Positions 1-64,000 of a DNA stretch of 64,000 bases are shown one piece after another. The DNA is from Opitutus sp. ER46 (lineage in GTDB: Bacteria; Verrucomicrobiota; Verrucomicrobiia; Opitutales; Opitutaceae). Under the pieces are notes generated by a model. That model saw only the letters and a program-made list of their open reading frames with translations, ran no database searches and was not told where the DNA came from. Where the stretch lies: NCBI RefSeq assembly GCF_003054705.1, contig NZ_QAYX01000015.1, positions 1-64,000 of the forward strand, read 5' to 3'. The position numbers and the translations under genes were made by a program. Within the stretch, counting starts at the first letter, position 1. Each line of letters starts with the position of its first letter.

Positions 1-623
1 GGAAGAAAAGACAGGCTATCTGCTACAACGAACTTGAAACCACATGCCCGCCTTTCGCGGTTCACCCCTCCTCTCGTCCGCCGTCTGCGCGCTTCCGGGT
101 TCCTTCGTGTCCATTCGAGTCCATTCGTGGTTACCCTTCCTTCCGAACGGTTCCGTCCTCCCAAACCAGGGTCCACCGCGAACGGCCGCGAACTGAGCCG
201 CAAAAACGGGCGGTGGTCGCCGCCGCACCCGCATTCCTCCCTCGCGATCAGCCGCCCCAGATTTTCGCGTTCCTTCGCGCCTTTCGCGGTTCCCCCCTCG
301 TCTCGTCCGCCGTCTGCGCGCTTCCGGGTCCATTCGTGTCCCTTCGAGTCCATTCGTGGTTACCCTTCCTTCCGAACGGTTCCGTCCTCCCAAACCAGGT
401 TCCACCGCGACACGGCCGCGAGCCGAACCGCGAAAACGGGCGGTGGTCGCCGCCGCACCCGCATTCCTCTCTCGCCCCCGCCCACCCCACATTTTCGCGC
501 TCCTTCCCGCCTTTCGCGGTTCCCCCCCTCCTCTCGTCCGCCGTCTGCGGGCTTCCCAATTGGCGTTTCAGGCCCGGGTTTCCGGTCTTGCCGGCGGCGG
601 CGGGAATCCGGTTTGCTGCCGGG
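1..623. repeat. Intergenic tandem repeat block upstream of argS, ~229-bp period
   Basis: No convincing gene lies here. The sequence is built from a unit of about 229-230 bp: the word CCTTTCGCGGTTC begins near 51, 280 and 510, each time followed by a CTCGTCCGCCGTCTGCG segment. Between them, CATTCGTGGTTACCC and GAACGGTTCCGTCCTCC recur once per unit. About 2.2 copies are present; the third stops near 555, about 70 bases before argS. The same vocabulary (CCTTTCGCGGTTCCC, CATTCGTGGTTA) returns in the block at 43083-44240. The open frames here are by-products of the repeat. Confidence 0.85.
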
Positions 624-2399
624 ATGCACGTTACGTTCAACCTCCTGGAAGAACTGGAGCAGACCCTGAAGGCCGCGGCCGCGACCGCGGGGCTGGCTGA
701 CGCCGCCGCGTTCGCCCCCGAGGTGCGCACCGCCGATCCGCGTCACGGCGACTTCCAGGCCAACGGCGTGCTCGCGTACGCGAAGGCGCGGAAAATGAAC
801 CCGCGCCAGGTCGCGGAGAAACTCATGGCCGCGCTGCCCGCCACGCTCCGCGAGACCTACGACCTCACCATCGCCGGACCCGGCTTCATCAATTTCACCC
901 TCAAGCCCGCCGTCCTCCTCGCCTGGCTCCAGGCGCACGACTCCGCCGAGCACCTGCGCAAGGGCGCCGCCGCCGCGCACGCCGGCCAGACCTGGGTCGT
1001 CGACTACTCCTCACCCAACACCGCGAAGCAGATGCACGTCGGCCACCTGCGGTCCGCCGTCATCGGCGAGGCGATCTGCCGGCTGCTCGCCTTCACCGGC
1101 GCGAATGTCGTGCGCGACAACCACCTCGGCGACTGGGGCACCCAGTTCGGCAAGCTGATCTACGGCTACAAGCGCTGGGTGAACCCCGAGGCGCTCGCCC
1201 AGGACCCGATCGAGGAGCTCGAGCGGTTGTACAAGGCCGGCAACAACGCCACGCCCGAGGGCTCGCCCGAACTCGAGGAGGCGCGCCAGGAGCTCGTGAA
1301 GCTCCAGAACGGCGATCCCGAGAGCTACGCCCTCTGGCAGAAGTTCTCCGAGGTCAGCCTCGGCGCCTTCCAGCAGATCTACGACCGGCTCGGCATCCGG
1401 TTCGACCACAACCTCGGCGAGAGCTTCTACAACGACAAGGTCGACCGCGTGTACCGCGAGCTCACCGAGACCGGGCTCGCCGAAAACAGCGAGGGCGCGC
1501 TCGTCGTCTTCCACGACGAACACCCGCGCTTCAGCCGCAACGCCGAGCGCCCGAATCCGTTCATGGTGCGCAAGGCCGACGGCGCCAGCGGCTACGCCTC
1601 CACCGACCTCGCCACCGCGCTGTATCGGGCCGAGCACTTCAAGGCCGACGGCATCGTCATCGTCACCGACTTCCGCCAGTCCGACCACTTCGAGCAGCTC
1701 TTCCTCACGCTGAAAAAGTGGTTCGCCGCGAAACACTACCGCCTGCCCGAGCTCCACCACGTCACCTTCGGCGCCGTCACCGGCGAGGACGGCAAGGCCC
1801 TCAAGACCCGCAGCGGCGACGTCATCAAGCTCAAGGCCCTCCTCGACGAGGCCGAGGAGCGCGCGTTCGCGATCGTCTCCGAGAAGAACCCCGAGTTGTC
1901 CGAGACCGAGCGCCGCGAAATCGCCCGCGTCGTCGGCGTGGGCGCCGTCCAGTACGCCGATCTCTCGCAGAACCGGAGCAGCAACTACGTCTTCTCCTGG
2001 GACAAGATGCTCTCGCTCGAGGGCAACACCGCCCCGTACCTGCTCTACGCCATCGCGCGCATCCACTCGATCTTCCGCAAAGCCGGCGCCACGCCCGCCG
2101 CGCCGGAGACCGAGGCGGCCGCCACGGTCTTCGAGACGCCGACCGAGCTCACCCTCGCGCGCAAGATCGCGAAGTTCCCCGACGCCGTGCGCCTCGCCGG
2201 CGAGACGCTCCGGCCGCACTACCTGTCGCTGTACCTCTTCGAACTCGCCGGCGACTACAGCTCCTTCAACAACGCCGACAAGGTCCTCGTCGACGACCCG
2301 GCCGTCCGCGCCCGCCGCCTCCTCCTCTGCGCCCGCACTCTCCTGATCCTCGAGTCCGGCCTCGGACTCTTGGGTCTCCGCACCCTGACTCGGATGTAA
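624..2399 (+). CDS. argS: Arginyl-tRNA synthetase
   Basis: This is a class I aminoacyl-tRNA synthetase that charges tRNA-Arg with arginine in the cytoplasm. The 591-residue product has the expected length and domain order. An N-terminal additional domain (about 1-100) precedes the HIGH-type signature MHVGHLRS near residues 137-144. The Rossmann core contains DNHLGDWGTQFGKL, the KMSKS-equivalent loop is KTRSGDV, and an anticodon-binding domain ends in LLGLRTLTRM. The start is the ATG at 624, which gives the usual N-terminus MHVTFNLLEELE. The frame stays open upstream through repeat DNA, so longer starts are unlikely. It is followed by repeat-rich DNA and appears to be monocistronic. Confidence 0.96.
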   Translation: MHVTFNLLEELEQTLKAAAATAGLADAAAFAPEVRTADPRHGDFQANGVLAYAKARKMNPRQVAEKLMAALPATLRETYDLTIAGPGFINFTLKPAVLLAWLQAHDSAEHLRKGAAAAHAGQTWVVDYSSPNTAKQMHVGHLRSAVIGEAICRLLAFTGANVVRDNHLGDWGTQFGKLIYGYKRWVNPEALAQDPIEELERLYKAGNNATPEGSPELEEARQELVKLQNGDPESYALWQKFSEVSLGAFQQIYDRLGIRFDHNLGESFYNDKVDRVYRELTETGLAENSEGALVVFHDEHPRFSRNAERPNPFMVRKADGASGYASTDLATALYRAEHFKADGIVIVTDFRQSDHFEQLFLTLKKWFAAKHYRLPELHHVTFGAVTGEDGKALKTRSGDVIKLKALLDEAEERAFAIVSEKNPELSETERREIARVVGVGAVQYADLSQNRSSNYVFSWDKMLSLEGNTAPYLLYAIARIHSIFRKAGATPAAPETEAAATVFETPTELTLARKIAKFPDAVRLAGETLRPHYLSLYLFELAGDYSSFNNADKVLVDDPAVRARRLLLCARTLLILESGLGLLGLRTLTRM

Positions 2400-2423
2400 A
2401 GGCCCGAAGTGCGGGGGGGCCCC

Positions 2424-2653
2424 ATCTCTTTCTCTTACTCTTCCTCTTACTCTTACTCTTACTCTCGAGGGATTGAGGGATTGAGGGTCGCCCCGAGAAA
2501 TCGTAGCCGCCCCAGGTCGTTCTCGTTCTCGAAATCGGTATCCGCGGAAATGCGGTCCGTCGGTATCCGTGTCCGTATCCGTGATTTTTCGGCGGCGGCG
2601 CCGTCGGCGCCGCCGCCGAGAGAACGAGAAAGAGAACGAGTAAGAGAAAGACC
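2424..2653. repeat. Word-repeat inverted block between argS and the next gene
   Basis: The left arm (2424-2466) repeats CTCTTACT words; the right arm (2619-2653) repeats the complementary words GAGAACGAGAAAGAG and GAGTAAGAGAAAG. Between them are a GGGATTGA duplication, GTTCTC and CGGTATCCG words, and a perfect 12-bp G+C hairpin (arms 2591-2602 and 2606-2617, 3-base loop). There is no T-tract after the hairpin on either strand, so it is not a standard terminator. The 326-bp gap (2400-2725) otherwise holds nothing I recognise. Confidence 0.75.
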
Positions 2654-2725
2654 CGAGCCTTGTTCCCCCTGGTGAGCCCCAAAACGCTCTTGCCGGTCCC
2701 CCGGCCCCCGACCACCCTGCCGCGC

Positions 2726-3475
2726 ATGGCCACGCAGGAAATCTACATCCGCAATGCGTCCGAAACCGAGGCCCGCGGGCCATTCAGCATTCAGCAGGTC
2801 GCGGACCTCGCGGAGGCCGGCCAGGTCACCCAGGAAACGCTGGTCTATGATGCCGAGACGGAGCAATGGCGCACGATCGCCGACCAAGCCGAGCTGCTGG
2901 CCCAGGTCTTCCCCGAAAAGAAGAAGCACACGCTGAAGAAGGCGGAGTTCAAATCGCTCAACAAACCCCAGGAGAACGCGAAGGAGATCAGCGTGCAGGA
3001 CATGCTCGCCGCCGCCGAGGGGCGCACCGCCGACACCAAGGGCAAGGCCGACCCCGAGATCGCCATGGCCCGCGCGGCCCGCATCGGCATGATCGGCGCC
3101 ATCGTCACGTGCGCGATCGCTGCCGTCGCCGAGATTCTCCCGTCCGCCGACGTGCTGAACGGCTTCACTCCCGGCAAGCTCCTCGACCACCCGCTCCTGG
3201 CCCTCGGTGCCATCGACGTCATCCTCGCGGTGTTCCTGGCGCTCGGCATGGCCTCGTTCTATCCCGTCGTCCGCTTCCGCGCCGCGCTCGGCCTCGGGCT
3301 GCTCGGCTTCATGTTCTACGCCCAGGGCCTGTCCGGTGCGCTTGGTGCCGTCGTGCTCGGCAGCACCGGACTCTATATCTGCACCGTCGCGGTGAGCATC
3401 CTGCCAGCCATGCTCGCGGCGGCCGCCGGTGTCGTCGGCATGGGCCTGCTCGCCTGGCAATTGCTGGGCCATTGA
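2726..3475 (+). CDS. GYF-type (DUF4339-like) domain membrane protein
   Basis: This is a conserved-type membrane protein of unknown role, 249 residues from the ATG at 2726. That start gives MATQEIYIRN and avoids an upstream extension of repeat-like sequence. Residues 1-60 look like a GYF_2/DUF4339 module (ARGPFSIQQVADLAEAGQV ... ETEQWRTI), a fold that often binds proline-rich peptides. A charged linker (about 65-115) follows. The rest is hydrophobic, with about four predicted membrane segments, consistent with an inner-membrane protein facing the cytoplasm with its N-terminus. It ends one base before the next gene (stop TGA, one base, ATG), so the pair is probably cotranscribed. Confidence 0.7.
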   Translation: MATQEIYIRNASETEARGPFSIQQVADLAEAGQVTQETLVYDAETEQWRTIADQAELLAQVFPEKKKHTLKKAEFKSLNKPQENAKEISVQDMLAAAEGRTADTKGKADPEIAMARAARIGMIGAIVTCAIAAVAEILPSADVLNGFTPGKLLDHPLLALGAIDVILAVFLALGMASFYPVVRFRAALGLGLLGFMFYAQGLSGALGAVVLGSTGLYICTVAVSILPAMLAAAAGVVGMGLLAWQLLGH

Positions 3476-3476
3476 T

Positions 3477-5216
3477 ATGCCGAACGCCGCGCCCGCCTCC
3501 CCGTCGGGTTCACCCCTGCGGAGTCTGACGGCCCTCCGCCGGCGTCTGGTTCACATCTACAACCGGGAGATCTGGCAATCGGCGTTCCTGCGCGACCGCA
3601 CTCCGCGCGGCCTGCTGTACGCGTTCCTGCGGGTTGTCTCGATCTCCATCACGGTGTTCCTCGAGACGCGCGTCACCAGCCGCGCCGCCGCCCTCAGCTT
3701 CAGTTCGCTGCTCGGACTCGGCCCCTTGATCGCGATCGCCGTCCTCGTCGGCGGCTTCGTGCTCGGCGACAAGGGCGACGAGGTGATCTCGGACAAGATC
3801 GGGCGCGTCATCGAGCTCGTCGCCCCGCAGCTCAGCCTCGAGGCCCGACACTCCGAAGCCCGTGCCGCCGGTACCACCGCCGCCGCGCCCACGCCCGACC
3901 CCTCCCGCGCCGCCGCCCAACCAGCCACGCCCGCTCCCGCCCCTGCATCCGCCGTGCCGCCGCCCGCGCCAAACGCGCCGACCACCTTGGCGCCGGCTCC
4001 GACACCGGCCGACTCCTCCACCCCCGCCCCCGCCCTCAACGCCCACACCCCGACCGCGCCGCCCGGCCACCAGGCGATCGCCAAGCGCGTCAACCCCGAC
4101 ATCGTCCACTTCGTCCGCGGCATCATCACCGCCGCCCGCTCCAGCTCCGGCGGCGCCTTCGGTGCGATCTCGCTGATCATGATCGTGCTGCTGCTGTTCA
4201 AGACCATCGAGGACGCCTTCAACGACATCTGGGGCGTGCGCGTCGGCCGCTCGATCATCGTGCGGATCGTGTTCTATTGGACGATCCTCACGCTCGGCGC
4301 GGTCATCTTCTTTGCCGCGATCACGCTGCTCGGCGCGGGCACCTTCATCAACGTCTTCGAGCCGATGTTTCGCGACCTGCCCGGCGGGCATGAACTGCTC
4401 CGCATGCTAAAGTGGTCGCTCCCGCTCTTCTCGATGACGCTGTTGGTCGCGCTGCTGACGATTGTCTACCGCGTGATTCCCAACACGCGCGTCTTCTGGG
4501 CCGCGGCATTCCTCGGCGCGCTCGTGGTCACCGGCCTGCTGCTGCTCAACAACTACGCCGGCATGCTCTACGTCCGGCGCGTCATCCTCACCCGCAGTCT
4601 CTATGGCTCCGTGGCGCTGCCCCTGGTCCTCCTCTTCGCCCTGTACTTCTTCTGGCTGTACCTGCTGATCGGCGGCATCGTGAGCTACGCGGTGCAGAAC
4701 GTGCAGTTCCGCAACAGCCAGGCCGCCTGGAGCACGCTGCCGGAAAACACGCGCGAGCGGCTCACGCTGGTGGTCTTCCTCACGATCTGCCGGCGGTTCC
4801 GCGAGTGCCTGCCGCCGATCTCCGCCTCGGACCTCAGCGTCATGCTCAAGGTCCCCACCCAATTGGTGAACGAGTGCCTGGGCCGGCTGGAGAAACTCGA
4901 GCTGGTGATGCCGGTCCTGCCGAAGACCGATCAGACCGAGCCCGACACGTGTTACCAGCCCGCGCGTCCGCTGAACCGCATCACGCTGCACGAGTTCAAG
5001 ACCCGGGACGACAGCTTTGGCGAAAACCTGGTGGGCAGTTCGCTCGATCACATCGACCCCATCATCGCGCACTACGACGCCGCGCTGAACCGTCTCAGCG
5101 AGAACGAACTCTTCCAGAAGTCGCTCGACGACCTGTTTGCCGAATACAAGTTCGACGACTCGAGGCCGCCGTTCACCCTTGGCTCGCGGCCCGCCGAAAA
5201 TCCGCCGTCGGCGTAA
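3477..5216 (+). CDS. YihY/BrkB-family inner membrane protein with Ala/Pro-rich insert and C-terminal winged-helix-like tail
   Basis: This is a 579-residue polytopic protein of the YihY/virulence factor BrkB family (formerly called RNase BN). The role is not well established; it is probably a transporter-like inner-membrane protein. The family core is seen as SRAAALSFSSLLGLGPLIAIAV near residues 62-83, and after residue 196 as five more hydrophobic segments with the DAFNDIWGV signature. Two things are unusual. About 70 residues (roughly 125-196) are almost only Ala, Pro, Thr and Ser, inserted in the loop after the first hairpin. A soluble C-terminal part (about 420-579) contains a winged-helix-like stretch (TICRRFRECLPPISASDLS). 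Typical members are about 300-400 residues. The start ATG at 3477 lies one base after the upstream stop. Confidence 0.85.
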   Translation: MPNAAPASPSGSPLRSLTALRRRLVHIYNREIWQSAFLRDRTPRGLLYAFLRVVSISITVFLETRVTSRAAALSFSSLLGLGPLIAIAVLVGGFVLGDKGDEVISDKIGRVIELVAPQLSLEARHSEARAAGTTAAAPTPDPSRAAAQPATPAPAPASAVPPPAPNAPTTLAPAPTPADSSTPAPALNAHTPTAPPGHQAIAKRVNPDIVHFVRGIITAARSSSGGAFGAISLIMIVLLLFKTIEDAFNDIWGVRVGRSIIVRIVFYWTILTLGAVIFFAAITLLGAGTFINVFEPMFRDLPGGHELLRMLKWSLPLFSMTLLVALLTIVYRVIPNTRVFWAAAFLGALVVTGLLLLNNYAGMLYVRRVILTRSLYGSVALPLVLLFALYFFWLYLLIGGIVSYAVQNVQFRNSQAAWSTLPENTRERLTLVVFLTICRRFRECLPPISASDLSVMLKVPTQLVNECLGRLEKLELVMPVLPKTDQTEPDTCYQPARPLNRITLHEFKTRDDSFGENLVGSSLDHIDPIIAHYDAALNRLSENELFQKSLDDLFAEYKFDDSRPPFTLGSRPAENPPSA

Positions 5217-5352
5217 TTCGCGCGGGCGCGGAGTGGAAATTGCGGCCATCGCGGCGCCGCCTGCATCGGGCGCCGACCGGCGCATCCGGGGTTCACCCCA
5301 CTTCGCCCTTGCCACCGGCTTGGCCGAACCTACCGTCGCCGTTTTCGACCCG

Positions 5353-7026
5353 ATGATCTCCTGGATCCAGAAATACTTCCAGCACCACTTCAAGACGATC
5401 TTCGCGATCCTGCTGGCGGTCACCATCATCTCCTTCATTTTCACCATCGGCGCCTCCCCAGGCATCGGCCGCGGTGACCGTCGCTACGTCGACCGCGAGT
5501 TCTTCGGCTACAATCTCGCGATGGCCGGCGACCAGCAGCGCCTCATGGGGGATGCGACCCTGAGCATCAACCTGCAGGTGGGCGCGATGATGGGCCTCGA
5601 TAACGACCAGGTGCAGCAGTACGCGTTTCAGCGCGCTGCCAGCCTCCACCTCGCCGACACCTGGCACATTCCCGCCAGCACCGAGGCCGAGATCAAGGAG
5701 GCCATCAAGAAGTTGCGCATGTTCGCCGGCCAGGACGGCCAGTTCGACCCGAAGGCGTACGCCACTTTCCGCGACAACCTGAAGAACAGCAAAGGCGGCG
5801 TGAACGCGGCCGACATCGCCCGCGTGATCGGCGACGACGTCCGCATGGAGAAGGTCAACGCCCTCCTCGCCGGCCCCGGCTACGTGCTCGCCCGCGACGT
5901 CCGCGCCCAGCTCGAGCGCGCCGACACCACCTGGACCCTCGCCATTGCGACGGCCGACTACGCGTCCTTCGCGCCCGACTTCAAGCCGACCGACGTCCAG
6001 CTGACCAAGTTTTTTGAGGACAACGTATTTCGCTACGAGATTCCGCCCCGCGTCGTCGCGACCTATATCGAGTTCCCGGCCGCCAACTACGTGGCCAACG
6101 TGAAGATCACCGACGCCGAGGTGCGCGCGTTCTACGACGCCAATCCCGCCCGCTTCCCGAAGCCCGCCGCCGCCAAGCCCGCCGACCCGAAGGCGCCTGC
6201 CAACGCGGATGCCGATTTCGCCGCCGCCCGCCCGCAGGTCCAGGCCACGCTCATTCGCGAACGCGCCCAGAGCCTCGCGCAGAAGGCCGCCAGCGACGTC
6301 GCCGTCGCCATCTTCGAATCCAAGATTCCCAACGGTCCCGCCCTCGAAGGCGTGCTGGCCGGCCGCAAGCTGCAGCCGAAGCCGCTCGCGCCGTTCACCC
6401 GCGAGGCCGGTCCCGCCGAGCTCGGCAACTCGCCCGAGATCGCCGACGCCGCGTTCCGCCTGAACAAGGACCGCTACATTTCCGACGCCCTCCCGACGCC
6501 AAACGGCGCCGCGGTGCTCTTCTGGAAGGACATCGAACCCGCGCGCAAGCCGCCGTTCGTCGAGGTCCGCGCCAAGGTCCTCGCCGACTTCACCGAAAAC
6601 GAGAAGCGCAAGCGCTTCGTCGAACTCGGCAAGGTCGCCAAGTCCCAGATCGAAGCCCGCCTCAAGGCTGGCGACGCGTTCGACAAGGCGGTCGCCGCCG
6701 CCGGCTCCAGCTCGGGCCTCAAGTTCGAGACCAAGAGCATCGCCCCGTTCTCCCTCCGCAGCCGCCCGCAGGACCTCGATTACACCCTGCTGACCGCGCT
6801 CGAGCAGCTGAGCAAGGGCCAGGTTTCCGACATGGTCCTCAGCCCCGACAAGGGCGTGCTCGTCTACGCGCAGGACAAGAAGCTGCCGGACCTGAGCGAA
6901 GCGAATCCCAAGTTCGCCGAGACCAAGGCCCAGCTCGCCACGTTCTCCGCCCGCATGGGCGCCACGGCCTACGTGGCCGAGATCGTCGAGCGCGAGCTCA
7001 AGCGCACCGAGCCGAAGGTGCAGTGA
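5353..7026 (+). CDS. PpiD/SurA-like periplasmic chaperone, apparently without a parvulin active site
   Basis: This protein of about 557 residues is anchored by one N-terminal membrane segment (roughly residues 15-36, FKTIFAILLAVTIISFIF), with the remainder in the periplasm. The order matches PpiD/SurA_N proteins: a helical chaperone domain (about 40-220), the segment YEIPPRVVATYIEFPAANY that normally precedes the catalytic domain, a KPAAAKPADPKAPA linker, and a C-terminal helical domain. I do not see the parvulin motif (xSHILI ... GGDLG). It may therefore act as a folding helper rather than a prolyl isomerase. The start is chosen at ATG 5353 because it places the membrane anchor at the N-terminus. 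Confidence 0.75.
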   Translation: MISWIQKYFQHHFKTIFAILLAVTIISFIFTIGASPGIGRGDRRYVDREFFGYNLAMAGDQQRLMGDATLSINLQVGAMMGLDNDQVQQYAFQRAASLHLADTWHIPASTEAEIKEAIKKLRMFAGQDGQFDPKAYATFRDNLKNSKGGVNAADIARVIGDDVRMEKVNALLAGPGYVLARDVRAQLERADTTWTLAIATADYASFAPDFKPTDVQLTKFFEDNVFRYEIPPRVVATYIEFPAANYVANVKITDAEVRAFYDANPARFPKPAAAKPADPKAPANADADFAAARPQVQATLIRERAQSLAQKAASDVAVAIFESKIPNGPALEGVLAGRKLQPKPLAPFTREAGPAELGNSPEIADAAFRLNKDRYISDALPTPNGAAVLFWKDIEPARKPPFVEVRAKVLADFTENEKRKRFVELGKVAKSQIEARLKAGDAFDKAVAAAGSSSGLKFETKSIAPFSLRSRPQDLDYTLLTALEQLSKGQVSDMVLSPDKGVLVYAQDKKLPDLSEANPKFAETKAQLATFSARMGATAYVAEIVERELKRTEPKVQ

Positions 7027-7037
7027 ACCATTGATCC

Positions 7038-7072
7038 GCGGCACACTCCGCTGATCCCAGCGGGCGTGCCGC
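7038..7072 (+). terminator. Interrupted hairpin after the PpiD-like gene
   Basis: The outer stem GCGGCAC (7038-7044) pairs with GTGCCGC (7066-7072), and the inner stem CCGCTG (7048-7053) pairs with CAGCGG (7058-7063). It starts 12 bases after the stop codon. No T-run follows, so termination is only suggested by position. Confidence 0.4.
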
Positions 7073-7143
7073 TCGCGGAGCCAAGTCTTCCCCCCATGGC
7101 CCTTTTCGGCCTCACTTCCGGGGTGACCACCGGCTCCAGTCTT

Positions 7144-7167
7144 CCCGACGCGCCCAGGCGCGTCGGG
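7144..7167. other. Perfect 11-bp stem-loop
   Basis: CCCGACGCGCC (7144-7154) and its exact complement (7157-7167) are separated by two bases. There is no T-tract on either side. It could be a second transcription stop, an mRNA-stability hairpin or a cruciform. Confidence 0.5.
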
Positions 7168-7445
7168 CTCGCCTTCCACCCCGCTCCGCGCACCGCCGTG
7201 TCCGGTGCGTCGATACCGTTGGGTTCGGCCTTCCCGGGGGGGCACTTTCTTCACCTGCGGCATCACCCCGGTCGCGCCCCAGATTCGCCGCAACTTTCCG
7301 ACGCCCGCTCCGTCTCGCCCCGCCAGACACGGCGCTTTTCGGTCCGCGGCGCGAAACCTTCGGGGCCTCGTTTTGGAAACCAGTAACTTTCACCCGCGCT
7401 GCGTGTTCTACCTAGACCGTCGCCCTGTTGCCAAAATCTGAAGTC

Positions 7446-8999
7446 ATGCCCAGCACCTCTGTCCGCGCCCTCCTCGCCCTGACGCTCCTCTCCGCCGCCG
7501 CCTTGCGCGCGCAGGAGACCCCCGCCGCCCCCGCTGCCGCGGTCCAGCCCTCCGCCCAGGAGCAAACGCTGATGCAGCAGACCACACCGCCCCCGAGCCC
7601 CGGCGGCGCTCCGCTCACGCTCGAGGAGTGCATTGCGCTCGCGATGAAGAAGAACTTCGACCTGCAAATCCAGGGCTACACCGTCGAACAGGCCCGCGAG
7701 ACGCTCAATGTCGCCCGCGCCGACTTCACGCCGACGATCACCGGCAGCAGCACCCGCACCCTGAACCGCTCCTCCTACGCGGTCCAGCAGCAGGACGGAA
7801 CCACGCTCGTCCTCCCGCGCGACTCCAACAGCACGCGTTTCACCGCCGGCGTAAGCGAGAAGATCCCGCAGACCAACGGCACCCTCTCCCTCACCAGCAA
7901 CCTTTCGCGCTCCTCCACCCGCGTCCCCTCCTATTCCAGCGGCGTCACCGCGAACCTGAGCCAGCCGCTCCTCGGCGGCGCCGGCAAGACCGTCGCGACC
8001 GCCTCCCTCGAGCGCGCCAAGCTCGGCGTCGGCATCGCCTACGTGAACTACCGCAGCCGCGTGCTGACGGTCATCCGCAACACCGAGAACGCCTACTACG
8101 ACCTTGTCGCCGCCCGCGAAACCCTCCGCATCCGCCAGCTCTCGCTCGAGCTCGCCCGCCGCCTGCTCGAGGAAAACCAGGCCAAGCGCACCTCCGGCGT
8201 CGCCACCGACCTCGATGTCGCCACCGCCGAAGTCGGCGTCGCCAACGCCCGCCGCGCCGAGCTCCAGGCCGACCAGGCCGTGCGCAACGCGGAAGACGCC
8301 CTCCTCGCCCTCGTCAACGTCGACAACCTCGACGTTCGCCCCGGCCCGGTCGCGTTCGACGACTATCGCGACGGTGTGCCGTCGTTCTCCAAGTCCTACA
8401 AGGCCGCCCGCGACAACTATCCCGACACCCTCTCCGCGACCGACACGATCAAGCAGCTCGAAATCGACGTCGCCACCGCCAAGCGCAACCGCCTGCCGTC
8501 GCTCACGCTCAACGCCTCCGTCGGCTACAGCACCGACGACACGTCGTACGGCGACGTCATCAACTCCCTGCCGAACGATCACGGTGACGCCCGCTCGCTG
8601 AGCCTGCAGTACTCGATGCCCTGGGGCATGCGCGCCGACCGCGCCCGTTACCGCTCCGCGGTGGCCAGCCTGAACTCGCAAAAGGTCCGCCTCGAGCAGC
8701 TCGAGCAGCAGCTCCTCGTCAACGTCCGCAGCGCCGTCCGCGCCGTCGAAACCAATCTCGCCAGCGTCGAGATCGCGGCCCAGGCCACCCAGCTCGCCGC
8801 CCGCCAGTACGACCTGCAGAAGGCCCGCTTCGACGCCGGCCTCTCCACCAGCCGCCTGGTCCTCCAGGCGCAGGACGACCTCGAGCAGGCCCGCGTCAAC
8901 GAACTCAGCGCCAAGGCCACCCTCCGCAGCGCCGTCGCCGAGCTCCACCGCCTCGAAGGCTCGTCCATCCAGCGCTTCGGCGTCCAGCTGCCGCAGTGA
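7446..8999 (+). CDS. TolC-family outer membrane efflux protein
   Basis: The 517-residue product is an outer membrane factor of the TolC/OEP family, the exit duct of type I secretion or RND/ABC efflux systems. A signal peptide is evident (STSVRALLALTLLSAAALRAQ). After a Pro-rich spacer, the mature part opens with LTLEECIALAMKKNFDLQIQ, the classic start of an OEP repeat. Two OEP repeats follow, rich in heptad-like Leu/Ala (for example ETLRIRQLSLELARRLLEEN and LEQLEQQLLVNVRSAVRAVE). The ATG at 7446 directly precedes the signal peptide; a TTG at 7428 is in frame but less likely. No membrane-fusion or pump gene is adjacent, so its partner is unknown. Confidence 0.88.
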   Translation: MPSTSVRALLALTLLSAAALRAQETPAAPAAAVQPSAQEQTLMQQTTPPPSPGGAPLTLEECIALAMKKNFDLQIQGYTVEQARETLNVARADFTPTITGSSTRTLNRSSYAVQQQDGTTLVLPRDSNSTRFTAGVSEKIPQTNGTLSLTSNLSRSSTRVPSYSSGVTANLSQPLLGGAGKTVATASLERAKLGVGIAYVNYRSRVLTVIRNTENAYYDLVAARETLRIRQLSLELARRLLEENQAKRTSGVATDLDVATAEVGVANARRAELQADQAVRNAEDALLALVNVDNLDVRPGPVAFDDYRDGVPSFSKSYKAARDNYPDTLSATDTIKQLEIDVATAKRNRLPSLTLNASVGYSTDDTSYGDVINSLPNDHGDARSLSLQYSMPWGMRADRARYRSAVASLNSQKVRLEQLEQQLLVNVRSAVRAVETNLASVEIAAQATQLAARQYDLQKARFDAGLSTSRLVLQAQDDLEQARVNELSAKATLRSAVAELHRLEGSSIQRFGVQLPQ

Positions 9000-9003
9000 A
9001 CGA

Positions 9004-9094
9004 ATGCAGAATGGAGAATGTAGAATTTAGAATGCTCTGGTCCTGAGTCCGGTTCCGAGCGGCCATTCTGCATTCTCCATTCTCAATTCTTCAT
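9004..9094. repeat. Inverted word-repeat (AGAATG/CATTCT family)
   Basis: Directly after the TolC-like stop codon, a left arm of AGAATG words (9004-9034) faces a right arm of CATTCT words (9064-9094). The arms are complementary at 26 of 31 positions, around a ~29-base loop. It could form a long hairpin in the transcript of the upstream gene. Small deviations from perfect pairing are swaps between similar words. Confidence 0.8.
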
Positions 9095-9144
9095 TTGCCT
9101 TTCCGCGTCTCGCCAAGGCGCCAATTCGCTGCTTTTTTCGGCGC

Positions 9145-9669
9145 ATGTTCTTACCGGATGCGTTCCAGCGCTCCTCCCGCCACCCTTTTGCCATCCGTGG
9201 TTCGATCCTGCTGCCGCTGGCTCTCGTGATCCTCCTGCTGGCCGCTTCCGCTGCGCTGATCGTCCCCCGCGCGCAAGCCGCCCAGCGCCGGAGCCGCGCG
9301 ATCGCGACCATCACGGATTTGCGGCAGTTCGCCGCCGCCTTTCAGCACTACGCCCATGAAAAGGGCGATTGGCCCGAGACCAGCACCGCCCCCGGCGCCG
9401 TGCCCGCCGGCATGGAGAAGACCCTCGACGTCTCCCGCTGGCAGAAGACCACGCCCATCGGCGGCCGCTACGTCTTCCTGACCAACACCCGCCTCCGCGG
9501 CCAGCGGCTCCGCGCCGCCCTCTCGATCGTCAGCGTCGGCGAGGACCGCGTTTCCGCCGACGCCCGGCAGCTGGAGACTCTGGTCCAACTCGCCCGCGAA
9601 GCCGGCTTCCCGCCCAACCGGCTCCGTCTGGGTTTCCGCCAGGAGCCGTTCTACGTGATGGAGCACTAA
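9145..9669 (+). CDS. Pseudopilin-like (GspG-type) membrane-anchored protein
   Basis: The protein has 174 residues. A single N-terminal hydrophobic helix (ILLPLALVILLLAASAALIV, about residues 21-40) is followed by AAQRRSRAIATITDLRQFAAAFQHYAHEKGDWPE. This resembles type II secretion and type IV pseudopilins, in which a long amphipathic helix leads to a short globular head. The canonical prepilin site (G-F-T-L-x-E) is not present, so it may be a non-processed relative. The predicted substrate or machine is unknown. It is followed after three bases by another small anchored protein, and the two are probably one operon. Confidence 0.55.
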   Translation: MFLPDAFQRSSRHPFAIRGSILLPLALVILLLAASAALIVPRAQAAQRRSRAIATITDLRQFAAAFQHYAHEKGDWPETSTAPGAVPAGMEKTLDVSRWQKTTPIGGRYVFLTNTRLRGQRLRAALSIVSVGEDRVSADARQLETLVQLAREAGFPPNRLRLGFRQEPFYVMEH

Positions 9670-9672
9670 GCC

Positions 9673-10110
9673 ATGGCCACTCCCTCCTCCTCCGCCACCA
9701 CCCCGCGCTGGAAAACCAGCGCCGCGCTCTTGCTGATCGTCGCCGCCCTCGCGCTCTTCGCCCGGACCTACCTCGGGGCCACCCGACAGGAGAGCGTTCT
9801 CGCCCTCCCTGAGCTCGCCCGCTTTCCCGACCAGGCTGAGCACGACAGGCGCCTGCGCGACGTCATCGGCACCTTCGCCACGGGCAAAGAGGCCGGTGAA
9901 CGCGTCATCACCGTCCTCCCCAACGGCACTGTGCGCTTCGCCCTCCTCGGCCCCCTCGAGCGGACGCTCCTCGAGACCGACTCCTACCACCTCGCCCTGC
10001 ACCACAACCGCATCGCCATCGCCACCAGCGAGAGCGGACTCATCGAGGTGCTCGGACTCGACCGTCTGGCCTACTGCGGCGACGAATATCGCCGCACCAC
10101 CGGGGGCTGA
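9673..10110 (+). CDS. Small membrane-anchored hypothetical protein
   Basis: This 145-residue protein has one N-terminal membrane helix (TSAALLLIVAALALFARTYL, about residues 15-34) and a mixed soluble part ending in GLDRLAYCGDEYRRTTGG. I do not recognise a family. It starts three bases after the stop of the pseudopilin-like gene and probably belongs to the same transcript and membrane structure. The soluble part contains LPNGTVRFALLGPLERTLLE, a likely beta-rich segment. Confidence 0.5.
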   Translation: MATPSSSATTPRWKTSAALLLIVAALALFARTYLGATRQESVLALPELARFPDQAEHDRRLRDVIGTFATGKEAGERVITVLPNGTVRFALLGPLERTLLETDSYHLALHHNRIAIATSESGLIEVLGLDRLAYCGDEYRRTTGG

Positions 10111-10187
10111 CGCCTCATTGCAGCCGGTCGAATCGGCGCCCCCCTCGAATCGACCAGCCCTCGCGCCCCCCAGAGACAACGGCCGGC

Positions 10188-10291
10188 GAGTATCTGGACA
10201 TTATCCCGCCAGTATCCGGACATTATTCCGAGTATCTGGACATTATCGCGCAAATTACTGCGATTGGGCGCGATATAATTGCAGCCCTCGT
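10188..10291 (+). repeat. Triple ~21-bp repeat plus TATAATTGCAGCC element (copy A)
   Basis: Three copies of AGTATCTGGACATTAT (the second with one change) begin at 10189, 10211 and 10231. A 26-bp spacer follows the last copy, then TATAATTGCAGCC (10274-10286) and TCGTC. The same arrangement, including the 26-bp spacing, occurs in inverted orientation at 31010-31114. It lies between the end of a plus-strand gene and the 3' end of miaA. It could be an operator array with a -10-like box, or the remnant end of a mobile element with repeated transposase sites. Confidence 0.75.
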
Positions 10292-10342
10292 CCCCTCCTG
10301 CTCGGGCGCTCGTGCTCGGAGCACCTCGGCAAGCTCCGCGGC

Positions 10343-11305
10343 TCAGTCCGCAAACAGCTCGGCGGCGTCCCGCAACGCCGATGCCGCCAGCACCCGATGC
10401 GTCGGCAGCTGCGTCCGAAACCAGGTCCGCTGCTTCTTCACGAGCGCCCGCGTGTTCTTAACGATCTCCGCGGCCAGTTCCGCTTCCGGCAGCCGGCCGG
10501 CCAGCACCGCGAGCACCTCGCGGTAGCCGATCGCCTTGGCCGCACTGGGATTCTCCTCCAGCCCTTCGGCCGCCACCCGCCGCACTTCCTCGACCAACCC
10601 GTCACGCAACATCGCCGCCACCCGGGCCTCAATCCGCTGCGCCAGGTCCGCCGGCTCGCGGTCGAGCCGCGTCAGCCGCACGTCAAAATCCGCAAACGCC
10701 GAGGGGCGCCGCGCGAACGCCTCCGCCAGCTCCTGCAGTGTCCGTCCCGCCGCCAGGCATCGCTCCAGCGCCCGGGTCACGCGCCGCGGGTTCGCGACAT
10801 CCAGCGCGCCGAGTCCCTGCGGGTTGAGCGCCCGCAGCCGCTCCAGCACCTGGTCCGGCGCCAATGCCGTCACCTCCGCCCGCAGCTCCGGGCTTACGTC
10901 AACGTCGTCCGCCACCGGCGCCAGGAACGCCTTCAAATAGAAACCGCTCCCGCCCGTCACGAGCACCGCCCGCCCGCGGCCGCGGATCTCCTCGATCACC
11001 GCGCGCGCCCGCGTCACGTAGGTCGCGATATCCATGCGTTCGCGCACGCCGCACACGTCGATCAGGTGATGCGGCACCCGTGCGAGCTCGGCGCGGGTCG
11101 GCTTCGCGGTCCCAATGTCCATGCCGCGGTAAAACAGCAGCGAGTCGCACGAGACGATCTCCGCCCCGTGCGTCTCCGCCCAGCGCAACGCCCACTCGGT
11201 CTTGCCGACCGCCGTGGGGCCGGTGAGCAAATGCAGCACCGGCTTCCCTCCGCCGGTGCCCGCCGCCGCAGCGCCGCCCAGACTGGTCTCAGGAGGGACG
11301 TTCAC
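10343..11305 (-). CDS. miaA: tRNA dimethylallyltransferase
   Basis: MiaA transfers a dimethylallyl group to N6 of A37 in tRNAs that read U-starting codons. The 320-residue product shows the P-loop GPTAVGKT near residue 29, the substrate-binding segment SCDSLLFYRGMDIGTAKP, HHLIDV, TGGSGFYLKA, and the tail KAIGYREVL ... KKQRTWFR. All are diagnostic. The N-terminal 20 residues are Gly/Ala-rich and may be slightly over-extended. It lies 37 bases downstream of gltX on the same strand, so the two tRNA genes are probably cotranscribed. Confidence 0.95.
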   Translation of the reverse strand: MNVPPETSLGGAAAAGTGGGKPVLHLLTGPTAVGKTEWALRWAETHGAEIVSCDSLLFYRGMDIGTAKPTRAELARVPHHLIDVCGVRERMDIATYVTRARAVIEEIRGRGRAVLVTGGSGFYLKAFLAPVADDVDVSPELRAEVTALAPDQVLERLRALNPQGLGALDVANPRRVTRALERCLAAGRTLQELAEAFARRPSAFADFDVRLTRLDREPADLAQRIEARVAAMLRDGLVEEVRRVAAEGLEENPSAAKAIGYREVLAVLAGRLPEAELAAEIVKNTRALVKKQRTWFRTQLPTHRVLAASALRDAAELFAD

Positions 11306-11342
11306 GCGGCGAGGCTCGTGCGGACAGCCGGGACTCCGGCGC

Positions 11343-12728
11343 TCAGGTGGCGGCCAGGAAACGCGTCATCCGCGCCAGCACCCGGTCGCGGCCGAGGATC
11401 CGGATCATGCCGGTGATGCTCGGGCCGACGTTCGTGCCGGACAACGCCAGCCGCGCGACCGCCTGGTAATCGCCAAAGCCCAGCGCGTTCTTCGTCGCGA
11501 GGTCCTTGATCGCCTGCTCGATCGCGGTGTCGCTCGACAGGTCGAACGTCGGCAGCGCCGCCATGAGCTCGCGGAGCCGCGCCTTCGGGTCGCCCTTGCC
11601 CATGACCTTGTCGCGCACCTTCGCGTCGACCGGAAAGTCCTCGGTGAAGAAGTACCCCGTGTACGCCGGCAGCTCCTCCACGCCCTTGATCTTTGGCTGG
11701 CTGAGCAGCATCACGTCCCGGAAATACGCCGGCTCCGCCGCGAGCGCCGCCTGTGCGACCGCGTTCCCGGTCTGCCGCTCGAAGTAGCCGCGCGCGAGGG
11801 TCAGGAACGCGTCCGCCGGCAGCGCCAGCAGGTACGCCATGTTCATGTGCGCGAGTTTCTTCTCGTCGAAACGCGCGTTGCTCTGGTTCACGCCCGGCAG
11901 GTCGAACAGCCGGATGATGTCCGCGATCGGCATCTTCTCGCGGTCGTCGCCCGGGTTCCACCCCAGCAGGCAGAGGAAGTTCACCAGCGCCTCCGGCAGG
12001 TAACCGCGACGCTGATACTCCTCGATCAATGCGCCCTGGTCGCGCTTCGACATTTTGCCCGGGCCGTTCTGCTTCAGGATCAGCGGAATGTGCGCGAACT
12101 CCGGCGGCTGCACGCCAAAGGCCTGATACAGCAGCACGTGCTTGGAGGTGTTCGAGAGATGATCCTCCCCGCGGATCACGTGCGTGATCTGCATCGCGAT
12201 GTCGTCGATGACGTTCACCAGGTGAAACACCGGGCTGCCGTCCGACCGCACGATCACGAAGTCCTCGTCCTCGACGCGCTCCACGCGTCCACGGATCAGG
12301 TCGTTGATCACCACCGGCGCCGCCTTCACCTTGGTCACCGTCTTCTTGCGGTGCGCGTCAAAGACCTCGTAGCGCTCGCCGTCGACTTTGAGCCACGTCG
12401 CGCCGTCCTTCTCGTACGCGCGGCCCGACGCCAGCAGGCGGTCGATGTACTCCTTGTACACGGCATTGCGCTCACTCTGCTTGTACGGGCCGTAGGCCCC
12501 GCCCACCTTCGGACCTTCATCCCAGTCCATGCCCAGCCAGCGCAGGCTGTCGTAAATCACATTCAGGAATGCCTCACTGTTGCGCTCCTTGTCCGTGTCC
12601 TCGATGCGCAGGACGAAGGCGCCGCCGGTGTGGCGGGCGTAAAGCCAGTTGAACAGGGCCGTCCGGGCACTGCCGATGTGGAAGAACCCGGTCGGACTCG
12701 GAGCAAAGCGAACACGAACTTGAGACAT
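11343..12728 (-). CDS. gltX: Glutamyl-tRNA synthetase
   Basis: This is a class I synthetase charging tRNA-Glu (461 residues). The N-terminus [20 protein letters not shown] holds the HIGH-type motif, and [21 protein letters not shown] holds the KMSKS loop. [11 protein letters not shown] and [15 protein letters not shown] are also typical. The start ATG at 12728 gives the standard [14 protein letters not shown] opening. The gene is divergent from the M14 peptidase gene, with about 48 bases shared between the starts, and leads into miaA. I cannot tell from sequence alone whether it is discriminating. Confidence 0.96.
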
Positions 12729-12776
12729 GCCGATGGAATTCGCAGATTCCCAAACCAAAGGAAAGGTTTTCGTTCC

Positions 12777-13559
12777 GTGCCCACACCCACCGCCCTTCTC
12801 GACCCCGCCACCTATCTCGCCCGTTTCGAAGCCGCCGCTCCCCGCGCGGGCTTTCGCCTCGAACGTTTTGGCGAGATCGCCGATTACCCGCTCCTGGCCG
12901 CTTCCCGCCGCACGCCCGGCCCGCGGCCGCGCATCTACCTCTCGGCCGGAATCCACGGCGACGAACCCGCCCCGCCGTTCGCGCTGCTCGCCGCCCTCGA
13001 GCAGGGCGTCTTCGACGCGCGCGCGGTGTGGATCATGTGCCCGCTCCTGAACCCGCTCGGCTTCACGCGCCGCACCCGCGAGAACGCCGAGGGCGTCGAC
13101 CTCAACCGCGATTACCGCGCGTTTCGGACCGCCGAGATCCAGGCCCACGCCCGCTGGCTTCGCGCCCAGCCCAACTTCGACCTCGCGATCTGCGTCCACG
13201 AGGACTGGGAGTCCAATGGCTTCTACCTTTACGAGCTCAACGCCACCGGCACCCCGGGGTTTGCCCGGGAGATTGTCGATGCCGTCGCCGCCTGCTGTCC
13301 GATCGATCCCGCCACCGTCATCGATGGACGGCCCATCTCGGCGCCGGGCATCATCCGGCCCGACGGCGACCCGTTCGAGCGCGATCTCTGGCCCGAGGCG
13401 TTCTACCTGCGTGCGCACCACACGCAGCTGAGCTACACCTTCGAGACCCCGTCGTCCTTCCCGCTCGACCAGCGCGTCAACGCGCTCGTCACCGCCATCC
13501 GCACCGCCATCGATCAGCTGCTCGGCGCGCCGGCCGATACCCGTCCCGCCGCCGACTGA
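12777..13559 (+). CDS. M14-family zinc carboxypeptidase / succinylglutamate desuccinylase-like protein
   Basis: The 260-residue product starts at a GTG (12777), with GAAAGG about nine bases upstream. The zinc ligands are visible: [10 protein letters not shown] (His60, Glu63) and CVHED (His141). LNRDYR supplies the Asn-Arg pair that binds the substrate carboxylate, and YTFETPSS supplies the late catalytic Glu. These fit the M14 metallocarboxypeptidase fold, close to the AstE/aspartoacylase-like branch. No signal peptide is seen, so it is probably cytoplasmic. The substrate is unknown; the neighbours are unrelated tRNA genes. Confidence 0.82.
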
Positions 13560-13621
13560 CTCCTCAGCCCCGCTCCCGCACGGCGGCATCGCGGGAGCTC
13601 CGCCGCCGCTCTTGCCCGCGC

Positions 13622-14473
13622 TCAGGCCGGCAGCGCGAGTCCGCGCTCGGCGCAGAATGTCTGCATGTCCGCCGCGAGCGGCGCCGTGAACACGTGGTCC
13701 AGCCCGGCTCCCCGCAGGTCGATCTCCGCGCAATGCAGCGCCTGCCGCGACAGGAGCAACTGGGCCGCGAGTCGCGGCGTCCAGCCATGATCGATGAACT
13801 CGAGGTAACAGGTCGCGTCCCCGCCGTAGATCTTGTCGCCGACCATCGGATGGCCGAGCCACTCCGCATGCGCCCGGATCTGGTGCTTGCGCCCGGTCTC
13901 CGTCACCACGCGCACCAGGCTGAACGGCTCGGCCGCCTCCGCGGGCGAAACCGACAAGGGCGTGAAATGGCTCACCGCCTTCTGGCCGTCCGTCGTCACC
14001 GCCGATTTCAGAAACACCATGCTGTGCACGTCGTCGCCCAGCGGCTGATCGACCGTCACCGGCGCGGTCAACCGCCCCCGCAGGATCGCTACGTACGCTT
14101 TGCCCACCGTGCGCTTTTGCATGGCCACTTGCAGGCGGCTGGCCATGGCCGCGTCCTTCGTCAGCACCACGATCCCGCTCGTCTCCCGATCCAGCCGGAA
14201 AACCAGGTGCACCGTCGGCAACCCGCTGTATTCGCGCAACGCGCCAACCAGGCTCGACCATGGGCCCGCCTTCGACGGGTGGCAGACGACGTCACCCGGT
14301 TTGTTCACCACGAGCAGGCGTTCGTCCTCGTACACGACCCAGCCGGGCACCTCGGACGGATCGATCATGCGCACCGGCCCCGTGGTGCGGGGTCGCCGCG
14401 GCCAGGCGCAAGCCCGCCGCGAAAAGACGTCGTCGGGCTCGCCCACCGGCCCGGTCGTCGGCACGTCGCTCAC
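13622..14473 (-). CDS. RluA-family RNA pseudouridine synthase
   Basis: The core [16 protein letters not shown], the catalytic segment [17 protein letters not shown] (Asp in HRLD-type motif, here FRLD) and [24 protein letters not shown] mark a RluA-type pseudouridine synthase. The target RNA is not predictable; no S4 domain is seen. I place the start at GTG 14473. It overlaps the upstream SDR stop as GTGA and so would be translationally coupled, giving 283 residues. An internal ATG at 14368 (248 residues) is the alternative, because residues 1-35 look non-conserved. Confidence 0.88.
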
Positions 14474-15288
14474 AAGGCCACCCGATCCCGCCGGTAGCGG
14501 CCTAGGACCATCGCCGCGAGGCGCGCCGCCAGCGGTTTCGGAAGTTTCGACGCGGCAAACGTGTACGCCCGGTTCTTCCATCCGGTCACCAGCTGGCTGC
14601 GGCCCCGGCCCAGCGCATCCATCGTCAGCGCGACGACCTCGTCCGCCGTCATGCTCAACGCCGGCGAGACCGCCCCGTCGCGCAGCCCGGCCGCGCGAAA
14701 GAAGGCCGTCTCGGTCGGTCCCGGACACACGGCCAGCGCCCTCACCCCGGTGCCGCGCAATTCCTCGTTCAACGCCAGGCTCCAGTGCAGCACGAACGCC
14801 TTCGACGCCCCGTAGGTCGCCGCGTACGCCGTCGGCTGAAACGCCGCGGTCGACGCGATCGTCACGATCGCCCCGCCACGCTGCTTCAGCACCGGCAGCA
14901 GCCTTCCGGTCAGTTCCACGACCGCCCGGACGTTCACATCAATCATTTCGAGCTGCCGCGTAAGATTTGGCTCAGGAAACCGGCCATATGCGCCGAAACC
15001 ACTATTGTTGATGAGCAGGACCCGCCCCCTCGGAGTACCTTCCAGCCAGGCGATGACTTGGCTTGCGGCATGCTCAACCTCCCCCATGCGGGACAGGTCA
15101 CAGGCGATGTGCTTCAGCTCGGATGACGCAGAAAAGTTCTCCGGCGAACGGCGCGACAGGTTGCAAATCCGCAGCCCCGGGTGCACCTTCCGCGCGTGCC
15201 CGATGAATGCCTGCCCAAGGCCGGAAGACCCGCCGGTGATGACAGCAGAGGAAAAGGATTGGAGGACTTCGCTTAGCGAGGTGGGCAC
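14470..15288 (-). CDS. Short-chain dehydrogenase/reductase
   Basis: This is a classical SDR of about 272 residues. The cofactor motif AVITGGSSGLGQAFIG (TGxxxGxG), the NNSGFG motif, the catalytic IASTAAFQPTAYAATYGASKA (Ser, Tyr-x-x-x-Lys) and CPGPTETAF are all present. The spacing resembles cytoplasmic NADP-dependent SDRs related to DltE/YqjQ. The substrate is unknown. The frame stays open upstream into the promoter of the divergent hibernation factor; I use GTG 15288, which places the Rossmann strand at residue 13. The stop overlaps the RluA-type gene by four bases. Confidence 0.85.
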   Translation of the reverse strand: MPTSLSEVLQSFSSAVITGGSSGLGQAFIGHARKVHPGLRICNLSRRSPENFSASSELKHIACDLSRMGEVEHAASQVIAWLEGTPRGRVLLINNSGFGAYGRFPEPNLTRQLEMIDVNVRAVVELTGRLLPVLKQRGGAIVTIASTAAFQPTAYAATYGASKAFVLHWSLALNEELRGTGVRALAVCPGPTETAFFRAAGLRDGAVSPALSMTADEVVALTMDALGRGRSQLVTGWKNRAYTFAASKLPKPLAARLAAMVLGRYRRDRVAL

Positions 15289-15363
15289 GTTGAAACAAAG
15301 GGATGCTTTTCCCACGGTCCGGCGCCGCGCCGGGCTTTGGAAACCCAAAACAAACGCAGAAAC

Positions 15364-15738
15364 ATGAACAGCCAAAACAACCACGAAGTGATCGTTTCCG
15401 GCATTCATCTTGAGCTGACCCCGTCACTCAAGACATTCGTCCGCGAGAAAGCCGAACGTCTCTTCCGCCATGAGGAGCGCATCGTGCGCGTCCGCGTGGA
15501 ACTGGAATGCGACCGCAGCGCTGCGATCGGCATGCAGTTCAAGGCTAAGGGCCACATCGAGATCCACGGGCCCGATATGAATGCGGTCGTTCAGACCGAT
15601 GACTGCCACAAGGCTATTTCCATGCTGGTCGACAAACTCGACCGGATGCTCCAGCGACGTCACCAACTCCATCGCGTCAAACGCAACCACCCTCACGCCG
15701 TCGAGCTGAACTCGACGCTGCCCAAGGTCGTCACCTAG
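15364..15738 (+). CDS. hpf: Ribosome hibernation promoting factor / sigma-54 modulation family protein
   Basis: The 124-residue product is a short-form HPF/RaiA (S30AE) protein, which binds the 30S decoding region in stationary phase and stops translation. Visible features are VIVSGIHLELTPSLKTFVREKAERLFRHE, the beta strand RVRVELECD, and the Lys/Arg-rich helix MLVDKLDRMLQRRHQLHRVK. The long-form C-terminal dimerisation domain is absent. The start is ATG 15364; an in-frame TTG at 15337 is less likely. A strong terminator follows 26 bases after the stop. Confidence 0.92.
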   Translation: MNSQNNHEVIVSGIHLELTPSLKTFVREKAERLFRHEERIVRVRVELECDRSAAIGMQFKAKGHIEIHGPDMNAVVQTDDCHKAISMLVDKLDRMLQRRHQLHRVKRNHPHAVELNSTLPKVVT

Positions 15739-15764
15739 ACGCGTCCGCTGCGTGATCTTCCCCC

Positions 15765-15793
15765 GGCCCGCTGGTCGCCAGCGGGCCTTTTTG
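15765..15793 (+). terminator. Rho-independent terminator of hpf
   Basis: A perfect 10-bp stem GGCCCGCTGG / CCAGCGGGCC with loop TCG is followed immediately by TTTTTG. It lies just after hpf. This is the clearest intrinsic terminator in the window. Confidence 0.95.
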
Positions 15794-15855
15794 TTGAACG
15801 CCTTGGCCACCCGGCCACAGCCACACGCCCTGCCCGCCCCCCGGCCTGAGTCGCT

Positions 15856-16110
15856 TCACCGCCAGCGTTCGCCCCCGCTGATCTCGCGCACCGCCATCTG
15901 GCCGTCGATCAGGTCCAAGGCGGACGCCACCAGCGGCAGGCGCACGTCGAGTTCGCTCATGATTTCCTTCCGCACCTCGCGGATCTGCGGCACGGACATC
16001 GTCTTAAGCGCCGCGCTGATCACGGCGATGATCATCTCGGCCTGCTCCTCCGCCGAGAAGCCATTCAGCGAGTTCAGTATCCTGGTGGCAAAATCGTCGT
16101 CCGCTTCCAT
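15856..16110 (-). CDS. Small acidic hypothetical protein
   Basis: This 84-residue protein (MEADDDFATRILNSLNGFSAEEQAEM ... REISGGERWR) looks all-helical and soluble. I recognise no family. The composition is protein-like (hydrophobic spacing, acidic bias) rather than antisense-like, and the reading frame upstream of the ATG is Arg/Gly/Ala-rich and implausible, which favours this start. It runs opposite to hpf and is divergent from the aldo/keto reductase gene about 200 bp away. Confidence 0.5.
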   Translation of the reverse strand: MEADDDFATRILNSLNGFSAEEQAEMIIAVISAALKTMSVPQIREVRKEIMSELDVRLPLVASALDLIDGQMAVREISGGERWR

Positions 16111-16311
16111 GGGTGCCGTGTTCGTCCGCCACCATGCCCTGCCGTTCCGCCTCCGCCCATGGGGTGCTGACCGCTCGGAGAGTCCCCTGCGCCGGCACGG
16201 TGAAACTCCCCGTCGCACCCGCGGCCTGGGCCTGAGGCAGGAGCCGCTGCCTGACGGTCTGCAGCCTTTCCCGTTGCCGCGCCGCACCGCGCCGATGACG
16301 CTGCCGCCACC

Positions 16312-17319
16312 ATGCCCTACGTCCCCGCCCCTTCCCGCTACTCGAACCCGGCGTTGTACCGGCGCTGCGGTCGCAGCGGCCTCCAGCTTCCCGCGCTTTC
16401 CCTCGGCCTCTGGCACAACTTCGGCGCGGTCGACGACTTCGCGAACAGTCGCGCGCTGATCCTGCGGGCGTTCGACCTGGGCATCACCCACTTCGATCTC
16501 GCCAATAACTACGGCCCGCCCCCCGGCTCGGCCGAGGAGACATTCGGCCGCGTCCTGCATGCCGATCTCGCCGCCTACCGCGACGAGCTCATCATTTCCA
16601 CCAAGGCCGGTTATACGATGTGGGAGGGCCCCTACGGTGACTGGGGCTCCCGTAAGTACCTGCTCGCCTCCCTTGATCAGAGCCTGCGCCGGATGCGCCT
16701 CGATTACGTCGACATTTTCTACTCGCACCGACCCGATCCGCACACGCCCCTCGAGGAAACGATGGCAGCCCTCGACCACGCCGTCCGCCAGGGCAAGGCG
16801 CTGTACGTCGGCCTCTCCAACTACAATGCCGAGCAGACCGCCCGCGCCGCGCGCATCCTGCGCGAACTCGGCACGCCCTGCCTCATTCACCAGCCGAAGT
16901 ACCACATGTTCGACCGCTGGATCGAGGGTGGGCTCACGCGCGTCCTCGCCGAGGAGGGCATTGGCTCCATCGCCTTCTGCCCGCTCGCCCAAGGGCTTCT
17001 CACCAATCGCTATCTCAACGGCATCCCCGCCGACGCCCGCGCCGCCCGCGATCCGCGCTTCCTGAAGCCGGAACACATCACCGAGGAGAAGCTCGGCAAG
17101 ATCCGGCAGCTCGACACCCTCGCCAAGCGCCGGGGTCAGTCCGTCGCCCAGCTGGCGCTTTCCTGGGTGCTCCGCGACCCGGTCGTCACCTCCGCGCTCA
17201 TCGGCGCCAGCAAGGTCAGCCAGATCGAGGAGAACGTCGCCGCGCTTCAGGCCCCCGCCCTCAACGTCGAGGAGATCGCCACCATCGAGCGCATCCTCAG
17301 CGGCCAGGTCTTCGCCTGA
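16312..17319 (+). CDS. gpr: Aldo/keto reductase of the YghZ/Gpr type (L-glyceraldehyde 3-phosphate reductase)
   Basis: The 335-residue product is a very close match in pattern to E. coli YghZ (Gpr). Shared segments include CGRSGLQLPALSLGLWHNFG, FDLGITHFDLANNYGPPPGS, ELIISTKAGY and RKYLLASLDQSL. The catalytic Asp/Tyr/Lys/His tetrad is represented by FDLANNYG, STKAG and YSHR. YghZ-type enzymes reduce L-glyceraldehyde 3-phosphate and methylglyoxal with NADPH, a detoxification role. It is a cytoplasmic (alpha/beta)8 barrel. It stands alone, and the downstream gene converges on it. Confidence 0.92.
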   Translation: MPYVPAPSRYSNPALYRRCGRSGLQLPALSLGLWHNFGAVDDFANSRALILRAFDLGITHFDLANNYGPPPGSAEETFGRVLHADLAAYRDELIISTKAGYTMWEGPYGDWGSRKYLLASLDQSLRRMRLDYVDIFYSHRPDPHTPLEETMAALDHAVRQGKALYVGLSNYNAEQTARAARILRELGTPCLIHQPKYHMFDRWIEGGLTRVLAEEGIGSIAFCPLAQGLLTNRYLNGIPADARAARDPRFLKPEHITEEKLGKIRQLDTLAKRRGQSVAQLALSWVLRDPVVTSALIGASKVSQIEENVAALQAPALNVEEIATIERILSGQVFA

Positions 17320-17367
17320 CCGCGCCTGTCCCGCCGCCCGCGCCGATCTGCGCGGCGGCGCCGCTCG

Positions 17368-17688
17368 CTACAGCGCCGCCGCCGCCCAACCCGGCACGTC
17401 GAAGCGCCGGCCGTGCAGGTGGTCGCGCATCGCTGCCTGCAGCCAGGGACGCGTGCAGGAGCTGTCGAGCACCTCGATCTGCGTGCGGCCGTCCTCCTGG
17501 TGCAGTTGGTACTTCTCGATCGTCACCCCGATCGCGCTCACCTCGCCCTGCAGCTGCACGACGACGTCGATCCGCTTGCGCCCCGAGTCGATCGTCAGCT
17601 CCTCCACGGCGCCATAACGGCCGATCAGGTTGTTGGCGTAGCTCTTCGCCGCCTTGCTGGAGATGAGGTCTTTGGCCGCGGTAAACAT
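17368..17688 (-). CDS. Conserved-looking hypothetical protein, about 106 residues
   Basis: I start at ATG 17688, giving MFTAAKDLISSKAAKSYANN. The pattern is an N-terminal helix, then alternating strands: YGAVEELTIDSGRKRIDVVVQLQGE, VTIEKYQLHQ and TQIEVLDSSCTRPWLQAAMRDHL. It looks like a small soluble alpha/beta protein. No known family is recognised. It converges with gpr, 48 bases away, and is divergent from the ubiB-like gene. Confidence 0.6.
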   Translation of the reverse strand: MFTAAKDLISSKAAKSYANNLIGRYGAVEELTIDSGRKRIDVVVQLQGEVSAIGVTIEKYQLHQEDGRTQIEVLDSSCTRPWLQAAMRDHLHGRRFDVPGWAAAAL

Positions 17689-17880
17689 CGCCGGCACCGT
17701 AGCACAGCAGCCGGTCATTGCGACTCAGGTCTTGCCCCACCGGGAAGCCACCCAGTCCGCCCGGCATCATTCTCCCGCGGCGCCACCAGCCGGGTTCGCG
17801 GAGGGCCGGCGAGAACCACGCCCGCCCTTGCCTGTCCGCATCCCGGCGCCCGCCCCGTCACCGCGGCCGCCGGATCGTCC

Positions 17881-19551
17881 ATGAAGCTCTCCGCCCATCA
17901 TCTGAAACGTTACCGGGAAATCGCCGCGCTCCTCTGGAAGTACGGCCGCTCCGATCTCGTCGCCCGCCTCAAGGTCGACGACGAGCTCACCCCGGACCAA
18001 CCTGCCGCCAACCAGAACGTCAGCCCGGAGCAGCTCGCCGACGACCTCGAGGCCATGGGCCCGACCTACGTGAAGCTCGGCCAGGTCCTCGCCGGCCGCC
18101 CCGACCTCATTCCCGAGCCCTACCGCAAGGCCCTCGCCCGGCTGCAGGATAACGTGAAGCCGTTTCCCTATGAGGACGTCGAGCGGATCGTGGTCGCCGA
18201 GCTGGGCGTGCGCATCTCGAAAGCCTTCGCCCGCTTCGATCCCGAACCCATCGCCGCCGCCTCCCTCGGCCAGGTGCATTTTGCCCACCTCCGCGACGGC
18301 CGCCCGGTCGTCGTGAAGATCCAGCGGCCCGACATTCGCCCGGCCATCGCTCACGATTTCGAGGTGATGGAGCAGATTGCCGCCATGCTCGACGCCCACA
18401 CCGAGGCCGGCCGGCGCTACCGCTTCAGTTCCGTCGTCGAGGAGTTCCGCCTCACCATCCAGAACGAGCTCAACTACGAGCGCGAGGCCCAGAACCTGAT
18501 CGCCGTCCGCCACAACCTCGAGGAGTTCGAGAACATCCGCGTGCCGGAACCCATCCTCGACTACACCACGCGCAACATCCTCACGATGGAGTACGTGACC
18601 GGCCGGAAGATCACGTCGCTCACGCCGCTCGCCCGCCTCGACGTCAAGGGGGAGCCGCTGTGCGAGGATCTGTTCCGCGCCTACCTCAAGCAGGTCCTCA
18701 TCGACGGGCTGTTTCACGCCGATCCCCACCCGGGCAACGTCTTTCTCACCGACGACGGCCGTCTCGCCCTCCTCGACCTCGGCATGGTCGGCCACACCAC
18801 GCCGCAGATGCAGGAGCATCTGCTCAAGCTCCTGTTCGCCCTCAGCGACGGCAACAGCGACACCGCCGCCGAGATCGTCACCCAGATCAGCGAACGTGCC
18901 GACGACTTCGACGCCCAGGCCTTCCGCCACCAAATCACCAAACTCGTCGCCCAGCGCCGCGACCAGGCGCTGCAGCAGATGCAGATCGGCCGTTCCCTCC
19001 TCGAGGTCAGCAAGAACGCCGCCGAAAACGGGCTTCACGTCCCGAGCGAGCTCACCCTCCTCGGCAAGACCCTCATCCAGCTCGATGAGATCGGCCGCAT
19101 CCTCGCGCCCGACTTCGATCCCAACGGTTCCGTCCGCCGCAATCTCGACGAGCTCATGGTCCGCCGGCTCAAGAAGGACGCCAGCAAGGGCAACCTCATG
19201 GGCTCGATGCTCGAGATGAAGGGCTTCGTCGGTGCCCTGCCGGGCCGCCTCAACCGCATCTTCGACGTCATCACCAACGCCGAGCTCGAGGTGAAGGTCC
19301 GCTCCCTCGACACCAAGGTCGTGATGGAGGGCATGCAGAAGATCGCCAACCGGATCACCACCGGCCTCGTCCTCGCCGCCCTCATCATCGGTGCCGCACA
19401 GCTCATGCGCGTCGAGACGCCCTTCCGCCTCTTCGGCTACCCCGGCATCGCCATTCTCTGCTTCCTCGGCGCCGCCGCCGGCGGGTTCTGGCTCGTGATC
19501 AGCATTTTTGTCCAAGACTACAAAACCCGGAAACGCCTGACGCCGCGTTGA
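17881..19551 (+). CDS. UbiB/AarF (ABC1) atypical protein kinase
   Basis: The 556-residue product carries the UbiB-family signatures. The KxGQ motif is in GPTYVKLGQVLAGRPDLIP near residue 68, the Ala-rich nucleotide loop is AAASLGQVHFA, and the catalytic-type Lys is in VVVKIQRP. ELNYEREAQN, the catalytic loop LFHADPHPGNVFL and the metal motif LLDLGMVG follow. Two C-terminal membrane helices (about 500-545) fit the family. Members support quinone or isoprenoid lipid metabolism, probably through ATPase activity. The start ATG 17881 gives the normal N-terminus. No ubiquinone or menaquinone genes are adjacent. Confidence 0.92.
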   Translation: MKLSAHHLKRYREIAALLWKYGRSDLVARLKVDDELTPDQPAANQNVSPEQLADDLEAMGPTYVKLGQVLAGRPDLIPEPYRKALARLQDNVKPFPYEDVERIVVAELGVRISKAFARFDPEPIAAASLGQVHFAHLRDGRPVVVKIQRPDIRPAIAHDFEVMEQIAAMLDAHTEAGRRYRFSSVVEEFRLTIQNELNYEREAQNLIAVRHNLEEFENIRVPEPILDYTTRNILTMEYVTGRKITSLTPLARLDVKGEPLCEDLFRAYLKQVLIDGLFHADPHPGNVFLTDDGRLALLDLGMVGHTTPQMQEHLLKLLFALSDGNSDTAAEIVTQISERADDFDAQAFRHQITKLVAQRRDQALQQMQIGRSLLEVSKNAAENGLHVPSELTLLGKTLIQLDEIGRILAPDFDPNGSVRRNLDELMVRRLKKDASKGNLMGSMLEMKGFVGALPGRLNRIFDVITNAELEVKVRSLDTKVVMEGMQKIANRITTGLVLAALIIGAAQLMRVETPFRLFGYPGIAILCFLGAAAGGFWLVISIFVQDYKTRKRLTPR

Positions 19552-19758
19552 GGCGTCCGCCCCGCAAATACCGCCCGGTCGTTCGCACGGCCGCTCCGGC
19601 GCGCCCGCGATGCTGCAGCCTTTTCGGATACGAACTCGCGTGGCACGCCTCGCGCAAATCCGGGTCAGTCAGCGGCGCGGGAAAGCCAGCACGGGAATCG
19701 CTCCGGTGAGCGAGGGAGATCCGTCGCGGCGCCCGCGGAACCTCCATTCTCCGATCTT

Positions 19759-21084
19759 ATGTCGCAACCGACCTGGCCCCGCGCCTCCCACTCCGACGCC
19801 AACCCTCTGCTCCTTCCCGGCCGTCAGCCTCGTCCGACGCCCGCCGCCGAGAAGCCGGGCAGTACGCGCCATCGTGAGCCGCCCGTCTCCCCGTCCCTGC
19901 CGCCAATTATCGCGTTCTCCCACCTGTCCTGGAATTGGGTGTGGCAGCGCCCGCAGCAGTTCCTCTCGCGCTTCGCCCGCCAGCAGCGGCTTCTCTTTGT
20001 CGAAACCTACTGCAGCGATGTGCCGGCGACGCGCATCGATCTCGTGCCCGTCGCGGGCCATCCCAACGTCACGCTCGCCCAGATGCACCTGCCATCCGCC
20101 CGCTGGTCCGACGGCGCGTTCATCGACGCCGAGCGGCGCCGCGCACTCAAGGCCACGCTCGGCACCTCTCTGCGCGGTCGGTTCGAGCGACCCCTGCTCT
20201 GGTTCTACGACCCCATGGCCGTCGTCGCCTTCGCCGGCCACCTCCACGAGCGCGCCATCGTGTACGACTGCATGGACGAGCTCTCCCAGTTCCGCGGCGC
20301 ACCGCCCGAACTGCTCCTGCGCGAACGGCTCCTCCTCGAGGCCGCCGACGTCGTGTTCTGCGGCGGCCAGAAGATGCGCCGCCGCCGTCTGCCCGTGAAT
20401 CCCAACACCCACTTTTTCGGCACCGGCGTCGACTGCGACCACTTCGGCGCGGCCCTCGACCCCTCCCTGACGCTCGCGCCCGAGGTCGCCGCCCTCGGCG
20501 CCGCCCCCGTGCTCGGCTACTTTGGCGTCATCGACGAGCGCATCGATTATGAACTCCTCGCCGCGCTCGCCGACGCGCGGGACGACTGGCACGTCGTCAT
20601 GATCGGGCCGCATGCCAAGGTCGACCCCGCCACGTTTCCGCGCCGGCCGAACCTCCACTGGATCGGCCCGCGCGACTACGCGCAGCTTCCCGCCCTGACG
20701 AAGGGTTTCTCGGTCGCGCTGATGCCCTTCGCCCTCAACGCGGCCACCGAGTACATCAACCCGACCAAGGCCCTCGAATACATTGCCGCCGGCCGTCCCG
20801 TGGTCTCGACCGCCCTCGACGAGGTCCGCCTCAACTTCGGTCGCGTCGCCCGCATCGCGTCGTCCCGCGCCGAGTTCATTGCCCTCTGCGCTGCCGAGGT
20901 GGCCTCGCCCTCCCGGGCCCGCATCGCGCGCGGCCGCAAGCTGGCCGCCGACAACACCTGGGACGCGATCGCCGCCCGCATGCAGGCGCTCATCGAGCCG
21001 GTGCTCGCCGCCGAGGACGCCACCGCCGCCGCCACCGATCAAACCCTTCCCACCTCCGCCCTCCCGAACCTCGCCTATGTTTGA
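19759..21084 (+). CDS. Glycosyltransferase (GT-B fold, GT4-like)
   Basis: This protein of about 441 residues starts with a Pro/Ala-rich region, then IIAFSHLSWNWVWQRPQQFLSRFA, the W-x-RPQ opening common in sugar transferases located next to Glf. AIVYDCMDELSQF closes the acceptor domain. The donor-binding domain has VLGYFGVIDERIDYELL, VMIGP, and the nucleotide-sugar segment ALNAATEYINPTKALEYIAAGRPVVST, with the E-x7-E-like pair. It overlaps glf by eight bases, so it probably uses or builds on the UDP-galactofuranose that Glf makes. The first ~48 residues are low-complexity, so the exact start is uncertain. Confidence 0.82.
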   Translation: MSQPTWPRASHSDANPLLLPGRQPRPTPAAEKPGSTRHREPPVSPSLPPIIAFSHLSWNWVWQRPQQFLSRFARQQRLLFVETYCSDVPATRIDLVPVAGHPNVTLAQMHLPSARWSDGAFIDAERRRALKATLGTSLRGRFERPLLWFYDPMAVVAFAGHLHERAIVYDCMDELSQFRGAPPELLLRERLLLEAADVVFCGGQKMRRRRLPVNPNTHFFGTGVDCDHFGAALDPSLTLAPEVAALGAAPVLGYFGVIDERIDYELLAALADARDDWHVVMIGPHAKVDPATFPRRPNLHWIGPRDYAQLPALTKGFSVALMPFALNAATEYINPTKALEYIAAGRPVVSTALDEVRLNFGRVARIASSRAEFIALCAAEVASPSRARIARGRKLAADNTWDAIAARMQALIEPVLAAEDATAAATDQTLPTSALPNLAYV

Positions 21085-22198
21085 TTACCTCATCGTCGGC
21101 GCCGGCTTCGCCGGCAGCGTGCTGGCCGAACGGCTCGCCCGCGGGATGAACAAGCGCGTCCTCCTCATCGATCGGCGCAATCACATCGGGGGCAACGCCT
21201 ACGACTGCTACGACGCGCACGGCCTGCTGATCCACCAGTACGGCCCGCACATCTTCCACACCAACTCCGAGGAGATCTTCCGGTACCTCTCGCGCTTTAC
21301 CAGCTGGCGCCAGTACCAGCACCGGGTTCGCGCCTGCGTCGACGGCCAACTGGTCCCCATCCCGATCAACCTCGACACCCTCAACTCGCTCTACGGTCTC
21401 GGGCTCACGCCCGCCGCCATGAAGGACTATCTCGCCTCCGTCGCGGAGAAGCGGGACACCATCAAGACCTCCGAGGACGTCGTCGTCTCGTCCGTCGGCC
21501 GGGAGCTCTACGAGAAGTTCTTCCGCGGCTACACGCGCAAGCAGTGGGGACTCGATCCGGCCGAACTCGACGCCCAGGTCACCGCGCGGGTCCCGGTCCG
21601 TTTCAACCGAGACGACCGCTACTTCACCGACACCTACCAGGCGATGCCCGCCCGGGGGTTCACCCGCATGTTCGAGAACATGCTCGACCATGAGAACATC
21701 CGAATCCTGCTCCAGGCCGACTACCGCGAGGTCGCGCAGGAGGTCGAGTACGGCGAGCTGATCTTCACCGGGCCCATCGACGAGTACTTCGATTACCAAT
21801 ACGGCCCGCTGCCATACCGCTCGCTCGAGTTCAAACACGAGACGCACCACCGGCCGGTGTTCCAAGCCGCGCCTGTCGTCAACTACCCCAACGAGTACGC
21901 CTACACCCGCATCACCGAGTTCAAGTACCTGACCGGCCAGGAGCACCCGCTCACGAGCATCGTGTACGAGTTTCCGCAGGCCGAGGGCGATCCGTATTAC
22001 CCGATCCCGCGGCCCGACAACGCGGCGCTCTACCGCCAGTACCACGCCCTCGCCGAGGCCACCCCCGAGGTGCACTTCGTCGGCCGCCTCGCGACCTACC
22101 GCTACTACAACATGGACCAGGTCGTCGGTCAGGCCCTCACGTTGTTCAACAAGCTCAGCGGGCAGAAGCGTCCCGCCCGCGCGGTCGCGCTCGCCTGA
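21077..22198 (+). CDS. glf: UDP-galactopyranose mutase
   Basis: Glf is a flavoenzyme that interconverts UDP-galactopyranose and UDP-galactofuranose, the precursor for galactofuranose in cell-surface glycans. The 373-residue product has the FAD-binding GAGFAGSVLAERLA at the N-terminus, then RRNHIGGNAYD, YGPHIFHTNS, EKFFRGYTRKQWG, VPVRFNRDDRYFTDTYQ and TGPIDEYFDYQYG. All are diagnostic. The start ATG 21077 lies inside the end of the glycosyltransferase gene, indicating translational coupling. The GH2 gene follows 35 bases later on the same strand. Confidence 0.96.
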   Translation: MFDYLIVGAGFAGSVLAERLARGMNKRVLLIDRRNHIGGNAYDCYDAHGLLIHQYGPHIFHTNSEEIFRYLSRFTSWRQYQHRVRACVDGQLVPIPINLDTLNSLYGLGLTPAAMKDYLASVAEKRDTIKTSEDVVVSSVGRELYEKFFRGYTRKQWGLDPAELDAQVTARVPVRFNRDDRYFTDTYQAMPARGFTRMFENMLDHENIRILLQADYREVAQEVEYGELIFTGPIDEYFDYQYGPLPYRSLEFKHETHHRPVFQAAPVVNYPNEYAYTRITEFKYLTGQEHPLTSIVYEFPQAEGDPYYPIPRPDNAALYRQYHALAEATPEVHFVGRLATYRYYNMDQVVGQALTLFNKLSGQKRPARAVALA

Positions 22199-22233
22199 CC
22201 GCGCGACGCCCCACCCAGGAAGTCACGCACCAG

Positions 22234-25065
22234 ATGTTTCCCTGCGCCTCGATCCCGCGCCCCGAACACCCGCGTCCCGATCGCCAGCGCGGCCAGGTGG
22301 AGGGCGTCGACTGGCTGAACCTCAACGGCCACTGGCAGTTTCGCTTCGACCTCCACCGGCGCGGGGTCGAGGAGCACTGGTTCGATCCGGCCGGGCCGGA
22401 CTGGCGCGAACAGATCGTCGTCCCGTTCTGCTGGGAATCCCTCGCCGCCTGGGGCGAGGGCGACACCGCCGGCGACGAGACCTACTTCTCCCCACGGGTC
22501 TTCGTGAACCCGCTCGAGGTTTCGAAGGACAACCACCGTTCCGCTCCCCGCTACGAGGTTGGCTGGTACCGGCGCACCATCGCGATCCCCGACACCGCGC
22601 CCTGGCGCCGCAAGCGCGCGATCATGACCGTCGGGGCCGCCGACTTCTTCACCGATGTCTGGTGCAACGGCGTGCACCTCTGCCACCACGAGGGCGGCTA
22701 TGTGCCGATCGAGGTCGACCTCACCGACGCGCTCCGCCCCGCCGGGCCCGACGGCACCCGCCAGGGCGTGGTCGTCATCCGCGTCGAGGACCCGATGGAC
22801 AACCGCGAGCAGCCGGTGGGCAAGCAGTGGGGCTGGTACACGACCACGAGCGGCATCTGGCAGACGGTGTTCGTCGAGCCCCGCCACGAGTCGCACATCA
22901 GCCACTTTCGCATCCTGCCCGACATCGACGCCGGGCGCGCCAGCTTCGAGGTTTTCTGCGCGCACACCGCCGACGACATGAGCGTCGTCATCGACATCGT
23001 TCCACCCGACGCGCCCCCGCACCGCATCACGCTCAAGCTCTATGCCGACGTTGCCACGGGCGTGGCCGAGGTCGATCCCGTCACCCTCTGGGACCCGAGC
23101 AGCCCGCAGCTCTACCGCGTGATCTTCCGGCTCGTGAACGACGACAGCGAGTTCGACGTCATCCACGGCTATTTTGGGATGCGCAAGATCAGCACCGCGC
23201 CGTCCACCGATGCCAACGCCCCGGCCATGCTGTGCCTGAACAACAAGCCCATCTACCTCCGGGGCGCGCTGTATCAGTCGTACCATTGCGACGGCATCTA
23301 CACCGCCACCGACGCCCGCACGCTGCGCAACGACATCGCCTTCGCCCGCGAGGCGGGCTTCGACTTCCTGCGCGTCCACATCAAACTCGATGACCCCATC
23401 CTGCTCTACTACGCCGACAGCCTCGGCATCCTCCTCATGCAGGATTTTCCGAACTTCGGCGAAGGCGGCGACACCCCGCTGGGCCGCCGGCGGTTCGAGG
23501 AGATGATGCGCGCCGGCATCCAGCGCGACTTCAATCACCCGTCGATCATCGCGTGGTGCCTGTTCAACGAGACCTGGGGCTTCGGCGGGCAGACTGAGCT
23601 GATGAAGCTCATCGGGCCCGACGCCGGGAAGAACCCCAGCGCCCAGGCGGTGAAGGACAAGCTCGCCAACCAGACCTCCTTCCAGTGGGTCCACCGCATG
23701 TGGGAGATCGCCAAGACCATCGATGGCACCCGCCTCATCGAGGACATGAGCGTGGTCGTGTGGGAGCACCTCACCGCCTACGGTCACGTCGACACCGACA
23801 TCAACTCCTGGCACTTCTACATCGACGACTACGACCGCGCCCGCTCGCACATCGCGAACGTCGTCTCCCGCTCCTACCGCGGCTCGAGTTTCAACTACAT
23901 CGAGGGCTTCCAGCAGCAGAACGCCCCGCTCATCAACAGCGAGTACGGCGGCATCGGCGCCCTTGACGGCAACCGCGACGCGTCCTGGTCCTTCAAGTTT
24001 CTCACCAACGAGCTCCGCCGCCACCCCCAGCTCTCCGCCTACATCTACACCGAGCTCACCGACGTGGAGTGGGAGTACAACGGCATGCTCACCTACGATC
24101 GCACGCCGAAGGAGTTCGGTTACCACCCGACGCTCGTGAACCAGGGCGACGTGCTCCCGATCGACGCCGCCCCCATCCGGCGCCAGGACCCCGGCGCGCC
24201 GGTCACGGTGGACGTGTATTCCTCCCACTTTTCCCGCCGGCGCCGCGACAACATCGTCCTGCAGTGGCTCTACTCGGGCGTCGACACCCTCGGCACCGTG
24301 CACTCCACGCTCGCCCGCGGCCGTGCGGCCATCGACTTCACGCATCATCGCGTGGAGCTGGCCCAGCAGATTCCCCTCATCACGCCCAACGAGCCGATGC
24401 TTTGCACTCTCTCCGTCGCCGCCGTCACGCCCGCCGGCGAACCGGTCGCCTCCAACTTCATCCAGCACTTTGTCTCATCCGGCCCCGCCCCAGCCCGGGA
24501 GGAGCGCGGCGACACCCTCGTCCTGCGCGCCGGCACCCACGCCTGGGCCGCGGGCGAGTGGTCCGACGGCGGCTGCTCGCGCGAGGAGGCGGAGCGGCTC
24601 GGGTATTGTTTCGGCCGCGGCGCCGGGTTCTTCGAATGGGTTCTCGCCGACGAGGCGCTGCGCGAGATCGGACGCGCTCGCCGCGTGCGGTTGTTGTGCG
24701 AGGTCTCGGCGCGCCGCGAGGGCACCCAGCAGACCAGCGCGCACAAGCACCCGAGCGCCTTCGAACTGCATGTGAACGACCTTTGCGTCCACCGCGGCGT
24801 GCTGCCGGATCACCCCCACGACACTCGCGGCTCGCTCAGCTACCTCCGCGGCGGGCTCGGCTCGTACGGCTACCTCATGCGGGTCACGCTCGAGGACTCG
24901 GCGCTGGAACGGGCCGCGGCGGAGTGCGCCACCACCGGGCAGCTTCGTTTCCGTTGCCTGGTGCCGATCGAGGCCGCACCTCGCGGCGGGCTCACGGTTT
25001 ACGGATACGACACCGGACGTTTTCCCATCCCGCCAACCGTGGTCGTCGAGTGGGCCCGAGAATAG
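22234..25065 (+). CDS. Glycoside hydrolase family 2 protein
   Basis: The 943-residue product has GH2 architecture: an N-terminal sugar-binding jelly roll (about 25-210, with GHWQFRFDL, GWYRRTI and GGYVPIEVDLTDAL), an Ig-like domain (about 220-325), and a TIM barrel. The acid/base is Glu446 in WCLFNETWG and the nucleophile is Glu570 in INSEYGG. A C-terminal beta-rich extension (roughly 760-943) is unusual. No signal peptide is visible, so it is probably cytoplasmic. This is odd for a polymer-degrading enzyme but fits glycan remodelling. The position after glf suggests a beta-galactosidase-like or galactofuranosidase-like activity; the specificity is inference. Confidence 0.9.
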   Translation: MFPCASIPRPEHPRPDRQRGQVEGVDWLNLNGHWQFRFDLHRRGVEEHWFDPAGPDWREQIVVPFCWESLAAWGEGDTAGDETYFSPRVFVNPLEVSKDNHRSAPRYEVGWYRRTIAIPDTAPWRRKRAIMTVGAADFFTDVWCNGVHLCHHEGGYVPIEVDLTDALRPAGPDGTRQGVVVIRVEDPMDNREQPVGKQWGWYTTTSGIWQTVFVEPRHESHISHFRILPDIDAGRASFEVFCAHTADDMSVVIDIVPPDAPPHRITLKLYADVATGVAEVDPVTLWDPSSPQLYRVIFRLVNDDSEFDVIHGYFGMRKISTAPSTDANAPAMLCLNNKPIYLRGALYQSYHCDGIYTATDARTLRNDIAFAREAGFDFLRVHIKLDDPILLYYADSLGILLMQDFPNFGEGGDTPLGRRRFEEMMRAGIQRDFNHPSIIAWCLFNETWGFGGQTELMKLIGPDAGKNPSAQAVKDKLANQTSFQWVHRMWEIAKTIDGTRLIEDMSVVVWEHLTAYGHVDTDINSWHFYIDDYDRARSHIANVVSRSYRGSSFNYIEGFQQQNAPLINSEYGGIGALDGNRDASWSFKFLTNELRRHPQLSAYIYTELTDVEWEYNGMLTYDRTPKEFGYHPTLVNQGDVLPIDAAPIRRQDPGAPVTVDVYSSHFSRRRRDNIVLQWLYSGVDTLGTVHSTLARGRAAIDFTHHRVELAQQIPLITPNEPMLCTLSVAAVTPAGEPVASNFIQHFVSSGPAPAREERGDTLVLRAGTHAWAAGEWSDGGCSREEAERLGYCFGRGAGFFEWVLADEALREIGRARRVRLLCEVSARREGTQQTSAHKHPSAFELHVNDLCVHRGVLPDHPHDTRGSLSYLRGGLGSYGYLMRVTLEDSALERAAAECATTGQLRFRCLVPIEAAPRGGLTVYGYDTGRFPIPPTVVVEWARE

Positions 25066-25221
25066 TCCGGCACCGGTCGCATCGCCGCGGGTCTGCGGCG
25101 CCGTCGCCACGTCCCGCGCCGTCTCGAATCGGCGCGACCGCCACCGGCCGCCAAGGTCGCACGCGGGGGACGCCCCCGGAGCCTTCGTCCGCGGGAGATC
25201 GGCGGCCAGACGCCGAGCACC

Positions 25222-27441
25222 ATGACCGACCACCTGCAAACTCCGCGCCCAGCCCCGATCGAGATGTGGGGCGGCATCGAATGCTCCCATGTGCGCATCG
25301 GGGAAGCGGTTCGAAACCAGCTCGCGCAAACCGGCCACGCCTCGCGCCTCGAGGACCTCGACCGGATCGCGGCCCTCGGAATTCGGGCCCTGCGCTATCC
25401 CGTCCTTTGGGAACACCACCACGTCGGCGGCGGGCAGATCGACTGGCGTTGGGCCGACGAGCGGCTGGGCCGCCTGCGCGAGCTGGGGATCCGCCCCATC
25501 GTCGGTCTGATCCACCACGGTTCCGGCCCGCTCGCCGGAGGCCTCCTCGACGCGGGGTTTGTCGAGGGCCTCGCGCGGTTCGCCCGCCAAGTTGCGGAAC
25601 GCTATCCGTGGGTCGATGCCTACACTCCCGTCAACGAGCCCGGCACCACCGCGCGCTTCGGCGGACTCTACGGCCTCTGGCACCCCCATGCGCGGGACAA
25701 CGGCTCCTTCGGTCGCTGCTTCGTCAACGAATGCCTCGCCACCCGCGCGGCCATGCGGGCCATCCGCCAGGTCAATCCAGCGGCGCAACTCATCCAGACC
25801 GAGGACATCGGGAAGGTGCACAGCACTCCGCCTCTCGCCTACCAGGCCCGCTACGAAAACGAGCGGCGGTGGCTCACGTTCGACGTGCTCTGCGGGCGCG
25901 TCGATCCCCGGCACCCCGTCCACGCCCACCTGATCGACTGCGGGATCCCGCGCGCGGAGCTCACCTCCTTCGTGGACGATCCGTGCCCGCCCGACGTGCT
26001 CGGCATGAATCACTACGTCACCAGCGAACGGCTCCTCGACGAGTGCCTCGAGCGGTATCCAGCCAACACTCACGGCGGGAACGGCCGCGAGGCCTATGCC
26101 GACGTCGACGCCGTGCGCGTCCGCGCCGAGGGGCTCGGGGGCGTCGAGCAGCTCCTCCTCGAACTCGCCGAGCGTTACCAACGCCCCATCGCGATCACGG
26201 AGGTGCAGCTGGCCTGCACCCGCGAGGAACAGGTCCGGTGGCTGGTCGAGATCTGGCAGGCGGCCGAGTCGGCCCGCGCGCGCGGCGCCGACGTCCGCGC
26301 TGTCACGCCCTGGGCCCTCCTGGGCGCGTTCGACTGGGATTCGCTCCTGGTCCAGCCACGCGGCCGTTACGAGACCGGCGCCTTCGACGTGCGTGGCGGA
26401 CGTCCCCGGCTCACCGCCGTCGGCCGCGCCATCACCGCCCTCGCACGCGAGGGACGTTTCGAACACCCCGTGCTCAGCACCCCGGGTTGGTGGCGCCGGC
26501 CCGTGCGGCTCGAATACCCGGCCGTGCCCGCCCCGGCCACCGGCCGCGGCACCGCGCTCGCGTCCGAGCCCCGCGCCACCGGCCGCCCTCTCCTGCTCCT
26601 CGGCACCATGGGCGCGCTCGGGCGCACCTTCCTCGATGCCTGCGCGCTGCGCGGCCTGCCCGTCGTCGGGCTGGGCCGGCGCCAGGTCGACGTCGCCGAC
26701 CTGCGCGCCCTGCGCGAGGTCGTCGCCGCCGTCCGCCCGTGGGCGGTCATCAATGGCACGGGCGACGAGCACATCGACACCGCCGAACGGGCCCCGGCCA
26801 ACGGCCGCCGCGACAATCTGACCACCGCCGAAAACACCGCACGCGTGTGTGCGGAGCTGCAGCTCCCGCTCGTCACATTCTCCAGCGCCCTGGTCTTCGA
26901 CGGCACCGCCTCCCAGCCGTACGTCGAGGACGACCGGCCCAATCCGCAAAGCGAATACAGCCGCGCCAAGTTCGCGGCCGAGCAGGCCGTCGCTGCCTGC
27001 TGGCCCCGCGCGCTCATCCTGCGCACCGGTTACCTGTTCGGCTCCGCCGAAGCCAACGAAGCGACCGCCCGCGTCCTGCGCGCGCTGGCGTCCAACCGGC
27101 GCGTCGGCGCTTCGGCCGAGCATCGTTTCAGCCCCACGTACATTCCCGATCTCGCGCATGCCGCGCTCGACCTGCTGATCGACGACGAGTCGGGCCTCTG
27201 GCATGTCGCCACGGCGGGCGCGCCCACCTGGTTCGAGTGGACCCGGCAACTGGCCCGCGTGGCGGGCTACGATCCCGATCGCGTCGTTCCCGCCAGCCCG
27301 CGCGATCTCGGCTGGGTCGCTCCGCGCCCGCGCAACGCGACGCTCGGGAGCAACCGCGGCCAGCTCCTCTCCGAGTGGCAGGCGGCGCTCCGCCGGTTCG
27401 CCGCCACGTTGCCCGGCGACCGCGGCGCGGTCGCGGCTTGA
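25222..27441 (+). CDS. Fusion protein: GH1-like glycosidase plus RmlD-like sugar-nucleotide reductase
   Basis: The 739-residue product is two enzymes in one. Residues about 1-425 form a GH1-like barrel: RYPVLWEHH, the acid/base Glu139 in YTPVNEPG and the nucleophile Glu327 in IAITEVQ. Both glutamates are retained. After a Pro/Ala linker, residues about 452-735 form an extended-SDR/RmlD domain with LLLLGTMGALGRTFLD (GxxGxxG), FSSALVFDG, the catalytic Tyr/Lys in SEYSRAKFAAEQ, RTGYLFG and FSPTYIPDLA. RmlD-type enzymes reduce dTDP-4-keto sugars. There is no signal peptide. It follows the GH2 gene after 156 bases and belongs to the glf cluster. The role is probably in making or trimming a cell-surface glycan. 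Confidence 0.88.
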   Translation: MTDHLQTPRPAPIEMWGGIECSHVRIGEAVRNQLAQTGHASRLEDLDRIAALGIRALRYPVLWEHHHVGGGQIDWRWADERLGRLRELGIRPIVGLIHHGSGPLAGGLLDAGFVEGLARFARQVAERYPWVDAYTPVNEPGTTARFGGLYGLWHPHARDNGSFGRCFVNECLATRAAMRAIRQVNPAAQLIQTEDIGKVHSTPPLAYQARYENERRWLTFDVLCGRVDPRHPVHAHLIDCGIPRAELTSFVDDPCPPDVLGMNHYVTSERLLDECLERYPANTHGGNGREAYADVDAVRVRAEGLGGVEQLLLELAERYQRPIAITEVQLACTREEQVRWLVEIWQAAESARARGADVRAVTPWALLGAFDWDSLLVQPRGRYETGAFDVRGGRPRLTAVGRAITALAREGRFEHPVLSTPGWWRRPVRLEYPAVPAPATGRGTALASEPRATGRPLLLLGTMGALGRTFLDACALRGLPVVGLGRRQVDVADLRALREVVAAVRPWAVINGTGDEHIDTAERAPANGRRDNLTTAENTARVCAELQLPLVTFSSALVFDGTASQPYVEDDRPNPQSEYSRAKFAAEQAVAACWPRALILRTGYLFGSAEANEATARVLRALASNRRVGASAEHRFSPTYIPDLAHAALDLLIDDESGLWHVATAGAPTWFEWTRQLARVAGYDPDRVVPASPRDLGWVAPRPRNATLGSNRGQLLSEWQAALRRFAATLPGDRGAVAA

Positions 27442-27446
27442 CTGCG

Positions 27447-27962
27447 CTACACCGTGGGCAACTCCACCTGCCGCCGCCCCAGCGCCAGCATCAGGTTGCA
27501 GGACACGGGAAACGAGTCCGCACACGAAGCGGCGACGGCATGCTGCTCGGCGGCGGCGATGATCGCGCGCAGTTGCTCCGGTTTGGGAAACTTCGCCGTG
27601 TAACATTGCGCGCCCAGGCGCAGCGCCTCCAGCAGGCAGTCCGGGTCCTCGCACGACGAGAGCATGATCACCGGCACGCTTTGCAGCGGACCTTGGGCGC
27701 GAATCCAGCGGAGGACGTCGAGGCCGCTCATCCCGCCCATCTTCACGTCCAGGAAGCAGGCAACCGGGGCGGGCGCTCCCCGCAGGACCTCGATCAGCGC
27801 ATCCATCATCTCCTCCCCGCGCGCGAAGGGCCGGCAGGGGTACGCCACGCCGGCGGCGGCGAGCAGCGCACGGAACAGCTCCCGGTCATTCTCATCGTCA
27901 TCAGCCGCGAAGAGGACGCCCGGAGCCACGGAGTCGGGACGCTGTGAAGGATGGGTCATCAC
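27447..27962 (-). CDS. Stand-alone receiver-domain response regulator
   Basis: The 171-residue product is a CheY-like receiver without an output domain. The acidic pocket is ADDDENDRE (residues 20-28), the phosphoacceptor is Asp72 in CFLDVKMGG, the switch residue lies in IMLSS (102-103), and the invariant Lys is Lys124 in YTAKFPKP. The usual Lys-Pro pair reads Lys-Phe-Pro, a deviation shared in spirit with the next gene (VKYPS). It is a phosphorelay partner or inhibitor of unknown kinase; none is nearby. A 30-residue C-terminal tail is unrecognised. Confidence 0.86.
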   Translation of the reverse strand: MMTHPSQRPDSVAPGVLFAADDDENDRELFRALLAAAGVAYPCRPFARGEEMMDALIEVLRGAPAPVACFLDVKMGGMSGLDVLRWIRAQGPLQSVPVIMLSSCEDPDCLLEALRLGAQCYTAKFPKPEQLRAIIAAAEQHAVAASCADSFPVSCNLMLALGRRQVELPTV

Positions 27963-28088
27963 CGGAGGAAGCGGAACATCGCGCGGCGTGCGGCCGCAGC
28001 ACCAGCCTACCGAACCCGCGCCGCCCAGCCATGGGGTGGCGACCCCGAGTGCAGCGTAAAAGGCACCCGCCCGCCGGGGACGCTCGGA

Positions 28089-28649
28089 TCAGGCCGTGAT
28101 CGTCTGCGGGTACACGCTCCGAATGATCGTCCCGAACGTCTGCACGCTGGGATACTTCACCAGGTAGCGGTGCGCGCCGAGTTCATGCGCGCGGGCGACA
28201 TCCGCCGGCTCGATGGAATTCGAAAGCACCACGATCGTCATCGGCAGCGTGGTTCGGTGCTGCCGCGCCCATTCGAGAAAGCCGAAGCCGCCCAGCCCGC
28301 CCATCCGCAGGTCGAGGAACAGCAGCCGCGGCGCCCGGGCGCGGACCTCCGGACCGGCCGCCACGATGGCGCCAAGATAGTTCACCACTTCGGTGCCGTC
28401 ATCGAAAGTCAGGAGCGGGTGCGCCGTCCCGGTCCGGCCGATCAGGCGGCGGATGAAAAACCGGTCGTCGGGGTCATCGTCCGCAACGAGGATCGGCGGC
28501 AGCGAACGATCAACACCGGACGGAGCATCAACAACGGGACGGAACGAGCCGGGCGCAGCGGCGTTCCCCGTCGGGAAGGCTGTGGACGGGAAAACGGCGC
28601 GGGAGACGAGCGGAGCCACGAGAGACGCATCGGACGGAAGAGTTTGCAT
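28089..28649 (-). CDS. Stand-alone receiver-domain response regulator with N-terminal low-complexity arm
   Basis: I use ATG 28649 (186 residues). A Pro/Ala/Ser-rich arm (1-50) is followed by a receiver domain: ILVADDDPDDRFF (acidic pocket 57-62), phosphoacceptor Asp113 in LFLDLRMGG, switch VVLSNS, and Lys in YLVKYPS. No output domain follows. It resembles the Rcp1/CheY-like branch that contacts phytochrome-like or hybrid kinases. It is a probable paralogue of the receiver gene 126 bases downstream, and the two may be one transcript. Confidence 0.85.
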   Translation of the reverse strand: MQTLPSDASLVAPLVSRAVFPSTAFPTGNAAAPGSFRPVVDAPSGVDRSLPPILVADDDPDDRFFIRRLIGRTGTAHPLLTFDDGTEVVNYLGAIVAAGPEVRARAPRLLFLDLRMGGLGGFGFLEWARQHRTTLPMTIVVLSNSIEPADVARAHELGAHRYLVKYPSVQTFGTIIRSVYPQTITA

Positions 28650-28938
28650 GGGCAAAAGAGCTGGCGGCGCCGACGACCGGCACCGTGCGCCCATAGTACG
28701 CGACGCGGGCCCCTGGTGCCCTTGGGTCGATACCCAATTCGCGGTGGGCTCTCCGCCCCGTCAGCGGGCGGCTCGCCGCCGGGAGATTTCCCCTCTGGAA
28801 ACGCCGGTCGCGCACCGCGCCACCCGCGCCGCGGCCCCACCGCACTTCACGATCCTCGGAGGTGCGGTGGTCGCGGAAACGGTGGGTGTTCACCCACTGG
28901 CGCCCGGTCTCCGCGCCAGCCGTCCGCGCGTCGGCCAG

Positions 28939-30906
28939 CTAGAGCTTGCTTGGATCGACCACCACGTGCCGGATCATCTTCCGGTCCCACGTGTAGGTGA
29001 TGTGCACGCGTCCGTCGCGCCCCTGGATCACCGCGGGATACGCGTAGCCCGCCTCGCGCGGCTCGTCCTCGAGGGTGAGCACGTGACGCCAGGTGATGCC
29101 GTCGTCGGACATTGCGACGTCCAGAGGATAACGGACGCCCTTGGTCGGGCGCTCCGGCGGCGGGACCGAGTGGTTGTACACCATCAGCTGGCGACCGTCG
29201 GCCAGCGTTACGGCATCCGTGCCTGAGTTCGGATTCGGCAGTTCCGTGCGCTCCAGCGGCGACCAGCTCCGGCCCTGGTCCTTCGACCAGGTCGACGCGA
29301 TGACGCCGTTGCGCGTCCGACTGAGCGCCTGCAGGCGGCCATCGCGATGAAACAGCACGCTAGGCTGGATCGCCTCGAGGCCATTCGGCTCCACCGGCCC
29401 GATGAGCGACCAGGTTCTCCCGGCGTCACGTGAGAGCTCGAAGTGCGCGCGCCATCCGCCCTTCCCTTCGGTGCTGCTCGGCGCGATCCAGGTCCCGTCC
29501 GCGAGTTCGACCGGCTTGTTCTTGATCGGACCGAGAACGTTCTCCGGCAGCCGTGTGGGCTGCGACCAGGTCCGGCCGCCATCGCCCGAGGTCATCACCA
29601 TCCCCCACCACGTGCTCGGCGAGGGACCCACCTTGTAGAACAGCACGAGCGGCCCGCTCCGCGGCTGGAAGAGCACCGGGTTCCACGTCGGCAGCCGCGG
29701 CCCGGTCGGCTGGACGCCGTTGGCCACCTCGACCGCCGGCAACCAACGGCCGCCCTCCTGCCGCGCCACCCAGATGCCCACGTCGGGATCGCGTTCCTTC
29801 GTGCCGCCAAACCAGGCCGCCAGCAGCTCGCCCGCGGCGTTCTCGACGATCGTCGATGCGTGACACGAGGGATACGGGGCGCGCTCGTTGATGAACTCGC
29901 TGCCCAGCACCGCCGCCGCGCGGTTTGGCCGCTGCTGTATCAGTCGCTCCACCACGCTGCCCGGGACCGTAAGCACGGTGCCGTGGCGCGCGTCCTTGGG
30001 AAAATGCACCCGGTCGCTCGCGTCGGTCCAGGTCTTGAGGTCGCGTGACACCACCAGGCCGATCGCGTTGAGCCGGTGCTTGTCGAAGTACACGCGCCAC
30101 TCGTCCCCCACCTTCAGCGCGGAGGGCCCCTCGGCCCAATACGCGCCCGTGATCGCCGGCGACGCCGGCTGCCAGGGGCCCTCGGCCGAGGCGCCGCGCA
30201 CCATCCGGATGTTCTTCTCCAGCGGCGTGAGCGACTCGTTCTTCGCAAACAGCAACCAGCTGTCACCGTCGCGCGCCAGCGTGGCGTCGATGACGTTGAA
30301 CCCGCCGTCGTACAGCAGCCGTGTCGGCGTGAAGGTCACAAAATCCTTCGTCGTGGTGGCGTAGATCCGGTTGTTGCTTTCGGCCCGCTTGTTCGTCCCC
30401 GCCGTCTCCGGGAATTTTCCGAGCACGGTCGAGGACCAGAAAATCAGGAACTGCTGCTTCGACTCATCCCACACGATCTCCGGCGCCCAGGTGTTCACCG
30501 TCAGCGGCTCGTGCGCCATCACTGGGAGCGCGCGCTGGTCGGACCAGTGGATCAGATCCTTCGACGAGGCGTAGCCGATCGTCTTTCCCGCCCAGGACGT
30601 CGTCCACACGAGGTGAAACGTGCCGTCGGGCCCACGCAGCAGGCATGGATCCCGCATCAGGCGCGACTCGCCCACCTGCGGCCGCAGGCAGCTTTCACCG
30701 CCGTTGAGCGCCTCCCAAGTGTAGCCATCCCGGCTCCAGGCGAGCCGGAGTCCGTCCGCCTGCTGCTCGTGCAGAAAGTACGTGAAGAGAAAGCACGTCT
30801 CCGGCAGCGGTGCCGAGGGTGCAGCCGGCGCGGACGCGGCGAACAAAAGCCCCGCCAGCGCGCACGTCGGCGCTCGGAGAAGGGAGAAGAGTCGGGCGTT
30901 GATCAT
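28939..30906 (-). CDS. Secreted two-domain protein: GH43-like five-bladed propeller plus sialidase-like (BNR) propeller
   Basis: The 655-residue product has a signal peptide (about 1-28, LLRAPTCALAGLLFAASAPA). Residues about 30-330 look GH43/GH117-like: SRLMRDPCLLRGPDG, NTWAPEIVWDE and YWAEGPSALKVGDEWRVYFD, each with a candidate acidic residue. Residues about 335-655 look like a sialidase/BNR_2 six-bladed propeller, with FGGTKERDPDVGIWVA and Asp-box motifs such as SGDGGRTW, SRDAGRTW and SKDQGRSW. Two catalytic propellers in one chain suggest sequential removal of sugars from a branched glycan. It lies downstream of the DUF4038 gene and TonB receptor on the same strand. Confidence 0.8.
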   Translation of the reverse strand: MINARLFSLLRAPTCALAGLLFAASAPAAPSAPLPETCFLFTYFLHEQQADGLRLAWSRDGYTWEALNGGESCLRPQVGESRLMRDPCLLRGPDGTFHLVWTTSWAGKTIGYASSKDLIHWSDQRALPVMAHEPLTVNTWAPEIVWDESKQQFLIFWSSTVLGKFPETAGTNKRAESNNRIYATTTKDFVTFTPTRLLYDGGFNVIDATLARDGDSWLLFAKNESLTPLEKNIRMVRGASAEGPWQPASPAITGAYWAEGPSALKVGDEWRVYFDKHRLNAIGLVVSRDLKTWTDASDRVHFPKDARHGTVLTVPGSVVERLIQQRPNRAAAVLGSEFINERAPYPSCHASTIVENAAGELLAAWFGGTKERDPDVGIWVARQEGGRWLPAVEVANGVQPTGPRLPTWNPVLFQPRSGPLVLFYKVGPSPSTWWGMVMTSGDGGRTWSQPTRLPENVLGPIKNKPVELADGTWIAPSSTEGKGGWRAHFELSRDAGRTWSLIGPVEPNGLEAIQPSVLFHRDGRLQALSRTRNGVIASTWSKDQGRSWSPLERTELPNPNSGTDAVTLADGRQLMVYNHSVPPPERPTKGVRYPLDVAMSDDGITWRHVLTLEDEPREAGYAYPAVIQGRDGRVHITYTWDRKMIRHVVVDPSKL

Positions 30907-30922
30907 AAAGTGAGTGGCAACG

Positions 30923-31250
30923 GGTCAGAGGTCAGACGTCAGAGGTCGGATGTCGGAGGTCAGATGTCAGAGGCCGAAGGTCAGAGGTCAGACGCAGGAC
31001 GCCCCGGTGACGATGGCTGCAATTATAAGTGTCTAGGCGGTGGCAACTAGCGGGATAATGTCCAGATACTCCTGAATAATGTCCAGATACGCCGGGGATA
31101 ATGTCCGGATACTCACCCACCCGACTTCCGGCTTCGGACTTCCGTCTTCCGTCCTCCGTCCTCCGGATTCCGTCCTCCGTCTTCCGTCTTCCGTCCTCCG
31201 GCCTCTGGCTTCCGGCCTCTGGCCTCTGGCCTCCGGCCTCCGGCATCTGC
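30923..31250. repeat. Composite block: GTCAGAGG words, triple-repeat element, then CTTCCGTC/CTCCGG words
   Basis: From 30923 to 30994 GTCAGAGGTCAGA-type words repeat. The triple-repeat element copy B (31010-31114) follows. From about 31121 to 31245 come words of the CTTCCGTC, CTCCGGATTC and CTCTGGC type. The block begins near the start of the sialidase-like gene and extends into the 3' end of the DUF4038 gene, which reads through most of it without a stop. Confidence 0.8.
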
Positions 31251-32854
31251 TCGCCCACGCGGCGAATGCGCAGCGCGAGTCCAGCTCGGCCGGGCAGCGG
31301 CACCACGCGATCTGCCGCGTCCACGTAGGTGTAGCTGTCGGCCGGTTTCACGGTGAACTCCCCGTCCACCGGCGTCACCGTCATCGCCCAAGGATCGAGC
31401 ACCTCCACGCGATACCGCTGGCCCGGCGCCACGCCGAGGCAGGGCAGATGAAAAGGCCAGGAGGTCGGCGCTTCGCGGCCAAGATACACGAGGTAGTACT
31501 CGCCGGGTTGCCCGCCGATGGTCGGGTCCTGCCACGGGTCGATCGGCTCGATGCCGTCCGCGGGACCGTCTTCAAGCACGTCGCGCAGAAACGCGATCCG
31601 CGCGGGGCTCTCCCCCACCAGCGCGCCGCCGGCGGACAGCCAGCTCGTGCCCGCCGCGCCGCGCAGCGTCTCGCTGTGCCCGACGTAGGTGCCCGCCACC
31701 GTGCCCGCCCAGAACCGGTGCACCAGCTCCTGCGCCGGGATCCGGCCCCAGCGGGGCCCAGTGTTTCCCTCGTACTTCACCTCGTCGTACACCACCGGTT
31801 TGTTCCAGGCATCCCGGTACAGCTGCGCCCGGCCCGCCTCCTCCGTCGCGAGTCCATTCTGGATACTGGCATGCGTCACCCAGGGCTTGTGGTTGTCGTA
31901 GAGGCGCGCGCCGTTGTGGATCGACCGCAGGTGGCCGTACGGGTCCGCCGCCTGGACGACCTGGAACAGCCGGTCCCACTCGGGCTCCGTCTTCGTGCGC
32001 AGGAAGTCGTACTCATTCGCCAGCGACCACCACACGTTCCGGTACGCCGCCAACCGCGCCACCACGTAGCGCACGTACGCGTCCTCCTCCGCCGCCGTCA
32101 TCGCCTCGAAACTCCAGCTCTGGCCATACGGGTGAAACAGGATCACGTCCGCCTCCACGCCGACGTCCCGCAACTGCGCGACGCGTGCTTCGAGGTTCCG
32201 GAAGAACGCCGGATCGTAACGCGTGAAGTCCCACTGCTTCGGGGCCATGCCGACAAACGGAAACGCCACCGCGGGTGGGCATGGCGAGCCGTTTGACGGC
32301 AGCACCAGCATCCGCGCCTTGTTGAAGGGTGACGCCGCCAGCGTCTGCACCGTCTCCTCCTGCTGCGCCGCCGGACGATACAGCCAGTTGTAGATCGTCG
32401 TCCCGATCGGGCGAAACGGCGTGCCGTCGGCATGCGCAAAATGAAACGTGTGCCGCACACCCACGGGACCGTGGTTCGCACCGCTCGCCGGCAGCACCTG
32501 GAACGCGCCGGTCTTTCCCGTCAGCAGCCGGCGGTTGCTGCGCGTCTCGTAGTGCCAGCGCCCCGGCCGCGGGGGCATGAACCGCACGCGGTAGACGCCG
32601 TCGCCATCGTAGAAGCCCGCCACCTCGAACATCTGCGCGCCCGACGTGAACACCGCCGAAAGGCGCACCTCGGCGAAGGGGTTGCCGTCGGCGGGTCCCG
32701 CCAGCGTCAGCTCATACACGTCCCATTGCGCCACCGTCATCCGCCCGACCGGCACGCCCGCTCCTGGGGCGACGGCAAAGGCGCGCGCGCCGCCACCAAA
32801 CGCCAGGGCGCAGAGGAGAAACCAAGGGAATAAGCGGGAGCGCGAACGGTTCAC
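30932..32854 (-). CDS. DUF5060/DUF4038-type glycoside hydrolase-like protein (apiosidase-like) with a repeat-encoded tail
   Basis: I use GTG 32854 (640 residues), which puts a signal peptide (LFPWFLLCALAFGGGARA) at the N-terminus; an in-frame TTG lies upstream. A DUF5060-like beta sandwich (about 30-120, YDGDGVYRVRFMPPRPGRWHYE) precedes a TIM barrel of the DUF4038/apiosidase-like type (FRPIGTTIYNWLY, ADVILFHPYG, NVWWSLANEYDFL, PVVYDEVKYEGN). The two glutamates in ANEYD and YDEVK are probable catalytic residues. A short C-terminal beta domain ends near residue 536 (LALRIRRV). Residues 537-640 are Glu/Arg/Gly-rich and encoded by intergenic-type repeats, so the original stop was probably lost. 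The substrate is unknown, likely plant-type glycans. Confidence 0.78.
   Translation of the reverse strand: MNRSRSRLFPWFLLCALAFGGGARAFAVAPGAGVPVGRMTVAQWDVYELTLAGPADGNPFAEVRLSAVFTSGAQMFEVAGFYDGDGVYRVRFMPPRPGRWHYETRSNRRLLTGKTGAFQVLPASGANHGPVGVRHTFHFAHADGTPFRPIGTTIYNWLYRPAAQQEETVQTLAASPFNKARMLVLPSNGSPCPPAVAFPFVGMAPKQWDFTRYDPAFFRNLEARVAQLRDVGVEADVILFHPYGQSWSFEAMTAAEEDAYVRYVVARLAAYRNVWWSLANEYDFLRTKTEPEWDRLFQVVQAADPYGHLRSIHNGARLYDNHKPWVTHASIQNGLATEEAGRAQLYRDAWNKPVVYDEVKYEGNTGPRWGRIPAQELVHRFWAGTVAGTYVGHSETLRGAAGTSWLSAGGALVGESPARIAFLRDVLEDGPADGIEPIDPWQDPTIGGQPGEYYLVYLGREAPTSWPFHLPCLGVAPGQRYRVEVLDPWAMTVTPVDGEFTVKPADSYTYVDAADRVVPLPGRAGLALRIRRVGEQMPEAGGQRPEAGSQRPEDGRRKTEDGIRRTEDGRRKSEAGSRVGEYPDIIPGVSGHYSGVSGHYPASCHRLDTYNCSHRHRGVLRLTSDLRPLTSDLRHPTSDV
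31010..31114 (-). repeat. Triple ~21-bp repeat plus TATAATTGCAGCC element (copy B)
   Basis: Read on the minus strand, three GTATC(T/C)GGACATTAT repeats (plus-strand starts 31055, 31076 and 31098) are followed by a 26-bp spacer, then TATAATTGCAGCC (31027-31015) and TCGTC. Repeat phase, spacer length and terminal box match copy A at 10188-10291, while the spacer sequence has diverged. It is embedded in the readthrough tail of the DUF4038 gene. Confidence 0.78.
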
Positions 32855-32931
32855 AGGTGACGCGGGAGGCAGCGAGCAGGACGCAGCCGGGTGACAGCGG
32901 TTGCGACGGGCGCGGGAAACGCGCCGGAAAG

Positions 32932-32965
32932 ACAACGCGGCCCGCGCCGGAGGGGCGCGGGCCGC
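32932..32965 (-). terminator. Probable terminator of the TonB-dependent receptor gene
   Basis: A perfect 12-bp G+C stem (arms 32937-32948 and 32954-32965, loop of five) stands 45 bases past the receptor stop. On the minus strand it is followed by GTTGTCTTT, a weak U-rich tract. The stem strength and position make termination likely. Confidence 0.7.
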
Positions 32966-33010
32966 GGAAGGCTTCAGGCGATCAGCCGATCGCCGTCCTC
33001 GGGAGCAGGC

Positions 33011-36000
33011 TCAGAACGTCGCGCGGAAGCCGAGCGAGTACTGCGCGCCGTAGTCCTCGATGTTGGTCTTGGTGGCCCAGTACGCCACGCCCGGACCCGA
33101 CACTTCCCACTCGCTCTGCGCGTTGAGCAGGTTGCGCACGGCGAAGAACGTCGAGTAGCGCTTCGTCAGCTGGTACTCGGCGCTGGCGTCGACCTGGTAG
33201 CGGGCGCGGATGTACTCGTTGGCGCCGGTGTACCAGTTGCTGCTGTCACGCAGCATCCGGCCGCGCCAATTCACGAGCACGTTGCCGGTGAACTTCGGGA
33301 AGTTCCAGCTCACGCCAAAATTCCGGGAGCGCGGGATGTAGCGTTTCCAGTCCGAGGAGGTAATGCGCGAGCCCGAGAGATCGAGATGCGTCGCATTGGC
33401 CATCAGCGTGAAGTGGCGCGCAAAGCTGTGGCCAACCGGCTCCAGCCAGGGTCCCCACTCGGCGAGATTGGCGAGCGGCAGGCTCACGCTGGCTTCCCAG
33501 CCCTGGATCCGCGCGTCCGCCACGTTGATCCGGCGGGTGTATTTGTAACCCAGCGCTTCGTGGCCGATGCCGAGTTCGTCGAGCAGCGCCTGATCGGCGA
33601 TCTGACTGATCGAGCTGAAAAAGTTCCGAATGTCCTTTCGGTACACATTGAACATCAGCATGCCGCCCTTCGGCATGTAGTACTCGATCGAGTAGTCGTA
33701 ATTCTTCGCGGTCCAGGGCTTCAGGCCAGTGTTCGCGCCGGTGATCCACCCGATGTCCGGCGAGGACTGGGACTGGTTCAGGTTCTCCTGCACGTAGAGG
33801 TTCGGCACGATGTCCGAAAGGTTCGGCCGGCCGATCGTCTTGGCGAAGGCAGCGCGTAGCAGCAGATTCTCAGTCAGGTTGAACGTGGCCGCCGCGCTCG
33901 GGTGGTAGTACGAGTAGTTGCGAGACGCGTAGTAGCCGCGCTTCGTGTAGAGGGCCGCGTTGTAGGCGGCGGAGCCGCTGGCGCCGAGTTCGGGCCGCAC
34001 CGTCGTGGTGAGCTTCCCGTTCGCATCGCGGACATACAGGTTGTTGTAGTCCTGCTTGTAGCCCATGCCCTCGTCCTCGGTCAGCTCGTAGCGCACGCCG
34101 CCGACCAGCCGCAGCCGGCTGCTGAACATCTTGGCATCGGCCATGAGGTAGCCCGACGTGATGGTCTCGTGGAACCACGGCGAACGCATCGCGATGTTCT
34201 TCACCGTGTCACCCATCTGGCCGGTGGTCTGCGTCCACCAGTTCGGGTGCTTCTGGAAATCCTGGTAGATTTTGAAGACATCAGGCCACTCCGGAGCGAC
34301 GCGGCCAAAGCCGGGGCTAACCCCCTTGTCACCCTGGGAGGCATAGCCCACCAGGCTGTTGTCGGCGTTACTCGTGATGCCATCGGGCCCCACATAGGTG
34401 TAGGCGATGGTCGCGTACTCCTGATCGCGCTTCGAATCGATGATGTCGCCGCCCAGCTTCACGGTGACCGGGATCCGCCAGATATTCAGGTTCCGGGCGA
34501 GGCTGCCACGGATCTGCTTCACGTCGTCGACGTTGTTCGCCGGCTCCGAGGCATTGGAGGCCTGCGTCAGCAGCCAGTTGCTCAAGTTGGTTTCGTCGAT
34601 GCGCGTGCCCGCCGCATTGTAAACCTCCGTGGTGCCGACCTTGCCCTGCGAGGTGTCGAAGTCCCGCAGGTTGACGCGGGCGACGCCGGGCAGCGTGACG
34701 CTGATCGAGCGGAAGAAGCCCTTGGCCATGTCGCGCGTGCGGTTGTTGGCGTTCGAGTAGTTGAAACCCGACTCCCAGCGCCAGTCGTTCTTGTCGAACT
34801 CGAAGATCAGGCCCATCGAGCGCGTGAGCGCGTGGCGCTCCTGGAAGCTCGTGCTCATGCCCATCGAGCCGCCGCTGGCGTTGCCGAGCGTGTTGTGCTC
34901 ATCCCACGTGACCGGCGTGTTGTTGCCGGTGTTGTAGGTGATGCCGCGGGAGGCGGTCTGCTGCTTCTGGGCGGTCGCCATCAGGTTCAGCTTGATGAGC
35001 GCATTGTCGAACGGCTTGAAGTCGACGGCCAGGCCGGCACCGGAGCGGTCCGAGCGGTTGGGCGCGAAGCTCGTGTTGAAGCTGTTGACGAACGGCGCGG
35101 TGATCGAAACCGCCTTGGTCGGATCCGTGCCGGCCGGATTCGCGTTGCCGGTGAAGCGGTAGCCCATGACCGACTTGTTCTGCAGATAGAACTGGCTCGA
35201 GTGCTGCGCGGTGACGACGAAGCCGAGCCGCTTGTTCACCGGCATCACGTACTGGATGTCGAACGAAGGGAGCACCTTGTAGGTCTTCTCGTTGAACGGT
35301 CCGGCGCTGTTCTCGTAATCGATCTCCTTCTCATTCGCCGAGAGGTAGGCCGAAACGCGCAGCTCGGGGCGGACACGCTCGAAGGCGCTCTTCGTGACGA
35401 AGTTCACCGAACCGCCAAGCACGTTGGCCGACATGTCCGGCGTCGGCAGCTTCACCACTTCCACGCGGGAGATGTTGTTGATGTTCATGCCCTCGAGCAC
35501 GAACTGGCGCGACGAGGTCTGCGTGTTGGCCACGAGCGTGCTGGCCAGCTGGCCGCCGTCCATCGTCACGTTGGTGTAGTTCGGGTCGAAGCCGCGAACC
35601 ATGATGCCGGAAGGCGTGTTGCCGTCCTTCACGTCGAGCGAAATGCCGGGCAGGAACTTCACGAACTCACCGATGTTGCCCTGGTTGATCTCGCCGAAGG
35701 CATCGGTGGAGACGACGTCCTTGCGGGCCGCCGCGAACCGCTGCTCGTTGATCGCGATCGCCGCCGCGCTCATCTCGCGCTGGCTCTGCACCACGAACTC
35801 CGAGAGCTTCACAACCTTGTTTGCCTCATCGGCCGTCATCGTGACGTCGACCGTCGCGCTGCCGCCGGCCGGCACCGTCACCGTCTGTTCCGTCGCGGTG
35901 AGGCCGGTATAGAAGACCGAGATCTTCGCCTCGCCGGCCGGCACGCCACTGATGCGGAACTCGCCGAATTCATTCGTGAGCGCCTCGCGCGTCGTACCGA

Positions 36001-36217
36001 TGACCCGCACGCGGGCGTTGTTCAGGTACGAGCCGGTGTCCACGTTCTGGACCCGACCTGTGATCACGCCCGTCGCGGCGGTCTGCGCCTGCGCCGGAGT
36101 GAGAATAGCCAACGCAACGAGCAGAGCGCAGAGCGGCGCGAGGAAACGCGACGCCAGCGAACGGCGGGTTGCGGAAACGAATTTCCCAAACGGGAATCTG
36201 CCGATCCGAGTAATCAT
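33011..36217 (-). CDS. TonB-dependent receptor with N-terminal carboxypeptidase-like regulatory domain
   Basis: This 1068-residue outer-membrane receptor imports large substrates using TonB energy. A signal peptide (about 20-45, ending TPAQAQ) is followed by a carboxypeptidase-D-like beta sandwich (about 48-130, GVITGRVQNVDTGSYLNNARVRV). The plug domain (about 140-280) has GEINQGNIGEFVKFLPGISLD and MVRGFDPNYTNVTMDGGQLAS, and a 22-strand barrel ends in YGAQYSLGFRATF. This layout is common in Verrucomicrobiota and Bacteroidota glycan uptake. The promoter has a consensus TTGACA overlapped by a LacI-type palindrome, so it is probably sugar-induced. Two glycosidase-like genes follow on the same strand, suggesting that it imports their products. 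Confidence 0.94.
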   Translation of the reverse strand: MITRIGRFPFGKFVSATRRSLASRFLAPLCALLVALAILTPAQAQTAATGVITGRVQNVDTGSYLNNARVRVIGTTREALTNEFGEFRISGVPAGEAKISVFYTGLTATEQTVTVPAGGSATVDVTMTADEANKVVKLSEFVVQSQREMSAAAIAINEQRFAAARKDVVSTDAFGEINQGNIGEFVKFLPGISLDVKDGNTPSGIMVRGFDPNYTNVTMDGGQLASTLVANTQTSSRQFVLEGMNINNISRVEVVKLPTPDMSANVLGGSVNFVTKSAFERVRPELRVSAYLSANEKEIDYENSAGPFNEKTYKVLPSFDIQYVMPVNKRLGFVVTAQHSSQFYLQNKSVMGYRFTGNANPAGTDPTKAVSITAPFVNSFNTSFAPNRSDRSGAGLAVDFKPFDNALIKLNLMATAQKQQTASRGITYNTGNNTPVTWDEHNTLGNASGGSMGMSTSFQERHALTRSMGLIFEFDKNDWRWESGFNYSNANNRTRDMAKGFFRSISVTLPGVARVNLRDFDTSQGKVGTTEVYNAAGTRIDETNLSNWLLTQASNASEPANNVDDVKQIRGSLARNLNIWRIPVTVKLGGDIIDSKRDQEYATIAYTYVGPDGITSNADNSLVGYASQGDKGVSPGFGRVAPEWPDVFKIYQDFQKHPNWWTQTTGQMGDTVKNIAMRSPWFHETITSGYLMADAKMFSSRLRLVGGVRYELTEDEGMGYKQDYNNLYVRDANGKLTTTVRPELGASGSAAYNAALYTKRGYYASRNYSYYHPSAAATFNLTENLLLRAAFAKTIGRPNLSDIVPNLYVQENLNQSQSSPDIGWITGANTGLKPWTAKNYDYSIEYYMPKGGMLMFNVYRKDIRNFFSSISQIADQALLDELGIGHEALGYKYTRRINVADARIQGWEASVSLPLANLAEWGPWLEPVGHSFARHFTLMANATHLDLSGSRITSSDWKRYIPRSRNFGVSWNFPKFTGNVLVNWRGRMLRDSSNWYTGANEYIRARYQVDASAEYQLTKRYSTFFAVRNLLNAQSEWEVSGPGVAYWATKTNIEDYGAQYSLGFRATF

Positions 36218-36262
36218 GGGGTGTTAGGTGAGGTTTGCCCCGGCTCCACCAGCCGGGCGTTA

Positions 36263-36314
36263 TTTCATCTGAAACAACAGCAATATTGAGCCGTTTCATT
36301 GAAACTGTTGTCAA
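36263..36314 (-). promoter_or_regulatory. Promoter and paired palindromic operators of the TonB-dependent receptor gene
   Basis: On the minus strand TTGACA (36314-36309) is followed within four bases by GTTTCAATGAAAC (36305-36293, near-perfect palindrome) in the -35/-10 spacer. A second site, TTTCAGATGAAA (36274-36263), is centred about 30 bp (three helical turns) downstream. The possible -10 is CTCAAT, 18 bases from the -35. The second site is base-for-base the operator found at the lacI promoter (45578-45589). Confidence 0.65.
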
Positions 36315-36464
36315 TGCCATTTTCGGCCGGCCGGTCCGCCGCCTTGCCGCCAGTCAGCCGCAACAGCCCGACATCGCCCCGTAAATCCGCCGATTTGCCC
36401 TCGGAGTCCCGATGCATGGGCCGCGCCCGGGGACGGCGTCCGCGGCGTCAGTGAAATTACGATC

Positions 36465-36527
36465 TTGACCAAGATTTTTTCATGAAACCCACTCGGGTTG
36501 CCCGTTTTGCGCCTCGCTTCCATGAAA
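36465..36527 (+). promoter_or_regulatory. Promoter with palindromic operator upstream of the dehydrogenase-pdxA pair
   Basis: TTGACC (36465-36470) is followed by the perfect palindrome TTTCATGAAA (36478-36487) inside the spacer. A weaker copy, TTCCATGAAA, lies at 36518-36527, 26 bases before the ATG. This is the same -35 plus operator arrangement as at the TonB receptor and lacI promoters. The -10 box is not obvious. Confidence 0.55.
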
Positions 36528-36552
36528 GCCCCGGCGTGAACGTCACCTCGCC

Positions 36553-37713
36553 ATGATCTTCGCTTCGTCGCGCCCCCTCACCCTGCTTCAGGCCGGCACC
36601 CTCACGTTCGGCCCCGGTTCTTCCGCCTCCTGTGGCCGCCTCCTGGCCGAGCGTGGCTGCCGGCGCGTCGCGCTGGTTTCGTCGCCGGCCATCGCGGCGA
36701 CCGCCGAAGCTTTCGCCGCCCCACTGCGCGCCGCCGGGCTTGAGGTCGTCCCGCTCTACTCCGTGCCGGCCGAGCCCGACGTGGCCGCGCTCGACGCGCT
36801 GCGGGCGGAGGTCGGATCCTCCGCCCTCGATGCCGTGGTCGGCATCGGCGGTGGCAGCGCGCTCGACGTGGCCAAGCTCCTGGCCGGCATGCACGGCCGA
36901 TCCGAGCCGGTCGGTCGGTACTTCGGCACCGGGCTCCTCCCCGCGCGCCGCGTCGTCCTCGCCTGCGTCCCCACGACCGCCGGCACCGGCAGCGAGGTCT
37001 CGCCCAACGCCATCCTCTACGATCCCGCGGATCAGTTGAAAAAGGCGGTGATCAGCCCGCACCTCGTGCCCGATATCGCGCTGGTCGACCCTCAGCTCAC
37101 CGTCACCTGCCCGCCCGCCCTCACCGCCGCGACCGGCATCGACGCGCTCGTGCACTGCCTCGAGGCCTACGCCAACCGCTTCGCCCATCCGATCGTCGAT
37201 CTCTACGCGCTCGAGGGCATCCGGCTCATCGCCGGAAATCTCGAGCGCGCCGTGAAACAGGGCGACGACCTCGAGGCCCGTTCCGCCGTCGCGCTGGGCA
37301 GTCTCTACGGCGGGCTTTGCCTCGGGCCGGTGAACACCGCGGCCGTCCACGCCCTCGCCTACCCGCTCGGCAGCGAGTTTCGGCTCCCTCACGGGCTCTC
37401 CAACGCCCTCCTCCTGCCCCACGTGGTGAAGTACAACCTGCCCGCCGCCCCCGAGCGCTACGCCGAGATCGCGCGCGCCCTCGGCGTCACCGTCAGTGGT
37501 CCCGCCGCCGACATCGCCGCCCGCGGCGTCGACCGGCTCGAGGCGCTCTGCGCCGCCTGCAACGTGCCGACCCGGCTCTCCGCCGTCGGCGTCAAGGCCG
37601 AGCACATCGCCGGCCTCACCGCCTCCGCGCTCAAAGTCACGCGCCTCCTCAAGAACAACCCGCGCGAGCTCTCCGCCGCTGACATCGAGCAGATTTATCG
37701 CCAGGCGCTCTAG
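36553..37713 (+). CDS. Iron-containing alcohol dehydrogenase family protein
   Basis: The 386-residue product is a group III (Fe-type) dehydrogenase. The NAD-binding region contains VVGIGGGSALDVAKLLAG, the conserved PTTAGTGSEVSP follows, and metal-binding residues are seen in DALVHCLEAYANRFAHP and AVHALAYPLGSEFRLPHG. It probably oxidises a hydroxy-acid or polyol, or reduces an aldehyde, in the cytoplasm. It is followed 35 bases later by pdxA-like DNA on the same strand. The pair is preceded by a LacI-type operator, which points to sugar-acid catabolism rather than cofactor synthesis. Confidence 0.9.
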   Translation: MIFASSRPLTLLQAGTLTFGPGSSASCGRLLAERGCRRVALVSSPAIAATAEAFAAPLRAAGLEVVPLYSVPAEPDVAALDALRAEVGSSALDAVVGIGGGSALDVAKLLAGMHGRSEPVGRYFGTGLLPARRVVLACVPTTAGTGSEVSPNAILYDPADQLKKAVISPHLVPDIALVDPQLTVTCPPALTAATGIDALVHCLEAYANRFAHPIVDLYALEGIRLIAGNLERAVKQGDDLEARSAVALGSLYGGLCLGPVNTAAVHALAYPLGSEFRLPHGLSNALLLPHVVKYNLPAAPERYAEIARALGVTVSGPAADIAARGVDRLEALCAACNVPTRLSAVGVKAEHIAGLTASALKVTRLLKNNPRELSAADIEQIYRQAL

Positions 37714-37748
37714 CTCGCCCGCACCCCACGTCGTCCCGATCCCGCCGC

Positions 37749-38756
37749 ATGAACTCGTCCCCGCTCCCCCTCGTCGCCATCACCATGGGCGACCCCGCCG
37801 GCACCGGCCCCGAAATCATCACCAAGGCCCTCGCCGGCCCCGAGCTTTACCAGCTCTGCCGCCCCCTCGTCGTCGGCGACGCCGCCACGCTCCAGCGCGC
37901 CCTCGGCTACACCGGCGTCAACGTCACGGTCCGGGCCGTCCGCGCCGTCGCCGAGACCACCGGCCGCCATGGCATGATCGAGGTGCTCGATCTCGCCAAC
38001 GTCGACGCCGCCCGGCTCCAGCTCGGCCGCGTCGACCCCATGGCCGGCAAGGCCGCGTACGAATGCGTGAAGACCGCCGCCGAGCTCGCCCTCGCCGGCC
38101 GCGTGGGCGCCATCGTCACCTCCGCCATCAACAAGGAGTCGATGAACCAGGCCGGTTATCACTACGACGGCCACACCGGGCTCCTCGCCGAACTCTGCCA
38201 GGCGCCCGACGCCACGATGATGCTCGCCGCCGACGGCCTGCGCGTGAGCCACGTCTCCACGCACGTGCCGCTGCGTGTCGCCATCGAGCGCGTCCAGCCC
38301 GAGCGCATCCTAAGTGTCATTACGCTGACGCATGCCGCGATCCGCGGTCTCGGCATCGCCAAGCCCCGCCTCGCCGTGGCCGGGCTCAACCCGCACGCCG
38401 GCGAACACGGGCTCTTCGGCGACGAGGAGGAAAAGTTCATCGCCCCGGCCATCGCCTCCGCCCGCCAGCTGGGCATGGTCGTGTCCGGGCCGTACCCAGG
38501 CGACACCGTCTTCTTCCGCGCTCTCCAGGGCGAGTTCGACGGCGTCGTCGCCATGTACCACGACCAGGGCCACGTCGCCGTGAAGATGCTCGGCATCTGG
38601 CGCGGTGTGAACATCACCCTCGGGCTCCCCATCATTCGCACCTCCGTCGAACACGGCACCAACTTCGACATGGCCGGCACCGGCAAATCCGATCCCCGCA
38701 GCCTCGTTGAGGCCGTGAAGCTCGCCGCCGCCCTCGCCCGCACCCGCGAGGTATAG
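37749..38756 (+). CDS. pdxA: PdxA-family NAD-dependent 4-hydroxythreonine-phosphate-type dehydrogenase
   Basis: The 335-residue product has the PdxA landmarks: ITMGDPAGTGPEI at the N-terminus, HTGLLAELC, metal-binding LNPHAGEHGLFG, VAMYHDQGHVAVKM, and RTSVEHGTNFDMAGTG. PdxA proper makes the pyridoxal-phosphate precursor; PdxA2-type relatives oxidise D-threonate or D-erythronate 4-phosphate. GTGPEI in place of the common GIGPEI, the partner dehydrogenase and the operator upstream make a catabolic role plausible, but the two cannot be separated from sequence by eye. Cytoplasmic homodimer expected. Confidence 0.88.
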   Translation: MNSSPLPLVAITMGDPAGTGPEIITKALAGPELYQLCRPLVVGDAATLQRALGYTGVNVTVRAVRAVAETTGRHGMIEVLDLANVDAARLQLGRVDPMAGKAAYECVKTAAELALAGRVGAIVTSAINKESMNQAGYHYDGHTGLLAELCQAPDATMMLAADGLRVSHVSTHVPLRVAIERVQPERILSVITLTHAAIRGLGIAKPRLAVAGLNPHAGEHGLFGDEEEKFIAPAIASARQLGMVVSGPYPGDTVFFRALQGEFDGVVAMYHDQGHVAVKMLGIWRGVNITLGLPIIRTSVEHGTNFDMAGTGKSDPRSLVEAVKLAAALARTREV

Positions 38757-39228
38757 AGAAATCTCTCTCTTTCTCGTTCGCTTTCTCGTCACGGAGCGCA
38801 CGGAGGTCGGAGGAGGACACGGAGGAAGGCCGACCCACGCGGATCTTTGCTCCGTGCCCCTCCTCCGATCTCTGTGACCTCCGTGTCCCGCCAGGAGGAT
38901 CACCCCTTCTTTCGCCCGGAAATGTCCGCGCAACGTCCCTATCCCTCAGAAATCTCGCATTCGTCCCAAATACGGTCACTTCCGCGATTGTTCCGAAACG
39001 TGCGCGCAAGCTAGACTCTGCTGAACCGCGATCCTGCCTCGCGGCTCCGAAACGACAACGAGAACGACCGCCCCGGCCCCCTGTCTGCAGCCTCCCTGCC
39101 TCCGCTCCCACCACTCCATCCTCCCGTCCGCCCGTCCCCACTCACTCGGTCCCCCTGCCTCCGTTCCCCGTCCCTCCGTCCCCACTTTCACTTTCACTCT
39201 CGCTTTCACTCTCACTTTTGCCTCCTCC
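38757..39228. other. Intergenic region (472 bp) with inverted word-repeat and pyrimidine-rich leader
   Basis: The first part (38758-38890) is a word-repeat: CTCTCTTTCTCG words, then an inverted pair of CGGAGG-type words (left 38790-38825, right 38849-38890). A possible promoter is at 38988-39017. From about 39061 to the next ATG the plus strand is almost only C and T (CCCTCCGTC, CTTTCACT words), giving a ~165-base pyrimidine-rich leader with no normal ribosome-binding site. I see no gene or structured RNA. Confidence 0.6.
38988..39017 (+). promoter_or_regulatory. Candidate promoter of the TPR membrane protein gene
   Basis: TTGTTC (38988-38993) and TAGACT (39012-39017) are separated by 18 bases, in a locally AT-richer stretch. 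The match to sigma-70 consensus is moderate. It would leave a leader of about 200 bases, mostly pyrimidines. Confidence 0.3.
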
Positions 39229-41214
39229 ATGGCCGAATCTTCTGAACTCCTCGGGCGCGCGCCGGAACCGGTGCCACCGCACGTCGTGGAGCCTCGGCCA
39301 GTCTTCGTCCCCGATCCGGAGGCCCCGTGGCGGCGCTGGTTCGCGGCGCTGCTGATCGTCGCCGCCATCGGTCTCGCCTACGCCAACAGTTTCCCGGGGG
39401 CCTTCTTCTTCGATGACGATGCGGCAATCCTGCAGAACACCTCGTTGCGCGACCTCGGTAACTGGCGCCGTGTGCTGTGGCCGCCGGTCGAAGCCGGCAT
39501 TGGTGGTCGCCCCCTCGGTAACCTCACCTTTGCGCTGAACTACGCGCTCGGCGGCTACAGCCCCGCGGGTTTTCACGCGGTCAACCTCGCGATCCATGTC
39601 GCGGCCGCGCTCGCGCTGTTCCTCCTCACCCGGCACACGCTCCGGCGTCCGCGCCTCGCGCCCCGGTTCGCCGCCCTTGCCACCCCGCTCGCCGTGGTCG
39701 TCGCCCTGCTGTGGGCACTCCACCCGGTGCAGACCAACGTCGTCGACTACGCCTCCCAGCGCACCGAGGGGCTGATGGCCGCGCTGTACGTGTTCTGTTT
39801 GTACGCCTTCGCGCGCGGCCTCGAATCGGGCTCGCGTGGCTGGACGACCCTCGCCGTCGCCGGCGCCGCCCTCGGCATGGCCACGAAGGAGAACATGGTG
39901 ACGGTGCCGCTGCTGGCGCTGCTCTATGATCGCACGTTCGTCGCCGGCAGCTTCGGCGCCGCCGTGCGCCGCCACGGCTGGCGTCATCTCGCCCTCGCCT
40001 CCACCTGGCTCCTGCTCGCCGGCCTGATGGCCTATTCGCGGCTCAACGCCCGCGGCGTCGGGTTCGGCATCGGCCGCTCCGCCTCCGATTACGCGCTCAC
40101 CGAGATCCGCGCCGTCGCGCAATACCTGCAAGTCGCCGCCTGGCCGCATCCGCTCGTCTTCGACTATGGGACCAACTTCTACGTGGGCGACTTCGCCGCA
40201 GTGTGGCCACAGGCGCTCCTGCTGTTCCTCGCGCTCATCGCGACGATGTGGGCCCTCGTCCGCCGCCCCGCCGCGGGCTTCGCCGCCGCCTGGTTCTTCC
40301 TCACGCTCGCGCCTTCCTCCAGTATCGTACCCGTCGTCCAGCAGCCGTGCGCGGAGAACCGCCTTTACCTGCCGCTCGCCGGCCTCGCCGCCTTCGTCGC
40401 CATCGCCGGTACGCGCGCCCTCGGCCGCCGCGGCCCGCTGCTGTTTGGCGCCGCGGCCGCCGCGCTCGGACTCGCCACGGTCGCGCGCAACCCGGTGTTC
40501 GCCAGCGAACTCGCCGTCTGGACTAACACCGTGGCCGTGAATCCCGGCAACGCCCGCGCCGCCAACAACCTCGCCAACGCGCTCCTCAAGCGCGGGCGCA
40601 ACGAGGAGGCCATGGTCCACATCGAGCGCGCGATCGCGATCTCCCCCAACTATGCCGACGCCCACAACAACCGCGGCGTGGTCTTCCTGCGCCGGGGCCA
40701 GTTGCAGGAGGCCATCACCGAGTTCCGCGCCGCGATGAGGAACAAGGCGAACTACGCCGACGCCCACTACAACCTCGGCCAAGCCTACGTGCAGTTGCAC
40801 CAACCGGCGGAGGCCATCGCCGCGCTGCGCGAATCGCTTCGGCTCCACCCGGGCAATCCCCGCGCGCTGAACAATCTTGGCATCGCGCTCCTCGACGCCG
40901 GTCGCGTCGACGAATCCCTCACGGTTCTCCGCCAAACGCTGGCGATCGACCCCGCGATGCCCGAGGCCCACTACAACCTTGGCAACTCGCTCGCCCGCGC
41001 CGGCCAGCCCGAGGCCGCGCTCGCCGCCTACGACCGCGCCCTCGCTCACGACCCGAAGTTCGCCAAGGCCCACAACAACGCCGGCGTGGTCCTGCTCCGG
41101 CTCGGCCGGCCCGCGGAGGCCGCCGACCGCTTCGCCGCCGCCCTTCAGATCAAACCGGAGTACCCCGAGGCCAGGCGCAACCTTGAGCTGGTCCGGCCGA
41201 GCGCGCACCATTGA
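39229..41214 (+). CDS. Polytopic membrane protein with C-terminal TPR repeats (DUF1736/O-GlcNAc transferase-like)
   Basis: The 661-residue product has about ten membrane helices in residues 38-430, with a dolichol-phosphate-sugar transferase-like loop (NSFPGAFFFDDDAAILQN, then RPLGNLTFALNYALGG) and LWALHPVQTNVVDYASQRTEGL near residue 162. This fits the GT-C/TMTC-type group. Six TPR units follow from about residue 440 to 650 (for example YADAHYNLGQAYVQLHQPAEAI and PEAHYNLGNSLARAGQPEAAL). It probably transfers sugar from a lipid carrier, or assembles a membrane complex. It lies between the pdxA pair and the symporter on the same strand, but its link to the sugar region is unproven. Confidence 0.8.
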   Translation: MAESSELLGRAPEPVPPHVVEPRPVFVPDPEAPWRRWFAALLIVAAIGLAYANSFPGAFFFDDDAAILQNTSLRDLGNWRRVLWPPVEAGIGGRPLGNLTFALNYALGGYSPAGFHAVNLAIHVAAALALFLLTRHTLRRPRLAPRFAALATPLAVVVALLWALHPVQTNVVDYASQRTEGLMAALYVFCLYAFARGLESGSRGWTTLAVAGAALGMATKENMVTVPLLALLYDRTFVAGSFGAAVRRHGWRHLALASTWLLLAGLMAYSRLNARGVGFGIGRSASDYALTEIRAVAQYLQVAAWPHPLVFDYGTNFYVGDFAAVWPQALLLFLALIATMWALVRRPAAGFAAAWFFLTLAPSSSIVPVVQQPCAENRLYLPLAGLAAFVAIAGTRALGRRGPLLFGAAAAALGLATVARNPVFASELAVWTNTVAVNPGNARAANNLANALLKRGRNEEAMVHIERAIAISPNYADAHNNRGVVFLRRGQLQEAITEFRAAMRNKANYADAHYNLGQAYVQLHQPAEAIAALRESLRLHPGNPRALNNLGIALLDAGRVDESLTVLRQTLAIDPAMPEAHYNLGNSLARAGQPEAALAAYDRALAHDPKFAKAHNNAGVVLLRLGRPAEAADRFAAALQIKPEYPEARRNLELVRPSAHH

Positions 41215-41437
41215 GGCTCGCCGCGGGCGTCCCGCCCCAGCCTCGCTCCGTCGAGGCGTCTTCAACCGGGACGCGTCCCGCCGTGCCGCGCGCCCGGTGC
41301 GAGCTACGAGACGGTACCGCAATCTGCGGGATTGATGCGGGCCCGACGTCCCGCCACACCCAACGCCTCCCGGGCACCTGCCCACCAGCAACGCTTCGAA
41401 CGCAGGTGCGTCTGTCACCTCGCCCCCGCCCCTCCCC

Positions 41438-42985
41438 TTGAACCTCCATACCTTGGACTACCTCGTGCTCGCCGCCTACGCGGTGGGTATCGTCACGCTC
41501 ACGTTCATCGTTTCGCGCCGCCAGAAGACCTCCGAGGACTACTTCGTGGCCGGCCGCTCCATGCCCGCCTGGGCCGTCGCGATGGCGCTCATGGCCGCAC
41601 TGATCAGCAGCAGCACCGTGATCGGACACCCGGCGACCGTCTATCAGAAGGGCATGATCCTCCTGCTGGGGAACGCCTCGCTGCTGTTCGTGCTCATCTT
41701 CGTCTCGCGCGTGATCGTCCCATTCTACCGCCACGTCATCGGCATGAGCGCGTACGAGTACATCGGGCAGCGCTTCGGCGTCGGCGGCCGGCTCTACGCC
41801 TCGGCCGGGTTCGTCGCCTCCTGCGTGTTCGATCTCGGGCTCACTCTCCTCACGACCGCGATCGCCCTGAACATCATGACCGGGTGGAACCTCACCGACG
41901 TGCTGTTCTGGACCGCGGGTTTCACGATTCTCTACACGATGATCGGCGGCATGGAGGCCGTGGTCTGGTCGAGCGTCATCCAGGGCTCCGTCCTCATCGG
42001 CGCCGCCTTGATGATGATCGGGCGGCTCGTTTTCGCACCCGAGGCCGGCGCCCCAGGCGCGGTCGTCGTGGAGGCCTGGCGCGACGGTCGCTTTGGTCTC
42101 GGCTCCTTCGAGTTCAGCTGGAAATCGCTCTTCGACCCGGAGGTCACGACGCAGTGGATCTTCCTGCTCGCGTACCTCGGCAACTGGTGCCGCCGCTACA
42201 TCGCCGACCAGCACATGGTGCAGCGTTACCTGATCGCCCGCACCGACCGCGACGCCAGCCGCGGCGCCTTCTGGAACGGCTTCCTGTGCGTCCCGGTCTG
42301 GGCGACGTTCATGACGATCGGCGCGTGCCTCTACGGCTACTACAAGCTGACCGGCAACGCCGGCCCGGAGCTGAGTGACAACATCGTGCCGCATTTCATC
42401 GTGCACTACATGCCGGCCGGCTTCGTCGGCCTCATCCTGGCCGCGATCATCGCCGCCACGATGTCCTCGATCAGCGCCGACCTGAACAGCATCGCGACCG
42501 TGATCACGACCGACCACGTCGGCCACTTCGTCCCTAACATGGCCGACCGCACCCGGCTCCGCGTCGGCCGCCTCATGGTCGTGGTCGCCGGCCTGCTCGC
42601 GATGGCGGTGGCGTACCTGATGCGTCCCACCGCCGGCGCCGCCTCCGTGATGGAGCGAGGCGTGACCGTCGCGGCGATCCTCTCGGGCGGCATGCTCGGC
42701 CTGTTCTTCCTGGGCTTTCTCACGCGCCGCGCCACCCGCCGCGGGTGCTATATCGGCATCTTCGCCTGCGCGGTGTTCACTGCGTGGGGACTCCTCACCG
42801 AGCCGAAGCACCGCGTGCTGGACCTGCCGTTCAACTTCGAGATGAACCCGATCCTCATCGGCGTGTTCAGCCATGCGGTGCTCTTCGGCGTAGGCTACCT
42901 CGCCAGCCTCCTCTTCGGCGGCCACCGCCCCGAGAACGTCGAGCAACTCACCTTCCGCCGCGCCAGCCTCAAGAAAATGGGCTGA
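41438..42985 (+). CDS. Sodium:solute symporter (SSS family)
   Basis: The 515-residue product has about 13 membrane segments and the SSS signatures SEDYFVAGRSMPAWAVAMALMAALISSSTVIG and LILAAIIAATMSSISADLNSIATV (Na+ site helix). It imports a small solute, probably a sugar or sugar acid given its neighbours, using the sodium gradient. Initiation is at TTG 41438, since no in-frame ATG precedes the first helix. It is the most likely inner-membrane partner of the TonB receptor; the specificity is inference. A word-repeat block follows directly. Confidence 0.9.
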   Translation: MNLHTLDYLVLAAYAVGIVTLTFIVSRRQKTSEDYFVAGRSMPAWAVAMALMAALISSSTVIGHPATVYQKGMILLLGNASLLFVLIFVSRVIVPFYRHVIGMSAYEYIGQRFGVGGRLYASAGFVASCVFDLGLTLLTTAIALNIMTGWNLTDVLFWTAGFTILYTMIGGMEAVVWSSVIQGSVLIGAALMMIGRLVFAPEAGAPGAVVVEAWRDGRFGLGSFEFSWKSLFDPEVTTQWIFLLAYLGNWCRRYIADQHMVQRYLIARTDRDASRGAFWNGFLCVPVWATFMTIGACLYGYYKLTGNAGPELSDNIVPHFIVHYMPAGFVGLILAAIIAATMSSISADLNSIATVITTDHVGHFVPNMADRTRLRVGRLMVVVAGLLAMAVAYLMRPTAGAASVMERGVTVAAILSGGMLGLFFLGFLTRRATRRGCYIGIFACAVFTAWGLLTEPKHRVLDLPFNFEMNPILIGVFSHAVLFGVGYLASLLFGGHRPENVEQLTFRRASLKKMG

Positions 42986-44240
42986 AAAGCTGAAAGTCTG
43001 AACGCTGAAGGAGGCGACGGTTGCCCGCGCCGCCCGCGTCGTCTCCTTCGCGCGCCTCGTTCCCCTTCGGTCTCAGCCTCCGACGTCAAAACCTGAGGTC
43101 ACCGCGAGCCCAGCCACGAGAACTCGCGGTCGGCTGCCCCGACCTTCCTTGGTTCGAAACCGGCAACCTTCAAACCTGCAACCTGCCAACGTCGCACGCG
43201 CGGTTCAACGCGCCCCCGCCCACCCCAGGTTTTCGCGCCCCTTCGCGCCTTTCGCGGTCACCCTCCTCCGCCCCTCCACATTCGTCTCCCTTCGTGTGCA
43301 TTCGCGGTTAAGTCCGGTTTGAACCGCGAACGGCCGCGAACACTCGCGGTCGTCTTCCCCAACCGTCCGTGGTTCGGAAACGGCAACCTTCAAACCTGCA
43401 ACCTGCCAACGTCGCACGCGCGATTCAGCGCCCCCTTCCCCAATACCTAAGCTCACCGCGAACGACGCGAACCCAGCCGCGAAAACCCTCGGTACTCGCT
43501 CCCGCTCACGCCTTCGCACCCAGTGCCCGTCCACCCCAGGTTTTCGCGCCCGTTCGCGCCTTTCGCGGTTCCCATCCTCCGTCCCTCCACATTCGTGTCC
43601 CTTCGTATGCATTCGTGGTTAAGCCCGGTTTGAACCGCGATCAGCCACGAACACGCGGTCGTCTGCCCCGACCTTCCTTGGTTCGAAACCGGCAACCTTC
43701 AAACCTGCAACCTGCCAACGTCGCACGCTCGATTCAGCGCCCCCTTCCCCAATACCTAAGCTCACCGCGAACGACGCGAACCCAGCCGCGAAAGCCCGCG
43801 GTCCTCGCTCCCGCTCACGCCTTCCCCCCGGCGCCCGCCCACCCCAGGTTTTCGCGCCCGTTCGCGCCTTTCGCGGTTCCCATCCTCCGTCCCTCCACAT
43901 TCGTGTCCCTTCGTATGCATTCGTGGTTAAGTCCGGTCTGAACCGCGATCAGCCACGAACACGCGGTCGTCTGCCCCGACCTTCCTTGGTTCGAAACCGG
44001 CAACCTTCAAACCTGCAACCTGCCAACGTCGCACGCGCGGTTCAGCGCCCCCTTCCCCAATACCTGAGCTCACCGCGAACGCCCGCGAACCCAGCCGCGA
44101 AAACCCTCGGTCCTCGCTCCCGCTCACGCCTTCGCCCCCAGCGCCCGCCCACCCCAGGTTTTCGCGCCCGTTCGCGCCTTTCGCGGTTCCCATCGCGCGT
44201 GAGCTGATCACTCGTGCTCTTCAGCCATTCGTGGTTAACC
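42985..44240. repeat. 1.2-kb tandem repeat block, ~305-bp period, four copies
   Basis: Copies of CACCCCAGGTTTTCGCGCC begin at 43221, 43532, 43840 and 44140, giving periods of 311, 308 and 300. Each unit strings together the same words: CCTTTCGCGGTT, CATTCGTG(T/G)..., GAACCGCGA, GGTTCGAAACCGGCAACC, CCTGCAACCTGCCAACGTC and CTCACCGCGAACG. The first unit is preceded by a short GCTGAAAG word-repeat (42985-43014). The whole 42986-44351 gap holds no gene; apparent frames follow the period. It shares vocabulary with 51-560. Confidence 0.9.
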
Positions 44241-44351
44241 GAAGGCCTTGCTGATCATCCGCCCCTTGTGCCTTCACCCCGAGGCCCATGGGGCTGGACC
44301 GCGGGCGGTGCTGAACGATGCGCGTGGTTCGTTGGCTATGCCGCGTTCGGC

Positions 44352-45446
44352 TCAGGCGTGATCCAGCGTCACGACGGAATCGCGTTCCACCAGCGTGGGC
44401 TCGACGAGCACCTCCACGCTGAGCGGTTCATCCGGGTGCCGCATCCGCCAGAGCAGCTGGTCCACGGTGCGGCGGCCGATGAAGTCCGCATGCACGTCGA
44501 TGGCCGTCGGCGCCGGGTTCAAATCCATCACCAGGGACATCTCGTTGTTGCACGAGACCACGCTCACATCGACGCCCGCGCGCAGGCGGCGCCGCTCGAG
44601 CGCCGAATAGAGCTGCACCGCCGCCCGGTCCGACGGTACGAACAGCGCGGTCGGCCGCGTCTTCACCGGCAGCTTGATCCAGCGGTCGACCAGCGTATTC
44701 ACGTTGCCCTGCTGCGTCGTGGCCGGCAGCGGCCACACCAGCGGATCGCGTCGCTCGCTCTCCAGGATCGTTGCCTCGCAGCCCGCGCGGTCCGCGCAGG
44801 CCATGAAGCCCGTCTTGAGCCGCTCGAACTGCGTCTGCCCCGGCTTCGGGTTCAGGAAGCCGAGCCGCCGATGCCCCTTGTCGCGGAAATGCTGCACGAC
44901 CAGCCGCGTCGCGACCGTCGTGTCGAAGTTGCAGTGGTCGCCGCGCGCGTTCTCCAGCCGGCCCATCAGCCACACGTGGGGGATGCGATAAACGTGCGCG
45001 AGCAACTCGCACTCGGCCTCGGGCGGCAGGACGCCCTGGTTCGGGCCCTTCAGGATCAGCCCATCAACGCGTTTCTCCGCCAGGAACGGCGGCACGCGGT
45101 CCCCGCGCGGCACGTTGGCGATCATGATATTCCGGCCCAGCCCGGCGAGCGCGTGCTCGATGCCCTGGAGCGCCGCGCCGATGACCGGCAGGTGCGCGAG
45201 GGTGTCCTCCATGCCGAAGATGATGATCGCGATGTTGCCCAGCTGCGTGGGCGCCGCCGGCGCGGCCGGTGCGGACCGTCGCTGGCGCAGCCGCGTGTAG
45301 TTCAGCTCCCGTGCCGCATTCAGCACGCGCGCGCGGATCTCGGCGTTCACGTCCGCGTAGTTGTTCAGCACGCGGGAAACGGTCCCGAGGGACACGTCCG
45401 CCGCCTTGGCGACATCAGTGATCGTGGCTGCCTTGGTCTTGGCCAT
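44352..45446 (-). CDS. LacI-family transcriptional regulator
   Basis: The 364-residue product has the LacI helix-turn-helix at residues 8-30 (ATITDVAKAADVSLGTVSRVLNN) and hinge helix RARVLNAARELNY, then a Pro/Ala spacer and a periplasmic-binding-protein-like sugar domain (GNIAIIIFG, VDGLILKG, GRRTVDQLLWRM). Such proteins usually repress sugar genes until a sugar ligand binds. The promoter carries the palindrome TTTCAGATGAAA, suggesting self-control. The same or similar sites precede the TonB receptor and the dehydrogenase-pdxA pair. The gene ends near the tandem repeat block and is not in an operon. Confidence 0.93.
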   Translation of the reverse strand: MAKTKAATITDVAKAADVSLGTVSRVLNNYADVNAEIRARVLNAARELNYTRLRQRRSAPAAPAAPTQLGNIAIIIFGMEDTLAHLPVIGAALQGIEHALAGLGRNIMIANVPRGDRVPPFLAEKRVDGLILKGPNQGVLPPEAECELLAHVYRIPHVWLMGRLENARGDHCNFDTTVATRLVVQHFRDKGHRRLGFLNPKPGQTQFERLKTGFMACADRAGCEATILESERRDPLVWPLPATTQQGNVNTLVDRWIKLPVKTRPTALFVPSDRAAVQLYSALERRRLRAGVDVSVVSCNNEMSLVMDLNPAPTAIDVHADFIGRRTVDQLLWRMRHPDEPLSVEVLVEPTLVERDSVVTLDHA

Positions 45447-45577
45447 GGAGAGGAACGTTAGGCGTGCGCACAGCCGGTTGCCTCCGCTGGGAGCGACAAC
45501 GATAGCCTCGGAACGAGACGGATGACGCGGCGCATGAAAGAAGGCCCCCGGGGAGCCCGGAAGCCGGGCTGGATCTA

Positions 45578-45616
45578 TTTCAGATGAAAGAAGAACCTGT
45601 CAATGAAGTTCATGAA
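45578..45616 (-). promoter_or_regulatory. Promoter and operator pair of the lacI-type gene
   Basis: On the minus strand TTGACA (45603-45598) is followed by TTTCATCTGAAA (45589-45578) in the spacer, then an AT-rich stretch that could contain the -10. A second palindrome, TTCATGAA (45609-45616), is centred 29 bp upstream. The 12-base site is identical to that at 36263-36274. Confidence 0.65.
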
Positions 45617-45676
45617 ATTATGTAATTCGCGCCGACTGCTCACCGCATCCTCCCTGCCGACCCAATCGCGTGTGAA

Positions 45677-47347
45677 CTACCGCTTCCGCTGCAACGCCTC
45701 GACCGAGGCCTTCACCGGCGCTCGCGCCACCTCGTCCCATCCGACCACCGCGAGTGTCAGGTGCTCGGCGTACTGAGGATCGGCAAGCACCCAAGCATCT
45801 CCCCGACGCCAGACCGTCATCGTGCTCGGGGCGGGCGACGTCGAAGGTGTGATGATCATCCCGCCGACCCAGACGCCGCTCGCCGGCCAGATGCGGTCGG
45901 CTCGCACGACCTCGTTCATTTGCCGGTTGAGAAACACGTAAACGGGTGCGTCAGCCCGCCAAGTTTGCTGCCCCAACAGTAGCTCCGCCGCCGACATCAC
46001 GCGCGCCACGCGCATGGTCACGTCCAGTGATTCGTGGGGCAATGACGTGCGTCTGGTGACCCTCCGTTCGGTCGAAACGGACTCCACTAGAAATGCAGAG
46101 CCAGCCCTCCGAAGGCACGCACCCTGGTGCAAGCCAATTTCTCCGAGCACCAAAGGACGCAGGATCCGCAACTGCGCCGTTAGTTCCAATCTCGGTGCCG
46201 CAGGGATCCGCGGCAGGAACCCCGCGCCACGACCCGACAACGTCAACGCCGTCGCACGCCGCTGCGGCGGCGGCCTGGAGGCCCGGGCCGTGAACCAGCG
46301 CTGCGTCTCGGGGTCAGCGACTGGTTCGGGCATACCCAGCGCATGACGGAGTGGCGCTTGTGATACCCGCCGCCCGAACTGCATTCTCAGCTTCGTCTCT
46401 GAGGCATCTGGCCAAACGAGGAGCGAGCGAGCCGAAACCAGTTCGCACTGGTAGATATCCAAATAGTGCGGCGGGACATCCACCTCGACGTCCAAGCGCA
46501 CTCGGGTCGTTCGGTCAGGTAATCCGTATGCTGAGGCAGACCGGACCTTCACCTGCGGGTCGCGCACATTCTCGGTCTCCAAGCGCCAGACGCGCGAATT
46601 GCCCCCCTCCGTGCTCGCCTGGATCGCCTCTTCCGCGAGACGCCCGGCAAATCCGCTTCCGGCCAGACCCAGTACGAGCACCGCAACGGACAGCGCCGTT
46701 CGGCGGAATGTGTACTGCAGGACGAGAACGATCGCCGCGACAGCCGCGAAGACAACCAACGCCAGCTGCAAGACAGCAAAGGACCAAACAGCGCCTCCCG
46801 AGACGCCAACCACGAATCCACTCCAGAACAGCGCCCCGGCCCCGAGCGCGGCCGCTACCGCCAGCGACCAAATCAGAACCCGGCTAAAGGTGTCGGTCAG
46901 CGCCGCCATCGCCGCGGCAGGCAGCACCACGACGAGTTGCAGGAGCGCCACCCCAACGACCACCCCGCCCACTTGAGTCAAAGTCAGATCAAAGTACCAC
47001 CACCATGGCCCATGCAGCAGGATCGGCACTGCGATGAGCCCGAGCAGCAGGACGCTGAGCTTCGCCGTCAGCAGTCGCCACGTGCCAATCGGGCGGGTCT
47101 GCCAGAAGGCCCGCGTTCCGACCACAGGGTCTTCCTGCACCACCATCGCCGTGATGAGAAACGTGAGCGCGGCAACGATTCCCTTCGGCCACGCCAGACC
47201 GGAGGCAATCGTCGGGAAGGTCAGCCCGACGTCGAGGAAGGCGGCGAAGCCTAACCCGAGCTCAACTGCGACCGCCAGCCACAGTCCGATCAGAAGCGGC
47301 AGTACCCGCCGCAGGTCCTTTTTGATGATTGCGATGATGGTGTTCAT
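45677..47347 (-). CDS. ABC transporter permease (ABC-2-like), with long extra-membrane C-terminal region
   Basis: The 556-residue product has six hydrophobic segments in residues about 15-240 (for example KDLRRVLPLLIGLWLAVAVELGLG and WSLAVAAALGAGALFWSG), with the phrase VVGTRAFWQTRPIGTWRLLTAKL. The last ~310 residues are soluble and beta-rich. The start overlaps the stop of the second permease as ATGA, indicating coupling. It is the last gene of a GntR-ATPase-permease-permease operon, an arrangement typical of YtrA-controlled systems that respond to cell-envelope stress. The substrate is unknown. Confidence 0.8.
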   Translation of the reverse strand: MNTIIAIIKKDLRRVLPLLIGLWLAVAVELGLGFAAFLDVGLTFPTIASGLAWPKGIVAALTFLITAMVVQEDPVVGTRAFWQTRPIGTWRLLTAKLSVLLLGLIAVPILLHGPWWWYFDLTLTQVGGVVVGVALLQLVVVLPAAAMAALTDTFSRVLIWSLAVAAALGAGALFWSGFVVGVSGGAVWSFAVLQLALVVFAAVAAIVLVLQYTFRRTALSVAVLVLGLAGSGFAGRLAEEAIQASTEGGNSRVWRLETENVRDPQVKVRSASAYGLPDRTTRVRLDVEVDVPPHYLDIYQCELVSARSLLVWPDASETKLRMQFGRRVSQAPLRHALGMPEPVADPETQRWFTARASRPPPQRRATALTLSGRGAGFLPRIPAAPRLELTAQLRILRPLVLGEIGLHQGACLRRAGSAFLVESVSTERRVTRRTSLPHESLDVTMRVARVMSAAELLLGQQTWRADAPVYVFLNRQMNEVVRADRIWPASGVWVGGMIITPSTSPAPSTMTVWRRGDAWVLADPQYAEHLTLAVVGWDEVARAPVKASVEALQRKR

Positions 47348-48867
47348 GGCGCGACTTCCCCCTCAGCGGCGACGTCAACCGGCTGGCTCACCATTCGGTC
47401 ACTCGTGATTTCGACCCAGCGAATCGTCGTGGGGACGCGCGGCGATGTGACCCACTCCGTGGCCAGATCGGGTACAAGGTAGGCCGCGACGCGCGCGGTC
47501 ACTCCGTTGGCCGAGACCTCGGCCGTTGAAGGAGCAACGAGGCGACATAGTTCGCCCGTCCGGAGGTTGTGCAGGAACGGACGCACCGCCCAGCCCCGCA
47601 GCGCCAACTCATTCCCCAGCCGGGCGGAAAAGCTCGAGACCTCGCTCGTGGGTCTCCGTTCGAGGAAGGCGAGTCGCCAGCGCGTGTCCCCGCTCCGTTC
47701 GGCACCCAGATACTGCCGGATTTCGCTGCCGCTGCGCCACATCGCGCCCGGCTGCATCGCAACGTCCGGAAATGAGGTGAAGTGCAGGCGGCGGAACAGG
47801 AGTTCGCCTTTGAACCGCCCTGGGCCGGGCTCCTGCCGCAACGGCCTGCCATCCGGGCGGATCATCCCCAAGTGCCAAACCAGAGCGGCAGGCGGACGCC
47901 AATCGGTGAGTTGCTCCTCTCCCCATTCGCCCAGGGGCCGCAACACGACTGGCTGCTCACGCCCCGCGGATAGAATCACCCCGCGCCCATAGACCGGCGC
48001 CAAGTACGCGCCCTCCTGCTCACCGCTTCGGACTTCGATACTCCCGGGTCGATCTCCGACTGTCGCCCACGTGACTTTGAGCTCCGCTGGCCGCACACCC
48101 GCCGCCGGCCACGGAGCCTCCTCGAATCGAAGGTGCCCAGTCGGGAAAACCTGTCCCCAAAACCGCAGCGCCACCAATCCCGCGACCAGCACCGCCCAAA
48201 TCGCCCACGTCTTCCGTCCCAGGTACTGGCCGACCAGCAACACCAACGCTCCGGCAACCATCAGCCCGAGCAGGAGCGTCCGATCAACCGGGCCCAAAAC
48301 CTCCAAGTCCTGGCTAAAGGAGGGCGTCTGGAAGAGGCGCCCGGCGCAAAACATCACGGCCACGAGGAAAACCACGGACGCGATAAACATGTGCCCGGCA
48401 TTCCGCGTCAGCGAGGCAACCAGCAAGCCGGGCACGAGCACGACGAGTTGCAGTCCGCAGAAGCTCCACGCGCAGCCGAGGACGTCGGCCGGCGTGAAGC
48501 TGCACCGAAACCAAATCGGCACGAGCAAGAGTACGGGCGCGACAAGGAACAGCAGCACCGCCGCGAGCAGCTTTGCGGTCAGCAGCCGCAAGGGGGCAAT
48601 GGGGCGGGTGCGCCAAAACGTCGTCGTCCCGACCAGGACGTCCTGCTGTACGATACCGCCGGCGAGCATGTAGCCGGTGACCAGTTGCAGTATCATCACG
48701 ACGGAGACATAGGCGCCGATCGCGTACAGATCGCTGGCGAACGGTGGGCTCGAGGGCCCTGCCCTTAGCAATAGCACCGGTCCCGCCACCACCAGCAGCA
48801 GCCAGAGCGCCACCGGCCAGGCCAGCCGGCGCATGTCCTTGGCCGCGATATGCCAGATCAGCTTCAC
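47344..48867 (-). CDS. ABC transporter permease (ABC-2-like)
   Basis: I use GTG 48867 (507 residues), which overlaps the ATPase stop as GTGA and gives KLIWHIAAKDMRRLAWPVALW, aligning with the N-terminus of the sister permease. Six membrane segments (about 15-245) include the phrase DVLVGTTTFWRTRPIAPLRLLTAKL, shared with the sister protein. A soluble part of about 250 residues follows. The two permeases are distant paralogues and probably form a heterodimer with the ATPase. The frame remains open upstream, but that extension is antisense to the ATPase gene. Confidence 0.82.
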   Translation of the reverse strand: MKLIWHIAAKDMRRLAWPVALWLLLVVAGPVLLLRAGPSSPPFASDLYAIGAYVSVVMILQLVTGYMLAGGIVQQDVLVGTTTFWRTRPIAPLRLLTAKLLAAVLLFLVAPVLLLVPIWFRCSFTPADVLGCAWSFCGLQLVVLVPGLLVASLTRNAGHMFIASVVFLVAVMFCAGRLFQTPSFSQDLEVLGPVDRTLLLGLMVAGALVLLVGQYLGRKTWAIWAVLVAGLVALRFWGQVFPTGHLRFEEAPWPAAGVRPAELKVTWATVGDRPGSIEVRSGEQEGAYLAPVYGRGVILSAGREQPVVLRPLGEWGEEQLTDWRPPAALVWHLGMIRPDGRPLRQEPGPGRFKGELLFRRLHFTSFPDVAMQPGAMWRSGSEIRQYLGAERSGDTRWRLAFLERRPTSEVSSFSARLGNELALRGWAVRPFLHNLRTGELCRLVAPSTAEVSANGVTARVAAYLVPDLATEWVTSPRVPTTIRWVEITSDRMVSQPVDVAAEGEVAP

Positions 48868-49781
48868 CGGCCCACCTCCTGACCGGCCGCCGCGCGACCG
48901 GCGCGCGCCAGCACCAGAAAGATCTCCCGCAGCGTCATGGGCTTCGCCACCACGCTCGCCCGCGGGAACCGTTCCCGACACGCCTGCTCCGTCGCCGCCC
49001 GCTCGTAGTCCGACGCCACGAACCGCACCAGACTCCCGCTGCGCTCCACCTCGAGCCACGTCGCGGGCACGTTCGCCAGGTCCGCCGTGCCGTCATCCAG
49101 GCTCACCTCTACCTGCCGAAAACGCTGCTGCAGTGCTTCGGTCGTCTCCGCCAGCCGCAGCCGCCCGGCCTCGATCATCGCCACCCGGTCCGCCAGCCGC
49201 TCCACCTCGTCGATGTCGTGCGAGGACACGAACACTGTCCACTCACCCTGCGTCGACACCTCGAGCACGCCGCGGATGAACTCGTCCCGCACCAACGGGT
49301 CCAGCCCGCTGAAGGGCTCGTCCAACACCAGCAGCTTCGGCCGGTACGCCAGCGAGGACAGCAGCGCCGCCTTCATCAGCATCCCGCGCGAGAGGTGCTT
49401 CAACTTCCGCTCCTCCGGCAACGCGAACTGCGCCAGCAACGCCTTCTCCAGGTCCCGGTCCCAGGTCGGATAAAACGGCCGGCAGTAGTCCAGGAGCTGC
49501 CGCACCGTCATCCAGAGTGGCAGTTCCTGGTTTTCGGAGACGTAACCGATCTGCGCCTTCTCCCGCTCGCCGAGCCGGCGGGAATCCACGCCCAGCACCG
49601 TCGCCGAGCCGTGCGTGGGACGCAGCAAATCGAGCATCAGCTTGATCGTCGTGGTCTTCCCCGCGCCATTCGGTCCCAGCAGCGCGAATACGCTGCCCGC
49701 CGGCACCTCCAGGTCCAGCCCGTGCACCGCCTCCGTCCGCCCAAAGCGCCGCGTCAACCCGTGCGTCTCGATGATGTTCAT
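48864..49781 (-). CDS. ABC transporter ATP-binding protein
   Basis: The 305-residue product has the Walker A motif GPNGAGKTT, a Q-loop in GYVSENQELP, the signature HLSRGMLMKAALLSSLAYRP (LSRGM in place of LSGGQ), Walker B LLVLDEPFSGLDP, and the H-loop VSSHDIDEVERLADRV. The extra C-terminal part (about 220-300) is seen in exporter-type ATPases (YtrB/BcrA-like). It powers the two adjacent permeases, probably to export a lipophilic or peptide compound. It begins eight bases after the GntR-type regulator stop and overlaps the next gene by four. Confidence 0.92.
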   Translation of the reverse strand: MNIIETHGLTRRFGRTEAVHGLDLEVPAGSVFALLGPNGAGKTTTIKLMLDLLRPTHGSATVLGVDSRRLGEREKAQIGYVSENQELPLWMTVRQLLDYCRPFYPTWDRDLEKALLAQFALPEERKLKHLSRGMLMKAALLSSLAYRPKLLVLDEPFSGLDPLVRDEFIRGVLEVSTQGEWTVFVSSHDIDEVERLADRVAMIEAGRLRLAETTEALQQRFRQVEVSLDDGTADLANVPATWLEVERSGSLVRFVASDYERAATEQACRERFPRASVVAKPMTLREIFLVLARAGRAAAGQEVGR

Positions 49782-49789
49782 GAAAATCG

Positions 49790-50173
49790 CTATTTGCCGC
49801 CGAGCTTGCGCCAGTGCGCCGCCACCGACGCCTGCACGTCCTCGAGCGGCACACCCAGCTTCCGCGCCTCAACCACCAGCCGCTCCACCTCGTCGCCCAG
49901 CAGTTCGGCCTTCTCCCGCCGCCCGCCCGCCGCCGGCGCCGCCACCACGCTGCCCACCGCCGGCGTCGTCACCAGCACCCCCTCCGCCACCAGCGAGGCC
50001 ACCACCTTGTGCGCCGTGTTCGGATTCACCCGCAGTTCCTGGCTCAGCACCCGCACCGAGGGGAACTTGTCGCCCGGCCGCAACTGCCCCGCGACCACCG
50101 CCCGCTTCACCGCGAACAGGATCTGCTCCGCCACCGGCAGTCCCGGCTTCAACTCGATCGAGAACGGCAGCAT
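49790..50173 (-). CDS. GntR-family regulator, YtrA-type
   Basis: The 127-residue product is a short GntR protein. A winged helix-turn-helix (about 10-75) has AEQILFAVKRAVVAGQLRPGDKFPSVRVLSQELRVNPNTAHKVV. A short C-terminal helical tail (VERLVVEARKLGVPLEDV) dimerises, with no ligand domain. That is the YtrA pattern, usually controlling its own ABC operon. It is the first gene of the operon, and a perfect inverted repeat lies seven bases before its start. Confidence 0.9.
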   Translation of the reverse strand: MLPFSIELKPGLPVAEQILFAVKRAVVAGQLRPGDKFPSVRVLSQELRVNPNTAHKVVASLVAEGVLVTTPAVGSVVAAPAAGGRREKAELLGDEVERLVVEARKLGVPLEDVQASVAAHWRKLGGK

Positions 50174-50179
50174 GGTGCT

Positions 50180-50198
50180 GTACTAGCTGCACTAGTAC
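50180..50198 (-). promoter_or_regulatory. Putative YtrA-type operator
   Basis: GTACTAG (50180-50186), five bases, and CTAGTAC (50192-50198) form a perfect 7-bp inverted repeat immediately upstream of the GntR-type ATG (50173). The position overlaps where the promoter core or ribosome site would be, as expected for autorepression. It also lies 129 bases upstream of the divergent pyrR start. Confidence 0.75.
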
Positions 50199-50326
50199 GG
50201 TTGGTACGGCAAGCCAAATTTTCCCCGCCGCTCTCGCGCGACCACCAGGGGAGCCGCACGGCGACCGGACACGGCGACACAAAAAGTTCTTCCCAGACTT
50301 CGCCGCACGCGTCAGAAGGATGCCTC

Positions 50327-50893
50327 GTGGCCAAACTCCAGACTATTGGCGCGAACGAAATCCATGCTGCCATCGAGCAGCTCGCCGCCGCCATTTCCCA
50401 GCAGCACGCGCGCAAACCGAAGCTCCTCCTCCTTGGCATCGCCAACGGGGGCGTCGAACTCGCCCGCCGCCTCGCCGCCGCCATCGGCCGGCACGCCCCG
50501 GGCCGCACCGTCCAGGCCGGCGTGATCGACATTTCCTTTCATCGCGACGACATCGCCCGCCACCCGGTCCCGAAGGAGTTCGTGCCGACCCATATCCCGG
50601 CCGACGTCCATGGCGCCACGGTCATCCTGGTCGACGACGTGCTCTTCTCCGGCCGCACGGTGAAGGCCGCCCTCGACGAGCTCTTCGACCACGGCCGTCC
50701 GACCAAGGTCGAGCTCGCCGTCCTCGTCGACCGCGGCGCGCGCCGGCTCCCCATCGCCGCCGACTACACCGGCCTCAGCCTCGCCGTCGCCGAATCCGAG
50801 AAGGTCGTCGTCAAGCTCGACCCGGCCAATCCCCAACGCGACGTGCTCCGCATCGAGTCCGCGCCCCTGGCTGCCCAGCAGTCCGCGAAGTGA
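50327..50893 (+). CDS. pyrR: PyrR bifunctional pyrimidine regulator / uracil phosphoribosyltransferase-like protein
   Basis: The 188-residue product is a phosphoribosyltransferase of PyrR type: GIANGGVELARRLAAAI, SFHRDDI and the PRPP motif VILVDDVLFSGRTVKAALDEL (a typical VLVDDVL[YF]TGRT). It then has VDRGARRLPIAADYTGLSL. In Bacillus-like organisms PyrR controls pyr mRNA attenuation; in Gram-negatives the role is less clear. The start is GTG 50327, with AGAAGGA six bases upstream. It opens the pyrR-pyrB-pyrC cluster. I did not find a clear anti-terminator hairpin in the 153-bp leader. Confidence 0.9.
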   Translation: MAKLQTIGANEIHAAIEQLAAAISQQHARKPKLLLLGIANGGVELARRLAAAIGRHAPGRTVQAGVIDISFHRDDIARHPVPKEFVPTHIPADVHGATVILVDDVLFSGRTVKAALDELFDHGRPTKVELAVLVDRGARRLPIAADYTGLSLAVAESEKVVVKLDPANPQRDVLRIESAPLAAQQSAK

Positions 50894-50955
50894 CGCCCCG
50901 CCGCCACTCCGCTCCGCCCTCCGCCTCGTCCCCGCCCACCTCTTTTCGCACTTCC

Positions 50956-51900
<945 letters not shown>

Positions 51901-51941
51901 ACCGCCGTCCCTCTTTCGAGCCTCCTGGGCCCTTACCAACC

Positions 51942-53231
51942 ATGCCTAATCTTTGGATCCGCCACGCCCGCGTCATCGATCCCGCCTCCAAGCGCGACGA
52001 GACCGGCGATCTCTTCATCGCCGAGGGCAAGATTGTTCCCTCCCTTCCCGTCGCCGCCCGGAAGCGCGCGCGCCAGATCGACGCCCGCGGGCTCGTCGCC
52101 TGCCCCGGCCTCGTCGACATCCACGTCCACTTCCGCGAGCCCGGCCAGACGCACAAGGAGACGATCGCCACCGGCTCCCGCGCCGCCGCCGCCGGTGGTT
52201 TCACCACCGTCGTCTGCATGCCCAATACCTCCCCCGTCGCCGACAACGCCGGGACGATCCAGTACATGAAGGACGCGATCACCCGCGACGCCGTCATCAA
52301 GGTCCTGCCCACCGGCTGCATCACCGTGGGCCAGAAGGGCCAGGCGCTCGCCCCGATCGGTTCGCTCAAGCGCGCCGGCGTGGTCGCGATCACCGACGAC
52401 GGCGACTGCGTGCAATCCAACGAGCTCATGCGCCGCGCCGTCGAATACGCCAAAATGTTCGACCTGCCGGTCATGGACCACTGCCAGGATCATTCGATGA
52501 CCCAGGGCGCCGTAATGAACGAGGGCCCGATGTCCGTTCGCCTCGGCCTGCGCGGCTGGCCGCACGCCGCCGAGGACCTGATCGTGGCGCGCAACATCAT
52601 CCTCTCCGAACACACCGGCGCCCACATCCACCTCCAGCACATTTCCTCGCGTTTCTCGGTGGACATGATCCGCCGCGCCAAGGGCCGCGGCGTGCGCATC
52701 AGCGCGGAAGGCACCCCGCACCACATGGCGCTGACCGACGCCGCGCTCGCGACGTACGACACCAACTTCAAGATGAACCCGCCGATCCGCACCGAGGAGG
52801 ACCGGCGCGCGATCATCGCCGGCCTGCGCGACGGCACGCTCGACTGCATCGCCACCGACCACGCCCCGCACACCGAGTCGGAGAAGGACCGCGAGTTCGA
52901 TTTCGCGCCCAACGGCATCATCGGACTCGAAACCGCCCTCGCCGTGTCGCTCGAGGTGCTCGTCGGCCAGAACCGCTTCAAGCTGCCCGCCGTCGTCGAC
53001 CTGATGACGCGCCGGCCCGCGCAACTCCTGAACCTCCCCGCGGGCACGCTCGCCGCCGGCGCCCCCGCCGATGTCTGCCTGTTCGACCCGGAGAAGGTCT
53101 GGCGCTACGACGCCAAGGCCGGCTTCAGCAAATCGAGCAACTCGCCCTGGCACGGACGCAACTTCACCGGCCGGGTCGTCACCACGATCTGCGATGGCCG
53201 CGTGGTGTACGACCACGGGAAGATCAAGTAA
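51942..53231 (+). CDS. pyrC: Dihydroorotase
   Basis: This is the third pyrimidine step: cyclisation of carbamoyl aspartate to dihydroorotate. The 429-residue product is a class I (long-type) amidohydrolase: DIHVHFREPGQTHKE holds the zinc His-x-His, ITDDGDCV holds the metal-bridging region, ISAEGTPHHM, and IATDHAPHTESEKD holds the catalytic Asp. The length and CAD-like order separate it from the short E. coli PyrC. The start ATG 51942 is chosen from the normal MPNLWIRHARVIDP opening. A terminator follows 24 bases after the stop, closing the pyrRBC operon. Confidence 0.95.
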   Translation: MPNLWIRHARVIDPASKRDETGDLFIAEGKIVPSLPVAARKRARQIDARGLVACPGLVDIHVHFREPGQTHKETIATGSRAAAAGGFTTVVCMPNTSPVADNAGTIQYMKDAITRDAVIKVLPTGCITVGQKGQALAPIGSLKRAGVVAITDDGDCVQSNELMRRAVEYAKMFDLPVMDHCQDHSMTQGAVMNEGPMSVRLGLRGWPHAAEDLIVARNIILSEHTGAHIHLQHISSRFSVDMIRRAKGRGVRISAEGTPHHMALTDAALATYDTNFKMNPPIRTEEDRRAIIAGLRDGTLDCIATDHAPHTESEKDREFDFAPNGIIGLETALAVSLEVLVGQNRFKLPAVVDLMTRRPAQLLNLPAGTLAAGAPADVCLFDPEKVWRYDAKAGFSKSSNSPWHGRNFTGRVVTTICDGRVVYDHGKIK

Positions 53232-53255
53232 CCCGCGTCCGCTTCGCTCACTTAC

Positions 53256-53284
53256 AGGCCGCCCCTCCCGGGCGGCCTTTTTTA
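53256..53284 (+). terminator. Rho-independent terminator of the pyrRBC operon
   Basis: A perfect 9-bp stem (AGGCCGCCC with GGGCGGCCT, loop CTCCC, 53256-53278) runs directly into six Ts ending at 53283. Confidence 0.93.
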
Positions 53285-53371
53285 TCGGGTGAGGTCCGCC
53301 GGACGCACCAGCAGTTCGACCGATTCTCTGTCGTTGCAGGCGCCCGGAAATTCCTCAGCACTCTCTCCCTC

Positions 53372-54199
53372 ATGTCCGGCTTCGCCCTCCCCATGCTCGT
53401 CTTCGAGATTCTCCTCTCCCTGGGAGGTCTCGTCCTGCTGTGGCGGCACGTGGCCTCGCCCGCAGCCCGCCTGAACGCGCGGCCTTCGCCGCTGCCGGCA
53501 TGGAAACCCGAAATCACCGAGCTTCTCATCCTCATCGCCTTCGTGACGCTGGGAATGTTCATCGCTTCCTTTGGCGCCAACCTGCTGATCCGCGCCAACG
53601 GCCTCCGCGGCGATATCGCGATCGTTGCCGGCGGTGCCGCCGCCCAGATCGGCATGCTGCTGGGAGTGATCTTCTACGCCGCCCGCTGCCCGGGCTATCG
53701 GCGCCAGGCGGAGATCGGTCTCGGCCGCATCCTGCGGTCGGGCGTCGTCACCTTCCTCATCGCCATGCCCATCCTTCACGCCACCGGCCAGGCGTGGGAT
53801 CTCCTCCTGCGGCTCTTCGGCGTGCCCGCCGAGCGCCAGGACCTGATCCGGATGTTTCTCGAGGCGGAGTCGGGCTGGCAGATCACCTCGCTCGTCCTGC
53901 TCGCTGTCGCCATCGCGCCGGTCGCCGAGGAGCTGATCTTCCGCGCCGGACTCTTCCGTTTTCTCCTGACGCTCGCGCCGCGTTTCCTCGCGCTCCTGCT
54001 CCCCGGCGTCTTCTTCGCCGCGCTGCACGTCAACTGGGTCACGCTCGAGGGCTTCGCCAGCTTCCTGCCGCTCCTGGTGCTCTCGCTCCTTTTTTCCCTG
54101 GCCTACGAACGCACCGGACACATCGGCACCGTCATCGTCGCGCACGCGCTGTTTAACCTGAACACGATCGCGATGATCTTCTGCGGCGTCGGGACGTGA
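53372..54199 (+). CDS. CPBP-family intramembrane metalloprotease (Abi/CAAX-type)
   Basis: The 275-residue product has about eight hydrophobic segments. The three CPBP motifs are in order near the C-terminus: APVAEELIFRAGLF (EExxxR-type), FFAALHVNW and IVAHALFNLNTIA (HxxxN). These form the metal-binding catalytic site. The family includes Rce1-like prenyl-protein peptidases and bacteriocin-immunity proteins; the target here is unknown. It starts 88 bases after the pyr terminator and 10 bases before thiL, so it may share a transcript with thiL-tsaE. Confidence 0.85.
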   Translation: MSGFALPMLVFEILLSLGGLVLLWRHVASPAARLNARPSPLPAWKPEITELLILIAFVTLGMFIASFGANLLIRANGLRGDIAIVAGGAAAQIGMLLGVIFYAARCPGYRRQAEIGLGRILRSGVVTFLIAMPILHATGQAWDLLLRLFGVPAERQDLIRMFLEAESGWQITSLVLLAVAIAPVAEELIFRAGLFRFLLTLAPRFLALLLPGVFFAALHVNWVTLEGFASFLPLLVLSLLFSLAYERTGHIGTVIVAHALFNLNTIAMIFCGVGT

Positions 54200-54209
54200 G
54201 CCGTGTCGG

Positions 54210-55145
54210 ATGACCATGCAGCCGTTCACGTCGCGCCGCGCTGAATCCGTCGCCGCCCTCGGCGAGGAGGCCCTCATCGCGTCCATCCGCACCTGGCTCG
54301 GCCGCGCCAACCCGGGCGCGCCGTACGGCATCGGCGACGACTGCGCCGTCCTGCCGCCCTCCCCGCACCGCCAGCTCATCACCGTCGATCCCGTGATCTT
54401 CGGCCGCCACTTCGATGCCTCGATCCCCGCGCGCGACGTGGGCGCCAAGCTGCTCAAGCGCAACTTGAGCGACATCGCCGCGATGGGCGGCCGTCCGCGC
54501 GCCGCCGTCATCGCGCTGACGCTCGACGCCCGCACCCGCACCGCGTGGGTGCGCGAGTTCTATCGCGGCCTTGCCGCGACCGCCCGCCGCTTCGATGTCG
54601 CGGTCGTCGGCGGCGACGTGGCCCAGGCCGACGGCGTGCTCGCCGCCAGTCTCACCCTGACAGGCGAGGCGACCACCAGCCGCGTGCTCACGCGTGCCGG
54701 CGCCCGCGTGGGCGACTGGATCTATGTCACCGGTGCGCTTGGCCACACGCTTCACTCCGGACACCACTTCCGTTTTACGCCGCGGCTCGCCGAAGGCGCC
54801 TGGCTTGCCGCCCGCGCCGAGGTTCGCGCGATGATGGATGTGAGTGACGGCCTGGCGAAGGACCTCCGCGCGCTCACACCCACCGGCTCCGTCCCCGCGC
54901 TCGCTCCGGCCGCCCTGCCCCGGCGCCGCGGCGCCGACGTGCGCGCGGCACTCGGCGACGGCGAGGACTACGAACTGGTGTTCGCGGTCGCCGCCCGCGC
55001 CGACCGCGAGGCCTTCACCCGCGCCTGGCGCCGGCGTTTTCCCCGCGTGGCGTTGAGCTGCATCGGCCGCTTCGCGCGGCCCGACCGGCTCCCGCCGGAT
55101 ACCCTGAAACTGCAGGACTTCCGTGGCTACGAACATCTTCGCTGA
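54210..55145 (+). CDS. thiL: Thiamine-monophosphate kinase
   Basis: ThiL phosphorylates thiamine monophosphate to the active pyrophosphate. The 311-residue product has the AIR-synthase-like fold, with YGIGDDCAVL at the N-terminus, LKRNLSDIAAMGGRP, GGDVAQADG, MDVSDGLAKDLRAL and LGDGEDYELVFAV. Lys-Arg/Asp-rich metal sites are visible. The stop overlaps tsaE by 23 bases, so the two are translationally coupled. Confidence 0.94.
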   Translation: MTMQPFTSRRAESVAALGEEALIASIRTWLGRANPGAPYGIGDDCAVLPPSPHRQLITVDPVIFGRHFDASIPARDVGAKLLKRNLSDIAAMGGRPRAAVIALTLDARTRTAWVREFYRGLAATARRFDVAVVGGDVAQADGVLAASLTLTGEATTSRVLTRAGARVGDWIYVTGALGHTLHSGHHFRFTPRLAEGAWLAARAEVRAMMDVSDGLAKDLRALTPTGSVPALAPAALPRRRGADVRAALGDGEDYELVFAVAARADREAFTRAWRRRFPRVALSCIGRFARPDRLPPDTLKLQDFRGYEHLR

Positions 55146-55560
55146 CCTGCGCGCGGGGATCGTCACCGCGTCCGCCGAACAGACCCGCAGCATCGCCCTG
55201 CGGCTCGCAGCTGCGCTGCCGCCCGACACCACGCTCGCCCTGCACGGCGACCTGGGCGTCGGGAAGACGACGTTTGTCCAGGGCCTCGCCCATGGCCTCG
55301 GTATCCCGGGCGTGATCACGAGCCCGACCTTCAACATCTTCACCCTGCACCGCGGCCCCACCAACCTCGTGCACCTCGATGCCTACCGGCTGGAGAGCGC
55401 CCGGCAGATCGAGGACCTCCTGCTGGAGGATTTTTTGATTTCCCCGTGGTGCCTCGCGATCGAATGGCCGGAAAAGATCTCCGAGTGGGTGCCGGCAACG
55501 GCGCTGCACCTTGACCTGCAGATCACCGCGGAAGAGCGGCACCGGATCCAGTTGCGCTAA
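55123..55560 (+). CDS. tsaE: tRNA threonylcarbamoyladenosine biosynthesis ATPase
   Basis: TsaE supplies ATPase activity for making t6A37 in ANN-decoding tRNAs. The 145-residue product has the Walker A motif HGDLGVGKTTFVQGLA near residue 43, SPTFNIFTLH, HLDAYRLES, and EWPEKISEWVP. The start is GTG 55123 within the end of thiL. Next to it is a convergent gcvH. Confidence 0.95.
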   Translation: MATNIFADLRAGIVTASAEQTRSIALRLAAALPPDTTLALHGDLGVGKTTFVQGLAHGLGIPGVITSPTFNIFTLHRGPTNLVHLDAYRLESARQIEDLLLEDFLISPWCLAIEWPEKISEWVPATALHLDLQITAEERHRIQLR

Positions 55561-55627
55561 AAGCAAACCGCGCGGGCGGACCTGCGTCCTGTCCCCGCAC
55601 GGCAAAAAAAACCAGCCAACCCGCGCC

Positions 55628-56011
55628 TTACTCCGCCACTTTGGCGTAGGCCACCGCGTCGAGCAGGCCGTTGATCGCCGCCGGATCCGCGGGCTTCAGC
55701 TTCAGCATCCAGCCGTCGGTGTACGGCGCCTTGTTGACGGTCTCAGGCGCGGACTCGAGCGCGGTGTTCACCGCGAGCACCGCGCCGGCGATCGGCGCGT
55801 AGACATCGCTTGCCGCCTTCACCGATTCGACGACGCCGAAGGTCTCACCGGCCTTCAGCACCGCGCCGACTTTCGGCACCTGCACGTACGTGATGTCACC
55901 CAGGGAATTCTGGGCGTAGTCGGTTATGCCCACGGTCACGGTGCCGTCCGCTTCGGGACGAACCCACTCGTGGGATTTGGCATAGCGCAGCTCGGCGGGG
56001 ATGTTGCTCAT
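55628..56011 (-). CDS. gcvH: Glycine cleavage system H protein
   Basis: The lipoyl carrier of the glycine cleavage complex. The 127-residue product (ATG 56011, [16 protein letters not shown]) has the lipoylated lysine at Lys65 in [10 protein letters not shown], plus [16 protein letters not shown] and GWMLKLKP. It lies 69 bases downstream of gcvT on the same strand, so the two share a transcript; gcvP is not in the window. Confidence 0.96.
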
Positions 56012-56080
56012 GAGAGGGAGAAAGAAAGGTGCGGGTGACGGGGGCAATGCAAACTCCGGTGCGCGGAGACGCCCGCCGGC

Positions 56081-57178
56081 TCAGGACTTCTTGAGCGGCA
56101 CGAACGGCGGCGTGACGAGCTGGAGGCCGAGCCGCGCGCCGCGGATGTCGACCGCCAGCGGCTGCGTCGCCGCGGGGGTTGCCACGAGCGCGGACCCGAT
56201 GGCCTCGTTGAGGATCGGCGAAAGCGTGCCGGAGAGGACGTGGCCCACGACCGCACCGTCGGCGCCAAGCACCGGCGTCTCCGCACGCACGATCCGGCGG
56301 TCGCCGGTCTTGAAGAAGACGACCTTGTTTGGGCCGCCGTTCTGCTTTTCGCGGAGCAGCGCCTCGCGCCCGATGAAGTCGGGCTTGTCGAGCTTCACCG
56401 TCCAGCCGAGCCCGGCCGTGAGCGGCGAGATTTCGGCCGTGATCTCGTGCCCGTACAAGGGATACCCCGCCTCAAGCCGCAGGCTGTCGCGCGCGCCGAG
56501 ACCCGCAAGTTCGAGCCCGCGCGGCGTGCCGGCGTCGAGTACCGCCTGCGCCAGCGCCTGGGCATCGCCCGTCGCGTGGTACAGTTCAAAACCGTCCTCG
56601 CCGGTGTAGCCGGTGCGGCTGACGATGCATCGCACGCCCGCGACGGTTGCCTCGGTGAAATGGTAGTACTTCACGAGCCCAAGCTTCGCCCCGGTGAGCG
56701 ACTGCACGATCTCGGCCGCCCGCGGTCCCTGCACCGCCAGCAGCGCGTAATCCGCGCTCCGGTCGGTGACGGTGACGTTGAACTTCGCCGCCTCCCCGCG
56801 GATCCAGGCGAGGTCCTTGTCGATGTTGCCGGCGTTGATGCAGAGAAAGTAGTCGTCCGTCCCGTGCATATACACCAGGAGGTCGTCCACCACGCCGCCG
56901 GCGGGATAGCACATCGGCGAGTAGAGCACGCGCCCCGGGAAGAGGCGGGCCACGCTGTTGGTGACAAGATGATCGAGGAACTTGCCCGCCTCGGGCCCGC
57001 GCACGTCCACCTCGCCCATGTGACTCACATCGAAGAGTCCCGCCGTGCGGCGCACCGCCTTGTGCTCCTCGAGGATGCTGCGGTACTGGACCGGCATCTC
57101 CCAGCCGGCAAAGTCCACCAACCGGGCGCCGTGCGCGGCGTGGAAATCACGCAGGGGCGTGCGTTTCAGTTCGTTCAT
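56081..57178 (-). CDS. gcvT: Glycine cleavage system T protein (aminomethyltransferase)
   Basis: GcvT transfers a one-carbon unit from the H-protein aminomethyl arm to tetrahydrofolate. The 365-residue product has the typical N-terminus MNELKRTPLRDFHAAHGARLVDFAGWEMPVQY, GLFDVSHMGEV, SRTGYTGEDGFELY, RDSLRLEAGYPLYG, and PDFIGREALL. The start is ATG 57178. I looked for a glycine riboswitch in the 143-bp region shared with lgt and saw none. Confidence 0.95.
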   Translation of the reverse strand: MNELKRTPLRDFHAAHGARLVDFAGWEMPVQYRSILEEHKAVRRTAGLFDVSHMGEVDVRGPEAGKFLDHLVTNSVARLFPGRVLYSPMCYPAGGVVDDLLVYMHGTDDYFLCINAGNIDKDLAWIRGEAAKFNVTVTDRSADYALLAVQGPRAAEIVQSLTGAKLGLVKYYHFTEATVAGVRCIVSRTGYTGEDGFELYHATGDAQALAQAVLDAGTPRGLELAGLGARDSLRLEAGYPLYGHEITAEISPLTAGLGWTVKLDKPDFIGREALLREKQNGGPNKVVFFKTGDRRIVRAETPVLGADGAVVGHVLSGTLSPILNEAIGSALVATPAATQPLAVDIRGARLGLQLVTPPFVPLKKS

Positions 57179-57321
57179 GGAGCGAGCTTCCGGCGGGCGG
57201 CGGCGCAGCGGCAAGGCTGTTCTTCACGGCCGGCTCGCGGAGGCCCGACACGCGGGGGCGTCACGGCTTTCTGCACTCCGGGTTTGAACCCGCCCCGAAC
57301 CGACACATAGATCGCACGCTC

Positions 57322-58185
57322 ATGTCTTTCCTCGCCGCCTCGATCAATGGCCACTGGGTCCATGACCTCAGCCCGTTCTTCGGACCGCATTGGGGCAACA
57401 TCGGCATCCGCTACTACGGCCTGTCGTACCTTCTGGGTTTTGTGACCGCCTGGTGGCTGCTCGTCCGCTACGCGCGGTCCGGGCGATCGCTGATTCCCGC
57501 CGAACGCGTGCCGGACCTCATGGTCGCGATCGTCCTCGGCGTGCTCGTCGGCGGGCGGCTCGGCTACTTCCTCCTGTACCAGCCGCAAACGCTGCTGGAG
57601 GCGCCGCTGGATTTGCTGCGCGTCTGGGACGGCGGCATGGCGAGCCATGGTGGGTTCATCGGCGTGACCATCGCCCTGGCCTGGTTCGCCCGGAGCCAGA
57701 AGGTGCCGTTCCTCCACGTTGGCGACCTGGTCGTCTCCACCGCGCCCGCGGGGCTCTTCTTTGGTCGCCTCGCCAACTTCATCAACGGCGAGCTCTGGGG
57801 CAAGGTGAGCGACGTCTCGTGGGCCGTCATCTTTCCGAAAAGCGCCTCCCCCGGCATGCCGGAGTCCCTGATCCTGCCCCGTCACCCCTCGCAGCTCTAC
57901 GAGGCCGCGCTCGAGGGCCTCGCGCTTTTCATATTTGTCCAATGGCGTTTCTGGCGCAGCGATGTCGCGGCGCGGCAGCCCGGCCGCCTCGCCGGCGAGT
58001 TCCTGATCGCGTACGCCGTCGTGCGGGCGATCGGCGAGGTGTTCCGCGAACCCGATGCCGGGGTTGATCCCATCTGGGGCCTCAGCCGCGGAACGTTCTA
58101 CTCCCTCTTCCTCGTGCTCGCCGGCCTGTTTCTCATCCTCCGGCGCGGGCGCTCGCTCGACGCCAGCACGCCGAAGGCCGGGTGA
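57322..58185 (+). CDS. lgt: Phosphatidylglycerol-prolipoprotein diacylglyceryl transferase
   Basis: Lgt adds the diacylglyceryl group to the cysteine of pre-lipoproteins at the inner membrane. The 287-residue product has about seven membrane helices and the signatures IRYYGLSYLLGF, DGGMASHGGFIGV, GLFFGRLANFINGELWGK, and RHPSQLYEAALEG. The Arg/Asn/Glu residues of the active site are retained. It is divergent from gcvT and convergent with glgC, separated from it by a shared hairpin. Confidence 0.95.
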   Translation: MSFLAASINGHWVHDLSPFFGPHWGNIGIRYYGLSYLLGFVTAWWLLVRYARSGRSLIPAERVPDLMVAIVLGVLVGGRLGYFLLYQPQTLLEAPLDLLRVWDGGMASHGGFIGVTIALAWFARSQKVPFLHVGDLVVSTAPAGLFFGRLANFINGELWGKVSDVSWAVIFPKSASPGMPESLILPRHPSQLYEAALEGLALFIFVQWRFWRSDVAARQPGRLAGEFLIAYAVVRAIGEVFREPDAGVDPIWGLSRGTFYSLFLVLAGLFLILRRGRSLDASTPKAG

Positions 58186-58189
58186 GCGC

Positions 58190-58224
58190 CGACAAAAATG
58201 CCGGAACGGCGGGACCGTTCCGGC
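58190..58224 (-). terminator. Terminator of glgC (hairpin may also serve lgt)
   Basis: A perfect 10-bp stem (58200-58209 and 58215-58224, loop CGGGA) is followed on the minus strand by ATTTTTG. It sits 31 bases past the glgC stop and 14 bases past the lgt stop. On the plus strand there is no T-run, so it works best for glgC. Confidence 0.85.
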
Positions 58225-58255
58225 GAAAGCAAACCCGCGCCGCCCGTGCGGCGGG

Positions 58256-59545
58256 TTACACGTGCGTACCGGCAGGAACCACCGCGTTCTTCGGCACAAC
58301 GAGGACGCCGTCGCGAATGATCACCGCGCCGTTAACGTACACCCCGTCCTCCTTCCCGGCAGCCGAAAGCACGCAGCCGTCGCCGATGCGGGTGTTCTTG
58401 TCGATGATCGCACCGTTGATCCGACAGTTCTTGCCGACACCGAGCCGGGGCTTCCCTTTCGCGATATTCTCCGCGAGTTGCTCGGGTGTCTCGTAGTAGT
58501 CGGAGCCCATGACGACCGTGTCCTCCAGGACCGTGCCCTCGTCGATGAACGAGCGGATGCCCAGCACGCAGTGCCGGAGACTGGAGTCGGTCAGGATCGA
58601 CCCGTCGCCGATCACCACGTGGTCGATGGCGCACTTGTTCAGCTTCGACGCCGGCAGGTACCGGTCCTGCGTGTAGATCGGCGCCTTGGGTTCGAAGAAG
58701 TTGAACGGCGGCAGCGGCTGCGCCAGCGCGAGGTTGGCTTCGTAAAAGGCGCGCACCGTGCCGATGTCCTCCCAGTATCCTTCGAATGCGTACGCGTAGA
58801 GCTTCTTGTTCCCGAGCAGGCCGGGAATCACCTCGCGGCCGAAATCCGTCATCGTGTTATCCAGCGCCTCCGCCAGGACCGAGCGGTTGAACACATAGAT
58901 GCCCATGTTCGCGAGACACCGCTTCTCCGGCGCCTGCGTACGCAACGTGGCCTCGATCGCCGGGCTGATCGCCAGGTCGGCAATCACCGCCGGATCCTTC
59001 GGCTTCTCCACGAAGCGCACGATCGAGAGATCATCATGCACCTGCATGAGACCGAGCCCCTCGACCTTCGAAACCGGGAACGGCACCGCCGCGATCGTCA
59101 CATCCGCACCGCGTTCGATGTGCTGCGCAATGATCTCGCGAAAATCCATCCGGTACAGCTGGTCGCCGGAAAGGATCATCACGATGTCGTGCGGGAAGGA
59201 GCGAAAATGCAGGAGATTCCGGCGCACGGCGTCCGCGGTGCCCTGATACCAGTCCGATCCCTTCTCGGTCTGCTCCGCGGCGAGGATGTCGACGAAGCCG
59301 CCGCCGAACGGGTCAAAATTGTAGGTCGTCTGGACGTGGCGATGAAGCGAAGCGGTCTGGAACTGCGTGAGCAGGAAGATCCGGTTGATGTCCGAGTTGA
59401 TGCAGTTGCTGATCGGGATATCGACGAGCCGATACTTGCCCGCGAGCGGGACCGCGGGTTTGCAGCGTTCGGATGTCAGGGGATGCAGACGGGTGCCTCG
59501 ACCGCCTCCCATGATCACAGCCAGCACACGTTTCTGAGTGGTCAT
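58256..59545 (-). CDS. glgC: Glucose-1-phosphate adenylyltransferase
   Basis: GlgC makes ADP-glucose for glycogen synthesis. The 429-residue product has the nucleotide-binding MGGGRGTRLHPLTSERCKPAVP, KYRLVDIPISNCINS, GTADAVRRN, SGDQLYRMDF, and EKPKDP. The C-terminal left-handed beta-helix includes VVIGDGSILTDSSL. The length is close to plant/cyanobacterial-type enzymes. It is divergent from glmS, 96 bases apart. Confidence 0.95.
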   Translation of the reverse strand: MTTQKRVLAVIMGGGRGTRLHPLTSERCKPAVPLAGKYRLVDIPISNCINSDINRIFLLTQFQTASLHRHVQTTYNFDPFGGGFVDILAAEQTEKGSDWYQGTADAVRRNLLHFRSFPHDIVMILSGDQLYRMDFREIIAQHIERGADVTIAAVPFPVSKVEGLGLMQVHDDLSIVRFVEKPKDPAVIADLAISPAIEATLRTQAPEKRCLANMGIYVFNRSVLAEALDNTMTDFGREVIPGLLGNKKLYAYAFEGYWEDIGTVRAFYEANLALAQPLPPFNFFEPKAPIYTQDRYLPASKLNKCAIDHVVIGDGSILTDSSLRHCVLGIRSFIDEGTVLEDTVVMGSDYYETPEQLAENIAKGKPRLGVGKNCRINGAIIDKNTRIGDGCVLSAAGKEDGVYVNGAVIIRDGVLVVPKNAVVPAGTHV

Positions 59546-59574
59546 ACGAAAATCTCCGATGGGGTTCTAATTCC

Positions 59575-59604
59575 TTGATAGAGGTTTGCGCGGCCAGCTA
59601 ATGT
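59575..59604 (+). promoter_or_regulatory. Candidate promoter of glmS
   Basis: TTGATA (59575-59580) and TAATGT (59599-59604) are 18 bases apart, giving a leader of about 30 bases before the ATG at 59642. The sequence GGAAAACC just upstream of the ATG serves as a weak ribosome site. A leader this short has no room for a glmS ribozyme. Confidence 0.55.
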
Positions 59605-59641
59605 TCGCCAACACAAAACCTAACTCGGCCCACGGAAAACC

Positions 59642-61495
59642 ATGTGCGGAATTGTCGGCTACGTTGGTAAGCAAAAGGCTGCGGCCATTCTCTTGGAGGG
59701 TCTCAAGCGGCTCGAGTATCGCGGCTACGATTCCGCCGGCATTTGTGTGCAGCAGTCCAACCGCCTCGACGTGGCGAAGAAGGTCGGGCGCGTGGAAAAC
59801 CTGGTCAAGGAGGCCGCGAAGCAGCGGTTCACCGGGACCACCGGCATCGGGCATACCCGGTGGGCGACCCACGGCGGCGTCACCGATGCCAACGCGCATC
59901 CGCATGTGAGCTGCGATGGCAAGATCGCGCTGATCCACAATGGCGTGATCGAGAACTACGCCCAGATGAAGTCCTTCCTCCTGGGCAAGGGCTACACCTT
60001 CCAGTCGCAGACCGACACCGAGGTGCTGTGTAACCTCATCGCCTACCACTTGGCGAAAGAGCCGGAGGCCCAGAACGGCACCAACCGTTTCGTCGAATGC
60101 GTGCGCAAGACCCTGCGCCACGTCGAGGGCACCTACGGTATCGCCGTGCTCTGCGTCGATTACCCGTCCGAGATGGTTGCGGCCCGCAAGGCCTCCCCGC
60201 TCATCCTCGGCGTCGGCGATGGCGAGTACATCCTGGCGTCCGACGCCTCCGCGCTCGTCAGCCGCACGCAGAACGTCGTTTATCTGCGGGACGGCGAGAT
60301 CGTGCACGTCACGCCCGTGTCTTTTGCGATCACCACGCTCGACCAGATCGATGTGTCGCCGGTGGTGGATAAGATCACCTGGTCGATCCAGGACGCCGAA
60401 ATGGGCGACCACGCCCACTTCATGGAGAAGGAGATTTTCGAGCAGCCGACCGCGCTCGAAAACACGATGCGCGGTCGTTTCTCGGAGGACGGCAGCACCG
60501 CCCAGTTCGGCGGTCTCAACATCAGCGCCGCCGAGTTTCGCCAGGTTGAACGCTTCGTCTTCTGCGCATGCGGCACCGCCTGGCACGCCTGCCTCGTGGC
60601 CGAGCAGCTCATCGAGCGTTTCGCGCGCATCCCCGTCGAAGTCGATTACGCGTCCGAGTTCCGCTACCGCAACACGCCCCTCGACCCGAGCACCCTATTC
60701 CTCTTCCTGAGCCAGTCCGGCGAGACGATCGACACGCTCGCCGCGCTGCGCGAAGCGAAGCGCAAGGGCTACAAGGCGCTCGCGATCAACAACGTCGTCG
60801 GCTCCACCCTCGCCCGCGAAGCCGATGGCGGCATCTACCAGCACGTCGGCCCCGAGATCGGCGTCGCCTCCACCAAGGCCTTCACTTCCCAGCTGCTGCT
60901 GGGCGCCATGTTCGCCCTCTACCTCGGCCGCATGCGCGACATGAGCTACAGCGACGGCGTGCGGCTGGTGAACGCCCTCAAGGGTGCACCCGATCTCGTG
61001 CGCAAGGCGCTGCGCGAGGCGCCGCACATCCGGGAGATCGCCCGGCGCTACGCGCAATACCGCGACATGCTCTTCCTGGGCCGGCTCTCGCTGTTCCCGA
61101 TCGCTCTCGAGGGCGCCCTCAAGCTGAAGGAGATCTCGTACATCCATGCCGAGGGCTACCCAGCGGCGGAAATGAAACACGGTCCCATCGCGCTCATCAG
61201 TGAGAAGTGCCCAAGCGTGATCTTCGCCACCGCCGGCGAGATGTTTCCCAAGGTCGTCTCGTCGATGCAGGAGATCAAAGCCCGCAAGGGTCCGATCATC
61301 GCCATCGTCACCGAGGGCTGCGAACTCCCGCCCGGCATCGCCGACGAGGTCATCACCATCCCCGACTGCCACGAAGCCGTCCTCCCAATCGTCGCCTCCA
61401 TCCCAGTCCAGCTCCTCAGCTACTACATCGCCGTGGAACGTGGCTGCGACGTCGACAAGCCCCGCAACCTGGCCAAGTCCGTCACCGTGGAATAG
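59642..61495 (+). CDS. glmS: Glutamine--fructose-6-phosphate aminotransferase
   Basis: GlmS makes glucosamine 6-phosphate, the first step to UDP-GlcNAc for peptidoglycan and LPS. The 617-residue product has the glutaminase Cys1 after Met (MCGIVGYVG), HTRWATHGGVTDANAHPH, CGTAWHACLV, the SIS-domain SQSGETIDTLAALREAKRKGYKAL, SLFPIALEGALKLKEISYIHAEGYPAAEMKHGP, and the conserved end DKPRNLAKSVTVE. A full-length, unbroken copy. A word-repeat follows the stop. Confidence 0.97.
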   Translation: MCGIVGYVGKQKAAAILLEGLKRLEYRGYDSAGICVQQSNRLDVAKKVGRVENLVKEAAKQRFTGTTGIGHTRWATHGGVTDANAHPHVSCDGKIALIHNGVIENYAQMKSFLLGKGYTFQSQTDTEVLCNLIAYHLAKEPEAQNGTNRFVECVRKTLRHVEGTYGIAVLCVDYPSEMVAARKASPLILGVGDGEYILASDASALVSRTQNVVYLRDGEIVHVTPVSFAITTLDQIDVSPVVDKITWSIQDAEMGDHAHFMEKEIFEQPTALENTMRGRFSEDGSTAQFGGLNISAAEFRQVERFVFCACGTAWHACLVAEQLIERFARIPVEVDYASEFRYRNTPLDPSTLFLFLSQSGETIDTLAALREAKRKGYKALAINNVVGSTLAREADGGIYQHVGPEIGVASTKAFTSQLLLGAMFALYLGRMRDMSYSDGVRLVNALKGAPDLVRKALREAPHIREIARRYAQYRDMLFLGRLSLFPIALEGALKLKEISYIHAEGYPAAEMKHGPIALISEKCPSVIFATAGEMFPKVVSSMQEIKARKGPIIAIVTEGCELPPGIADEVITIPDCHEAVLPIVASIPVQLLSYYIAVERGCDVDKPRNLAKSVTVE

Positions 61496-61504
61496 ACGGC
61501 GTCC

Positions 61505-61625
61505 CAGAGGCCGGAAGCCAGAGGCCAGAACTCAGAGGAGAACGGATCAGTCGGCCACTGGCCTCCGGCTTCCGGCCTCTGATTTCCGGCTTCTGGTTTC
61601 TGGCCTCCGGCTTCTGGCTTCAGAG
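61505..61625. repeat. Inverted word-repeat (CCAGAGGCC/GGCCTCTGG family) after glmS
   Basis: A 23-base left arm (61505-61527) and right arm (61559-61581) are complementary at 22 of 23 positions. Further copies of the right-arm words (CCGGCTTCTGG, TCTGGCCTCCGG) run to about 61625. It lies in the 249-bp gap between glmS and trpE. It could act as a transcript-end hairpin but has no T-tract. Confidence 0.85.
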
Positions 61626-61744
61626 CCGGCACAGTGTCGCACTCACCTGCGGCGCCACTGGCCCGGCTCCCAGCGAGGCAAGCTGACGCCGGCGGATTCG
61701 CCGCTTGCCGCTCCCCCGGGCGGCTCGCATAAGCCAGACCGACG

Positions 61745-63226
61745 ATGCACATCCATCCGACTCGCGAAGTTTTCATCAGCCTCGCCACTCAGGGCAACGT
61801 CGTGCCCGTGTACACGGATCTGATGGCCGACTTCGAGACGCCCGTCTCGGCCTACGCCAAGCTCAAGCACGCCGGCCCGTCGTACCTGCTCGAGTCGGTT
61901 GAGGGCGGCGAGAATCTCTCCCGCTACAGCTTCATCGGCTGCCGCCCGCGCAAGGTCTTCATCTGCGGCCCTGAGACCACCGAGATCCGCTCGCCCGGAC
62001 AGCCCGCCGAGCGCGTGCCCACTCCGCAGGATCCGCTGACGCTGATCGAGGCCGAGATGAAGGGCTACCGTCCCGTCACGCTCCCGGGCCTGCCGCGTTT
62101 TACCGGCGGCGCCGTCGGCTTCGTCGCCTACGAGTACGTGACACGCATCGAGCCGAGCGTGCCCGCCGCCGGCCGCAACGAACTCGGCACGCCCCTGCTC
62201 TACTTCATGCTGTCCGACTCGCTGCTGATCTTCGATCGCGCGAAGCAGACGCTCCGGCTGTGCGTCAACGGCCACGTTCAGGGCAACGCCGGCGCCGCGT
62301 ACGACGACGCCGTCGCTGAGCTGCGTGAGCTTTACGCGCTGCTGCGCCAGCCACGCGAACTTGCCCCGGCCCCGCTCGAGGAAACCTCGAAGATCGCCGT
62401 GCCGCCGGGGAACTTCACACGCGCGGCGTTCGAACGTGTCGTCGAGGATGGCAAGGAGTTTATCCGAGCCGGCGACATCATCCAGTTCGTCCCCTCCCAG
62501 CGCTTTACCCGCCCCTTCTCCAAATCGCCCCTCGATCTGTACCGCGCCCTCCGCACGGTGAATCCGTCGCCCTACATGTTCATCCTCGAGGCCGGCGATT
62601 TCTCGGTTGTCGGCGCCTCGCCGGAAGTCCACGTGCGCCTCACCGACGGTCGCGTTGAGATCCGGCCGATCGCCGGGACGCGCCACCGCGGAGCCACCCA
62701 CGCCGAGGACCTCGCACTCGAGAAGGAACTGATCGCCGACGAGAAGGAGCGCGCCGAGCACCTGATGCTGGTCGACCTCGCCCGCAACGACATCGGTCGC
62801 GTCTGCAAGTTCGGCAGCGTGCGCGTGCCTGAGATGATGGTCATCGAGCGGTACTCGCACGTGATGCACATCGTTTCCCAGGTCGAGGGCGACATCGCGC
62901 CCGACCGGAATGCCTTCGATCTCATGCGGGCCACGTTCCCGGCGGGCACCGTCAGCGGCGCACCCAAGATCCGCGCGATGCAGATCATCGCCCAAAGCGA
63001 ACCCAGCCAGCGCGGCATCTACGCCGGCGCCCTCGGCTACTTCGGCTACGACGGCAACAGCGACACGTGCATCATGTTGCGCACCGCCCTGCTGAAGGAT
63101 GGCCAGATTCACATCCAGGCTGGCGCCGGGATCGTCGCCGACTCCGTCCCGTCCGCCGAGTACCAGGAGACTGTGAACAAGGCCTCGGCCCTGCTCAAAG
63201 CGGTGGCCATGGCGGAGCAGTTTTAG
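61745..63226 (+). CDS. trpE: Anthranilate synthase component I
   Basis: TrpE converts chorismate and ammonia (from TrpG) to anthranilate, the first step of tryptophan synthesis. The 493-residue product has the feedback region SYLLESVEGGENLSRYSFIG, and the chorismate-binding core RPIAGTRHRGATHAEDLALE, LVDLARNDIGRVC and FPAGTVSGAPKIRAMQII, then GYFGYDGNSDTCIMLRTAL. ATG 61745 gives the family start. trpG is not adjacent; no leader peptide or attenuator was noticed in the 120 bases just before the ATG. Confidence 0.94.
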   Translation: MHIHPTREVFISLATQGNVVPVYTDLMADFETPVSAYAKLKHAGPSYLLESVEGGENLSRYSFIGCRPRKVFICGPETTEIRSPGQPAERVPTPQDPLTLIEAEMKGYRPVTLPGLPRFTGGAVGFVAYEYVTRIEPSVPAAGRNELGTPLLYFMLSDSLLIFDRAKQTLRLCVNGHVQGNAGAAYDDAVAELRELYALLRQPRELAPAPLEETSKIAVPPGNFTRAAFERVVEDGKEFIRAGDIIQFVPSQRFTRPFSKSPLDLYRALRTVNPSPYMFILEAGDFSVVGASPEVHVRLTDGRVEIRPIAGTRHRGATHAEDLALEKELIADEKERAEHLMLVDLARNDIGRVCKFGSVRVPEMMVIERYSHVMHIVSQVEGDIAPDRNAFDLMRATFPAGTVSGAPKIRAMQIIAQSEPSQRGIYAGALGYFGYDGNSDTCIMLRTALLKDGQIHIQAGAGIVADSVPSAEYQETVNKASALLKAVAMAEQF

Positions 63227-63684
63227 CCCGATACCAGGGCGGATTGCTCATAAATAGCCATTGCTCGGGACATTAGGTGGATTAACCGCTCTGTCGCCAG
63301 TGCGGCGCCGAATGCTGCCGCGGCCAGCACCGACGCTAACTGTGCCAGGCGAAGGGCCGATGGCAGCACGGTCGGGCGGAGAAGTTTCCAACCAATTAAG
63401 CACTAGTATCTTCTAACTTCATCCGCCCCTTCCCCTCTGTCCTCCGGTTGCGAATTCGTTTCTTCCGTGCAGTTTGGCCGCACGTGGGAGCCTGAGACAG
63501 TGCCAACTGAGCCTAAACGCCTCTAATCTCACAGGGCACTGTGACATTAATGCCCATAATAACGTACGCTGTTGGGCAACGTACGACTGGGCATGTGCGT
63601 TTATCCGTGTGGAATGAAATCCGCTCGTAGCAGGGGAACATCCACACTGTCCGTTCCACTATTCCCTCCCACGAGGTTCCCATC
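63227..63684. other. Intergenic region (458 bp) before the sigma factor gene, AT-richer than the rest
   Basis: No gene is seen. The GC content drops in the stretch 63241-63640. An inverted pair CAGTGCC/GGCACTG lies at about 63499-63541 around a ~30-base loop. The word AACGTACG occurs twice near 63562-63586. The region probably holds the promoter or promoters for the sigma gene, but I cannot fix -35/-10 boxes with confidence. Confidence 0.5.
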
Positions 63685-64000
63685 ATGCCCACAAAAGCAA
63701 AGTCGCTCCGCAGTACTAACCTAGCTGACGATCCTGTTGCCGTAGAGGCCCCGACCGCCACTCTCGACGCCGCTCCCATCGACGCGCCTCCGTCGTTCCT
63801 GGAACGCCCCGAACCACCTGCCGCCGAACCCATCGCGCACGGCGAGCGCAGCAACCTCCAGCTCTATCTCCAGGAGATCGGCAAGACTCCCCTGCTGACC
63901 ATCGACGAGGAAATCGCGCTCGCGAAACGTATCCGCCGCGGCGATCGCGCCGCCCGCGACCACATGATCAAGGCCAATCTGCGCCTGGTCGTGAAGATCG
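63685..64000 (+). CDS. RNA polymerase sigma-70 family factor, 5' part only
   Basis: The reading frame starts at ATG 63685 and runs off the window after about 105 residues. Residues 1-55 are a non-conserved Ala/Pro-rich arm. Residues 58-85 ([21 protein letters not shown]...) match sigma-70 region 1.2, and the last residues ([16 protein letters not shown]) match the start of region 2.1. This is a primary or group 2 sigma factor (RpoD/RpoS/SigA-like); region 1.1 seems absent or very short. Which type it is cannot be decided from this fragment. Confidence 0.9.

Follow-up and report, generated by a model that had tools for sequence, protein, structure and literature searches.

A predicted LacI-type regulon in Opitutus sp. 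ER46 with operator half-sites at three spacings

In a 64,000-nucleotide stretch of the Opitutus sp. ER46 genome (the window), several genes for uptake and breakdown appear to be switched by a LacI-type repressor with sites of three widths, a property that would fit the loss of the rigid, width-fixing part of the protein. The sequence comparisons presented here give good support to a local LacI regulon. For the explanation as a whole, namely a local repressor of a polysaccharide and acid-sugar set whose hinge has been replaced and which would read half-sites at spacers of 0 to 2 bases, with dimers sitting in pairs, we estimate a probability of roughly 0.7.

The predicted operators lie at three promoters. 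The 12-base TTTCATCTGAAA occurs at the TonB receptor (36263..36274, plus strand) and ahead of lacI (45578..45589, minus strand), just as the original prediction held, although the palindrome it was taken for is imperfect: it reads TTTCA-TC-TGAAA, with its two central bases unpaired. The related sites proposed at the receptor and dehydrogenase promoters were also found, GTTTCAATGAAAC being the minus-strand reading of 36293..36305, with its centre 30.5 bp from that of the site at 36263, and TTTCATGAAA lying on the plus strand at 36478..36487. The number of central bases between half-sites varies among these sites, being 2 for TTTCATCTGAAA, 1 for GTTTCAATGAAAC and 0 for TTTCATGAAA. A second, weaker lacI site, GTTCATGAAA (45608..45617, strand unassigned), has one mismatch and sits 29 bp, centre to centre, from the lacI operator. 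At all three promoters a −35-like hexamer precedes a site within the expected 4–9 bases: TTGACA at 36309..36314 (minus strand) by 4 bases at the receptor, TTGACA at 45598..45603 (minus strand) by 8 at lacI and TTGACC at 36465..36470 (plus strand) by 7 at the dehydrogenase. A search for a full sigma-70 promoter gave no match at the receptor or lacI site. The site at 36478 is credible mainly because related loci have one at the same gene (L043, L044 and L076/L120). Its internal ATGAAA opens a 24-codon frame from 36482, but a translated leader was rejected as its role; such a leader is not conserved, since here it reaches the dehydrogenase start in a different frame, whereas in L120 the gene shares its frame with the ATG of the site.

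Such sites are rare. Across the 5.7-Mb genome TTTCA-N(0-2)-TGAAA occurs at 11 places, and TTTCATNTGAAA matches only twice, both times at the TTTCATCTGAAA sites. In this genome-wide search, which had been suggested with the original prediction, four of the 11 places are the proposed sites in this cluster; of the remaining seven, five read as Met-Lys starts. By our own arithmetic about 0.02 places would be expected between 36263 and 45589, because this interval is 0.16% of the genome. Chance matches within AT-rich promoter DNA do have one ready source, as Met-Lys start codons yield TTTCATGAAA easily and five of its six genome places, all but 36478, read in this way (TTTC-ATG-AAA; judged from their flanks without gene calls). 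As the origin of the whole site set, however, chance is opposed by these whole-genome counts, by shuffles, by a coding control and by the presence of conserved sites at the same genes in different genera. A two-mismatch search of the window returned six matches, against a mean of 0.99 and a maximum of 4 in 100 shuffles. Nor is the motif equally frequent in coding DNA, an outcome that would have spoken against the regulon: 222 kb of mapped coding DNA contain 0 N0–N2 pairs, and 17.6 kb of promoter segments from 32 loci contain 25. In the 59 promoter segments of these loci the counts for N0, N1 and N2 are 12, 5 and 8, with shuffle means of 0.02–0.04; the coding/promoter and spacer counts, like the N19 count below, leave out the near-duplicates L077, L087, L088, L092 and L095 and the outgroup L054. 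We reject chance on these grounds and regard it as exceedingly improbable.

Predicted sites at the lacI, receptor and dehydrogenase promoters point to a co-regulated set of uptake, breakdown and regulator genes, and the proposed regulon of regulator, TonB receptor and dehydrogenase–pdxA pair draws support from relatives that have sites at the same genes. The TonB-dependent receptor (33011..36217, minus strand; 1068 aa; Pfam, with TIGR01782 above cut-off) is followed downstream on the same strand by two genes assigned from Pfam: a DUF5060/apiosidase-like glycosidase (30932..32935), with relatives in L042, L044, L079, L080, L081, L084, L086, L087 and L120, and a GH43-like protein with BNR repeats (28939..30906), of which a 71% identical relative lies behind the L120 receptors. 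On the plus strand are an iron-containing alcohol dehydrogenase (36553..37713; 386 aa; Pfam) and a PdxA-family dehydrogenase (37749..38756; 335 aa; Pfam, with TIGR00557 above cut-off), the latter scoring 344 bits against the D-threonate 4-phosphate dehydrogenase model, under its cut-off of 583. Further along the same strand, a TPR protein (39229..41214), for which no operator of its own was seen, is a neighbour in two related clusters (L076, L078), and a sodium:solute symporter (41438..42985) is 81% identical to the L042 symporter, which has a site; the gap upstream of the window's symporter contains none. In L042, pdxA has DUF1537 and aldolase-like genes next to it; no such genes turned up in this cluster. 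Two DUF1537 matches elsewhere in the genome were rejected as additional targets, with no site (at most one mismatch) in the 4–5 kb around each.

Among relatives, taken as loci whose LacI-protein orthologues are 43–72% identical, exact sites lie within the stretch covered in 17 of 21 near-group rows versus 4 of 16 far-group rows, near-duplicates being counted. The exact site of L089 is lacI's own start codon, and without it the near-group count is 16; tree support for the 21-row near group is weak (82/75). Many relatives have their sites at the same promoters, those of lacI, the TonB receptor, the iron-containing alcohol dehydrogenase and the symporter, and the nearest relative (L120) has a pair at a receptor similar to that of the window. 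In L076, the locus of the nearest orthologue (72%), lacI itself is not preceded by a site. More than one exact spacing occurs under a single regulator in the window and in L042, L044, L078, L079, L082, L084, L086 and L076/L120. In the far group, TGAAA-N19-TTTCA or arrays of half-sites take the place of the short sites. Changes in the recognition helix cannot serve as proof that the LacI protein reads the sites: L046 and L047, with SVSR or SASR instead of TVSR, have no exact site, but L080 and L083 keep TVSR yet also have none, and L097 has TASR yet carries one.

The regulator itself (44352..45446, minus strand; 364 aa) combines a LacI-type HTH at its N terminus (PF00356, 55.4 bits, cut-off 27) with a periplasmic-binding-protein-like sensor domain (Peripla_BP_3, PF13377, 97.6 bits, cut-off 26.5) and is below cut-off for all 15 NCBIfam models listed. 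Its predicted structure is nearest RbsR and PurR, the best Foldseek match being RbsR with ribose. By alignment, the interdomain linker (codons 48–71, LNYTRLRQRRSAPAAPAAPTQLGN; 45234..45305, minus strand) would replace the hinge helix. The hinge residues, Ala51 of PurR with a hydrophobic residue at 54, are found in 0 of 38 orthologue rows versus 6 of 16 rows of paralogues gathered by HMM search. In 37 of the 38 orthologue rows (the count omits L054) there is instead an arginine-rich stretch, RLRQRR in this regulator, and a linker of 18–23 residues, compared with 15 in PurR, LacI and CytR. The linker is modelled as coil, with pLDDT under 50 for residues 55–67; weighing against this, disorder in the DNA-free state is common among LacI linkers. 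The Ala51/Leu54 hinge helix is typical of the LacI/GalR family and not universal, exceptions being described in the available parts of PMC2978694 and PMC2329647.

We suggest that this protein acts as a local repressor of a polysaccharide and acid-sugar utilisation set, binding inverted TTTCA/TGAAA half-sites near the starts of lacI, the TonB-receptor operon and the dehydrogenase–pdxA operon, where the bound sites would sit just behind a −35-like TTGAC, and that an inducer from the pathway would release it. Unlike in most LacI relatives, the hinge-helix residues have given way to RLRQRR and a lengthened linker; the two DNA-reading heads may therefore sit at no set distance from each other, which could make a site usable whether it has 0, 1 or 2 central bases. 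Two sites about 30 bp apart, or three helical turns, would probably seat two dimers side by side. In a sample made up of the window plus 19 loci from the near group and the extra targets (L046, L077, L087, L088 and all of the far group being omitted), a distance of 29–32 bp separates the sites in 11 of the 17 pairs that lie within 150 bp, and TTGAC stands ahead of 13 of 38 exact sites, each time at a gap of 4–9 bases on one strand; TTGAC lies within 25 bases of 94 of 4000 random positions in the same loci, these positions being mostly coding DNA. The 14 spacer-2 sites in this sample have mostly TA, not CG, at their centre.

The regulon could be real and its spacing tolerance still unrelated to the missing hinge, with one strong spacing and the others serving as weaker accessory sites, much as a single central base distinguishes lac operators from one another. 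LacI itself binds both O1, with an intervening base, and SymL, with none (available part of PMC2978694), and the far group rarely has exact sites at spacings 0–2 though the hinge residues are missing there too. In four pairs, at the window receptor and in L120, L121 and L122, the TTGAC-adjacent site is of spacer 0 or 1 and the other site of spacer 2, so the spacings may have different tasks; a spacer-2 site is nevertheless the TTGAC-adjacent one in two places, at the window's lacI and in L076 at 7137. As exact half-sites are also seen at each of the three spacings, again and again at many promoters, we consider this account unlikely, if the most serious of the alternatives.

Considerably less probable is that another transcription factor binds the sites, lacI being one target among others. 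The spacer 1–2 pattern occurs at 289 places in 31 genomes with an orthologue, against 72 for a reversed control, but at 131 against 52 in 28 genomes without one; we therefore reject genome-wide counts as proof of exclusivity, and the pattern appears only weakly specific to this regulator across genomes. Some other lacI loci have such sites too: the 16 paralogue loci (25.8 kb) include L113 and L114, and a further 20 loci (74.4 kb) include L028 and L032, the L032 site being the same as that of L113, and L097 retains a site despite its altered helix. Against another factor, in the window's own genome the sites other than start codons form a cluster no more than 10 kb from lacI, one of them ahead of it, and this clustering is repeated in most near-group loci. 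A shade less probable again is that the outward-facing TGAAA-N19-TTTCA is the functional unit and the short palindromes merely add outer half-sites. This unit occurs 11 times in the promoter segments (shuffle mean 0.03) and, by our own count, in L048, L091, L093, L094 and L098 of the far group, but many of the exact sites stand alone, lacking a partner in the surrounding 150 bp, and 24 bp is a long distance between half-sites for a single LacI-type dimer.

We propose that the repressor reads half-sites flexibly, in the manner of CytR, but evolved independently of it. A flexible, unstructured linker is reportedly the cause of CytR's variable spacing, going by the title of a 1998 paper by Jorgensen to which both PMC3454398 and PMC2978694 refer. 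CytR of Escherichia coli reads half-sites at variable spacing (available part of PMC3454398), a relaxation that recurs here as N0, N1 and N2, and its hinge motif departs too (GRNV versus ARSL in PurR, by alignment). As described there, CytR works with CRP on nucleoside genes and weak half-sites, whereas here the half-sites are strong, the genes are those of glycosidase, receptor and acid-sugar functions, and the linker is 3–8 residues longer and arginine-rich; on the CytR models (NF008269, PRK11041) the regulator scores 51.7 bits against a cut-off of 436. With LacI, PurR, RbsR and most LacI-family repressors it shares the HTH and periplasmic-binding-protein-like sensor, inverted half-sites at promoters and a site at its own gene, autoregulation being recorded for 72% of LacI-family regulators in the available text of one survey (PMC4052901). 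That text gives spacing as usually constant and, of 1303 regulators, assigns even palindromes to 1251 and a central CG to 1173, in contrast to the three spacings, odd and even, and lack of a CG centre seen here. In the EbgR-like LacR, GalR and RafR of Lactobacillus plantarum, loss of the hinge leucine likewise accompanies loss of the central CG, but variable spacing and an arginine-rich linker are absent from the available part of that account (PMC2329647). Clostridial CcpA, also of the LacI family, similarly binds variably spaced inverted repeats at cre-var sites, yet it is a global regulator, with spacers of 7, 8 and 18 and half-sites, TGTAAA/TTTACA, that face the opposite way (available part of PMC5263246).

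It is possible, if slightly on the doubtful side, that the Opitutaceae and related Opitutales hold a LacI lineage, apart from CytR, in which a long flexible linker with an arginine-rich arm has taken over from the hinge helix, several spacings are read as a result, a sister branch uses outward-facing or tandem half-sites, and cooperativity comes, perhaps without a CRP-like helper, through a second site three helical turns away. Our search of the open-access literature found nothing relevant on a LacI regulon in Verrucomicrobia or Opitutaceae, and the word Verrucomicrobia is not present in the available text of the LacI-regulon survey (PMC4052901); the regulon described here would add one to this phylum. 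Searches for LacI operators mostly assume a fixed spacing and usually a central CG, and a LacI family whose natural sites have spacers of 0, 1 and 2 and whose hinge has been replaced would offer a natural test of the role of the hinge helix.

Every candidate operator in the window was found where the original prediction had placed it: two sites with a 2-base spacer (36263 and 45578), one with spacer 1 (36294) and one with spacer 0 (36478), accompanied by a weaker site, GTTCATGAAA, at 45608. TTTCATCTGAAA is not palindromic in the strict sense; what is conserved is TTTCA and TGAAA, with varying central bases. The expected -35-like motif is also present 4-9 bases before the sites, as TTGACA or TTGACC with gaps of 4 (receptor), 8 (lacI) and 7 bases (dehydrogenase). 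In the presumed leaders of both the receptor and the lacI transcript, a GC-rich hairpin (36239-36257 and 45542-45570) follows closely downstream of the candidate operator; a scan marks these as terminator-like, and they are perhaps leader structures.

The regulator scores above the Pfam cut-offs for LacI and sensor domains and passed none of those of the 15 NCBIfam models listed. The cluster comprises, on the minus strand, a TonB receptor (33011-36217), a DUF5060/apiosidase-like glycosidase (30932-32935) and a GH43/BNR protein (28939-30906) and, on the plus strand, an iron alcohol dehydrogenase (36553-37713), a PdxA-family enzyme (37749-38756), a TPR protein (39229-41214) and a symporter (41438-42985). 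Arrays of 7-, 14-, 21- and 28-bp repeats (30923-31249) occupy the end of the glycosidase gene, whose frame continues through them into a low-complexity EDGRRKTEDG-like tail; similar arrays lie at 61553-61621. Between symporter and lacI sits a 308-bp unit in 3.2 copies with 93% match (43215-44194). At the related locus L042 (genome G030), the genes run lacI, symporter, dehydrogenase, aldolase-like gene (DHDPS), DUF1537, pdxA and BNR protein, with glycosidases adjoining; the aldolase-like, DUF1537 and BNR names were assigned by reading sequences alone. The gene set resembles four-carbon acid-sugar routes. The window's own genome has two DUF1537 (PF07005) matches, G000:C17:289399-290133 and G000:C24:54521-54976, both outside the window, whereas there are relatives in which the DUF1537 gene adjoins pdxA.

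The motif is rare. Across the 5,714,369 bases (25 contigs) of the own genome, TTTCA-N(0-2)-TGAAA occurs at 11 places, 4 of them in the window cluster, and TTTCATNTGAAA occurs only at its two predicted sites. Reading the flanks of the other seven places, we found that five, all TTTCATGAAA, read as Met-Lys starts, that another spacer-1 place lies at a long ORF's end adjoining a tRNA-like putative gene, and that another spacer-2 place is interior to a long ORF. Because the other spacer-0 places read as starts, the candidate site at 36478 is unconvincing alone; it is the relatives that make it convincing.

LacI orthologues were drawn from 57 genomes (own included), from 252 genomes of the family, of which 30 (own included) match at E <= 1e-70, and from one scan of genome contigs that gave 7 loci; the compared set was 37 loci plus the window. 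The window falls in a near group of 21 rows whose tree support is weak (82/75) and which includes the near-duplicates L077/L078, L082/L088 and L086/L087. In the stretch examined per locus, 17 of these rows have an exact site, with no mismatch in the half-sites; 16 are informative, since the site of L089 is lacI's own start codon. Sites lie upstream of lacI, symporter, dehydrogenase and receptors. The near-group rows lacking an exact site are L046 (a short contig), L047, L080 and L083; the recognition helix reads SVSR/SASR in L046 and L047 as against TVSR in most rows, L080 and L083 among them. In the far group, exact sites are limited to 4 of 16 rows (L048, L093, L096 and L097), that of L093 lying behind lacI and L097 having TASR; the outgroup L054 lacks one. 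For the nearest relative, whose locus L076 continues in L120, sites lie upstream of the dehydrogenase and of two receptors. At the second receptor the window layout recurs: TTGACA, 4 bases, a first site (one mismatch), then a spacer-2 site centred ~30 bp beyond. This relative has no site before lacI, up to one mismatch, which counts against the predicted regulon. In genome G056, two further pairs 29.5 and 30 bp apart (L121 7508-7548; L122 5991-6031) lie away from lacI, one preceding another TonB receptor, so the regulon there may be wider.

Spacing within pairs recurs. There are 17 cases of two sites lying within 150 bp of each other with at least one of them exact, and in 11 of these the centre-to-centre distance is 29-32 bp regardless of spacers. 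The outward pair TGAAA-N19-TTTCA appears 11 times in promoter segments, and it is seen in the far group too. TTGAC, scored on either strand irrespective of gene direction, lies upstream of 13/38 exact sites, each time at a distance of 4-9 bases on one of the strands (L045 has a second, gap 13, on the other strand); it falls within 25 bases of 94/4000 random, mostly coding, positions. Inverted half-site pairs were counted over 59 promoter segments, which total 17,567 bases and come from 32 loci of both groups after six rows were set aside. They number 12 (N0), 5 (N1), 8 (N2), 1 (N3) and 3 (N4), with shuffle means of 0.01-0.04. Equal frequency in coding DNA, named beforehand as counter-evidence, was not seen: 222,006 mapped coding bases of the same loci contain no pair from N0 to N4. 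Several spacings occur under one regulator, all three in the window and two or three in eight other loci. The spacer-2 consensus (n=14 sites) is TTATTTCA-TA-TGAAATAA, with central TA, not CG.

Spacer 1-2 counts separate genomes with and without an orthologue poorly: 289 places versus 72 for the reversed control in 31 genomes with one, and 131 versus 52 in 28 genomes chosen from those without.

The protein itself is unusual at the hinge. In an alignment with the PurR, LacI and CytR sequences of the E. coli K-12 record, 30/38 orthologue rows carry Arg at the PurR Ala51 position and no row carries Ala; position 49 holds Arg in 37/38, and Ala51 with a hydrophobic residue 54 occurs in 0/38 versus 6/16 other LacI proteins of these genomes (L102-L117). 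The interval PurR Tyr45-Ser61 spans 18-23 residues in the 37 rows other than L054, versus 15 in PurR, LacI and CytR. AlphaFold2 modelling, confined to this regulator, gives coil at residues 48-71, with pLDDT under 50 at 55-67. A 1998 paper title reportedly credits CytR's spacing tolerance to a flexible linker. CytR tolerates variable half-site spacing (PMC3454398), most LacI regulons have constant spacing and a CG centre (PMC4052901), and loss of the hinge leucine accompanies loss of the CG (PMC2329647). The missing hinge could explain the window's three spacings; this account is a fit of two observations rather than a test, and the far group, also without the hinge residues, has other site layouts.

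TTTCA-N(0-1)-TGAAA also lies near other lacI genes in other genomes (L113 1511, equivalent to L032 2773; L114 223; L028 1459), and since other LacI loci carry such sites, the half-site may be common to a wider group of regulators. Ala51 with a hydrophobic residue 54 is lacking in 10 of the 16 paralogous LacI-family proteins. Loss of the hinge may be widespread within Opitutaceae.
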